The notes under the pieces were generated by a model. That model made no database searches, was not told the origin of the DNA, and saw nothing but the letters and a program-made list of their open reading frames with translations. Positions 1 to 64,000 of a stretch of 64,000 nucleotides of DNA are shown one piece after another. Each line of letters begins with the position of its first letter. The stretch's first letter is position 1. Made by a program: the position numbers and the translations under genes. The stretch spans positions 29,121,900 to 29,185,899 of the forward strand of contig OX419341.1 in the NCBI GenBank assembly GCA_948470475.1, read 5' to 3'. This DNA comes from Galaxea fascicularis (lineage: Eukaryota > Cnidaria > Anthozoa > Scleractinia > Euphylliidae).

Positions 1-566
1 TAACAGATCTTGTCAACTCTGTTTATGGTATCCTACTGGTTTTAGTTAGGATAAGTTTGTGACAAGATTGCTGAAGAATTTAGTTTTATACGATGTGCTG
101 TTCACTAGTTTTTGTTCTAAAATAATTTTAAAATGAAAACTACCATAAACTAAGAGAAATCCTAACATAATTAAATCAATCCATTGTAATTTTATGGTAT
201 ATTGGTATATATTTCCAAAAAGTGATCAAAATTATATTTTGTTTTAACACTGGCTCTTTCTGAAGTTGAAAGACAAAACAGTGAATGGTATGAAACAAGC
301 AAGGATGTTCAGATTTCATCAGTGACACCAACAGATGGTTCTCAGCTGTCACAGGCAGCCCTTAAATTCCAAAGCTTTTTTGAAAAAATAAAAAACACCA
401 AGCCAAATTGGAGTTTCTGATAGAGTAGGGGTGAGGTTTAAGCAACAAAAATCTCTTTGTCACAGGTATGCCTGGACTCTTTTTTTGCTGAAAGAACACA
501 ATCTGGAAAAGAAAAAAGAAAACTTGAATTTAGAAGCTGACCAGTTTTTTTTATAATTTTTGATAG

Positions 567-5286
<4,720 letters not shown>

Positions 5287-6454
5287 AAACGGAGGCACAG
5301 GGAAACTAGAAGAACGATTGGACTGCTTGACCCTCACCCAAGCAGAGCTTTACGGCACCTTTTGTCACGCTTTGCGGTGTCGTCATTTCTTTATGCCTCT
5401 CCTTATGGTGAATAGAAGTTTTCTGGTTTATATGCTCTGTTACTTTAATTGGGAGATAGAGGGATTACCATTTTTCTATTTGCTAGGCTGGAATACATGC
5501 CTCGATTTCATTACCGTTTATGGGAAGAAAATTTTTACAACTAAGTACGTCACTACTGCTGGCCACGCGTGACAGCCACTTACGCGCGCGCGCAGCCTTG
5601 TGAGTCGTTGCGCAAGTTATTAAAAGGTAATGATTGTCTTGCTACAGTGCATGTGCAGCTCAAACAGGGCGAAGGTAGAATGGTATTTCAACTTCCTCAG
5701 AGTTTTGAAAAAGGGCCAACACATAGTATTATGAAGATTAATGCGGAGAAACATGGAACTGATATTGAATTAAAAGCAATACATTTTGTGACAATCCTCG
5801 ACTTCATTCAATTTGCTTTCTTAAGGAGCATCGCGTGGAGCAGTAAAAGAGAACTTCTCAAACCCCTCTATGTTGTTCACCTCGTAAATAACCCTTGTTA
5901 AGCCAACAACAAAGGTACCAATATAGTATGAAATGCTGCAGATCCTTGGACCAACTCCAAAGACATTCCATTTGGGGACGATACATACTGCAACAAATGT
6001 TCAAAGGGCTTTTCAAAATATGGGGTGGAGGGGAGGAGTCCTTCCTGGTACATAGCGGAGGGAGGGTAGAGGATACAATTGAGATGAAACAGCTTAAACC
6101 TTGTAACAATCAACTAAACCTAACTGGGTAATGTGTATAGTGGGAAGTGGATGGATGAAGGAGGTTTTTTTCTCGGAAAGGTTTATAATTCGGCCGAGTT
6201 TGCGTGGGCTAGAGGCTTAGTTCTCTCCGGAGCTAGTAGAGTGTATTTCCCCCGTCTTCAAGGAGTAATTAATTAAGGTGAGGTGAAAGATAAACAATGA
6301 GCTTATATGAATTGCAGCTGTTCACTTTTCATCTCCTCTATTCATCTCGGGTGCATCACTCCTATCATATTTCTCTGTGCGTACATCTGGTTCTCAAGTG
6401 TCGTACACATGCCTGAGCTCTGATTCAGTAGCTTTCAGTTGGAAGAACATTACC
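5287..6454. other. LIAS 3' flank and intergenic region
   Basis: This holds the likely LIAS 3' UTR and the upstream region of the fibrinogen-related gene. Open frames at 5569-5901 and 5895-6131 have no recognisable domains, no splice support and unremarkable composition, so I treat them as chance. Confidence 0.5.
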
Positions 6455-9400
6455 ATGTCGTCTACAAAGAGGGATTCGCATGTTTATATTCAAACAATCC
6501 TTTGCGTACTCTTAGCCCTCATTTTCAGTGCGTTATTTATTAGAATGGAGTTCAAAACAGCACAGTATGAGGAAAGGTTGCAAAGTATTGAGGAATCAAA
6601 GATGAACTGTTGTGATAAAGGTGAGTATCTTCACCATTTTTAACGCTGTTTACTCTTCTATATAGGGCTCGAGTTAACCATGCGAAAAAATGTCCAAAAC
6701 TCCTTATTGCAAGTCAAAGAAAAAAGGAAAAAGAAACGTTGCCAGGATAGAGTGGCAATGATCACACCCAAGAATCCACAAACTCAAATATTACGACCAC
6801 AACCATGATGTGCAGCACTATAATAAACTGCGCCACATGAAGAGGAATGCACTGCTCGATTTGTCCTTTTTTATTATATTCATGTTACAGGATTTAATCC
6901 GCAGAAGTTGCAACTACTTTGTATTGCATAGCAAGCCGGCGGCACAGGAAGGTAGTCAGTGCTGTAAATAGAAGAAGCAGAATTTCTGATCTTAAAAATT
7001 TAGAGTCGATTGGCACATCTTTCAAAATTACATTGATATAGAACATTGCCAAAATAATTTAAGTAAAAGAACCAAAACAAATTAATGAAGTGGCAAAAAG
7101 GTCATTCATGATAAGATAACGGACGTACCGAGCGAAAAGTTCAGAGAGGCCGGAAAGAAACAATGTTGTTAACGTAACTATGTGAGCTTGTTAACTGGTC
7201 GGAGGAATAAATTGAAATAAAATCATCGAAATGAAAGGACGGGTTGTAAAGGTGACTTGGTTGAAGGCCGGAATAAGTCATCTCTTTTTCACAGAATAGA
7301 GCCGTTGTTTCGCAAAAAAGCCTTAAAGCCTTACTGTTTCTCCAATGTTTTGTTTAACTCACGTAAGGATATTTTTTAACGTTGCCTGCTGAAAGAAAGC
7401 TAGTGTCGGTACTCGATGATTATGTTAACAGAATAACCTGAGGTAAGTGGTTGCTTTTAGCCACTGTAATGTGAGTTTCGCTTCTGGCTAAAATGTCACC
7501 AAAAGCAACTAGTGTCAAGAAACACCACGTGTGCTATATGGAGGGAATGATTTATTGTGATATGAACGACCTCAGGGACGTACGCAGGATTTTGCAGACT
7601 GGAGGGGTGTTACACCACGCCTCATTGTACCGAAAGAGTCAGTCACGTTTGAACGTTTTTCTCCAAGGTACATAATTTCAATAACGGCGAGAGAGAGGGA
7701 TCGTCCGAACCCCCTCGAACCCCCCCCCCCCTTCCCCTGCGTACGCCCCTGACTCTTTTTACAAGAGAAACATCCTTTATTATATTCATTTCATGTGGTT
7801 TCTCGTGGTTTGGTGGCATAGGCAGAAGCCAACCGCCGACCGGTTGGCTCGATTGGCAGAGTGCCGGACTACCGTGCGGGAGGTCGTGGGTTCAAGCCCC
7901 TCAAGGTCTTTAGATTACTGAGGAGAAAGTGTTTCCTTTGCAATGATATCTGCAAATGGTTAGACTTTCTTGTCTTCCCGGATAAGGACAATAAACTGGA
8001 GGTCCCGTCTCACAACTCTTCACAATTAATTCTGTGGGATGTTAAAGAACTACTAGGGACGTAACGAACCCTGGCTGTGACCACCCCTAGTGCTTACCTG
8101 TGGGCATGGGACCTATGAGTCCAGTTCGTGCTCATCCCCACTGGGCAGGTCTGTTGTCCAGTAAAAGCTGGTAAATATATAAATAAGTTCAGCGATTGAA
8201 TAAGCGGCACCATCAGAATTAAAGAACAAAACTGATGAAGCAGTATCTAGCTTCAGTTCCATCACAGGAGACTGATGCTGTGCGAAAGAACATCCCAAAC
8301 ATGATTTGTATTTGAATAGCTTTTATTCTTGCAGACTTGGGCTCTAAGAAACTACCTGGAGGCCGCACCAGTCGATCTCTGTCCAACGGAAATTCAATTA
8401 CCTCTGAAATTCAACAGGAAATAGCGAGCGCTGTAACGTACGCCATCAAAGCTTTCTGTGTCTCCGACGCCAATTCAAAAATGTGTATCAAAGGAGATAC
8501 TGGAGAAACAGGGGCACAGGGCGTGAAGGGAGATCGAGGTCCCAAAGGAGACCCGGGTCTACAGGGTCAACAAGGACCACAAGGAATCATGGGTATAAAA
8601 GGCGAAAAAGGGGACCAATGTAAGGGGTGTGTAAATGGAATATTGAATGAAAATCCTTCTGCTAGACAAAGCCTGAGATCAGATCAAGCGATTAGCACCC
8701 CTGGAATCATTGTTACACCTGCTATGCAGACGGTATCAGAAAACAAGACGGTGAAATTCACGTGCTCCAGTCGGGGATATAACACAGCTGTGGTAACTTG
8801 GAGAAGACTTGGAAAGCCGCTGCCCAAAGATAGGATTCTCACTGGGGAGTCTGGGGTGTTGAAGATCAAACGAGTGGTGTTTGCTGATAGTGGCTTGTAC
8901 ATGTGCACTGTCAACAGTCCCTCGGGAATTGCTCAAGCCACAGTCAAACTTAGAGTTCAAGGTGGGCTTGGCTCCTATCACGCTTAATACACCTGAACAA
9001 ATTGCGTCTTAGCGTTCTGGAAGTTTTGAATGGAGTTCCTGGCCCTCAGTTCTAGTTTTTTAGCTCCTGCTCTTAACTTTCAGTTTGGAAAGCGAAGTAT
9101 TTCTTGACTCAAAATCAAATATATTGGCTTACCCCAGGCATTTTTAGTTATGCTGGACAAGTAAAAACCTCTGACCCAAAGATTAGCTGTAGTTTTTGCC
9201 GTCTCATCTTGCACCACATCATATTTGTGGGCCAATAATTTCATTGGCCAGCCACCTCAGACAGATTTAGAAAGCCAACATTGGCAGCATTATCCTTCAA
9301 CAAACATATTAAGAACCGGCGCTGGTATGTTTGTTTTCCAGCCTCCCCTCGTGTTTACGTTGATCCAGGACCAACTTTCGTGAAAAGAGGTGAAAATGCG

Positions 9401-11355
9401 ACTTTACCAACCTGCCGTGTGATAGGTTTTCCTCCACCAGTTGTCACATGGGCTAAGGTACTTGGAAAACTACCACGTGGGCGAACGTTGATTAGAGGAC
9501 GAAGCGTGACCATAACGCGCGCAGAAAAGGAGGATACTGGGAGTTACATTTGTAAGGCGTCCAGTCCTGGAGGTTCCTCACGAGTGGTTACTCAGCTGGT
9601 TGTGACAGTAGTGCCCAGGTTTATCGTCACCCCAATGCCTATGATTGAGAAGTTTGCTGGGACTTCCGTAAGAGGCTTTCGGTTTATTATATAATACATT
9701 TTACACTTCCGGTATAACAATGTTTCGAAAAAAATATTTTGCTATAACACATGGTTCTTTAGTCTTAAGTCTGTGAAGAAACGCTTTGATACGCTCTGAC
9801 TTGCCCCTATGTTTTCCAGCTTTAAACAGCGCTTTCTGTTATTTCCTTCTTCCATGTAGTATTGGCGGATTCTTTGAATTTTCAGAAAATTGTTTCCCCA
9901 TAACTTTGATCTGATGCGCATCGTGATAGCACCAGAAATCGTTACAAATTCTTCCTCTGTTTCCGTTATTCCTTTATTTCAGAATGTTTTTCATCAACTC
10001 AAAGGTATATTATTTTATTGGTTAAAACCAAGGATAAGAAAGTTAGCCTGTTTATGAGCTCAGTACTTTATTTCTGATTAATGATTTACTGTTTATCCAC
10101 TGTTTTATTTTTATTTATTTTTTTTTCTTGTCCAATCAATTACAGATAACAATTAATTGCACCGCAACTGGGGATCCTGAACCCACAATTACCTGGGAGC
10201 CCATTTGTACAGGAGAGCTGCCAAGAAAGAGACTGGACACTACGGAAAATAGCTTGACCATCCGAGACCTGCGTACTAAAGATCAGGGCAAGTACGCATG
10301 TGTGGCAAGCAGTAGCCTTTTCCGAGCGCGATCAGAGTTTACTCTGCGAGTGAAGACAGGTTTGTTAGCGAGTTACATCGCTGTATTTATTTTGGTGTAA
10401 TTTTGAAAGAAGACGAAAGCCGGTAAGTTGAATCTCCTTGTCAACCACAAATACCATCATCCGAAGTAATGTGCGTCAAATTCCAGCCATATGAAGAGGC
10501 GTCACTTGAGCAGGCAGTTTTGGATTCAGTGTATTCAATATTTCAATCCAAATCCATGGCATAGCTGTCTCGCGATCAATTTCCTTTATTCATATTCAAC
10601 AACATTTTTTACCTGCAAAACAAAAAACTAGAACAATTCCCGGTTACAATTACAGTGGCTTGATGCATAAACCAGGCAGTGAACCCTTTTGTTTTTCTTA
10701 TTGCCTTTTAGCACGTGACTGTTCCACTTTGTATTCGTCGGGCGTGCGCACTAGCGGTGTGTACACGATCAACCCAGACGGGCAATCTACGTTCCCAGTC
10801 TTCTGTGATATGCACACTGACGGCGGTGGCTGGACGGTCATTCAAAGGAGATTGGACGGGGCCACAAATTTCTTCCGCGACTGGGATGCGTACAAGCGTG
10901 GCTTTGGTGATCTCGCAAGGGAGTTTTGGCTCGGAAACGACAAAATCAGTCGCTTTACCAAGGCCATACCTACAGACTTGCTCGTAGAAGTGTCAGACTG
11001 GGAAGGAACGACGGTCATCGCTAAATATGGAATTTTCCGCGTTGCTAGCGAGTCGCTAAAGTACGAACTTACCGTCGGTTCGTACTCAGGTAATGCCGGA
11101 GATTCGTTGTCTTATCACAATGGTTCGAGTTTCACTACTATGGACAGGGACAATGATAACAAAATTGGAGAGAACTGTGCTGTCAAGAACGTGGGTGCGT
11201 GGTGGTATAACAGCTGTTACGACTCGAATTTAAACGGTCAGTACATGAGTGCTGGAAAGACGGATTCTAAAGGAATAGTGTGGTATTACTGGAAGAAAAC
11301 TCTCCAAGTGCTGAAAACATCACAGATAATGCTTAAACCCAAATCCTCTGGTTGA
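6455..11355 (+). CDS. Type II membrane protein with collagen-like stalk, three Ig-like domains and fibrinogen C-terminal domain
   Basis: Complete five-exon gene: 6455-6620, 8335-8961, 9342-9667, 10146-10359, 10712-11355, all GT-AG, 658 aa. The start ATG lies in ACCATGT; an upstream in-frame segment was left out. Order: short cytoplasmic N-terminus, one hydrophobic membrane span (about 11-31), charged coiled-coil-like stretch, Gly-X-Y repeat (about 108-152, GDTGETGAQGVKGDRGPKGD onward), three Ig-like domains (about 175-440, each with paired Cys and Trp; the first two have DSGLYMC and DTGSYIC), then a fibrinogen-related domain (about 447-658) with CDMHTDGGGWTVIQRR, the calcium-site-like DRDNDNK and AWWYNSCYDSNLNG. 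Fibrinogen-related domains bind glycans or acetyl groups in ficolins, FIBCD1 and molluscan FREPs. A cell-surface recognition role is inference. A broken paralogue faces it at 12105-14700. Confidence 0.9.
7838..8165 (+). repeat. tRNA-derived SINE (family A)
   Basis: The tRNA-like head has a box A-like GGTTGGCTCGATTGGCAGAG and a box B-like GTGGGTTCAAGCCCC. A non-tRNA body follows containing TCCCGGATAAGGACAAT and GTGGGATGTTAAAGAAC. The same family occurs in reverse at 1915-2080. It sits in the first intron of the fibrinogen-related gene. The open frame at 7861-8064 is a translation of this repeat, not a gene. Confidence 0.75.
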
Positions 11356-12104
11356 ACTGTAGAAACTGCAAGAAGTCTGGCAGTGATCTATTGCCTCTCA
11401 TAGACTGTTAACTGTTAAAATGGCGAGATGGGGCTTGTATTTTTGTTCTACAACGACTATCTTTAACAATAGCTGTAAATATACATAGTATATAGTTTGT
11501 GATCGTATTAAAGATTCAATGTACTGATTATATAAATTGTTTTCTGCGGAAATGTCAGGCAGTGATTCAGTAAAATCGGGTGCAAGTATGCTTAGTCGAA
11601 GCGTAGAGGTGTGTCTCAGAGATAATTAGAAGAGACGCGTTCATCTTCCGTTCAGATATTTATGGTTATGTTCCTAAGTCCGCAAATTACTGCTTAACCT
11701 ACAGTGACAAGAGAATCTCCAGTAAGGCGTTTCTCTTTTTGCTTAATCACCACTAACAACAACAACAAGGCCTGTTTGCATGACGATAAAATGTTACAGA
11801 ATTACAACTGCAAAATACCAACGAAATAAACTAAAGGTTATTGGGCTGAGCTAATCAGACCTAAAGTCATAAAAATAAATTTATATTCAGTATAACTAGA
11901 CTAAAATAGACTAGGCTAGTCTTAACTAAACTAATAAAACCAACTAAACTAGGCTAGACTAGGTTAAACTACTCTAACTTAGCCTGGAAACGACTAAACT
12001 AACCTGCTAATAATACTTCCTAACTACTGATAGTAAAAAAGCCACTGATATTGTAATGTAACAATTCAAGTGATAATAACAGATTCGAAATACAGGCTTT
12101 GTGT
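11356..12104. other. Convergent intergenic gap with degenerate ACTAAACT minisatellite
   Basis: Both neighbouring genes point into this gap, so it should hold two 3' UTRs. At about 11890-12005 there is a degenerate repeat of ACTAAACTA / GACTAGGCTAG units. No coding sequence or RNA gene was recognised. Confidence 0.5.
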
Positions 12105-13667
12105 TCATTTCGCTTTTGGTTTTAGTTTCATTTCACTTCCCAGGAGCGTGCTCCAATACCAGTTATAATGACTGTCCCCATAATTACTGTTTAGGCTTGA
12201 CTGACGACAACTATTGTACCACCAGGCTCCTCTGTGAGATTCAGCACAGTTTCTACTATTTTTATTATTATCCCGTTCTTTGGTACTGAAAGCCATACCA
12301 TTATGATAAGTTAGTCGATCCTTTGCTGTACCGGAATAAAACCCAACGAACAGAGTGTAGTTAGATGCTTCGTTAGTGACTGTGAAATTGCTGTACTTGG
12401 CGTATTTATTTCCATTGGATTTTGTCTTGATTTCTACTTGCAGCTGAGTTGGAATCTCCGTCAGTTGATGAATCTTTTCATTTCCAAGCCAAAATTCCCC
12501 TCTGACATCACCAAATCCGTGCTTGTACTCGTCCCACCCCTGGTAGAATCCAACAAACCCATCAAAGCGTTTGTGAAAGACTGTCCATACGCCGCCATCT
12601 GTCTTCATGTCACAGTACACTTCAAAACTGGTTTTGTTCATTGGGTTTACTGTGTACACTCCATTCTCCTTGAAGCCAACAGAAAGCAGCTCGGCGCAGT
12701 CACGAGCTGTAGATACAAGAAAAACTAATCAGTAGATTTAAAAGTAATGTAAAGGCATAGTGCTATAATAAGACCGGTTGGGAAGAAATTTCACTGTTGA
12801 GTGCTTGAGCGAATTATGAATAGTGCCAGCGATTGATCAGTAAGGAATGATGACGGCAATCAAAAAACGAAAATGCTTGTGAGCTATCCAGGAACTAAAT
12901 TACTATGAACGGCATTAAAAAAAACAAAAAATTACGGTGTGGTCTTAGATATCGCCCTTTCCGTAGTTGGAACTGATTCATAAAGGTAGGTTCAAGTAGA
13001 GCTGCTCGGTCAGTTCTCACTCCTTTCCGAGTTCCCTTTTCAGCGTTTCCTGGCAGATCGGTTAGTTGCACATTTAACCGGCCAAAACCTCACTGAAACA
13101 GTTACATAGTAACTACTCAAATGGCGGGAAGGGGTGGTCTCAATTTTTCATTTGAATTGTCCATTGAGTAGGCCCTTGGGTCTGGGGGCCGATCCGGGGC
13201 GAGGACATTACAGCTAGAATAAACACATTTCGACACTTATTGTCTCCTTTTAGTTCATAGTCATGCAGTGTATATGTCATTGAATTTAAAGAATTAAACA
13301 CTATTTACCAGTCTTGACTACAAGTTGTACTTCAGTCTCTACGTACTCAACTCGCTCCTACCAGAACAGGTATAGATACCATTGTCTTCAGCTCTCAAAC
13401 TACTGATCCTCAGTTGTCCATCAGACACGTGCGTTCGTCCCTCTGCTAGGTCTCCTTTGCATCGTGACCACGTGATGATAGGTACGGGGTGACCGTCAGC
13501 CGAGCAGTTCAGTGTGACAGACTGTCCGACATAACGCACGATCTTTTCTGGCGGCTTGACTATGATCAATGTTGTCATGGCGTGAAATAAAGAGCGATAC
13601 AAAGAAACATTTCCCATAAGCTGTCCTTTCCTGAGACTCTTTCCAAATTGTGATAGTTGATCATTCT

Positions 13668-13744
13668 AAATTAAACATATGATGCCTGATTTGAATGGAA
13701 GATGTGACATCTTCCATTCAAATCAGGCATCATATGTTTAATTT
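13668..13744. repeat. Perfect 37-bp inverted repeat with 3-bp loop
   Basis: Left arm 13668-13704 and right arm 13708-13744 are exact reverse complements around a TGA spacer. It lies in an intron of the decayed fibrinogen-related copy, directly before a second long palindrome. Confidence 0.9.
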
Positions 13745-13747
13745 ATT

Positions 13748-13880
13748 TTGTCCTTTAGATAATCAGATAATATAAGCTCAGATGGTTCTCCTCAAAGGAA
13801 TAAGTTACTTCACCTCCTTGGGAAATAGTAACTTATTCCTTTGAGAAGAACCATCTGAGCTTATATTATCTAAAGGACAA
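13748..13880. repeat. Long inverted repeat (about 54-bp arms) with short loop
   Basis: The arms begin TTGTCCTTTAGATAAT and end ATTATCTAAAGGACAA. They match except for an 8-bp AGATAATC duplication in the left arm and one substitution. The loop is about 16 bp near 13811-13826. It sits 3 bp from the preceding 77-bp palindrome. Confidence 0.9.
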
Positions 13881-14705
13881 TTTTAACCAAAAACGAGATG
13901 AATGTAAATCTCAAGTTATTCACTTTTCAATCTGAATCAGCCGGCGTTCTAAATTTTTTAACATGATTCGCGCTTCAAGGAAGACAAAATCACCTCTGTC
14001 AACTCTTGGCTCGTAACACAGAAACAACAAGAAGCAGACAAAAAGAATATTTTAAGTGTTACCCTGGATGTTGAGTGTGACAGCAGCCTGTGACGTTCCC
14101 TTTTCAGTCCGAATCGTACACACGTAGATACCATTATCACCGGCCATCACATTCGGGATATGCAGAGCTCCTTTAATCACGGTAGATCTCCCAGCGGGAA
14201 GAGAGCCGTCCTCTTTCGACCAGGTGACTGTCGCCGCACCGTTTTTCTCCGACGAGCACTGGAATGTGGCTGACTGGTTTAAGGTGACAGTCCTTACGGC
14301 CGGCTAAACTACAATCCCAGGGGCTGAAATAACATCTCCCGGCTGCCTCCTAAAAGGCTGCACGGACGTTGGAGTCAGTGAACTTGCCTCCCCGGGGTCA
14401 CCTTTTGGGCCTCTTTCCCCCGGGGCTCCTGGAGGTCCTTGGGGTCCCTGAGGTCCTCGTGGTCAGCTATCATCCGGAGGCCCCTGTACGCAAATCTGTC
14501 CCTTTCTGGTACAGATTTTTTGCGTGGAAGTGTAGACAGCTTTGTTGATTTGTTTTTGTATCTCTGACGCTAAAGAGTTGGTTTCTTCCTGTGAGGATCT
14601 CACAGCTCTAGTATCTCGATGTTGCGCTGAGAGGGAGGAAGAGCCAATATTCGAGGAAGTACTTGCAACGAGAATTAATCTCATTGATTTCTCCATCATT
14701 CTGAT

Positions 14706-15857
14706 TAAAGCGGGGTTATACCATAACCCCTTTACTTGAAAACGCTTTTGACTAAATAGATGACACTAGCGACTTTGTTATGCGTTCATCATCATGGACA
14801 AAAAACTACGGCTGTGTATCATAAATCAGCATCAGGTCCCAATTTTTCAAAAGCGTTTCAGAAGCAAGGTGATTCTCGAAGGCTTTCACTGCAACACGCA
14901 AGGGCTTCAAAAGAAGTTGTAAAACATTTTTAAATTCGTTATGTGAAGTTAGTGTGATGATAATTTAATGACCCAAAAATCATGTGTTGTGTGTATGTAG
15001 CAAGGTGAAGAATTCACTTACACACAGCACCTGTAATTACGAATTAGTAAAAACCAAAAAGTTGTACGTGGGATTAATAAAAGTGGATTGTATAGGAGAA
15101 AAATAAAATCACCTAGGATTTGTACTCATTTCCCTAAAAGGATACAGTTACATGTCTTAACGTTTTGTTTTTATAATCGATCACATATTCACAAGGGTCG
15201 TTTTAACAAACATAAGTAAGACGGTAACTTTTCAATTAATTAAATTAAGCTGAAGAAAAAAAAAAAAGAAAATTAATAAAAGAGGTTTGCCGCAGCGGTT
15301 AACACAAACTGATTTTCTATTGTTCCTTGAAAAAAAATCTTCTTGTTTGATTCGAAGTGAATTTTCTTGTCAGTTCCATGAATATTTGTTTTAGCAATGT
15401 TCCTTTAAAGTTGGTAAGCGAGGGTTTGTCTCTTTCCTTCTTCAACTTTTTAATACCCAATAGTGATCAGTATCTAATTTCTCATCACAGTCGTGAAGAT
15501 GGGCTGCCATCGCGCCGATATCCCATAGCGAAAAGCACCGTTTGAAGTAAAAACAAGACGAAGAAAGGTCAGCTGAACTGAATCCGACTCTCCTTTGTAT
15601 CGGTACCAGATGCGGCATACTATTGTTGCTGTGTTGATTGATTTTGCAAAGAGCTCCGGCTGTACACATGGTATCCGCGTTTTGATCGCCATCTGTGGTG
15701 AAATGTTTGATCTCTCTGATCTCTGACCTCGTCAGTAGCCCGGTTAATCTGTAAACAAGCTTTTTCCTGGTTTTACCTAAATTTTAGGAAGAAATTATGG
15801 TTCCATCACTCAAACAAAGTGAGTAAGAACTGAACCTTGTTTCAAGGATGGTTTCTT
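14706..15857. other. Intergenic region, nothing recognised
   Basis: AT-rich sequence with short overlapping open frames on both strands (for example 15357-15545 and 15442-15692). None has a recognisable domain. Confidence 0.4.
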
Positions 15858-16034
15858 TTATTCTTTCTTTGGGTTTAGCCTTTGCTGTTCTTGCAGAGCT
15901 CTGATTTTCTCTCGCTGAGTTCTCAGTTCCAATTCCAGTCTTGCAAAGCCAACACTAAAGAGAAGGACGCTGAGGAACGTTAGATAACAGCAGCCCACAA
16001 CCAGGGGGGAACAACCGCTAGCACCAGCCGACAT
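15858..16034 (-). CDS. Small single-pass membrane ORF; possible detached first exon of the decayed receptor
   Basis: An ATG at 16034 opens 58 codons: short polar start, one hydrophobic segment (about residues 10-33, LVVGCCYLTFLSVLLFSVGF), then a charged helix (LELELRTQREKIRALQEQ) and stop. The layout copies the N-terminus of the intact receptor (membrane span then charged coil). It lies upstream of the decayed copy in the right orientation. No GT donor follows the helix before the stop, so it cannot be spliced simply. It ends 37 bp from the Harbinger insertion. It could be a real small protein, a dead exon or chance. Confidence 0.4.
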   Translation of the reverse strand: MSAGASGCSPLVVGCCYLTFLSVLLFSVGFARLELELRTQREKIRALQEQQRLNPKKE

Positions 16035-16070
16035 TGTGACAGAAATGAAGCACCAAGCGACAATGACGAA

Positions 16071-16307
16071 GGGTGCTTTCGATTGGGAAATCCGGATTTA
16101 GATCTTAAAATCCGGATCTTCGGATTTCCAATCGAACACAAAATCCGAAAACGGATTTCGCGACGGATTTCGTTAATTGAAATCCTTCCCCCACATGGAT
16201 TTCAATTAACAAATCCAAATCCGGATTTCATAGATTTCCTATTTTGCCGTTCGTTTGGGAAATCCGAAATGGGATTTGCAAAACTGTTCTAGTGAACAGC
16301 GGTAGTT
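16071..16307. repeat. Left terminal inverted repeat of Harbinger element
   Basis: About 237 bp, built largely of the words AAATCCG and CGGATTT, so it is itself rich in short palindromes (AAATCCGGATTT type). It ends within 14-32 bp of the nuclease start codons, so it probably also holds the promoter. It is the reverse complement of 20955-21191. Confidence 0.9.
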
Positions 16308-16320
16308 TACCTGCTAATAT

Positions 16321-17535
16321 ATGCGTGTGCAATCCAACATGGCGGAAAGACAAAGAGCACTGACTCAAATGGTACTGCTTTTCGATGAATTATTCGACAA
16401 TACTTTTGAGGATGAATTGAAGCAAATAAGCAATGGTGGGGCAGAGGATACCATGCTACTTGTTTTGCTGGGAAACTGTTGTCCTCTCGCAAAACGGGTT
16501 AGGATAGTAGGATATTTTGATGTCGTGATACCAAGTTACAGTCCGAGCTGCTTTCGGAGTCATTTTCGCATGAGTAAGGAGAGTGTTTCCTTCCTTGAAG
16601 GTCTGCTAGGCGGTTGCCCAGAGATCCCTTATGAAGCCCACGGCCACGGAGGTAGAGCACCAGTGGAGCTTAGGAAGCAAATCCTCATAACCATTTGGAT
16701 TCTAGCGAATCCCGAGTGTATGAGATCGGTATCAGATCGATTTAACATTTCCTTATCAACGTGCTATGAAGTCTACAAGCGAATATGTACGGCGATTGTG
16801 GACAACTTTGCGCACCAATTTATTCACCTCCCAGAAGGAAATGATGTAAGGAGCACCATTCAAAAGTTTGAAGAAAAAAGAGGATTTCCTGGAATATTAG
16901 GAGCTATTGATGGGACTCATATCCCTATCAAGGCACCCACCAGAGACCCTGAACAATACATAAACAGAAAGGGATTTCATTCTGTACAGTTACAGGTTGT
17001 ATGTGACATGGATATGAAGTTCCTAGATGTGTTTTGTGGATTTCCTGGGTCCGTCCATGATGCCAGGGTGTTTAGAAATTCTCCATTGTTTATTGATGCC
17101 GAGAGAAACAGAGATCTGTTGTTTCCTGGTAGTTCTCATTTGATAGGAGATGCTGCCTATCCTCTGAAGCCTTGGATTTTGACACCTTACAAGAACACTG
17201 GTCGCCTAACCAGGCAACAGTCATGCTACAATTTCATTCACAGCTCAACAAGAATGGTAGTTGAGAGGTCACTGGCATTGCTGAAAGGCAGATTTCGAAA
17301 GCTGAAAACATCAATGCTTAAACAGAGAATTCAGGATGTACCAGTAGTCATTGTTGCAGCATGTGTACTGCACAATATCTGTTTGATGACTGAAGATGAT
17401 ATTGATGATTTCCTGGATGGAGATGATGGCAATGACAGTGATGATGATGATGATGATGGTGCAGATGGATTGTTTTATTTTCCTCGAGACATACTAGGAG
17501 AAGACAAGCGTCGTGAAATTACAAGGACTCTATAA
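16321..17535 (+). CDS. HARBI1-like DDE nuclease (Harbinger transposase)
   Basis: Intronless 404-aa protein; a second ATG at 16339 (ACATGG context, 398 aa) may be the true start. It catalyses excision and insertion of the element. The DDE triad is visible: D197 in LGAIDGTHIPIKAP, D247 in PGSVHDARVF and E315 in RMVVERSLALLKGRFRKLK. An N-terminal helix-turn-helix-like region (about 105-160, with SDRFNISLSTCYEVYKR) precedes the DDE_Tnp_4-type core. The C-terminus is acidic (Asp-rich, about 360-385). No stops or frameshifts. Animal Harbinger nucleases need the element's Myb-like partner, encoded here at 19293-20210. Confidence 0.93.
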   Translation: MRVQSNMAERQRALTQMVLLFDELFDNTFEDELKQISNGGAEDTMLLVLLGNCCPLAKRVRIVGYFDVVIPSYSPSCFRSHFRMSKESVSFLEGLLGGCPEIPYEAHGHGGRAPVELRKQILITIWILANPECMRSVSDRFNISLSTCYEVYKRICTAIVDNFAHQFIHLPEGNDVRSTIQKFEEKRGFPGILGAIDGTHIPIKAPTRDPEQYINRKGFHSVQLQVVCDMDMKFLDVFCGFPGSVHDARVFRNSPLFIDAERNRDLLFPGSSHLIGDAAYPLKPWILTPYKNTGRLTRQQSCYNFIHSSTRMVVERSLALLKGRFRKLKTSMLKQRIQDVPVVIVAACVLHNICLMTEDDIDDFLDGDDGNDSDDDDDDGADGLFYFPRDILGEDKRREITRTL

Positions 17536-18253
17536 TGAGACAAATGTTGTTCTCAGGTTTTATGTTTAACCTTTTCCATACAGTGAGCTTATTTGTATGG
17601 GTGGGAGCTCAGTAGAGGGGTTTCATTGATGTTTTGAAGATGGATGAATATTGTAAATTTCTGACTTAATGTCTTGTCAGTGAAAGTTTATTGGAGATGC
17701 TCAACATTTCCATATCACTTCATGTGAGTCTTTGTACAAGCCTTTGTAAATGAGGGCAATTTCATGATAATGAAAAGAAGACAGTATTGCATCCTCTCAA
17801 GGAAGGCTGGCCAGCTGCATTACCTCTGTTAAATCTATTACAAACTACCTTTTCAGTGAGTCACTACCAGCAATGTGGTCAAGGGACAGATTTCCCAGTG
17901 AAGGAGTGTAATTCCACCATCACTGGCACACCTCTCTTTCGCAATTAACTCTAACTATAACTCTGCAAAAGCACATCCAGACATTTGCTGAAAATCGCTA
18001 TGGTGCTGTATCCCATTATTGTGAATGATTGTCTTGGTGTTGTCCAATTTTTCAAAGCTGCGTTTACATGTACTTATTTTTTTGTGCTATGGGAAAATTA
18101 ATGTCAAAGTGGTGAATGTGCTCCAGGTATTTAATCCGTACCATGAAAATTTTAGACTTTCAATAAGAGTTTTTTTTATTGTTGATTCTGATCACCATTG
18201 TAGTGTTTTGGTAAGTATAATTTTTATACTTGATGACTACTAGAATTACAATA

Positions 18254-18422
18254 GGCCATTTCCGAGTTCCTGTTTGCCCTGGTTCAAAGTGAGTCTTGGT
18301 GCTAAACCATTCAAATGATAACGAGTTTGACTTGCATGAAAATACAAGACTCATTTCCATTTGAACGGTTGTGCACCAGGACGTGCTTTGAAAGCAAGGC
18401 AAACATCAACTTGGAAATGGAC
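18254..18422. mobile_element. Small TA-flanked MITE nested in Harbinger
   Basis: Ends GGCCATTTCCGAGTTCCTGTTTGCC and GGCAAACATCAACTTGGAAATGGAC are imperfect inverted repeats of about 25 bp, with TA on both sides. It sits in the non-coding middle of the Harbinger element, so neither transposon gene is broken. Confidence 0.5.
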
Positions 18423-18528
18423 TACTGTAAAATTCATCAATAATTCATAAGGGTGATAGCCAACAGAAACACAGTATTCAGATGACATGTATAACTCTGT
18501 AATTCCTGATACATTTCAAGTGTTTCTC

Positions 18529-18595
18529 TAATTAGTATTTTGTATCCAAATTACAGAATGACCATTTTTGTAATTTGAATACAGAATACTAATTA
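18529..18595. repeat. Imperfect palindrome inside Harbinger
   Basis: Arms TAATTAGTATTTTGTATCCAAATTAC and GTAATTTGAATACAGAATACTAATTA differ at two or three positions around a short loop. It lies between the two transposon genes. Its function is unknown; it could be another tiny foldback insertion. Confidence 0.6.
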
Positions 18596-19292
18596 ACCTA
18601 CATGTAGTACATCACACATTCAGTTCACAAGTCAGATTACAGCTTGCCATTGTAAATACCTATACAGATCAGATGCAAATATTGTATCTATCACTTACAT
18701 GCACTATTCTTCACACAACCCTTAATGACGATCCAATCCAACAATCAAACCTTGCATCAGTAACATTTCATATCATAACAAACCAGTGAATGAGTGGTCT
18801 AATTTTCACATATTACCTTTCACAGAGGAGACAAGTTTGAACTTCTCATTCCAGATAGCCCAATCACAGTATTATCATTAGCACAGTCATAATTTCAACA
18901 GAAGTCAAATATTTTAAAGAACAAGTCTGCACATACCATTCAACTCAACGTTTATTTTAAAAGTAATTAAAATGACCTGGGCTTCATACAAATATATCAC
19001 AAAGAGTAGGAGCTATTGCTGTTTGTCTCTTCTTTGATTTAAAAGAACCCATTCATTATTTGATCACAGATGGAACAATGATAAATAAATTAATAAAGAA
19101 TACATGTAAATAATCCTTAAAGAAAATAAACAAATATTTAGGGTTAAAACAAAAAAAAATTTCAGCTGTCATTTCGGAATGAATATGAACAAAAACTGTA
19201 ATGAGTTATGTCAAAAAAGGTATTGGGAATAATACCTCCAGACAAAACTTGAGAACAATAATTGTATTGATATTATTAATCACCGAGGACAA

Positions 19293-20210
19293 TTAATCAC
19301 TGGAATCTGATTTGTCAACTGATCTCTCAAAAACCTGCAGAAATCTACCCATCATGGCCATTTTCTCTGTGTGCATTTCTTTAAGCTCTTGCATTCTTTC
19401 CTTTTCCCTTTCTTCACGTGTTTTTGTAAAGTCTTTGAACAAAGTCAGGAGATCATCACCTGCTTTTGATTTCCTTTTTCGTTTTTTGGGAACATCATCA
19501 CTTTCTGATTCACTGCAGGTAGCATCCTTGTCACATGAGGACTCTGTGGGTTTCTTAGTACCAGCACGGCTGCTGCAAACTGCAACAGGCTTAATACGTA
19601 CATCCTTCTCAAACAGAGCATTCAGTTCATCAAAGTAAGCACAAGTTTTGCGGTCATTTCCGGAGGTGTTGTTATGATCAACTGTATTGGTATATGCTCG
19701 CTTCAAGTTTTTGAACTTACTTTCGCAATCCCCAGGACTACTCTTATCATTGAATCCTAACTTTTCCATTTCTTTACCTATAGTCTCCCAAATATCTTTA
19801 TTTCTCTTTTTTGGATCTTTGAAATCATCCCGCATGTTTCCATATATATCCAGCAGTGCAAGGACTTCTTCTTTTGACCACATTCTCCTTCTAATCATGT
19901 TACCAGAATTCCCTGATGAATGACTTGATGGTCCATCTTCACTGTCTGTGCTTACAGATCCTCCACCACAAAAACTGACTGGACTAGGAGTGAGTGAACG
20001 TACACCTGCGGTACTGGTTCTACTTGAAGTGCTCTGTGGAGGCCCCAGTTCTTGTGGAAGAACCGAACATTGTGAAGAAGGCGATTGATGTGGTGGAACT
20101 GATTGTTGCGGTGGCACTGAAGGTGTATACTGTGCATATGGATTCAAATTAAACCAAGATGGGTCCTCAGACCAGTGATACTGGTTCCACATTTTCAGCC
20201 TTAAAAACAT
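19293..20210 (-). CDS. Myb/SANT (trihelix)-like Harbinger partner protein
   Basis: Intronless 305-aa ORF (second ATG at 20192). The first about 110 residues are rich in Pro, Gln and Ser. A Myb/SANT-like trihelix domain follows (about 108-195: RRRMWSKEEVLALLDIYGNM, DIWETIGKEMEKLGF, CESKFKNLKRAYTNT). Then come a basic stretch (PKKRKRKS, a likely nuclear signal) and a charged helical C-terminus. In Harbinger elements this protein carries the nuclease into the nucleus and binds TIR motifs; vertebrate NAIF1 is a domesticated relative. It is convergent with the nuclease gene and open throughout. Confidence 0.88.
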   Translation of the reverse strand: MFLRLKMWNQYHWSEDPSWFNLNPYAQYTPSVPPQQSVPPHQSPSSQCSVLPQELGPPQSTSSRTSTAGVRSLTPSPVSFCGGGSVSTDSEDGPSSHSSGNSGNMIRRRMWSKEEVLALLDIYGNMRDDFKDPKKRNKDIWETIGKEMEKLGFNDKSSPGDCESKFKNLKRAYTNTVDHNNTSGNDRKTCAYFDELNALFEKDVRIKPVAVCSSRAGTKKPTESSCDKDATCSESESDDVPKKRKRKSKAGDDLLTLFKDFTKTREEREKERMQELKEMHTEKMAMMGRFLQVFERSVDKSDSSD

Positions 20211-20954
20211 AAGAGTGCATGCATTTGTTTAAAAGGTTGCTTGACATTTTTTGGCCGCTCAAAGATGGGTATCACATAGGGTATAGACAAGGGTATAGAC
20301 CTCTTTCATGATGGTGGCCAAACAAAATACCCTTTTGTTTTTATACTAATGAGCCCTTCTTGCCTCGCTAGGACGTGCAAATTTCAAAAGAATTTTTGTT
20401 CTAAAATGAGGTCAGTGGGTCTAATTTACATGTATACAAAAGAATAACAAATTGGTCGCCCATTTATGAAAGTGGTCTGTTCATCACAACATGCAACAGA
20501 AAAAAGTTGAGCGAGATTACTTCACAACTCCGTGCACACTTTATGACACTTCCGGTTGGATTGTTTTGTATGTACTGTGCGGAAATTTGCAAAATATTTG
20601 TATTTTGTATACGTTGTCCCACAGCAGATCATAATTGCAAAGAAAACTTTCTGTATCTGGTTTCCCGCGTGAAAATAATGGAAAAATACTTTCTGTATCT
20701 TGCTTCTCGAGTGAAAAATCGGGTTAACTTCAATGACAGGAAAGACTCGTGAAACGTCTCTCATGATCATTGGACCAGACTAGGCCCGTGAAGTACCTTA
20801 TGGTGGAACTTTCACGAATGTGAAAATAAAGAATATCGAATTTATGGACTTGAAATACACTCACGTTAGAAACAACTCCGCCTGCTCCCTGTCCTTTCGT
20901 AGGTGAAATGACGAGCTTTCTTCGCGCCTATGCGTGCGCACAAATCAGCGGTTG

Positions 20955-21191
20955 AACTACCGCTGTTCACTAGGACAGTTTTGCAAATCCCATTTCGGAT
21001 TTCCCAAACGAACGGCAAAATAGGAAATCTATGAAATCCGGATTTGGATTTGTTGATGGAAATCCTTGTCGGGGAAGGATTTCAATTAATGAAATCCGCG
21101 GCGAAATCCGTTTTCGGATTTTGCGTTCGATTGGAAATCCGAAGATCCGGATTTTAAGATCTAAATCCGGATTTCCCAATCGAAAGCACCC
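20955..21191. repeat. Right terminal inverted repeat of Harbinger element
   Basis: Reverse complement of 16071-16307 with about ten scattered differences. It has the same AAATCCGGATTT-type internal palindromes and ends at CGAAAGCACCC. Confidence 0.9.
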
Positions 21192-21194
21192 GAA

Positions 21195-23314
21195 GTGTTT
21201 AAAAAACACAATTCTTATCAGTTCAGACGGTTTTGAAATATAATATTGATATAAAGCTGATGACAGTTCTCACCAAAAGGTTTGTTAGGGATTAGATAAC
21301 ATTGTATTTCTTGAATGGTATAAATAACACGAAGCTCGAAATACCTAATCCCTTTTCTAGCCACAACAACTGACCTCTAAACTTCAAAGTTCAAGAAACT
21401 CAAAGAAATTCAAGAACATGAAGGATTGATTTTTTGTAGCAAATTAAAGGAGAATATATCGTTTACTGGTGACAATATGCAGTTGGGTACTAAAATCCCA
21501 TTCAATGCCAGGAGCCCACATCTAATGCATATAACTGGTCTGTTTAAATAAATGAACTGAACTTTTGATTCAGTAAATGAAAGCGGCGAGGTGTGGGTGA
21601 TGTTAAGTTGCTGTACTGTTTTGAGCAAAAATATCCTTTATAACAAACACCGATTAGAACTGTCGGTCTAAATCAGCTGTCTGTCGACAGAACGTGAGAT
21701 AAGATAGAAATGTACCGCAAGACACCATTAATCAGTCCACTCTCAGCGAGACGAGGAGGCTAAATGCAGGAAACAACAGTTTGCCGGAGTATTTTGTTTA
21801 TATTTTCTTTGAGGCACCCTTGTTTTTTGCTAAAATCTCTCGATAATTCCGACTTAACTAGTAATTACTGTTCTACTCCTATTTAGCCTAATGGGGACAA
21901 ACGATCTTTTCGATCAACTCCCGTTCTTTAGGCAAAAAGAAAGTAAACTCTGCCTTTGTATCAATAGTTCTACCGGCTATATGTTATTCTTGGAAGGGGT
22001 TAGAGACAGTAGAGACGTCGGCATTCTCATCATGAAGTGTTTATATCGTGGACAAACGATAAAACAAAGCTACCAAGGTCAGCATTGTTTTCCCTTCATA
22101 ATCAGTGATTTGATATGCAGGGCCAAAGTGATGTGATGCCTCGACGTTTCAGAAGCCGATTTAAGATAAGATTGGGTTTGTTATATAATTTAAATACCAA
22201 ATTTACTTTTGACGGGCAATTGTAGTGTATAATTAATAACAAAGGGGTCGTTCAGAAGTCGGGACGATTTATTTGCTCAAAAAGCAAAACTGTAGGGAAA
22301 AAATGGTTACATCTCATCTGCTTCCGTCAGTTGATGAATGTCTGACTGTGGGTCTCATCATTTCTGGATTTCATTGATGATCTTTGATTGCGTGCGCGGA
22401 CAGTTAGGATCTACCAGCTTTAAAGTTTAGAATTATTAACCCCACGAACTGAATCTGGCTTGCCATCAAATTTAGATCCTTATTTGGTACATATGTTTTT
22501 AATCTACATCTACTAATCCTGTGAGTTATTCCGACTCGTAATAACTGACAGGATTGGTTGACAAAACAATAAACAAACAACAGAAACAATGAACCCTAGG
22601 CAGCCCTAAAAAATGGAGCTGCGTGTTAATAAGAACCAATGAAATAAGAGGTTACTGAGAGGTGCGTAGCTTCCAGAGCTGTAAACGTAAAAGGCTTATC
22701 AAAATGAGACTGACGTAAAGTAAATAAGTATTCCCTACTTAGCTATACGGCAGCCTCTGGACTTCCTGAATACGTTTCAATTGAGTGTTTTACAGCAATG
22801 AGCAAAATGAAGAAAAATGAAATAATTATAATAATTATATAACGTCCGGTGAAATATTGCAGGTATTATAAATTTTAGTGGACAAAATCGTTTGTAGCTC
22901 AATTCTTTGATGAATTAACCTTTTGCACTAAGAAGACATTGCCTTGAGATAAACTATCTGACAGTGACCATCTACATATTACAGTTTGTCTTAAGGTGCT
23001 TTAGCTTTAATCAAATTTATGGAAGTTTCTGTCCTGGGAACGTTTATTTTAGTAAAGCAGCTGTCGGACAGCTGTATTTGAATGCCCAGAGCGCGCCTTG
23101 GTCGCGTACTACGTGTACCTAGAGCCATTGCGATACTGATGGGGGCAGACTGTCGGAAGATCTGTTTTGCTTTTATAAAAGATCATAGCTTTTTACTACT
23201 CAGATACTACACTGTTTGATCATGGATGACCTACAGAGTATGGGCACAGTTGGCATCAAACTTGTGGCATTTCGAAAATTAATTGGCTCAATAACCTTAA
23301 TACGCGCTCACGAA
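21195..23314. other. Intergenic region, nothing recognised
   Basis: AT-rich sequence with only short open frames, the longest at 21891-22136 (81 codons, no domain recognised). It presumably holds the 3' end of the minus-strand GPCR transcript. Confidence 0.4.
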
Positions 23315-24400
23315 TCACACGGTGGATTCATCAGGTTCGGCGGCGTCGTCCAGGTCTTTCGTTTCGCAATAATATTTTCTGGTTTCTGGCATAAGCTTTG
23401 GATCCTCTAATTCGCAGCTTCTTTCCACATTAATATCGACTACTTTCCTAGTTTTCCGAAGTTTAAGGATTCTTTTAAACTCCATTTTGAAGTCCTCGTT
23501 CATAAACGCTATAATAAAAGGCTTAGCAAAACAGGAAGAGTTTAGAATAAGTGTACTTAATAAATAAAGTGAGCGGGGAAGGCAATATTCATGTGTGAAG
23601 GCATCAGTTAGATCGCAAACGTAACTTGGTACCCAGAAAACAACATTTCCGAGTATAAGCGCTGCAAAGAGTCTTGTGATTCCCTCTTCTTCTCTCCACG
23701 CGCTGATATTTACCATTCGTCCTTCCTTCGCGCGAAGCTTAGCAGCCTTATACGTCTTCTTCACATTAACTTCAGCGCTACAGAAACATGTCGCGATAGC
23801 ACAAAACGGCAGAACCGTGAATGTGAGTTTTAGTATCGACCCTTGGAGATACGTGTCGTTTGTTACTTGTTCTCTGCAGGTGCCGTAACCTGGGTGGAAC
23901 ACAAAGTTATTTCCTGTGATTGTGAAAGACAGAGGTACTGCGAACGAGATGAGCCAAGAAACTGAAAGCGCGCCGCAGACGTATTTTCTCTTGAATAAAG
24001 TCAAGTACTGAGCCAGATGGGCAATAGCGATGTATCTATCTATAGCCGTCATGGTCATAGTTAGAACTGTCTCAATACCAAGTACAGAGATAAAGATGCC
24101 TTGAAACTGGCACAATGCTGTACTAGACGATATCCATTCACCCCTTATGAGGACACCAAACGTAAAAGGCATCACGAGTAAGGATTTAATCAAATCAATG
24201 ATTGCATATGACAGAATGTACATGTGAATAGTGGAACGGAGTCGAGCGTTCCTGTATATCACCAGGCATATCATTAAACCAGACGCAAATCCTGCTGCGG
24301 TCAAACATCCACTGATTATGCTTTCTGTGACCACGGTTTCTGTACATCTGTTACGAAGGGCTGTTTGAAGATCGCTTGATCCGTCTTCGTGCGCGCACAT
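23315..24400 (-). CDS. Class A (rhodopsin-like) GPCR with altered TM7 motif
   Basis: Single-exon 361-aa seven-helix receptor; the ATG at 24400 is chosen over an upstream non-ATG extension. TM2 has D in AIIDLIKSLLVMPF. TM3 ends in the intact DRYIAIA motif. The extracellular disulfide cysteines are in ALCQFQG and GTCREQ. TM6 has FWVP. Two usual anchors are changed: TM1 has ASGLMIC where GN is normal, and the TM7 NPxxY is KPFIIAF. The basic C-tail follows MNEDFK. It resembles the melatonin/opsin-related orphan receptors expanded in cnidarians. The ligand is unknown and cell-surface G-protein signalling is inferred. It is divergent from the GPCR at 27987-29018, 3.6 kb away. Confidence 0.88.
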   Translation of the reverse strand: MCAHEDGSSDLQTALRNRCTETVVTESIISGCLTAAGFASGLMICLVIYRNARLRSTIHMYILSYAIIDLIKSLLVMPFTFGVLIRGEWISSSTALCQFQGIFISVLGIETVLTMTMTAIDRYIAIAHLAQYLTLFKRKYVCGALSVSWLISFAVPLSFTITGNNFVFHPGYGTCREQVTNDTYLQGSILKLTFTVLPFCAIATCFCSAEVNVKKTYKAAKLRAKEGRMVNISAWREEEGITRLFAALILGNVVFWVPSYVCDLTDAFTHEYCLPRSLYLLSTLILNSSCFAKPFIIAFMNEDFKMEFKRILKLRKTRKVVDINVERSCELEDPKLMPETRKYYCETKDLDDAAEPDESTV

Positions 24401-27400
24401 TTTCAATTATAAATGTTCTTTCTCTAAACTCGTTTTTTTCGCAAAATGCTGCGCGATCGTTATATATCTCGTCGTGTAATACCTTTCCGTTGACTTTTCA
24501 GTGATGATGTAAAATTCAGCTGACAATACGTATACTATCCACTAAGCCTCAGAAAGTTTGAAGATAAAGCTTTTTTTCGCGTTCTGGCTCCTTTATCAGC
24601 ACCGCATTTGCTTTTCTTGCCACCTCTAACAAAGGCTTTAAGCCCAGTTTTGACCTTAAAGAAGTATCAAGTGCCTAACGATCGCTTTTTCTTGACGTTT
24701 AAGTTTTGAATTGACGCTTCTGATCTCGATTGCAAAAACGCTGATTAATATTCATCAGGTATGGTCAACCAGAAGCTACCTGAACAAAGGTTTCACCTGC
24801 TTCAAGAGTCACATACAGAGTTTGTTTACACGAGAGGGCCTATAGCGTGCTTCTCAAAATGTTTGTTTTCACTACCAACTTCGTCATTAAACTGCGAGAG
24901 TATTCCTGAGGACCATCTTCCAAGCGACCACACTAGTAGTGTTGAATTGAAGGAAAAGAACTATCGTAACTCCCTTATGAGACAGTTACATGTGTATGTA
25001 GTGGTGGGGATGTTCGAATGACTTTATAAATAACCTTTGAAAGCAAAAAGGCTCTACTAAATTTTTGTGACTTTCCTTCAACTTGTGACCACAGTGACTT
25101 ATATTGGTTGAAGATTTAATAGCCAAGGAGCGTTGCTAGTGAGTGAAAGTTGGAAGGCCTCTTTCAATATTTATGGCGAAAGTACAAAGCGCTTTTTTTA
25201 TGTTTAACGAGTCGCTTATATTTTTATAGAATTAAGGGGGTGTTACACCTGAACGCCATTTTTCCGCCACTTGACATGGCTTTAATGAAAATATCTCGTT
25301 CACGTTTCAAGTAATCCAAAAACCCACTCATTATATCGTGAATCTGTCTTGTGGGGTATTTTGTGAATTCTTGGGTGATTTTTGGGTATATTTGGGAGGT
25401 GTAGTTATTTCTAGAGAGATTGGTAAAATTGAGAAATAAGAAATATTGAAGATTTAGTGAATTTGTAGTTAATAATTAATAGACGGACACCAAGTTAGTC
25501 CACTGGCGACCTGGGGTGCTCTTGCGTGGGTGTCACCTGTCTGTTAGTGTTCCAAAAATCATTTTCTTTCTTCTATCCCTTCTTAAAACCTCTTCAAATT
25601 TCATTCAAATTCAGGTGTATCGCCCCCTTAAACGTTTATGTAAATACGGTCGGTGTCGATATCGTTCGTGTGAATTATGCAACGGCCAGTTCTGAAGAGA
25701 AACTTGACACGGAAAAGTCTAAAACAAAACAAAACAAACTGTATACTACGAAAAACCTAATGAAAATATAATCAGACCTAATATCCTGACCTGAATCATT
25801 ACTAGGAAAGCGAAGAACATAGTTCGTAGAGAGGACCCCCTCTACGAACCATGCGAAAAATTACCGCGCGCTCCCTCCTCTTGATTCCAGTCTCCTCTCA
25901 CTTTCTAACAAATTGAAAATCAGGACTGGGTACAAGAGTGCTGGTGATTGTCAAAGAATAAGAGATTTCTGTTCCTGGCGTATCCAATTTTTTTCTTTAC
26001 CATTACCGGCCTGTATCAAAGAAATACTGAAGGTCTCAGGTGAATGGAAAATGAGTGAAAATGCAAATGACAATGTAGACTTAAACGCAAGAGATTGGAG
26101 TTTGATCCCTTAGCAACGCGACGTTACACGAAAAAAAAAATTGAAGAGTGGAGCAATTTAGTCATATACTTATAGAATTTTTAAATAATTAGAATAGGAA
26201 AAAAGACAAATTAAAGGCAGTCAAAAGAAGGAGTCCATTTTGAGGTGTCTCCCACTTTAGTCTCTATTGTTATTCTAGATTTCACAAGACGTAAAAAGGA
26301 GGCAAAATTTGGTGACGTTTCGTCCAATTTGGCTTGCCATATATGATAACACGCTAACAGGAAACAATAGTTTAATTGAAGCGCTTATTTTGCATGAGAG
26401 TTGCTTTAAGAAAGTGAATGTGTTTATTTGAAACGCTTCACGGGCTGAGTAGTTGTAAACATAAAACAAGGAAATCAGCTGCAAAGGACACCCTGACTGA
26501 TTGGGCTTCAGTTGCAAATTCAGGGAATATTCAGTTCTATGCAATTTTTTAATGACCTTTAATAACGCCTATCTTGATGACAACGCCTTCGCACTGCCTT
26601 AGCAAAATCGAAAATTAAAAAAAGAGGAAGACAAAACAAAGAAAGAAATAAAAAGGAAAACGACGTCTTGGTGCTTTTTCGGTTGATACGGTAACAAACT
26701 TTCGACGACTATCACAGGAATTCAATATCTAATTTCCAACTCAGATATAGCATTTCACAGTATTTCTCCTCGAACCATATCATAAGAAATTGACAAAGTG
26801 AAGTGAAACTGCGAAGTGTGGGGATTTTGTGACAGCAAATTCAACTCAACAACCAATCTCCAAGAAAAAAGTTTGTTCCGACGGACTTTGGACGGCGTGG
26901 GTTGAAACTACAAAAATACGGAAACAAAAATTACAAAATAATATTTACAAAAATAAATCCGACAAAAAGAAATAACAAATTTTGAAATATATACAATGAA
27001 AAGCTTAACACTTACACTGATACCGCCACAAAAAACCAAGAAATCGTTGCGGTAGCGGAACTGCACAAAAATAAAGACAAATTTGAACCGAAAAAAGGAC
27101 TACGTTTAGTGCGGACTGAAACTAATTGCCAAAAATATTATTTGCGATAGCGTTATATACAGCGATAAAATTATGCGGACAAACAACTAAAGAACATACA
27201 AAAAAGGTTCTAACGACGAGAAACAAGGCTAATGACTGAGTGAGAAATAACACAAACGACTTATACGAACTAAAAACAATTGTGCGCAGAAACTAACACT
27301 GAAAAGATCGAATAAGTTGTATGCAAAATTGCGAAAAAAACGAATAACAAAGAAAAGTCACACTTATAGATCTTACATGAAGTAAGCTGGGAAATTGGGG

Positions 27401-27986
27401 CGGCTCAATCATACACGTGTGTTTGTTTTTATCGCGTTAGGCTTAGACATACCGAGAATTTTTCGTCATTATACCCGTATAATGTAAAATCTAGAAACAA
27501 TTCCAGAGAGCAGATACTTAACAACATCACAAAAAACGAACGAACTCGGCGATAGTAGCCTCTAGCCCTGAACCAGCTAAACGCCCAACGACAGGATCAA
27601 CTGGAGAGCAGCTGCTTCGCCTCGAAACAGAAGAGCTGTTACACCTACTGGGTATTTACTGATGGTTTATATTCAAACGACAAGCTGATATTTACATTGG
27701 CAATATTAGTGATGACAGCTGAGGCGGCTGAGTTCGACAGGCTCTTTCCTTGTTATGTAGATGTTATCCAAATATCGTCTGGGAGTTAAGATTTTGTTTC
27801 ATTTCAGCGCTGTTACACTGACCAATCACAACTGTCAACATTGTCGCTTAAGACACTTGAATAATATATCTGTAATTGATTCAAATTCTGATAAAAAGGA
27901 AAAAAGGTATTCTTACTCGTTTTTGATCGCTATAATATTTCTTTAATTTTTATACCACGAACCGAACCGTGTTCCCAGACGCAAAA
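24401..27986. other. Intergenic region between two divergent GPCR genes
   Basis: Apart from a TTAA-flanked MITE at 25232-25631, I see no gene. Open frames at 24761-25021 and 26275-26544 have no domain or splice support. The region must hold both GPCR promoters. Confidence 0.45.
25232..25631. mobile_element. TTAA-flanked MITE, 392 bp
   Basis: Ends GGGGGTGTTACACCTGAA and TTCAGGTGTATCGCCCCC are inverted repeats of 18 bp with two mismatches. TTAA lies directly outside each (25232-25235 and 25628-25631). The TTAA duplication with purine ends suggests a Kolobok or piggyBac-type non-autonomous element. It is a different family from the TTAA element at 690-1139. Confidence 0.7.
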
Positions 27987-29018
27987 ATGTCTCATGAAGC
28001 TGACGAAAGAATGGTAAAGCTTGCCCAAGAGCTACTCAATCGCCAAGCACTTCTCGTCGTAGTTGAGTTCTCAGTTTGCGTTATAATTACCTCCATATCC
28101 TTTGTAGGCAATGGTTTCGTACTTGTCGCTTTATACAGAAATCCGAGGTTACGAAGACCCTCAAACCTATATATAATCTCGCTGGCACTGTCTGATATCA
28201 TTTTATCAAGTGTTGCCATGCCTTTCACTTGTGTCTCAGCTTTGGATGGGCAATGGATGTTTGGGGGAGCAATTTGCTGGCTTCAGGCGTCTCTAGCTAC
28301 AATGCTTGGGACCACATCACTAGCAAATATGGCGCTGATTGCCGCGAACAGACTGTTAAAAGTGGTTTATCCGAACATGCATCGGAAGCTGGTTTCTAAG
28401 AAGACGATATTGATCTCTATTTTAACCGCCTGGTGTTATACTGGAGCTGTTCCTCTGTCTCTTTACTTGACAGGAGTCAAAAATACGTTTCACCCCGGCC
28501 ACCTCGTATGCTTGTTTGATTTTAGCACGGCAAGTTACACACTTATTGCGTTAATTGCAATTTTTGAAGCTTTTATTACGTATCAAGTCATCTTTGTGTG
28601 TTATCTCAAGGTTTGGCACTTCCTTAAGAGACACAGCGTTCAAGTCTTCGCTTGGAATACAAATGCTGAAGACATTAAACGCAATCGTTTGTTAGCTTTA
28701 ATTGTGCTGACATTTACGGTTTGTTTCACGCCTTTTTTGGTGGTCATTTTGCTGGAAAGTTTTCATGAGCAGTTTTCCCTCCCCCGCCAAGTTTACCTTT
28801 TTGCCACCATAATGGTGGGCATTGCAAGCTGTGTAAACCCTGTAATTTACGGAATTATGAATACTGACTTCAGACGAGAATTTGTTACGATGTTTCAAGG
28901 AAGAAGGGAAAGAAGAATTGCAGCAGAGGAAGAGAAAAGAGCGCAGCGTCTACATCCAGCCCATATCATGTTAAACGACGTCAACACACAAATCGTATCA
29001 CAAACGATACAACAATGA
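27987..29018 (+). CDS. Melatonin-receptor-like class A GPCR
   Basis: Single-exon seven-helix receptor of 343 aa from the ATG at 27987; the frame is open six codons upstream but lacks an ATG. TM1 has VGNGFVLVAL, TM2 has LALSDIILSSVAMPF, and TM7 has NPVIYGIMNTDF. The TM3 DRY is replaced by NRLLKVVYP; an Asn in the first place recalls the NRY of melatonin receptors. TM6 has CFTPF where CWxP is usual. The extracellular cysteines are in AICWLQA and LVCLFDF. The short C-tail is basic and then Gln-rich. The ligand cannot be read from sequence; melatonin-receptor-like is a family resemblance, not a function. Confidence 0.9.
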   Translation: MSHEADERMVKLAQELLNRQALLVVVEFSVCVIITSISFVGNGFVLVALYRNPRLRRPSNLYIISLALSDIILSSVAMPFTCVSALDGQWMFGGAICWLQASLATMLGTTSLANMALIAANRLLKVVYPNMHRKLVSKKTILISILTAWCYTGAVPLSLYLTGVKNTFHPGHLVCLFDFSTASYTLIALIAIFEAFITYQVIFVCYLKVWHFLKRHSVQVFAWNTNAEDIKRNRLLALIVLTFTVCFTPFLVVILLESFHEQFSLPRQVYLFATIMVGIASCVNPVIYGIMNTDFRREFVTMFQGRRERRIAAEEEKRAQRLHPAHIMLNDVNTQIVSQTIQQ

Positions 29019-30882
29019 TAGTTATTATCTTTCAGGATATTGTATTCGAAAGACTTTTCGTGTCCGGCGCAGCAGAGATGCAACAGAACGAAATGACACT
29101 TGCCATCATCAGGACAAGCAGCAGGCGACAGAGCATCACCTATTGATAGTTTTAAAAAATGGAAACTGGAAAAAACAAAACCAAAATATTAACAATTTAA
29201 ATGATTATTTCTCCGTTTTGGCGAGTAATCAGCGCTGCTTGATATGCCACTGTTTCTGACTGTATAATCATTTGTCTGTCTACGTAATGTGCAGGGGCAC
29301 AAAACGACCAATTTGTTGAAAAATTGGTCATTATACCCCAGTTAATAAAACTAAATGTTATTCAGGCATTTTCAGGTCTTTTTTAATATTGCTGGAAAAA
29401 AAATATCTGTTCCTTTTTGCCAGCACGACACACAAGATATTTCCCAGCCAGCTAGATAAAATTGGTTGGTTTCCCAGCCAGGTGCAAATTGAGCACCCTG
29501 CACAACAACAAAAAAGACAATTTCATATGTCGTAAGCCAAAATGGGCGTCGCAAAAGGCCTCATATCAAGCCTTCAGTGGGGGGGACCCAACATTCTCAC
29601 AACAATCCACATTTCGCCAGCCAGCAGCACTCACACTGCTACCACACTTCAGTAATTACCAACGGAAATCTATATACAGAAAAAAATTTCAGAACCAACT
29701 CCGGGAAATAACTGATATTTTGCCAGCCAGCACAATACCTCGGGGGAACAGAAAAAGTGAGGAACAGATTCGTTTTGTGCCCCTGAATGTGGCATGTTAT
29801 GTAACACTAATTTAGCCTATAATGGAAATTTAGGCGATCAATAGAGTGGAAGAGACCTTTGGCAATTTCACGTGTCATCACAAAGCCTTTTGTTCTGAGG
29901 TGAATAAAAAACGTTTATTATTCATTGTACATATGAAAGAGTTCTAGCGAAACAGGTAAACCAAACATTGGTTTTAGAAAAGCAAGTAACACTACAAACT
30001 TGCTGATATCTCACGTCTGAAACTTTACCATTTCTGTGTTTCTTTTCGTAACATGGGTGGCAAAAAGGAAAAGAAAAGTCAATTTCCTTGAAGGAAGCCA
30101 ACCTATCCCCTTAAAATGAAATAAAAATAATTGAAACAACGGGGGTGACAACTGTAACAAACGTTGTTTGAGAAACAATATGTGTAAATTACAGTCCTCC
30201 CGCAAATTTAACCCGATGTTTTAACCGATCGAAGTACAACTGTTGTTCCACGGGGTATGTTTTTTTTCCTCTCAATACGTGATACACCGCGAATTGCACG
30301 ATTAGGTGTTAACTTATTAAAATGATGCCCTTGAGAGCATTTATGAATTCATAACAGAACATAAGCTGAACATAGTATACAGTTTATTTACATTTCTCGC
30401 CAAATCGGGCCAATGAATAAAACTTTTGAGCACTATGCTAAAAATAATTCAAGACTTGAAAATATTTACAATTTCTAAACTACAAGAGATAATGGGGTTC
30501 TTAAGTTATTTTTTTTAGTCGTCCTAGCTTTTGATCCTAAAAACACCTTAAAAATGACCATTCAAATAAAATATTCCTAAACAGTACTGTTCCCAATGCT
30601 TTCCGTGGCACTTATTAAATTTTAATCATTTGATGAAACTGACCTCAAGAAGGTGCAACCTTTCAAATGAGTCTGTTGAAAATACGTACGTATACTGTAT
30701 GTATTCTCAGCTTGATCGTGACTTGACATCTTTTAAGCAGTACTTTTTTGCGTGCTGGTTTTGGATATGCCGAGGAAATTCTAAGCAACGTCTACTATCT
30801 AAAACGAAAGCACTTCTCCCTTCCAGTACTGTTTATTTTACGTTACAAGGTCTCTCGAAAAAAATCCCAATATGTACAAAAT
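29019..30882. other. Intergenic region between GPCR and KIF4 3' end
   Basis: This contains the TIR element at 29292-29785. Otherwise no gene was seen. The part next to 30882 should include the KIF4 3' UTR, which reads leftward. Confidence 0.45.
29286..29791. mobile_element. Non-autonomous DNA transposon, 494 bp
   Basis: Perfect 16-bp terminal inverted repeats CAGGGGCACAAAACGA (29292-29307) and TCGTTTTGTGCCCCTG (29770-29785) are flanked by AATGTG on both sides (29286-29291 and 29786-29791). CAGGG-type ends recall hAT elements, but those make 8-bp duplications and only 6 bp match here. The interior is non-coding with repeated CCAGCCAG words. Confidence 0.75.
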
Positions 30883-33800
30883 CTATAAAACCTTTAAACC
30901 TAAACTGGAAGCAGTGTTGACCGGTTTCAACAGTTTTCGCTTTTTCTTGTTCTCCGGATTGAACTTTGTAACCGGCTTCTTCACAACAACCTTCCTGCCA
31001 GAGCCAAAGCTGAATCCAGGCGTCTTCGAAGTTCCACGGACTGGAGTTCGTCGACCTGGGGTGGTACCGGGACGAGATCGCGATTGTGTTGAGTCCTCAT
31101 CGGAAGAAACTGAGCTGCTAGATTGGGGCTTTGGGACCAGGTTAGGACGTTTGTTTTCTGATCCGTTTGATTTGAGCATCGATGAATTGGTCCTCTTAAT
31201 CTTGGCAGGATTTTTCAGTCCTTGCGAAGGTATGCATGTATTTTTAACTTCGTTTAAAACTTTGCGGTCGTGTACTGGTTCTGTCTTTAAATTGTGTGAC
31301 GGTTCTAAAACTGAAATAAGCGAAAAATCAACTCTTAAGTAATCAATTTCACCATAGTTAATCTAGGGACTGGTTATGAAACCCTGGAAATTTCAAAAGC
31401 AAGAACAGTGGAGTCGCAATCTTTTGTTTTTGGTTCGCAAGTTAGTTGCAAATAAATTAGTCAACACGTTTGATTGGTTATCCTGCCGAAATAAGTGTGG
31501 TTTTTGTCGGGTTTTGTGTACGGTCAAGGCCAAAAAAGCGAACAAAAACATGAAACAAAGAAATTTGTCGAGTTTCATAACCATCTGCATATACTAACTA
31601 TGATTTCACATTGGGATTTTCCCAGGGGTCGAATAACGGGTTACTTTTGCGTTACTACTCGCGCCTCTGTTTATTTAGGGTATAAACTTAATATGAATTG
31701 GTGGTTAGGGTTTGGCCTGCCACGATTAGCTAAGCTACCTCTAAATTATAATATTTCTATCCATTTTATTTTAATAAACCTTTATGAACCTTTATGGGAA
31801 TTCATGGGTAAGCAGTACTTGAAAGAATAATGCTGGAAATTCTACTTACCTCCTTCACTTTCTGAGATAGTTATTACATTTTTCGATCCGGAAAGAGGCT
31901 TCTAGAAACAAGGAAAGAAAGCAAGATATATTTTATTATTTTGTTGGCAATGACACGTGGCGAAGGGTATGAAATTCGTCAAGGGCGATGATTTAACCAA
32001 AGCCTATTAAGCAGCACTTTCCTTACAGTGAACTTGGTTTTTCAATTTTAGTAATTTAGTGAAACATTAAAAGAAAGCAAGGTGGCATTTTGTCACTTGG
32101 CATTCCAAAGAAGAGGTCAGTATGGCTTAACTAGTACCTGATTTCGGTTGACACATTTTGAGGCTTTGCAGCCACAATCTGCAGAACAGTCCGAGGATTT
32201 TTTTCTGCAAGGACAATTGTTGGTCGCGCACTTTCCGGAACAACCACAAACCTGAGAAAAATAAAGGCTTACAATTAACTAAAAGAGTCTGGAGCCCAGC
32301 TGGGTAAAAGGAATCTGCGGATATACCATGGAACCGCTCCTTGAAAACAACAGCATTTTCCACATACCCCAGAACTTTTGATCATCGATAGAGACGTTGT
32401 TTCAATGGAGTTTGTGCGCCTGCCTGATCTCCGTTGAGGAACACGTGGGGTTTGTACCCAGTCCGGATCACGGTCAACAGAATCCTCTGCTTCACTTCCG
32501 TCACTCATCAGCTCGTCCCAGTCTTCATCCATCACTTCAACTGTCTCTTTAGATTTTGGGGGTTTCTGATGGAAAAATAAGGCTGCGCATTAGAGAGATC
32601 AACACGTTTACGGCAAACGCAAGCCTCGTGCATACCCCAAATAGCCTGGAACAAACCAAAAACATATTTGCTAATAGTTTTCACTGGATATTTAATTTTC
32701 GTGATTTTTAAGAAAAATTTAATTAAAAATGTCGTAATCTTTTTAAAAATCTCGATTTGCTTTTTGCTGTCTCGACCTTTTGGTTATATTTAATTTTCCA
32801 CAGATTTAGAAACTGACATGAATGGAGTTTTCAACGAATCCTCAATGCGCAATGTCATCCAACGAAATATTCATCTTCAGTGTCGTCTCCCTGTTAAGCC
32901 TATATATACGTTATATATACTTTATATTAAAGCATACGACCGGTAATGCAAAATCAGTTTCTGCTCACGTTTTTCATGAACGTGAAAACCAACCTCTTCA
33001 CATTGAGAACGGCAAGCTGCAAACGTGAAAACTGGCGGGAAAATAGACACGCTTGCCGTAAACGTGGTGCCTAATCTCTCTATTGTCATACTTGTAAACG
33101 ACATAAATGCTTGTTAACCAACATTTTCTTTGCGGACTCTTATTAATTGCACAAAGAAAAACAAAACAGGGAACTAGTATTTACGATACTTGCAAAAGGA
33201 AAAACAAAATCGCATGAAGGTCCATTGAATTCTTTTATTTATTTATTTATTTATTTTATGAATTCTTACCTTTACCTGTTTCTTTGGCTGGGGTGATGGC
33301 GACTCAGTCTCAAAGAAATCGGTCAATTTCTTCAGTTGCTGAAGCAAAGAACGACAAAATAATTGAGCAACAATGTCACTTGTGCATAATCTTGCAGGGC
33401 TGTGCTCTGGCGGCGCCAGGTCGCCTCTGGCGACCTACTTTTGTCTTGGACTCCCTGGACTTAGAATATTTAGCACAGCCTTGTGTTGTCGAACCTGTGG
33501 TCTTACTGATGACTACTACTTACCTCGTTCAGATTGTGGTTTTCTTGCTGCAGAGCCGCAATTTGTTCCTGTGCCATAAAAAAGTAGTATAGTACTCAGC
33601 AACAAAATCTGGGAAGCAACGATCAGATAATAACATAACATCATTCGCTACCTTGAGTTGTTGTTTTGTCTCTTCGTGTGAATCATCATGAGATGGTATC
33701 TGTTGAAGAAGGTACTGAACCTACAAGAAACCGAAGAAAGTAACGCTGATTTCGAAAGATTGTCGTCAACCGAGACAAAAGAACACTAAAGAGCCTGTCC

Positions 33801-34348
33801 GTATGCAAAACATTCAGAAGGACGGGTTTGTTTTGGTTGAAAGACTGGGATGAAATTGAAGATAGTTTCCAGTACAGTCAAACAGTCAAGTCTAAAACCA
33901 ATCCAAGCAACCGGCACAAGACACTGCAAACAAAGTAAACGCGACAGCAACAACAACAACAGTCAACCTGCCTTCTCCTCATGTTGTTCTTTAAGGCTTG
34001 TCACAAACTCGTCGTGGCCTCTTGAAATTCTTGAAATTTCAGCCTCGTGCTTTTGAGCCAAGGACTGAAATTGCAACGAAAGCAAATTAATGAGAAGAAT
34101 ACAAAATCCTTCCGCTCTCCAACCCCCCTGCGGTCATCGTGTAATGGCGTTCTTAGGCCTCGTTTATATGAAGAAACGTTGTTCCGGGTAACAGGGTCAC
34201 CCCCCAGCCGAGTCAACTTTAGCGGGCGTTTATATGAGAAAAAAAAGTTGATCCCGCCTTGACCGAGTTGACCCGACTAGGCGAGCAAGAGTGCTTATAT
34301 GGAGAAAAGTTGGCTCGGCTAAGGGAGTTCCCCTACCATCGAAAGAGG

Positions 34349-34380
<32 letters not shown>

Positions 34381-37300
34381 CGGTTCGCCAAGTTTTGTAA
34401 GGAAATGTAGGAAAAGTTGGCTCGCCCAGGGCAGCTCGGGTAGGCGGTGACCCTTCTACCCGGGACAACCTTTCTCCTTATAAACGAGGCCTCAGCCAAC
34501 AAACATTGAACGATCACCCACCTGCTCACGTGTCCTCAGTTCGTGACATTGTTGTTCAACATCCTCCTTTGATTTTTCTGCTGTAGCGATGATTAATTTA
34601 GCTGCCACCGCCTGTCAACAACAACACACATTGTTTTAATAAGATGTTTTATTTACCGAGACCGTCGGTTTTATCTCGGCAAGAACCGTTACTACTCGTG
34701 ACTATCAGTTGAGTTTGCACCGAGAGGTGTTTGGCGCCCAAGTTTTGCCGTGGAAACCACGTCGTTGCCAAGGGGAATGGGCACGATTTCCGCACAGCGC
34801 CATAACTCTACTCGTTTTTGGAACAGGGTTAGTATGACAGTGATGAATGTATAATTATGTTTGGGGCTGTGCGCAAATCTTTCCAGGGAATGCAAAGAGT
34901 ATCACACTAATTGGCAACTTTTATCAAACGAAAGTGATATTTATTTCGACGTAAACGTTCTAATATCAATACCATCGACTTTTAACATGGATATCAACTC
35001 ACCCATTTACAAACTGGACAGGACTAGTGCCAGGATCAGAAACAACATTTCACTCTAGGATGTTAAGTTAGTTACACTCACCATGTTGAGTAAAACTTGG
35101 AGCGCAGCTTTGCATTCCGCCATTGTGTGAATACTACTCCACCGATGTTTATTTTTTTCACCTAACGTGGAAAATAAGAGCTATTCAGTTTTGACTTACA
35201 ATGTCATGTAACTGTGACGATTAGTATATTCTCTGACGCGTTTTGTTACTCCGTGACAAATGTTTTAATGCGTTTATAAGATGGAAAGGCAAACGGCTGA
35301 ATAACTAAACAGTTTATAAACTGAAACAACGGCAACGACTTCCGAATCTTCTCATCTCAGTCGGAGGTTTAAAAAAGGTAACTTACAGTTAGCTACCTCA
35401 AATTCTTAGTTATTTTTACTAAAAATGTTCGTATTTCAGGAGGATATCTCCTTAGCCTGATACAGGCGTTCAGTTTGTGGGAGCAGCCAATGGCCAGCAC
35501 ACAAGAATTGTAGAGCGGGTAAAAAAGGGCCTTTTTTCGTTTTTCCCGCTGGAACAGGCTTCTGTCTCCTGTTCTGAATTGTGAACCTGGGCTGGATTCA
35601 CCTAAACGCTGTTTTGATGTCCCATAAACTTGTAATGAGTAACTGAAATCTGATCATAACAGATGTGCTCTGCTCAGCATTACTGTTCCCCATAAATTCT
35701 CTCTTGCAACAAGGTTGGTAGTTCTCGGTTTACCTTGCTCGGCATCTATAATCTTGTGTTGTAGGTCAGCTATCTGAGCACTCCTGTGTAACAGAGCATT
35801 TTCGAGGTCAGTAGAACAATTGCTGGTTACCTGCAAACTAGGAGTAAACCACGCATTATCGCAAAAATATTGGTGAACAAACCTCAGCTCCAATTCATTT
35901 TCAAGAGTAGATACTTGTTTCTGCTGATTCAGAGACTTGCTTTTCTTCTCCCCTGGGGTTCCTCCATCTCGAACAACTTTCTGAAAAAAAAAAAGCTTCG
36001 ACCGTTAGCAACACCTTAACAGCGTAACTGTCACGTTAGAGGAAGTAACTAAACCGGGTTGGAAAAAACATGAAGTGTCAAGAGTCTTCGCCCTTTTTGA
36101 CCAGCGGTAGGCATAATTGCGACACAGGAAAGTCTGAAAACCTAGGAATTTTTTGGCGCTTCAATGTATTATAGTTCGGTTTTATTTCCAGCAATTTGTA
36201 TTACAAATCGAAAAAATAAAATTTGTATCTAAAGTGGTCGATACACTTAGCTACAAGCTAAGGTATGCCACTATTTCCTTTCTAAAAAAATACTGCTAGT
36301 ATCAAAAGCGGCGACTAAAGGAATTTTGGAGAGGGGCTACTTGTTTTAAGCTTACAAGTAGAATAGTAGGATAGTAGGATAGTTTATTAAAATTTCATTG
36401 CAGCAATATACACAATATAAGGGTGAATTACTGAGCTATGTGCAATATTATATAATACTAGAATATAAATACAATAAATAGTAAGATACAATTACTAAAA
36501 CTATATAATGAATAATTCAGTACAAGTCACTAGATGAACTTATAACTGACAAACTCTTGCTTGCGTTTTGTTCTACAAAAAGGACGCGTGATACGGCTAA
36601 CGCCAGATCTGAGATTGTAATTGTGTACAAACTCGTCCTGTTTGGGGAGCATAAAGTGCAAGGGATGGTTCTCGTTCCGGAGTCTATCAATATAAACCTG
36701 TCACAGATGGGCGCGCCTCTCGCTCAGTGTTGTTAGATTGATTGAATTTAAGGCTTCATTGTAATTCATTAAAGGAAAACTGATGCGCATAGCCCTTTTC
36801 TGGATGCTCTCTATCTTATAGGATAGAAAATCTGGTATATTTTTGCTAGTGAAGCTGGAGATGCACCACATTGCATAAGGACCCTTAAAGAGTAAAGTCT
36901 CTTGTTTCCCTTTTTCACAATATGTTCCACATGATGGTTCCATTTCGGGTCATTACTTATATAAACACCAAGTAACTTATACGCCATGACTCTCTCAATT
37001 GAATTACGACCAACTGCAATAGAATTCACAATAAAATTTTGTTTACTCATAAAATTAATTAGCATTTCCCTGCATTTAGTAGGATTCAATTTCATTCTAT
37101 GATCTTCAGAAAAGGCGTAAATATATACAAGGGAAGGAGCAGAGACTCGAGGAACTAGACTGCATGAAGACAGCCGTAACACCAAGAGTGAAGACAAATC
37201 ACAAACAGACAATGTAAGAGACTGTACTCAATACCTTCGTAGCAGGTTCGTCGTCCTCGTCTTCTGCTTTATTGCGTAATTCCGCCAGTTGCCTTGACAA

Positions 37301-40300
37301 CAGCTTCCTGTCGTTAATAAGATTTTCTAGCGTCTGTCTAGCCTGTCCTACACTCACTAAAACCTCAACTTCGTGACTCAGCCAAGACTGAAATGAAGAT
37401 AAGGTAACAGGTATCAAGAGAAAGTTCGCTATCTTTTTCACCGACCGGAGGTAAAGTTATTGCAGCAACATGTACAGACCTTAAATTACAGTCATTTCAA
37501 TCAGTTAAAAACGTAACCATTTAATAAAATTATACAATGGCCGTCCTTGCCGTAAACTGATATGCACAGTTATGATCATTCACCGCTGGTCATACGCAGG
37601 GAGGCACAGAAAAATGTCATTTCGGCCCGGGACAGAAAAGAATCAAGATGAAATTTCGTCCCGGTGCTGAAGACCGGGATGAAATCGTCCCGGGATGAGC
37701 AAATTTCACCCCGGGATCATGTGAACACCAAAGGCCAAATGACCAGACACCGAGGTGAAACTCGTCCCGGGATGAGTTCTCTCATACAATGGACCGTATT
37801 AACCTCTCGTTTTGATTGCTCCATAGAAGAGTTTGCGATTACGGTATAGACGCACATCTGTTGTAATGCAGCGGTGAGTGTTGGAAAACGAGCAAAGACT
37901 TTTTTTACCGCACTAAAGAGTCATGTCATTGAAGAGGGGTATTTTAAGTGGATAACACCTGAGGTTTCATTTTAAGCTAAAAAGTAAAAACTCTAGCGTT
38001 GACGTCATGCAGAATGCCGTTAGAAAACAGCGAAAGGTAGAAGCTAAATGCGAAAACCGCCGCCGAATAAAACGTGCGAAGAAGCAGACTTGTTTAATTG
38101 ACTCATACAGACAGATCTGTTATAGCGGTTAAGAAATGCACAGATTACATCCAGTTGCTCAGTTGCAATACTAATTACACGTAATTAAAATAAAACGTCC
38201 CATTGAGTGCTGTTTTAGACTGCCTTCCTATGAGCGCCTGCCTGTCATGCAGTTCACTTGTGCATTTGAAAGTATATCTTCAGAAAGCCACTTGCCTGAC
38301 TCTTTATGGGCCTGCATATTTTTCTTCTGACAATAGATTGCTAACTCTTTTTACACACTTTCGAGGATGAAAGAAGCGCACTTACGTTGAATTAACAAGA
38401 GATTTACCTTCATTCTCGGTATGAGGCCCTCAGCTTGCTTTTGTTGATTCTGCTGCTGAGCAGTTCTTTTCTCGGCAGCCTCCTTTTGGCGATCCAGGGC
38501 CATTTTCAGCCGCTTTTGAACCGCTGACACCTATTAACGAAACAGACTTTTACTAGTGACGAGCCTGCAGTCAAAGGCTTACAAAAAAAAACCCATGTCA
38601 AGTTCCAGTCACCCTAACGCTGCCTGATATAGTTTACCTCTTCTGTTTTCCTTTTCAAGACAGCCTGCTGTTTCAAGTGCACTGATTCTAGCTTTTTGTA
38701 CTCAAACTGCCTTTTTCGACCCTGTGAAATTAAAACAAGAATATATCAAAGAAGAAAACCTTTGATACGTTTTTTCCTCAGTTGAAAATATTCAGACGGG
38801 GTATTCACACTGGTCCTTGTATTAGTGGTATCTATCAAGAAACGAGTAAACACGGGACAAAAAGTGTTTAACGTTTGATCTATTTAGTGAGAACTGTTTT
38901 AAAATCCGCTTCTGCTTGACTGTCAGCCCACAAAATGAGTGGTAATCAAACCGAAAGTGTTAACATCCACGGTGAAACCAGTGAGAGGTCGGTGAAGCCT
39001 TACTATGCGACATAGTGCGTGCGTTACATGTTGCACAAACAACATTAACTGTTCAAACAACTTTTTCAGGGGCCGGCTAAACTTTCTTGTTGTCGTCGTC
39101 TGCGGAGGAAGAATTGACCTTAACAACCACAACACAACCCATTGGCCACGTGCTTGCACAGTAAAATTTAAAGAGTTAAAATAATGATGGAGTTGACTCA
39201 GTAAATCCTGAATGTAACGGTTACTATTTTTTGAGTTATTACAAATTAACCGCTAGTCACCTGCTGCTTTAGCTGATTAATTTCTTTCTCTTTCTGAGCT
39301 TTTAGCGCTCTAAACCGTTCAGATTCTTCCTTCATCTGCCGCATGAGTTTTACTCGAACTGACTTCATTCCCTGAAAAAAACATCACTGATTCAAAACTT
39401 ACAAGATGAGGCCGCAGCATCGACCGTAAACGTTGTCTACCGCTTACGGACTCCTTTAGGCATGACATAATCCAGACCTAAAATTTAGCCAGTGCCACGC
39501 CTTTTGAACTCTTCAATGAGAATTCATTGACAAAATTGTTTATATCAGTCCTTATATCAAATCACGCTCTTCAGCAATTTAGTTTAATTTCTTTTTCCTG
39601 TGTACCAACAGACCAACTCAATTTCAACTTGCTGCACGTGACGAAAGGTAAAAAGTTATCAACTTAAACCTAAGTCATCAAACCAACCTATAAATTTGTC
39701 CCAATGCTTTCTAATGGTTGAACTGAAATGACCAGCCAAAAACATATCGGATAAAAATAGCTTGGGTGTTACCTGAATCTCTGTGTTGAGCTTCTTTATT
39801 GTAGTGTCACTTTGTTCTTTCAGTTTTAGGAGTTTTTGCTGTTCAACCTGACAATACAAAGAAATAGCTGCAGTTAGTTTTACCTGTAAGTCCAGCAGCA
39901 TCTAAGAGTCAATTCTATTTTTGCAGTTTACGAGTTATCCAGAAGATTAAAATTTAAATGTGTTAAGAACTGAACTAACTTTTAGAATCCATGTACGGTG
40001 GTCAATTTAATACATTATCAACCCCATTGATAAAACCGAATTTTCAGATCCTACGCTGACATACACTACTCAAGTCGAGGATTAGCTTGGACTGGATAAA
40101 GATAACTCTAAAACCGTACTGACCTGCTTCTTCTTTAATTCTAAAATCTTTCCCTCAAGTTCCTTGACACGATTTCTATTCTTCTCGTTCGTTTTTCTAC
40201 CAAAAGGAAACGAGAAAAACAAAGAAATAAACTACAAGTTATTTGCCAGCAACTTCGTGTCTCTTTGGCGAACTGTCACTTAAGGTTCACAGAACTCAGT

Positions 40301-43300
40301 GCATTTCCCGAGGTTCTGATTGCCTTCCAGTCTGGTGTTACATTCTTTTCAATTGTCTTGTTGATACTATGGCCCTACAACGGGGTTGGTTGTTGGGAAG
40401 TAAAATCAAACCGATGTTGCGTCATTTTTCTCGCCACGTGTCGACCGCTGGTTATTGCCTGGAGACAGCTGCTCGACGTATGGGGGTTGCGAACGGAAAC
40501 TTTGAGCGCAGTTATCACAATGAGATATCCAAATTTTGGCAGAAGCTAAAAACTGCTGCACAAACATTCTTGCATGAACAGAATTCATAAATATATTTAT
40601 TAGATTCATCTCCGCTAGACGTGTTCATTGCACATGGTACACCCGCCGGTTAGAAGACTGTAAGGCCTAAGTAAGAGTCTGACCTATCCATCAGTTAACA
40701 TGACTTACCCATCCGCGTGTTCAGACTTTGCGTTACTTAACGCCAAACTAAGATTCGCTTTTTCTTTCTCCAGTCGGGAAATTTCGCTTTCTAGCTCACG
40801 AACGGTGTCCTGAAAGATGGAAATATAGGGAATAAAGTAATTTTATTTTGTCGGAAAAGAGATAAATTATGCATCTCATTGAATCCAGAAATTCGATGGC
40901 TTGAATCCGCGAAGAATTTTGCAGTTTTATCAGTCTTGATATTTAAAAAACTGAACAGTACGACGAACTAAAAGGAAATGAAATGTAAGATAGCGGCCTG
41001 CCTCCGGAGGGTGTTTGAAAACTCGGTCAAGGAAAAAAAAAAACTAAAGAAAATTTTAAATCAGAACTGAACCTTGAAAGGAGTGTGATGCGGAAAAAGT
41101 TATGGTGGGGTGATATGAACACTTTAGACGTTTCGAAGTAAACCCAATCCTCTGGTTCATCTTGTCACAATAGAAGCAATTAGTTCAGTGATTCCGCCAT
41201 TAACAACACAGCTCACCTCGTACTGTTTTCTCATGCTTGTCAACCGCGTGTCATTTGCAACCATCTTATTGGCAAGTTCCTCCTTCAAGGCCAGTGCCTT
41301 GGTCAATTCTTGCAGCTGCCGTCCAAGCTCTGCTTGGCGCAAAGCGTGCTGGGAAACGAATGAAGAGTCCGCCGGGGAGCTGGGACAAGAGTCGTCCGCA
41401 CATTCGGCTGCAGGTTCTGAATCTCTGGTATCATGGCTTGTCAACACCTGTGTTTTTGAAAACAAAATAATAGTAATAATATATTCACAGTTATTGCAAA
41501 AGATATATATGTGTGTGTATATACATGAAAACTAACTATAAAAAAGTACAATTAAAAATCTAAAAATTCCTTCACAATTTGTCTAAAATTGTTTCAACAA
41601 TAAAGCTTTTCTAAAAAGAATGGTCTTCAGGGCTCTCTGAAAACTACCTATGCGAAAATAAATATAAGCAAAAGGGCCAGCAGTATCATCAACCGCTTCT
41701 CTCCTCACCCACGAGAAACAGAACGACAGTGCATTAAGTTATAAGCTACACTTATGCAAAATCACAGAATAGCAGAATCGTATATCCAGGGCTGCAAATA
41801 ATAGGACATATGTCCAACCGAGTCTCCATTTTCGTCGGACAAAACAGAAATGTGGTCGGACGTTTATCATTATTTACTTATCATTTGGTAAAAAATTGTT
41901 CGGACATAATTTCCTACCAATGTTAAGATTTCGTCGGACATTGTCCGATGACCGACCGTTATTTGCAGCTGTTATCGGTTATGCGACTAATCAGTGAAGG
42001 AAAATCCACCAACCTGTTGATCGTTCTTAACTACCTCCTCAAGTTGCGTCGTCGAAGTGATACTCTCCTGAAAATAAGAGAAAACTTAATGCAATTCTTT
42101 GCAAAAAATATATATAGGCCGGCGGTCTTGAGTGTATGGCTGAAAAACATCATTTGTACTACGTTTTGCGTGGTCATGGTAATACAGAAAATAATCATGA
42201 TTATGATAACAATTATTAATATATCATCAATTCATTAACTCCTTTTCCAGATTATTAACCGTGTATAACTTAATGTTTTGTCCCGTGATAAGGTTGGTGG
42301 TTAAACTGTGTCGCCAGCAAGGCTTACGCCAGCTTTAACACTTTCCCCTGTGTGTTTTAAAAATATTATCATTACAATGTATTCTAGAGCTATTCCCTAA
42401 TTGGTCGAGACGAGTCGAAATTCCTCGAATATCAGCGTGCGGTCCACTTACTGTAAACAAGTGACGTACCTCAAGTTCATTGAGTTTTGTTTGTAATTCC
42501 TCCGCTAGACTTACATCGGCTTCAACACTTCCCTCTGTGACAACTTTCGTGTCCATTTTACAACTAATTTGCGACAAAATCATTTTTCTAAAATTAGTTC
42601 CACGCAAGGGAGATGGGGGCGTACAGGGGGAGTATCATAAAGGCTTTTATTTTGACTTTACCTTTATTGTGAAAAGCCCTTTTGGGACGAATAAAGTATG
42701 TTTGTATCATCCCCAATTCACACCCCTCCTCCTCCGCAAAATAAATAAATAAAATTCAATGGTTTTCGGTTTCCGTAAAAAATACTAGTGGTTTTTGGGG
42801 TTTGGTATCCGATGGCGTGTCTGTTTTTTCCTATTTTGTCCTATTTGCGGTTTTCGGTTTTGGCGAATTTTGCGGCTTTGCGGTTTTACATGATTTTTTT
42901 CTTCGGTTTCGCGGTTTCTAATATACCCCAATGTCCCCCCCCCCCCACAAGCGAGCTTGTGTTGGTTGTCTGACAGACGTTGATTGGATCGTCTTTCTCG
43001 CGTAGGTGTGCTTTTTGTTGGTGGAGGGAAATATGTCGTGGGACGCACCCTCGTTTATGTTTTGTTGTTATGTTTGTTGGTTTAAGCAAGACTGTAGATG
43101 CTAAGGTAGCCCACCCAACTGCTTAACAATATGTTAATATCACCAAGGCTGACCTTCTTTTCTGTGGAAATCACATCAATGAACTCACCCGAAATGACTC
43201 TTGATTTCATTAAACTTTCTAATCATCTTATCTCTGGCTAATTCAGCCTGCAAACAGAAAGATATCGCGATAGAGCGGTTTTTAAGGTGATTCCTTAGAA

Positions 43301-46300
43301 ATAAAACTTCCCGATGAATTTTTTTTAAACTTTCCCTGAATGTTCTCTACCGAGCACTGTTTCGAAAAATACAATAAAAATGATAGGTCACCATTCTCGT
43401 TTAAGAGATGCGACGGGCCAATCTTGCCCCATTTATGCGTGTACTCGTTCTAATCACGCACGTTATTCATCGGTCCACGTTACATTTTGCGGTAGCTCGA
43501 AACATAGTTTTTAAAAGAAATACTCGGGAAAAAACTTGACAGGTAGAAAGTGTCGAGCATATAGGACAATATCATATAAAATTTGTGGAAACATCACACT
43601 ATTTAAAACGACGTGGACGTAAAGAGTTGGTAGAGTCGTTATTTTCGCGGTCATAATTTGCATCACAGAGCAACGGTTTCGTGCACTCTTTCACCTATAT
43701 CTTTTTTTCCTTCCGATAAAATTTTTTAGTTTTTTTTTAAATAAAGGAGGATAATATGTACACTATTATTATGCAATAAAAAATATAGGTCACCATGCTC
43801 GTTTAAAAGAAAACGAACATTTATTTCGCTATCGAGTTAAGCTTGATGGAAATTCTTTCGTTGTCAGTACGTGCACGCGCTAATTTGTGCGTGCTAATGA
43901 CGCGAAATCGTGCGCAGTAGGGATGCGCAATGCAATACTGAGGAATCACCTTAATCGAGTGTCGAAAGTAATTCGCATTTGCTGTGGTTTTGCTTTCCTT
44001 TGCTCTGTGATTGGTTGACAAAACTCGCGCCTCTTTCTCAGCCAATGAGAAGCAAAACCAAAACTAATCGCCTGTTGCACGCGCATTTTCCCGCCCTTGG
44101 CGCCAATACATTTACATATGAAAAGATTCCCCCGCAAGAGCCTCCACTTCATGCTAGATCCAGTTCAATTCCGAGAATACGAATATGGCCTATTACTTCA
44201 GATTCTACTTGGTTCACAGAGTTGTCTGTGTCACTTGTGATTGGTCAGTAATTGCTTTGGTTTTACAACATTCAATTGAAAACCGCTGGATTCAATATCG
44301 CAAAGCGCATCTTAGTGATTTTAGGATCAACATCGACAAGCCATTAAGGCCGAGACAAAAGCCAGCGAAGTGAAGTCGTAAAAGCGAGCTAAAATAGTGC
44401 TTTCAGACCGAAAATAGCACCCGCAGGTAATTTTGTTTGGGCTGTACTCACCAATACCACTTTCTCATACATCTGCGTGTTCTGATCAACAGACGCGTGC
44501 AGCTCAGCACCCAGCTTTTCATTGTCCGCCTTTGAAATTAAAACAAGGAAATAGAAATATGGTTGAGACTCAACAATCACCCCAAGAACAACACAAACAA
44601 GTTATCCATTTCACTGAGAGCTTTACAGCACCACTGCTGTTTCAACTTGTGCAGACCCAACTTAGCCAAACAATTTATAGAAAGCGTTTCTATTCTTCTA
44701 TCTGGATTAAAAACATATGCCATGTACTAGTTTCGTAATAATTTGTAAAAGTGCTCCCTTGGTAAAATTCCCCTCGTACGGAATCATTCGCAACCATTAA
44801 ATTGTCTTAACGCTGTTATTACAACATCACAAATATCTCTGCCTTTTTAGCTCACTGAGTAATCAGCCTCACCTCCAGTTCAGTGATCCTGTCAGTCATT
44901 TCTTGAATGTTAACGGAAGTAATTTCGTGACTAAAAAATTCAAACAAATATCGATCATCGTTACCACGTAGGATGATTTTGAACGTTCGTTTACGGGTTA
45001 CCCTAAAAGCAAAAGTATAAAAAGAGAAACGTCCGTCAAAACACTACAAAGATTTTCGCGGCATTCTATTCCATATTTCGAACACGGAACAACGCAAGCT
45101 CGCAAGAGCCCTGTTCAGTTCCTTTAGGGTACATTGTCTCCAGTCACCTCAAAGCTTCTTTTCTATCAGTAACTTAGTGAAGCACCTTTTTTCGCCTTGT
45201 TCTGTTCCTGTGATAGTCTGTCCTTGGAGAAGCTGCATTTGTAACAACTGAACCTTGGAATGAGATAAAGTGAAGAACAAGATCTCTTTATTTGAAACGT
45301 AATAATTAAGGACGGCAATAATCAATTGTCTGACTTGAATTACCTTTACTTAAATAAACATAACTGCACTTTCAAGCTATTTGTTGTGTTCATTGACACG
45401 AAATTCGGAGTTTAAAATGCTCGACCTACTTACACTGTATGTACATGAGTAATTCGAGCCTGTCGTCGAAGATTGGTTTGCTGGTAAATGGGACCAAAAC
45501 TTGAATTTTCAAGACTACTACTGATTAACAAGGACGCTACGTTGCGAGGCAGATGTGTTCAGTGGCAACAAAGAAAGTCAGTTGATGTAAACGTACTTGT
45601 TGTCTAAGCCTAGCAAGTTCAGCTGCCGCGGGGTCCATATTCACAATCGGTTTGTTCTTGATCTGCCTAGCGCGGTCCGCGTATCTGAGCGTGTTCAGAG
45701 TTTCTTCGAAGTTACTGTCTGCGGGACTCACACAGGCGATCATCAAAGTATTGCTGTTACCTCCGAGAGAATCTGCAAAAAAAAAAAAAAAAGAAAAACT
45801 GAGACACAGTCACGTCTAGTGTACAGGTTTGCGAATCTTTTGGTGATCATTTTCCATTTCCAAGCGGTTTTCACTTCTATAAAGGACATTTGTTGCGTCA
45901 GGATAACTCGCGTTTTCGGCGCCTTTTTTCATTCTGACGCAGACGCACCGACGCGGCACCACAATTTCTTTAGAAACTACTCCCTTTATTCATTGTAACC
46001 ACGTTTGTATTGGCTAATCGCTGAGCGGATGCAACCACTGGAGTTTCTCACCTTGAAGAAGGCGCGTGAGCTTGGAATCGCGATAAGGAACATGTGCGTT
46101 AGACTTCCTGAGCTCATCACTAAGAGCGCTGATGACGTTTCCGAGAGCAAGAAGACCTTTGTTGATGTTAACACCTAGAGGGGGATAAAGGATAGAGTGA
46201 ACGCTCTCTCGCAATAACACAATCTCGACCGCTTCTAATCGGAGAAGTAGTGTTATCAGTTATATTATCGACCGCAAATGTATACATTTGCGATCATCAT

Positions 46301-48420
46301 GCTATTCTCATGTATAATATTGAGAATGGTCAAAAAGGCTTAACATTCTTCCTTGATTTTCTCTCCAAGATGCCTCCTAACCGTGTTTTTGAAGCCTTTG
46401 CTTTCAGTCTTCTCAACTACTGGCAAAGTTTAAGAAAATTTCCCTTTCCGGAGCATTTTTAATCGTTTTCGTTTGTGTAATTTGGCTTACGAGTGGAAAC
46501 TCGGATAATTATATGCTTAAAAGTGTCACAGTTGAAAACAGATATTCGGTGGGAAAGGTTGGAAGTTGCAATTTTTGCAAGAGTTTTCCGTACCTTCTTT
46601 AAAGCGCTCTCCCTGAGCATGGGTCTTTTTAACTCTCTCCGATCCTGCCAGATCCACTAGATGAAATTTTGCTTTTCTAAATTCACTCCTAAAGAGAAAG
46701 AGTACAGTGTATTTCACAAATTGTAGCAGTTCATTCCTTTTTTCACTTCCTGGTTTACTCCTGGTTACCTCAATAAGTGAGTCTAGTCTATAGTTAAGAA
46801 TAAGTTGCCTTACATTTATAAATATAAAAAATAAAATAAATAAAATACCTTTATTTACACTCTGCAGTATTTATAGCACAAAAGCTAGTGGGGCTGAACA
46901 AATAGATGAAACAAATAACTCAAATTCATGAACATATTGATAACAATGTTAAAAAACAAACTCATAGGAGTGAACCAGCTGGCTTTTCACAAGCTTGCCT
47001 ACCTGTGGCCCTGTATACGCTCTGTGACATTGCCACAAGAGACAAGGCAGCAAGAACCACACCTAGACACTGTGCCCCATTGCCTATGAGATCCTGCTCA
47101 CAGATAATTTACAAGTGAGGTCAAGCCAGAGCAGGACCCGGTTGTCCAGGCTTATCCAGGATTAGCGTAAACTTTGGTTTCAGTTTTCTAATTTTTGGAA
47201 GAAAGTTTGTTATGCTGCTTTGTGTTTTCAGGATTGGTTTCCTTTATTGCAAAATTTTGCAGAATATCAGCATTGAACAACGTTTGGAAATAGAGAAAAA
47301 AAACTCCTTGGTTAATTTTTTATCTTGGGTTAGCGTTGTAATCGCCTTTTGAACAACCGGGCCCAGGACTTTAACCCAGGGCCTCCACATCACAAGTCCA
47401 GCTCTCTTACCACTCTGCCTCCAATAAAAAAAATGAATCCTGCATATTTTGAACATTACCCTTGCAGCTCCCTTTGCTCAAGTGTGACTGTAAAAATTGC
47501 ATGTGATCTACTGGATCGGCTGTTCATAGCTGTGGCACCAGTTGCCCTTGATGCTGAACCCTGCTCCAGGCACCTGACCATGTCTTCCCCAGATGTTACA
47601 ATTACTTCTTGTAAACCAGCAATCTAAGGCAAGAGGGAAAACCCTTACTGCATGACTCCAACAATACATGACTTCTAGACTCCAGTGCTCATCCATAACT
47701 TTTTAACAAAGTAGTCCAAGGGTTAGTGGAGTCTAAAATGTACTAGCCAAATCGTGTTGTTTGGTAGCCAATCATCATACTATCTCCAAAACTCTTCTAT
47801 TACAAGTAGCCCAGTGGCTAGTGGCTCTCAAATTTTACTAGTCCTGGGCTAGTGGACTACAGATAAAGTCGAGCACTGGACTCTGAGTGGTTCCTTACTT
47901 TTCTTTTCTACTCATTGTTTTCAATACTGAAATGTTCTCACAAGTGAATAAACCTCAACATATCAAATTGAACTTACAAGAACCTTCATGTGATGTATTG
48001 TTTCAATATTTATTGCCCTTGCTGAAAACAAAATGCATCATGTACAATGGACTGTCATCAATTTTTGAAGTAGGTGTACTGGTGTTGATGTGCAAAAAGT
48101 AGCAGTGGATTCCAGCTGCTGTGGTATCATCAATATCCTGTTTTTCCAATAAAATAACCTGGAATCTGACTCAAACTATCAAGAAGGCAATTCCCAGCAC
48201 ATTACCCATAGTGACAGCCCTCAGGTGATGCAAGCATTATCTTTTTTTTTTTATTACAGGTACTGCACCTTAAGTTTTCTAATTCTATAATGATACATAA
48301 AAGATTGCTTTAGATCATAATTATTTGCATGGGAATAGCACATTATAAATTTTATAATTATAACTTTATTATTACTGACATCATGGTTTTGTACATTACA
48401 AACAAAGGAGAAATAATAAC

Positions 48421-48459
<39 letters not shown>

Positions 48460-49374
48460 GTAGCATGTTTGCTATTAGTTATAATGAAAGCATCAACTGA
48501 AAGTGTAAGAGAAAAAGAATTTGCCATCACATCTATGCTTTGGAGGATTTTTCCTGTCCTTTATTTTAAGGTTCCTTATTTTTAAACTCTGAAAAATTAA
48601 TCACAGATCTCACCTTGATCCCGCCATCATGGGTTTCCCGAACAGCTATCCTTGATTCTTCTGTTTGGCAAGGATTTAACAGGTCATGGATTTCTTCATT
48701 GTGAATCTGCAAAAACAAATAATTGTACCATGCAGCTAGGCACCTCTTCGCCACTGTCCTAGCTTAAAGTTATATACCTTGGACTGATTATGCTTGATAG
48801 CAATAGGCCTGCTGGGCCTTGACGTATAGCGTTTCTGTGTCACACTGACATGAGCTGAGAGCTTACATGTACAAATAAATTATGGTATCACATTAAGGTG
48901 GTTAAATTTGAAAACTGTTTTCTTTTATGGTACGGTGGGTATACGTACTTCTAAAAAAGACGCCTTAAGTAAGAATTCCGTTTTATCTTTCCTTTGGTCG
49001 ATCCATTCGAACATCGTGTTGATTAGACGAGGAATAACCCCTCTTGATTCATCCGTTTCGTTGTTCGTGGTAAAGGCTGTTCCCATGGAGAAAGTCTTGC
49101 CAGATCCTGTCTGCCCATAAGCTAGAACCGTTGCATTATAACCTTTAAAAAATCCCTCAAGTAAAGGGATCACTGTTCTGGTGTAAAGATCCTCCTGTTT
49201 GCTAAAGGTTTCGAACACATAATCATACGTGAAGGCTTTGTGATCGCCGATTACAACTTGTGGATGCCCTGGAATACATCGAATGCACTCTTTACATCCA
49301 TCGCCGATTTCCTTTGGAACGAGCGGTCTTATTCTTAGGGCCACACGCACAGGAATGGTCTTCTCCTCTGGCAT
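30883..49374 (-). CDS. KIF4A: Chromokinesin KIF4 (kinesin-4 family), complete, 32 exons
   Basis: Plus-end microtubule motor for chromosome condensation and the anaphase midzone. Exons (high to low): 49374-48949, 48706-48614, 47623-47460, 46688-46594, 46174-46052, 45772-45597, 45253-45186, 45002-44873, 44529-44452, 43247-43189, 42563-42470, 42067-42014, 41447-41217, 40809-40709, 40196-40124, 39847-39773, 39371-39261, 38721-38638, 38530-38408, 37387-37235, 35980-35883, 35837-35734, 35161-35082, 34611-34522, 34064-33972, 33720-33652, 33568-33524, 33338-33276, 32565-32368, 32251-32138, 31901-31850, 31310-30883. The total is 1314 aa and every junction stays in frame. Motor domain: GQTGSGKT (87-94), [14 protein letters not shown]. 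Long coiled coil from about 360 to 1030. Cys-rich domain at 1118-1155 ([14 protein letters not shown], then four more Cys), the KIF4 Fe-S site. The basic tail has KKKRK. Human KIF4A is slightly shorter. One intron appears to use a GC donor. Confidence 0.94.
33234..33258. repeat. (TTTA)n microsatellite
   Basis: About six copies of TTTA in a KIF4 intron next to the exon at 33276-33338. Confidence 0.85.
34152..34495. mobile_element. MITE with GGCCTCGTTTATA ends in KIF4 intron
   Basis: Inverted ends of about 45 bp, starting AGGCCTCGTTTATATGAAGA and ending TCCTTATAAACGAGGCCT, enclose about 338 bp. The interior alternates GTTGGCTCGGCT/AGCCGAGCCAACTT words in both orientations. Flanks are TTA and TCA, close to a 3-bp duplication, which would suit a Harbinger-type MITE. 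Confidence 0.65.
36360..37150 (-). mobile_element. Degraded non-LTR retrotransposon 3' fragment (CR1/L2-like)
   Basis: On the minus strand, the reverse-transcriptase C-terminal part is recognisable: [46 protein letters not shown] deletion and frameshift follow (near 36830). In another frame comes [14 protein letters not shown] and [11 protein letters not shown]. The element ends at about 36360 in a short tandem tail of CTATCCTACTA units, as CR1/L2 elements often do. It is 5'-truncated, cannot make a working protein and lies in a KIF4 intron in the gene's own orientation. Confidence 0.75.
37590..37830. repeat. Repeat rich in CGTCCCGGGATGAG words
   Basis: KIF4 intron sequence with several TCCCGGGA palindromes and GTCCCGGGATGA/TCATCCCGGTC-like words in both orientations. 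It is probably a MITE remnant; exact ends were not resolved. Confidence 0.4.
41787..41977 (-). repeat. Short palindromic repeat rich in GTCGGACAT, copy 2
   Basis: In reverse orientation this matches 4665-4860 across most of its length. Its outer ends are GGGCTGCAAATAAT and GTTATTTGCAGCTG, an inverted pair. It sits in a KIF4 intron about 50 bp before the exon at 42014-42067. Confidence 0.65.
42756..42940. repeat. CGGTTTTCGGTTT-rich repeat
   Basis: Degenerate array of GGTTTTCGGTTT / GCGGTTTT words, ending in a run of C. A related stretch in the opposite orientation lies at 63175-63465 (AAAACCGAAAACC words). It is in a KIF4 intron and non-coding. Confidence 0.5.
48420..48457. repeat. (AAT)n microsatellite
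   Basis: About twelve uninterrupted AAT units in a KIF4 intron. Read on the minus strand it gives the false poly-Tyr frame at 48254-48466. Confidence 0.9.
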
Positions 49375-49585
49375 GATCTTTCTTTCCGAGTGGATGAAAC
49401 CGATAACTTTAAGACAAAACAATCAAGAATATTCGAACTGTGAATAAATTTCTTTTGGTCTCTTGAATATAACCGCCACAAACATTATTACCCAGAGATC
49501 TCTTCGCACCTTTAGCCAGCCAGCGGTTGCCACCATGAGACTCGTGCCCAGGTTTCGTTCTGAAAAAGAGGAGGTGGAGAGAAAA
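49375..49585. promoter_or_regulatory. Probable bidirectional promoter of KIF4 and small plus-strand gene
   Basis: 211 bp separate the minus-strand KIF4 ATG (49374) from the plus-strand ATG at 49586. If both are genuine starts, this interval must hold both 5' UTRs and a shared promoter. No TATA box was recognised. The inference rests on spacing alone. Confidence 0.4.
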
Positions 49586-50188
49586 ATGGCAACTTGGTTG
49601 TCTCTAGATCTGTGGTATTTTTCGCGAATCTGTGGGTTTGGATTTCTGCAGAACGACAAGGTATTGTACGTTGATGTGCATGTTTTTACTCGATAGCCCT
49701 TGAATTTTAATTTTTCCAGTCTTAACCGTCAGAAAATCGTTACGTTAAATTCGTCGTTACCTTTGGCACGATCTCGGTGTTCGTGTTTGAAAACATGTAG
49801 GTATGAGCTTTTGTCACTTCTTATGTCCATTTGTCAGGAGACAAAAAAAAACCTTCTTGAAACTCGAATGACTTCTCTACAGCTGGTACTGGGCAGTTAT
49901 GTTGACACATCGAGAAACTTCAACGAAACTTACGTCACAGAGACACATTTCTATTTGCTTGATCAGTCTGAACCCACTAATGGATTCGTTTTTAGGCTGT
50001 GTCTAAATGACTGGCATCCGGTCAAGGTTGTAAAAACACTAAATGAACGGCAGTCCGATATTTCCTTGACAAGTTCAGAAAAGGTGAAGAATTTATCCGA
50101 TCTAAACTATGATATTTTCAACAAATTAAACGAATGCATTTGCTTAACTATCGAAGTAACCGTTAAGAAAGCGATGCAGTCTTATTAA
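49586..50188 (+). CDS. Unrecognised two-exon protein, about 182 aa
   Basis: Proposed exons are 49586-49665 and 49720-50188, joined by a GT-AG intron of 54 bp (GTACGT donor, TTTTTCCAG acceptor) with the frame kept. The ATG context is AAAATGG. The product begins MATWLSLDLWYFSRICGFGF, is rich in Leu and Ser, contains ETHFYLLDQSEPTNGFVFRL and ends in a helical stretch (FNKLNECICLTIEVTVKKAM). I do not recognise a family. The second exon alone is open for 155 codons in AT-rich DNA, which argues for coding. Head-to-head spacing with KIF4 suggests possible cell-cycle co-expression. It could instead be a 5' part of the SH3D19 transcript or chance. Confidence 0.45.
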
Positions 50189-51116
50189 TATAAACTACCA
50201 AAGTGCAAAATAATTGTCTAAATGACCGGCAGCTGGTCATGATCTTCAAGCCTAATACAAACATCCACATTCCTAACTAAAACACACTTAATCTCCCCTG
50301 AGTCAGACTGTAGACCATAATAGTGATTTGAAGCCGGATCCAGTGTTTGACCAGCTGCCGGTGGTTTAGACACTTAGCATTTTTTAATAAAATGGGGCTG
50401 TAAAGACATTTCTTTATCTCCTTGGTTAGCTTATTTTTTTATCACTCTTTACTGAGTACTGATGTCACTTCTTTGTGATTTGTTCTGCTACTTATTAAAT
50501 GGTTTCTTACAGTAAAGTGGCTTGTTTTGATGAGTAGTTAATATCTGAGTGAAGATAATCTGTTTTGAATTTTTTGAATTCCAGTTAATATTTGCCTTCT
50601 TTCTAAGCCTAGGAGTCACTAATCCTCCACTTAGGATTTAAAAATATCAGGCCTCATCACTCTGTGTATAGCATTCATTTTAATGGCCATACTTCAGGAT
50701 ATTCTCTTGACCTAGAAACTGCTTGTTATTGCAACTACTTGTTGGTTTCCAAAAGGAAGACTTTGGTCAATGTGTTGAGTAAAAACTGAGTGAGCATATC
50801 AGCACCTCGAAATGTCAGCGGAATTGAAGGTGCTAATGTGACAAAAATAAACACAAATTGAATTTTAGTAAAAAACTTTATTGGGTAACTAATTTCAGAA
50901 CAAATCACTGTAAGAGGTTTTTATTCCTATGTTATCTTTGTGTTTGCTTGCTTTTCATGTGCTGTGATAATTGGAATGTAAATTTAGGTAGACGCCAGTA
51001 CATATTATTTTCTTTTTTTTCACTGGCCATATAACTGTGGGTAAATATCAGAAAAATGTCTAGCTCGTTTTCTTCCTTCTTTACAGGCCTAAGAAAGTCA
51101 TTGTTTTCAGCATCAA
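50189..51116. other. Gap before SH3D19 coding start
   Basis: No coding sequence recognised. Short imperfect matches between 50217-50245 (AATGACCGGCAGCTGGTCA) and 50350-50372 form an inverted pair of about 20 bp, possibly a small MITE. A splice acceptor before 51108 suggests that non-coding 5' exons of SH3D19 lie upstream. Confidence 0.4.
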
Positions 51117-54100
51117 ATGGAAGGAAAGCCTGGTAGACCAGTTCCCCCTAAACCAGCCCCTTATGTCCAACAGACACCACTTCCCTCTGCAGTACCTCTC
51201 GTACTTACACCAGCTCATCACACACCTTCCAGTGGGGCCTCACCTGTGACTGGCAGGAAGCCTCCCCCCTCTGGGGCCCCTCCCCCTCCTCCTCCTAGAG
51301 TGGATCTTGGAGAAGCACCTGGTGGAGTTGTGTGTTCTCTTAAGGAAAACAGAAGTGATGGCATTACAAAGAAAGGATCCCCTAAACTCAAGTACAATAC
51401 AATACAATAAGTTTCTTAAGTTACACTGTTCAAAACTAATAGACTGATTACTTTTTCCCATCTCTAAAGAAATAGATTTTCCAGGAAAACTGAATTCTCA
51501 AGCAAATCTTGGAAAGGTGTACATAATCTAAACTGGGGAAGTTGGGGGAGAGGGGGTGAACAATGTATTTTTAAGTATTAATAAACATGCAATTGATGTT
51601 TATGAAACAGTCAAATTGTTTTAAGTATCCCTAAATTACAAAGCAATTATTTTATTTTATTTTCCTAAGTCAAGTTTTGTTTTTACTTAAAGCTGAGTGG
51701 TTGCTTCCAGTGTTGTTTTTGAAGGTCAATTAATAGCCCTTGCTAAGTGAGAGATGACCATGGTATCACATGTGCTTTGAAATAAATAGTTGCTAGAATC
51801 CTCTTGTTTGCCAAAATTCAAACAGACCTTTATACATGTAAATCTCATCTGATCAATAACCAATGCCAACTATATTTTATTTTTCAGGACTAAGGGAAAA
51901 CCCGAAATTACCATAGTGTCTGCAAGACCAATGGATACCCCAGGGGTTATCCCCCCTCCTTCAGCCCCCAGACCACAAGTGGACACCTCAGGGGTACTCC
52001 CTCCTCCTTCAGCCCCCAATCCTCTTGTTCAGGAGTCTGAAGAGCCCAAAGTCCCTCAAAGGCCAGGTCGCCAGTCCAAGGGGCGTGAACCACCACCAAG
52101 ACCTAAGACCCGTCCTGTGAGTGAACTCACAGATGAGCAGCACATAGCACCAGTAATCCCTGGAGAGGGTATAAGTACTCAAGTTACACCTGGCAAGCGA
52201 GAGGAAGGGAAAACAAATGAAGATTCTGATTTGAAGAGAGCTGCACTTGTCCCGAGTCGTAAGGTGCTCAATCACAACATGGATTCAAATTTGGAAGAGA
52301 AATTAGAACTTAATAACAGGGTGGAGAGCAAGGAGGTTGTGGAAGATAAGCTGGCGAGGAGTATTGCTGGAAAAGCAACTGTTATTGATACTAAACACGC
52401 AGAGAATGAATCAGGGTCTCCGGTAGAAGTTGACGGAGTGATAGAAACAGCGCCGCCCACCTCCAGTGTCCCGGCTGCTGATGCTGCGACGACAGCAAAG
52501 AAGAATAAACCCACGGTTATTTTGAGTAAACCTTTGAAAAAAAGTCCGCCACCTTTGCCGGACTCAGAGGAAAAGCAGGGAAACAAAAGCCAAAAGAAAG
52601 CAAATAAGGAAGACAAACAGCTTCCTTTGACAAACCGGGGAGGGAAACCACCAACACCTGCTAAGAAACCCAAGCCAGCTGTTAAGCCTAAACCGATCAG
52701 TGTAGTGGAGACACCCAGTAAAGAAACAGTAGAAGACAAGAAACTGGATACTTCAGTGGCTCCTAAACCGAAGCCTAGACCTACTGTGATTTTGCCGTCT
52801 AATCCTGCCAAAGTGACCGAAGGACTAAAACCCTCTCTTGGCGAGACTGAGACAACCAAGGATGAGGGCGAAAGTAAAGCCCAAGTGAAGCCATCTCGAC
52901 CGACTGTAATTTTACCACACAAACCAAAACTTAGGGAAGAACCAAAGTCTTGTGAGACCGACTCTGTTAATGAGAAGGAAAAAGAAGCAGTTCAAGGAAA
53001 GCTCTCAAAGCCAACTCTGATTTCGAGAGCGAAACCTTCGCAGCTGACCGAAGCATCAAAGCCTACTGATGATGGTAATGAATGCGAGCGAGCTGACATA
53101 AAGCCAGTTTCAGATGTGTCTATGCGGAAGGGACAAGAGGGAGGGAAAGATCAAGAACAGACGCTTGCATCTCAAAGTGTGAAACCAAAGCGCGTACCTA
53201 CTGTCATACGAGCACAACGCCCTGAAGGACAGGACGCTGGTGAAATGCGTAAAGCACCAAAGAGGCCACAGAGAGGGCCAAGCGTGAGAAAACCAGCACC
53301 ACCACGGCCAGTCAGTGCTCCGTCTGAGGAGAAGGAAGATCAGGACAGTCCCACACCAAGCACTCAAGAAGAATCGGGTATTGATGTGTTTGCTCAAGTA
53401 ACGGATAAAAAACAAGAGAAGTCACCGAAACCTCAACGACCAGTTAGTATGGATGCTCAGAGATCAAACGATGTGAAGGCTCTGGTAAAGGGAGAATCCG
53501 CTTTGAACAGAAAAGGTTCAAAGAAAAGACTTGCTCCACCCAGACCTCCTGCGGCGGTGCCCCACAGATTGGAAGTGGAGCCAACGAATGTTCCAGATAA
53601 AACGTTTAAAGAAAAGCACCAGCCGCCTCCCCCCAGGCCTCCCACGGCGGAGCCTGTCGAGGAGAAGGTTGATCTGACATCAAACACACGTGATGAAACG
53701 GAAGAAAAGGATGGCAAGGCCACAGGTAAAAACAAGCCTCTAAGGCCGCCTTCGAAGGTGTTGGAAAGCAAAGATTTACCAGAGGAAACTAATCACAGTC
53801 GTGTTGATAAACCAAAACCAGCTAGACCTGCTCCAGTAGCTCCGAAGATAGATGCTGCCAACAGAAATGAGGCCGAAACACGAACTATCGGAGAGACGTC
53901 AGCCGGTGGTCACGTGAAAGGCACTTGCGATGCACGTGACTCTGAAGGTCCTGAAAATGCTTCAAAGGCAAAACAAAAACCACCTCGACCTGCGTCCTCT
54001 TCCTTTTCATCAAAGAAGAAGCCACATAGACCATCAGGGCCAACAGCTCAGTAAGAAACATTTTTTTCCTCTGCTACGGCTTTTTCTTTTTGATGATTGT

Positions 54101-57100
54101 TGATGATTAAGACATCTTTTAAAACTGGGAAACCTTGCAAACTAGAAATTGCATATTTCTTCCCTTGTATCAAAACCGCAATTTATCCTCTTTTCGTAAA
54201 TAAAAAATAAAATGTTGAGCGACTGGTTTGGATGCGACTTGGTCATCTTTCTCAACATAGCGATGGTGTTCGCGGAATCGGTCGCTTAGTCGTCCTCCTG
54301 TCTTGTCACTGTATATATGTGAACCTATTTGATCTTTTTGCAGGCCCAGCAAGAAGGCAAAAGAAGAGACTGCTCCAACGCAAGTGTCGTCAGTTTGCGA
54401 GACGTACATAGAGCCCTCTGCTATAGCTCTCTATGATTATGAACCTACTGCCATTGACGACCTGGCGTTTAATGTAAGTGGTGTTGGTCTTCTTAGCTAC
54501 GTTTTTAAATTTCGTTGACGACATGAATAGTAGATGTAAAGCAATTTACAAAACCACCCTTTTTTTCTGAAGTTTCGTTATTTCGTGACGTTTCCAATCA
54601 ATCATTTCATGCAGAACTTAACATGATGAAGGTGTTTTCCTCTTAAACCTTGATACATTTGCACGAATAGCGTTCATTGGACACGCAGAGGGTTCGAGTC
54701 GCCAGGATCGATTAATTCAACCGAAATAAAACACTGTTTAATCAAGCAAGGGCAGATGCACATATATTCGTACGGCTCCTGAAAATCCTGGAAAGTACTA
54801 GCATTTTCCAGGACTGGAAAGTCCTTGAAAATGGTAGGAGATCCTAGAAAACCTTGGAATTTTGTAAACTCACGTAATAGCTGGAAAATACTTCAAGCGC
54901 ATTGTGGGTCCTGGAGTAAGACTTTCTGCGGCCTGGAAAGTCCTCGAATTTTGTTTCTGAAAAAGTGTAAGAATCCTGTAGACGGCTGGAAGATATGAAA
55001 AGAAAGCGGGTCCCAAATTTTGCGAGTAAAAATATATTCAATTTGAAAACCTTTTTTATTTGCTAATTTAAAATTAGTTGTCGCAAGTGATGGTTTGAGG
55101 AAAGATGTCATGTACCGGTGTACTCGAATTATTTCTGCATACACAAACGACAAAAGGCGGCGTGATGTAAGAAGGCAGTGATTCTTTACGGTTAATTTGT
55201 ATTCGGCAATGTGTTGCACACCAAAGAGGCGCTTTTGAAACTGGCCGGGGAATTTTTATATTTTGAATATATTTAATTGTGCGTGTTTGTTTTGCCTATA
55301 GGCGGGAGATGAAATAGTGCTCGTGAAAAAGATAGATAGTGATTGGTACATCGGACGGTTGGGAGACCAGCAGGGAATGTTTCCTGTGAAGTTTGTGGAA
55401 ATCATAGAGGATCTTCATGAAGACGTTGCACAAGAATCCCAGGTAAAAGTACCTTTCCACTGAAACCTTAGCAGAAACCACAACTGTAACTTTCAGTAAC
55501 CTAGCCCTTACATTTTTTCCTTTTCTACAGCCGACCACAACTCCTGCAAGTTCCCCGTTCGATGTTATGGCTTTATATGATTTCCATGGCAACGAACATG
55601 ATGGCGAGTTGGTCTTCACCGTCGGAGAGATTATACACGTGACCGAAAAGGTGAACGACGATTGGCTAAGAGGCGAATACCACGGACAAAACGGGGCTTT
55701 CCCTTGTAATTTTGTTGATATAAGCGAGGACACAATCAAGGAATTGCCGCTGAACGAAGCGAAAATGACAAGTTCGGCCAGAAAAGGAAAGGAAAAGGAA
55801 GAAAGGACGTCACCTAATTCAGCGCTTGGTCTTCGCTGTAAAGCGCTGTTTGATTATAACAGTGATGTGCTAGAAGATCTCAGTTTCCACACAGGAGATG
55901 TTATCATAATTCACAAGAAAACAGGAGATGAGTGGTTTGAAGGCAAGCTTAAGGGACGAGTAGGGTTGTTTCCGTCAGCTTACGTGGAAGTTATTGAAGA
56001 TTCTCAGGGAAGTCAACCAGGTAAAGGATTAGTACTGACCAATTTATTAAGAGTTGATCACCTTAGCACGGCGGCTCATGCAACTATTCGAGTTTCAAGT
56101 TTGTACAATTCTATGACTCTGTTGAAAATTAATTATTTGAAGACTGTATAGTTCTTTGGAGGTTTGTGTAATTTCAGGTACCCATTCGAGTCTGAACAGT
56201 CGTAACACTGAAGTATACTATCTGCTCTGCTTTGTGAATTTTTGGCAATTTCTTTCTTATTTTAATAATTTATAAACACGGTATCAAAACGTTTCTTTTC
56301 ATTTTCATCTTTGTGCTCCGTAACAACCAAGAACTGTAAATAATTTCATCGCAGTAACATCACTATACTTTAACACAAAACAGACTATGTTGGGGCGCAC
56401 AGTGAGGCCGAAAAAGATTTTGGCTATTTAAAATAGCGTCGCTGTTCCCTTTCAGAGTGTTTCAAACCAGTTGCAATCAAGGATTGAAGGGTTTGAAACA
56501 CTTGAAACACTTCCCCATACAAATCCTTATATTTCTATTCTTGCGTAATATGGTACAGTACAGATACTCGTATATCGAGCTTGTGCTTCCTGTGGTATCG
56601 TGTAGTTTATCGAACGTTATGTTTTAGAAAAGACGAAAATATCCACTGTTGAATTCGGCACGGCCCTGTACGAGTTCACTGGATCAGCATCAGATGAATT
56701 GTCTTTCACGAAAGGAGACAAGATAGAAATCACAGAGGTGATCAGCGATGATTGGCTGAAAGGCAGGATGGGATCACGGGAAGGAATGTTTCCTCGGACG
56801 TTCGTTCAGCTATCAAAAGAGTCAGGTTCGTTTACATGAGTGTTGACCGTCTCTTGCTTATAAATATAGTTAACGTGATTCATTTCATGATGACAATGTT
56901 AATGATGGCAATTGCATTGTCGTATATGCTAATAAAGTGGATAGCGTTTTTCGCTCGCTCTGGTTGGCTGCTCAAACTCGCGAAAGCAAACGCTATTCAC
57001 ATCCGAGCAACTCGCGCGGAAATCATAATTGTTGACAGGAATGAGTTCAAAATCACTATGATTTTTCAGGTCTGTTATCTCTCTGTTTAGTATATACCTC

Positions 57101-58391
57101 GGTGTCGGTGGCCAGTCGTAGATATTTACCGAGCCGCGAAGCCACCTCCGAACTCGGTGAATAATTGTTAAGTATCCGCAGGAAGGTCTATGATTTCAAA
57201 TGGTGGGATTGTCACCCGCTGGTTCTCCGGCGAAAAGATAGTTAATTACACGTACAACCCAAGAAAAGCATCAGCGCAAGCTAAAGCAAGTAAATGTTTT
57301 CTCGTGCGATAAACAGAAGTATAACGTGATATACGCATTTTGGAAACAGAATTAACGCTCACAAGTTGTGATTGCTCTCACTCTTGTTTTTTATTTTTTG
57401 TGCATGTGTGTGTGCTGGAGTTATTGCTTGTGTCGTTACGTGACACGTGTAAACCGCGAGGTGTAAATGTGAGATCTGGATCACTCGGCTGACGGACTGA
57501 AAATCACTAAATTTCATGTTTTCAACGTCTGCTCGATGATCAATACTAATTGACTGAACTTTTTGTTTTATCCGTCTCCAGTCGGTGACAAACCACAACT
57601 TGCACAGAAGAATGCGAAAGTGACACCTAAGGCCAAGGCTTTGTTTGATTTTGATGGTGAATTCGATGATGAATTATCGTTTAAGGTAAATGTAGAATTG
57701 TTAATCCTTCCTCGGAACTCAGTCTTGGGAAGAAACTCATTTCTACAGTTATTGGTGGTAAGCCATTATCAAGATCACCGTAATAATTGTTTTGTTAAGC
57801 AGAACAATATGGCTAAAACTGGTTTGACATCCTAGGGAAGTGATGGCGACTATACCCATAACATGACGAATGATATCAGTTGAAAGCGTGAAAGCAACTG
57901 TCGAAATATATGCGTGAATAATGGTACTGATACTGTGAATGATGTATGTGAAATAAATCACATACCACATTAATCTCTTTCACGGGAACTTATGAACCCG
58001 CAATTGACCTGCTCCCAACGTCAGAAGCTTCATAACTCACTTGATTAGACGATCGCAGCGGGTCTTTTATGTGACTCCTTAATCACATAGCTGAACTAAA
58101 ATAACTGAAATAAATCACATACCACATTAATCTCTTTCACGGGAACATATGAACCCGCAATTGACCTGCTCCCAACGTCAGAAGCTTCATAACTCACTTG
58201 ATTAGACGATCGCAGCGGGTCTTTTATGTGACTCCTTAATCACATAGCTGAACTTTCGTCTTGTTTTTCAGGTTGATGATATCATAATTTTGTTAGAGCG
58301 CGTTAATGAGGAATGGCTCAAAGGAGAAGTGAACAACAGAGTCGGTCGATTTCCAGCCACATTTGTAGAAGTTTTGACACCGCTTCATTGA
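51117..58391 (+). CDS. SH3D19: SH3D19-like protein: proline-rich N-terminus plus five SH3 domains
   Basis: Adaptor of the SH3D19 (Eve-1) type, which in mammals binds ADAM proteases, Sos and endocytic proteins. Exons: 51117-51391, 51888-54050, 54344-54473, 55302-55442, 55531-56020, 56628-56825, 57582-57685, 58272-58391; GT-AG throughout, 1206 aa. Residues 1-810 are disordered, Pro/Lys/Glu-rich, with PxxP and PPRPVS-like ligands. The SH3 domains lie at about 841-893, 913-967, 1003-1057, 1075-1127 and 1149-1203. Each has ALYDY/ALFDF-type starts, a DxWxxG-type core (SDWYIG, DDWLRG, DEWFEG, DDWLKG, EEWLKG) and a FP-x-x-FV/YV end. The 2.1-kb exon makes it longer than human SH3D19 (about 790 aa). 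A motif of type (K/R)PTVI recurs five times. The ATG at 51117 is the first in frame after an acceptor-like site; an upstream coding exon is possible. Confidence 0.9.
57951..58254 (+). repeat. Tandem duplication, period 157 bp
   Basis: Two copies of about 147 bp (57951-58097 and 58108-58254) run from AAATAAATCACATACCAC to ATCACATAGCTGAACT. They differ by a single base (AACTTATG versus AACATATG). They lie in the last SH3D19 intron; the second ends 18 bp before the final acceptor-to-exon junction. Confidence 0.92.
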
Positions 58392-59880
58392 CGGAGTAGA
58401 GATTTACCGAACATGTGACAATTTAGCCATCAAAGCCCCAGAAAATAGGGAATTAATTGGAGTAACTCAGATCGATGACCATAAAGGTTGGATTTTTTTC
58501 TTAAGTTGCATACCATATAAAAGGGCTCGGGGTACCGCTTCAAAACTTATCGCTGAAAACGTTTTTCTGTCTGATGGCTTATACTGCGTCGGATGAAAGG
58601 CAAGGGAGGGTGTAAATGTTGAGTTTACAGTAGAACCTGCGCCTTACGGTCACCTCGTTATTACGACCACTTTTTGTGGCCAGAACTGCGAAAGCCCGCT
58701 TACTTTCTTATTTGAAACGTTTCATGGCGCAACGGTGGTCGTGGTCTAGCTATTGCTGTGTGTAGAGACGGTTCGTAATTGTTAGGTAAACAAACATTAA
58801 TAGTTCGAAGTGTTTATTTTTCCTGCATTTATGCAATTTAGTTACTGTTCGGACTGAAGTTTAATTCTCAGTTGTACGTCAGTTTCGAGCAAGTAATGAA
58901 CGGGTCAATTCATTATGGTATTGAAAGATAAATTATTAGCAAAATCCTTTAATAAATCCGATGTCAATAATAAGTTACAGAGAATGAAAACGAAAGAATA
59001 TAGAAATCATTTGCAAAAACATATACCAAAGTGTTTATGAAAAGACTGGGAACATACTAATCTGTAAATGTAAAGGTAGTTAAAAGAGAATATTCGACCA
59101 AATGCGAAACTGAAATGCCATTAATTATGTTCGTTATAAGGTTACTAGTTTTCGCTAGTAATAAACTGTAAATCGTTTTTAGTTTTGTTTGAGTCAGTGC
59201 AGGATATATATTTTCACTTAGACTCTTGAACGTGCATAGCCACCTCTTCTAATTTTTAAATTTGCCGTTCTTCGTTTTCGAGAAGATCTGCTGTACCCTT
59301 ATACAATACTCCATGTTGCTTGTGATAATTTCCTGGTGGAATGGTGTTTATGTTAAGCCGTAATGTGAGATCATAATTTTGACCTTTTGCTCCACAAAGG
59401 ACTGGATCTACCCACAATGCAAATGGAATTCATCATAATAGTAAATTTCTTCTGTGAATCAACTCAACTTCAATGGCATCCAGAGAATTTTGAATTAAAA
59501 CGTGGTCAAATTTGCTTACCAAAGAAGTTTAGTGCGTTTTTAATTCATCACTATCTTCCACTGCGTTTTGTAGTGCCCGAGTAAAGTCCGCCGAGAAGAA
59601 AACTCGGTGGGTGAAATAAGAGCCGAAATAACCGTATGCTCTCGCAGGCTATTCGGGACATCATTTGTCCGCTTAAATATAACAACTCCAAAGATTGCCT
59701 AATGTGGTTGAACTAAAAGTCCTCCGGCCCATCGACCTCGAAACAGTGCCGTTTCAGTGTACCGTTGGACACTGTACTTATCAGAGGTATTTGGACGCTG
59801 TGTTAACTGTCAAGCGAATAGCGCCCCTTCATCGCCTTCCCAAGGAGTTGTCAGGGGTATGTGCGAACTATGGACCACCG
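58392..59880. other. SH3D19 3' flank, nothing recognised
   Basis: AT-rich, presumably beginning with the SH3D19 3' UTR. The open frames at 59387-59584 and 59695-59889 have no recognisable content. Confidence 0.4.
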
Positions 59881-59886
59881 GCGGCT

Positions 59887-60128
59887 TAGGCCCTGTTTAC
59901 ATGGAGGGAGGGTGTCCCGGTTAACCGGGCTACCCAGCTAGGAGGGTTAAAACATAGCCCGCCTTTAGATGCGACTCACCTAAGCGGGATAGTCAGTGAG
60001 CTCAGCTATCTTTTGAGCGGACGCCAAGCACAATGAGCAAGATGGCGGACAAAAGAAACGTATGAGAAGATGGCTCCCTTAGGGTAGCTCGGTTAGCCAG
60101 GGCACCCTCCCTCCATGTAAGCAGCGCC
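59887..60128. mobile_element. MITE with GGCCCTGTTTACATGG ends
   Basis: Inverted ends of about 45 bp (GGCCCTGTTTACATGGAGGG ... CCCTCCATGTAAGCAGCGCC) flank about 240 bp. Near the ends are CCCGGTTAACCGGGC and GCTCGGTTAGCCAGG words. The general plan resembles the element at 34152-34495 but the sequence differs. Confidence 0.6.
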
Positions 60129-60418
60129 GTACGGTACGTTGTCTTGATTATACCTACTCGATATTTGGTTGGTTACACGTTGTCCTTTCCAATTCTGTCC
60201 TCTGGGCCCGGTTGTTCAAAGAGATTCCCGCACTCGGCGTCATAAGTGGGCTGAGTTTGTTGGTTCTCTACTCTGCTCCAAGAGGTTTTTCTCCGGGTAC
60301 TCCGGTTTTCCCCTCTCCAAAAACCAACATTTGATTTAATTTAGAGTTTATTTGATTTATAGTCTCCCAATTAGTAGAGCACTCTTGTTCAGCTAGAACG
60401 ATTTGAGACTTAAATAAA

Positions 60419-60419
<1 letters not shown>

Positions 60420-60457
<38 letters not shown>
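60420..60457. repeat. (ATT)n microsatellite
   Basis: About twelve uninterrupted ATT units in intergenic DNA. Confidence 0.9.
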
Positions 60458-60849
60458 GCGTCATTCCGGTTGTTCGAAGCTTGGATAGCGCTATCCAGTT
60501 GCTATCCATCGAATAAAGTGATCCACATCAAGGTAGGTCGTATAACTTTTTATCCACTGGATAAAGTTGTGGACGGGCTAGAGCAAAGTAAACAAATATG
60601 GTCGCCCGTAGACTTCATGTTATGTTGAATAATTTCGACAATCCCAGAAAGGCAAGAGTCTATCGAAGAGAAATTGACCCTGAAGAGTTGCGCTGAAAAC
60701 GAATTGAGATCTCGGTATCGCTTCGGAAGAGACGGTCTTCAATTCATCATTAACTTGCAATTGCTATCAGACGAAATTGCCCCAGCGACAAGAAGATGAA
60801 GCCATTCGTTGTCATTCGTTCGTTGTCCTCGTTTCTTTAACTCCCTATT

Positions 60850-61090
60850 AGACATCCTTAACCGTACTTAAACATCATCAGACATCCTTAGCTATACTTA
60901 AACATCCTTAAACATACTTAAACATCCTTAGACATCCTTAGCTATACGTAAACATCCGTAACCCGTCATACTTCGCTGCACTTAAACATCCTAGCTTGAA
61001 CACCCTTAGCCATACTTAAACATTCTTAGACATCCTTAGCTATACTTAAACATACTTGAACATCCTTAGACATCCGTAAACATCCTTAAA
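60850..61090 (-). repeat. Minisatellite array, minus orientation
   Basis: Degenerate tandem units based on ACATCCTTAGACATCCTTAG and CTATACTTAA. The same motif appears reverse-complemented at 62146-62275, 62809-62845, 63062-63176 and 63466-63510, so the arrays on the two sides of the SINE pair are inverted relative to each other. Confidence 0.85.
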
Positions 61091-61118
61091 GCCCCGGCCA
61101 AACGATCGCATTGTTGTT

Positions 61119-61300
61119 CCTGTAGCTCAGTGGTTAGAGCATCCGACCAGTGTTACGGAGGTTGTAGGTTCGATTCCTGCCTGGGACTCTGATTTCTTTT
61201 CAGTTGTCCTTTCGCCCGTTGCCAAGCGACTAGCATATCATCATTCTCACGGGCATATTACACCTTACCATCATTAACAATCATTATCATGTCTGAATAG
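61119..61300 (+). repeat. tRNA-derived SINE (family B), copy 1
   Basis: The head GTTCCTGTAGCTCAGTGGTT, box A-like, then box B GTAGGTTCGATTCCTGC and CTGGGAC, folds into acceptor, D and T arms. The anticodon arm does not give a normal 5-bp stem with a 7-base loop, so this is not a working tRNA. The tail TTCTTTTCAGTTGTCCTTTCGCCC is shared with the copy at 61379-61545. Confidence 0.75.
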
Positions 61301-61378
61301 CATTTACATTGTCGAGCCCGCAGACCATAGTGGGACACTTTGTATAAGAACCTAGATAAACAGCCTAGCTCACCAGGG

Positions 61379-61545
61379 GTTCCTGTAGCTCAGTGGTTAG
61401 AGCATCCGACCGGTGTTACGGAGGTTGTAGGTTCGATTCCTGCCTGGGACTCTGATTTCTTTTCAGTTGTCCTTTCGCCCATTGCCAAGCAACTAGGATA
61501 TCATTCTCAAGGTATATTACACCATTACCACCATTAATCTGATAA
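61379..61545 (+). repeat. tRNA-derived SINE (family B), copy 2
   Basis: Near-identical to the head and tail of the copy at 61119-61300, 260 bp downstream and in the same orientation (CCAGTG becomes CCGGTG in the anticodon region). The open frame at 61340-61537 is only a translation of this repeat. Confidence 0.75.
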
Positions 61546-62100
61546 TCAATATCCCAATATTGTTGGGCGCAACATGTTACGCGCGTTTGGCCACCCTGTT
61601 GCGACATGTTGCGTGTTGTTGGCTCAAATTTGAAAATGGTCAAATATTTCACGCAACATTTGTGGACACGGAGTCCTGGCGCTGACCAAAAGACACGTGG
61701 GCTCTGGGTACGAGATTGGGATGTTGCATGATATTGTGGCCGTTTGGCATGCGCACTAGCTCGCTTTGCTTTTTAAAACGTCATTTGTGAACATGGCGGA
61801 AAGTGGTGCGAAATTTGAATTGTGTAAAAACTCGAAGAAATCACCGAGAAAGACATGAACGGAGAGGGAGACGACCGATTTAATAGAAATGCTTGAGGGT
61901 CGTCCCTGCCCTTGAAACATTTACGAGAAATGCTATCATTCTAGAGAAGCACGAGAGAAGGGGTTTCTTTCGTCGTCCTCTACAAGCAGCACTAGAGAAC
62001 ATGCCACAATTTTGCAACGCCAACGGCGAAATCTCCCGTGAACATACTCCATGTTGTTTACTTCCGGGAAGACAGGAGAAAAAGAATAATTTTGTTTTCA

Positions 62101-62130
62101 ATGGTTTTCTATGGTTTTCTATGGTTTTCT
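62101..62130 (+). repeat. ATGGTTTTCT x3
   Basis: Three exact tandem copies of a 10-bp unit just before the plus-orientation minisatellite. Confidence 0.85.
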
Positions 62131-62145
62131 TTCAGGATTTTTAAG

Positions 62146-62275
62146 AATCGCTAAGGATGTCCAAGGATGTTAAGTATAGCTAAGGATGCCTAAGGATGTT
62201 TAAATACGATTAAGGATGTTTAGGCAGTGTCAAAGGATGTTTGCGGATGTGTAAGGATGTTTAAGTATGGCCAAG
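62146..62275 (+). repeat. Minisatellite array, plus orientation
   Basis: Units of CTAAGGATGTCTAAGGATGT and TTTAAGTATAG type, the reverse complement of the array at 60850-61090. The array continues after an inserted MITE at 62809 and in further blocks to 63510. Confidence 0.85.
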
Positions 62276-62808
62276 AGACGGACCATTATTTTTCTGGAGG
62301 GGGGTATGAAAAAGATTTTAAAACAATTATTTGCAGAGCCTAAAAAGACAAAATAGATTGCTTGCAAACATGATACGTATAAAAAATAGTTTGCATAGAG
62401 GGCAGAGAAACTTGTAACCTATTAATGAAAAAAAATCAAAACTAAAATTTATTAGACTTAAAGTATGCAGTTGTTTGTAGACAGAAAAGCCTGCTACTCT
62501 TTTGTGTATTGCCTGTCGTATGCTCTTTATTTGCGCCAGTAGTTGCGTAGAAATTAAAATGGTGAGTGTTTTATAAAGAAACAACAAGCTATATTACTAG
62601 GAGCATAATGATTAAATAATGATTGACGGCAGCAAAAAAGGAACCTCCTTTTTGTGTCAAAACGTGGTTAAAAAAGATCGGAAAAATAACTATTTGCAGG
62701 AAGGTGTTGTTCGAAAATATTGTTCGCAGAGGTGTATAAAAAGGAAAAAAAAGTTTGCATAGGAAAATTTTTCATACCCCCTCTCAAGGAAAATAACGGT
62801 CCGTCCCT
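62276..62808. mobile_element. MITE inserted in the minisatellite
   Basis: Ends GACGGACCATTATTTTTCTGG and CAAGGAAAATAACGGTCCGTC are imperfect inverted repeats. They continue inward through GGGGGTATGAAAAA and TTTTTCATACCCCC, giving about 40-bp TIRs around 530 bp of AT-rich, non-coding DNA. The interior repeats TTTGCAGAGG/TTTGCATAGG words in one direction, like subterminal transposase-binding sites. It interrupts the minisatellite. No clear target duplication was found. Confidence 0.65.
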
Positions 62809-63510
62809 AAGGATGTCTAAGGATGTTTAAGTATAGCTAGGGATGTTAATTAGGCAGGTATCTTTTACAGGTCACATTCCACAGGTCGGAGGTACAGGTC
62901 ACTGTTTTGCCGATTGGTAACTAAGCCAAACAGTTTCGTCACAATCTAAAAATAAATTTTGGATAGTGATTAGGGCTGGGACACTTTTGGGCTTGTTTAT
63001 TTATCTGTAGCACGGTGACCCGTACTTTACCCTGTGGAATGTGACCTGCAAGAGAAGCCTGCCGAAAGATGTCCAAGAATGTTTAAGTGTAGCTAAGGAT
63101 GTCTAAGGATGTTTGACTACGGTTAAGGATGTCTAAGGATGTTTACGAATATCTAAGGATGCTTAAGTATAGCTAGAAACCACAAAACCGCAAAAAAAAT
63201 TCGGCTAAAACCGAAAACCACAAATGGGACAAAACAGGAAATACCAAAAACCACATCGGGTACCAAAGCCGAAATTCCGAAAGACCACTAGAATTTTTAA
63301 GAAAACCGAAAACCAGATGCTAAAAACTGAAAAATCGGCAAACCGCAATGAACACCAAAACCGAAAAACCTAAGTCTTATTTATTTATTTTTTTTGGCAC
63401 AAAAACCGGAAAACCGATCTAATAAATAGCCACACCCCAAAACCGAAAATCCCAATGCCCGCCTCGTCCAAGGATGTTTAAGTATAGTCAAGGATGTCCA
63501 AGGATGTTAA
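62809..63510 (+). repeat. Further minisatellite blocks with inserted repeats
   Basis: Blocks of the GGATGTCTAAGGATGTTTAAG array at 62809-62845, 63062-63176 and 63466-63510 are separated by inserts. One insert at 62850-63060 has inverted ends around ACAGGTCACATTCCACAGGT and GTGGAATGTGACCTG. A second, at 63175-63465, is made of AAAACCGAAAACC words and is related to 42756-42940. Confidence 0.7.
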
Positions 63511-63660
63511 CATGTGCACTTAGGGCATTCACCGAAGAAATACCAATAATTTGCTCGAGGGTCTCCCGACCGAGCGGAATGTGAGAGCCTGGGCCTTACT
63601 TCAGCGCGCGAAGATTTATGGTTAGGCCTGTGATTTGGAGGGTGTCTAAAGGAACGGAGT

Positions 63661-63782
63661 ATGGCTTCCAAAATGGATAATTTCCAAATATCGTTACTCA
63701 AGCAGTTTGTGGACTTATGTAAGCAAAAGCCAGAACTGCTGCATACTCCACAGCTGACGTTTTTCAAAGACTGGCTTGAGAG
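63661..63782 (+). CDS. ST13: First coding exon of probable ST13 (Hsc70-interacting protein HIP); rest outside window
   Basis: An ATG at 63661 (a second at 63673) opens 40 codons that end at a GTAAGG donor. The peptide SLLKQFVDLCKQKPELLHTP, then LTFFKDWLE, matches the N-terminal dimerisation region of ST13/HIP, where human HIP has a comparable FVKMCKQ, LHT and REWVE pattern. HIP is a cytosolic TPR co-chaperone that stabilises ADP-bound Hsc70; those TPR exons would lie beyond 64000. The start sits 150 bp after the end of the minisatellite blocks, so the promoter probably abuts or overlaps repeat DNA. The window continues in intron to its end. Confidence 0.8.
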
Positions 63783-64000
63783 GTAAGGTTTAATCACCCA
63801 ATGTAGTGCAAAGTGCTACTTAATACACGTGCAAACATGAGGCAACAATGTAATTTTGAAACAGAGTTAAAATTTGTCCATCCCTATTTTAAAGGCTGTG
63901 ATATTTTCCCCAGGAGCGGTTAGTTTTTATTTAATTTTCAATTTTTATTTCGAAAAGAGGTGATAAGCGGAAACCTGGCGGGCACTCGTGATTATATATA

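Follow-up and report, generated by a model that had tools for sequence, protein, structure and literature searches.

The locus at positions 6455–11355 (+) of the window, the stretch of 64,000 nucleotides of Galaxea fascicularis DNA that was analysed here, raises the question of what a gene that joins a membrane span, a collagen stalk, three immunoglobulin (Ig) domains and a fibrinogen domain encodes, and how such a protein would work. Joining the five exons by script gave a single intact frame (phases 0, 1, 1, 0 and 1) of 658 residues followed by a stop, in agreement with the original prediction of a complete five-exon gene of this length. All four introns are GT...AG, the donors GTGGGC and GTTTGT being weak matches to the consensus. 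Exon 1 (6455–6620, +), placed by splice site and hydropathy and aligning with the N-terminus of the Oculina protein P0002, contains the start, a short N-terminal tail, the membrane span and a juxtamembrane segment. Exon 2 (8335–8961, +) encodes a linker with the furin-like motif RTSR (residues 66–69; codons 8364–8375, +), a second segment with two cysteines, 14 collagen Gly-X-Y triplets with no lysine in the X position (residues 109–150; 8493–8618, +), a CKGC directly after the collagen (8619–8630, +) and Ig1. Exon 3 (9342–9667, +) harbors Ig2 and the beginning of Ig3, exon 4 (10146–10359, +) the remainder of Ig3, and exon 5 (10712–11355, +) the fibrinogen-like domain (residues 445–655) and the stop.

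A Pfam-A search with the 658-residue product returned Fibrinogen_C at residues 445–655 (E value 3.4e-77), Ig matches in three stretches (Ig_3, 2.5e-40) and Collagen at residues 108–150 (1.1e-07; its 32.0 bits exceed the cut-off, which is 27.2), and the Kyte-Doolittle hydropathy of the product reaches a maximum of 2.45 at residues 11–29 (6485–6541, +). The predicted order of span, collagen, three Ig domains and fibrinogen domain was thus recovered by profile search and hydropathy, with the N-terminal span in the first exon where it had been expected. The tail ahead of the span holds Lys5 and Arg6, which is consistent with an N-inside topology.

Ficolins, which have neither Ig domains nor a membrane span, share the collagen stalk and the fibrinogen-like domain with the window gene; they carry the MASP motif, whereas the window gene has three Ig domains and a span and lacks the motif, and its plan is not the ficolin one of collagen and fibrinogen alone. 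Molluscan FREPs, which are secreted and contain no collagen, share the Ig and fibrinogen domains. FIBCD1, which has neither collagen nor Ig domains, is likewise a membrane fibrinogen protein. The ectodomains of the membrane collagens known as MACITs are largely collagenous and bear no Ig domain or fibrinogen head.

The original prediction had presented the union of three such plans in one polypeptide as a new combination. It is instead the defining plan of the CniFLs, the cnidarian ficolin-like proteins, which are already in print (PMC5094078), and a novel domain combination is thereby ruled out; the gene is an additional member of this established anthozoan family. According to that paper, which attributes the first CniFL report to the Aiptasia genome paper, the criterion for a CniFL was the joint presence of Collagen, Ig and Fibrinogen domains in a gene, and sea anemone transcriptomes contained the domain set, which was examined by PCR for two of the species; the legend to its Fig. 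4 gives mostly one transmembrane domain (TMD) and three Ig domains and includes Acropora digitifera in the species list. In the window gene Collagen (PF01391), an Ig-clan domain and Fibrinogen (PF00147) all occur in one gene, with one TMD (by hydropathy alone) and three Ig domains (by Pfam). As described in PMC5094078 and PMC7654579, CniFLs are multi-copy anthozoan proteins that unite collagen, Ig and fibrinogen in a single polypeptide, in which one TMD and three Ig domains are usual. The plan found here is identical to theirs, and what is noted in addition is a furin-like motif, a subgroup with no lysine in the collagen X position and a replaced acetyl pocket. A word look-up in the main text of these two papers returned no instance of furin, convertase, lysine, acetyl or shed, and our literature search found no paper that combines CniFL with furin.

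Relatives were drawn from the best 120 of 365 proteins found, 7992 candidates having been scored. The closest proteins among the matches listed were Collagen, Ig and fibrinogen proteins of Oculina and Actinia; the Oculina patagonica models P0001 (64% over 89%) and P0002 (41% over 97%), which have identical domains, were the best relatives listed, and the corals Oculina and Montipora were the nearest named ones among these matches. In a 26-row tree of fibrinogen domains, built with CniFL-type anthozoan proteins from the search rather than the published CniFL sequences, the window gene, P0124, Montipora and two Oculina rows group at 100/99. P0124, whose domain is 98% identical to that of the window gene, joins the gene and Montipora at 97/93. 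By itself this grouping points to an anthozoan host, probably a stony coral. Support drops to 83/78 at the deeper fork that brings in Actinia P0003 and P0004, and P0006–P0010 and P0012 fall outside it. The Oculina models G018308, G018317 and G018323 lie on contigs of one stated length, 33.96 Mb, which suggests clustered copies.

How would such a protein work? Taking the explanation as a whole, with release and the lack of complement recruitment included, we consider it fairly probable that the gene encodes a coral-type CniFL that acts as a trimeric membrane lectin, releasable by a furin-type protease and without MASP recruitment through the ficolin motif. Helical segments and the collagen stalk would hold three chains together, and the trimer would sit in the membrane with its N-termini inside and its C-termini outside. 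The three Ig domains of each chain may serve as a spacer that holds the fibrinogen-like head outward, where it would bind glycans or further ligands, of microbial or self origin, close to a calcium site. A proprotein convertase could then cut after RTSR, in the region between span and collagen, and one product would have two states, a cell-surface receptor and, once released, a trimer in solution that would coat its target. As recruitment of MASP through the ficolin motif is improbable for the window copy, the output would be clumping, coating or engagement of a partner receptor. The predicted role as a pattern-recognition receptor fits the domain plan, which is that of a recognition receptor. 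For the family, the "three plans in one" receptor turns out to be an established anthozoan type that gains testable mechanisms, namely furin-type release and a division into copies that have the lysine by which ficolins bind MASP and copies that lack it.

The linker between span and collagen carries the argument for release. In an alignment of 12 proteins the linkers hardly align, and R66 is the sole nearly invariant column between the start methionine and the collagen. RxxR is present in 10 of these 12 first-set linkers, that of the window gene included, where shuffles predict 6.3 (P = 0.011); P0007 reads RIRK and P0009 RVRK in its place, and R or K stands at P1 in all 12. A second set of 12 further proteins was fetched after RxxR had been fixed as the pattern, and seven of them have the linker segment (P0121, P0122, P0124, P0125 and P0174 lack it and were left out of the count). 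All seven contain RxxR (1.4 expected, P = 5e-6); five of the seven are closely related to the window gene, and P0025 and P0029 have no listed Pfam fibrinogen match. Over both sets RxxR was found in the span-to-collagen linker of 17/19 rows, the window gene included (7.8 expected by shuffles), and RxxR or RxxK in 19/19 (12.5 expected, P = 1e-4); these rows include near kin, with five coral exon-2 frames and the five anonymous proteins P0006–P0010, and the shuffling takes no account of relatedness. The stricter RxK/RR occurs in 8 of the 19 (1.9 expected), the window gene not among them, and the looser R..[RK].[VILMS], framed after the first set, matches 12/12 linkers there (4.9 expected) and 6/7 in the second set (1.5 expected). 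For the linker of the window gene taken alone, RxxR arises by chance in 14% of shuffles.

Membrane collagens carry predicted furin sites in the same place, for example RTAR and RIAR, some of them low-scoring, according to PMC4678570, where furin release is termed well established for collagens XIII, XXIII and XXV and a furin inhibitor is reported to have lowered COL-99 in the medium by about 70%. With these MACITs (XIII, XXIII, XXV and COL-99) the window gene shares a short tail, a span, a segment of coiled-coil type, an RxxR (RTSR) located between span and collagen, and the collagen itself; the likeness is one of working, not of kinship. Because RxxR (17/19) and RxxR or RxxK (19/19) both exceed the shuffle expectation, the CniFL receptor is probably shed from the cell, by analogy with collagens XIII, XXIII and XXV. 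The earlier description of the protein as membrane-bound is right as to the span, and with a furin-like motif behind it this is probably only part of the picture. That the receptor instead stays in the membrane for good, with the RxxR uncut, and serves recognition and uptake in the manner of FIBCD1 appears unlikely. The one clear span, the closest solved fibrinogen domain being that of FIBCD1 and the description of most CniFLs as TMD proteins (PMC5094078) would all fit such a receptor, and chance RxxR motifs are not rare in linkers of this kind, but the excess of RxxR over 7.8 expected rows and the position of R66 as the one nearly invariant linker column argue for cleavage.

The favored reading, a releasable trimer, also omits a complement function of the ficolin type, and here the collagen stalk is informative. 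We compared a subgroup of seven rows (the window gene, P0001, P0175, P0176, P0177, P0179 and P0182, of which the five from P0175 on were assigned by similarity and not by the tree) with the 12 other rows. Lysine at a collagen X position is found in 0/7 subgroup rows and 12/12 others, and GKxGP in 0/7 and 10/12 (P0006 and P0011 being without it). A proline precedes the GKxGP-type lysine in three of the 12 other rows (P0002, P0012 and P0025), and the full PGK-aliphatic-GP occurs in one, Oculina P0002. Conversely, a CxxC right behind the collagen is present in all seven subgroup rows and none of the 12 others; in the window gene this CKGC is a possible interchain disulphide knot. Since the subgroup has no lysine in the collagen X position, and the window gene itself has neither this lysine nor GKxGP, canonical MASP binding by its product is unlikely. 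The full consensus, confined to 1/12 of the other rows, leaves such binding unproven for most of those too.

A starter of the lectin-complement route, binding microbes and activating MASP through its collagen as ficolins do, has been proposed for CniFLs in two papers, PMC5094078 and PMC7654579, the latter arguing from their co-expression with complement genes, and the GKxGP of 10 of the 12 non-subgroup rows and the full motif of Oculina P0002 would suit it. For the window gene we regard it as improbable: all seven subgroup rows are without GKxGP or an X-position lysine, and PMC3179595 and PMC2592599 describe this lysine as essential in ficolins and MBL. A broader version of the favored reading, which we put forward tentatively and hold to be somewhat doubtful, is that CniFLs in general are dual-state proteins, anchored trimers that a furin-type protease would release as soluble opsonins, and that the coral subgroup may have lost MASP recruitment and remodelled its pocket beside an Oculina P0002 class that has the full MASP motif. 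The lysine split and the release bear on whether corals sort microbes by the lectin-complement route.

The fibrinogen domain has its best solved-structure match in FIBCD1 (4m7f, 3.2e-56), with tenascin and angiopoietin-related domains scoring just behind FIBCD1 and the ficolins. For many fibrinogen domains, tenascin and angiopoietin ones included, no lectin function is known. FIBCD1 binds calcium through Asp393 and Asp395 and grips the acetyl group by means of Tyr405, His415, Tyr431, Ala432 and Trp443 (PMC3908420). In an alignment of 19 domains both calcium ligands are kept in the window gene, as Asp591 and Asp593, and in every other domain except that of the broken neighbor copy; P0011, whose divergent domain lacks both aspartates in the alignment of 12, was excluded from the 19. 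By contrast with FIBCD1, all five acetyl-pocket (S1) residues differ, these being replaced with Asn604, Tyr614, Asp629, Ser630 and Thr641, respectively. Across the CniFL rows the pocket sites are highly variable, and some rows are gapped in the 431–443 loop, where residue placing is less sure. The ficolin control P0126 keeps the pocket save for Trp443, which is Tyr, while P0132, named ficolin-2-like, keeps just Tyr405 and Ala432; as ficolin controls vary too, an altered pocket is no proof of lost binding. We read the head as a retained scaffold with a changing ligand face, and with five of five acetyl-pocket residues replaced we take glycan binding by it as an assumption. The window and P0124 fibrinogen domains differ at 5 of 214 residues. 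Two of these differences, seen post hoc, fall at pocket sites, residues 614 (Tyr/His; codon 11218–11220) and 641 (Thr/Ser; codon 11299–11301), which match FIBCD1 His415 and Trp443.

The close scores of the tenascin and angiopoietin-related domains and the replaced acetyl pocket would also suit an epithelial adhesion or matrix protein that is no immune receptor. Such a role seems improbable as well, given that CniFLs are reported as over-expressed with Vibrio in Exaiptasia (PMC7654579) and that the presence of several copies, one of them decayed, fits immune-type turnover, though not exclusively. A recognition role specific to symbionts, which the original prediction had thought possible, is not supported, because CniFLs are present in non-symbiotic anemones, one of which has the highest count in PMC5094078, a paper that calls for functional tests; overall CniFL expression is higher in aposymbiotic animals according to PMC4840205, citing the Aiptasia genome paper, though one further paper states a CniFL role in symbiont recognition as shown.

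Exons 2 to 5 match Oculina P0001 at 45%, 75%, 75% and 79%, respectively, the exon 2 value reflecting a P0001 model without part of Ig1, and the gene is therefore not a product of chance. As the N-terminus of P0001 differs, seven further relatives were used to assess exon 1. Its match to P0002 has a z of 5.0 and none of 1000 shuffles scored as high, while those to P0003, P0004, P0006, P0008, P0010 and P0011 have z values of 1.5 to 3.0 and were equalled by 14 to 92 of 1000 shuffles; the membrane exon is accordingly well supported by one paralogue, P0002, and weakly by the other six. That two adjacent genes have been joined in error is very improbable indeed, for while the exon joins are based on splice sites and homology, not RNA reads, and the intron before the fibrinogen exon has the weak donor GTTTGT, the exon phases close, the Oculina models unite the same domains, and the published family reading frames were taken from transcriptomes and, for two anemone species, verified by PCR (PMC5094078).

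A second CniFL copy lies tail-to-tail with the gene at 12105–16034 (−). It has in-frame stops at about 14465 in the collagen and 14306 in Ig1, a frame break near 13350 in Ig3 and an open fibrinogen exon, and a search for its Ig2 exon found no match; these lesions rule it out as a working partner. In the fibrinogen-domain tree its sister is Oculina P0002 (100/100), and one of its calcium aspartates is changed to Asn. Inverted repeats at 13667–13900 (45 nucleotides at 98% and 39 nucleotides at 100%) occupy the site where its Ig2 exon would be expected and are perhaps a small mobile element.

Further features lie downstream in the window. A DDE_Tnp_4 transposase frame (16321–17532, +) and a Myb/SANT-like DNA-binding frame (19296–20228, −), about 1.8 kb apart, are presumably the two genes of a PIF/Harbinger-type transposon. 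Two long open frames of the rhodopsin GPCR family, apparently intronless, are located at 23318–24406 (−) and 27936–29015 (+), with 7tm_1 E values of 3.8e-29 and 1.5e-41, respectively. At 46529–49422 (−) a kinesin motor domain is found in two pieces in separate frames, which are probably exons. Finally, the region 51853–56148 (+) contains a 733-residue proline- and lysine-rich frame, for which Pfam gave no match at E 0.001, and behind it a frame that encodes two SH3 domains; the two possibly form a single adaptor gene.
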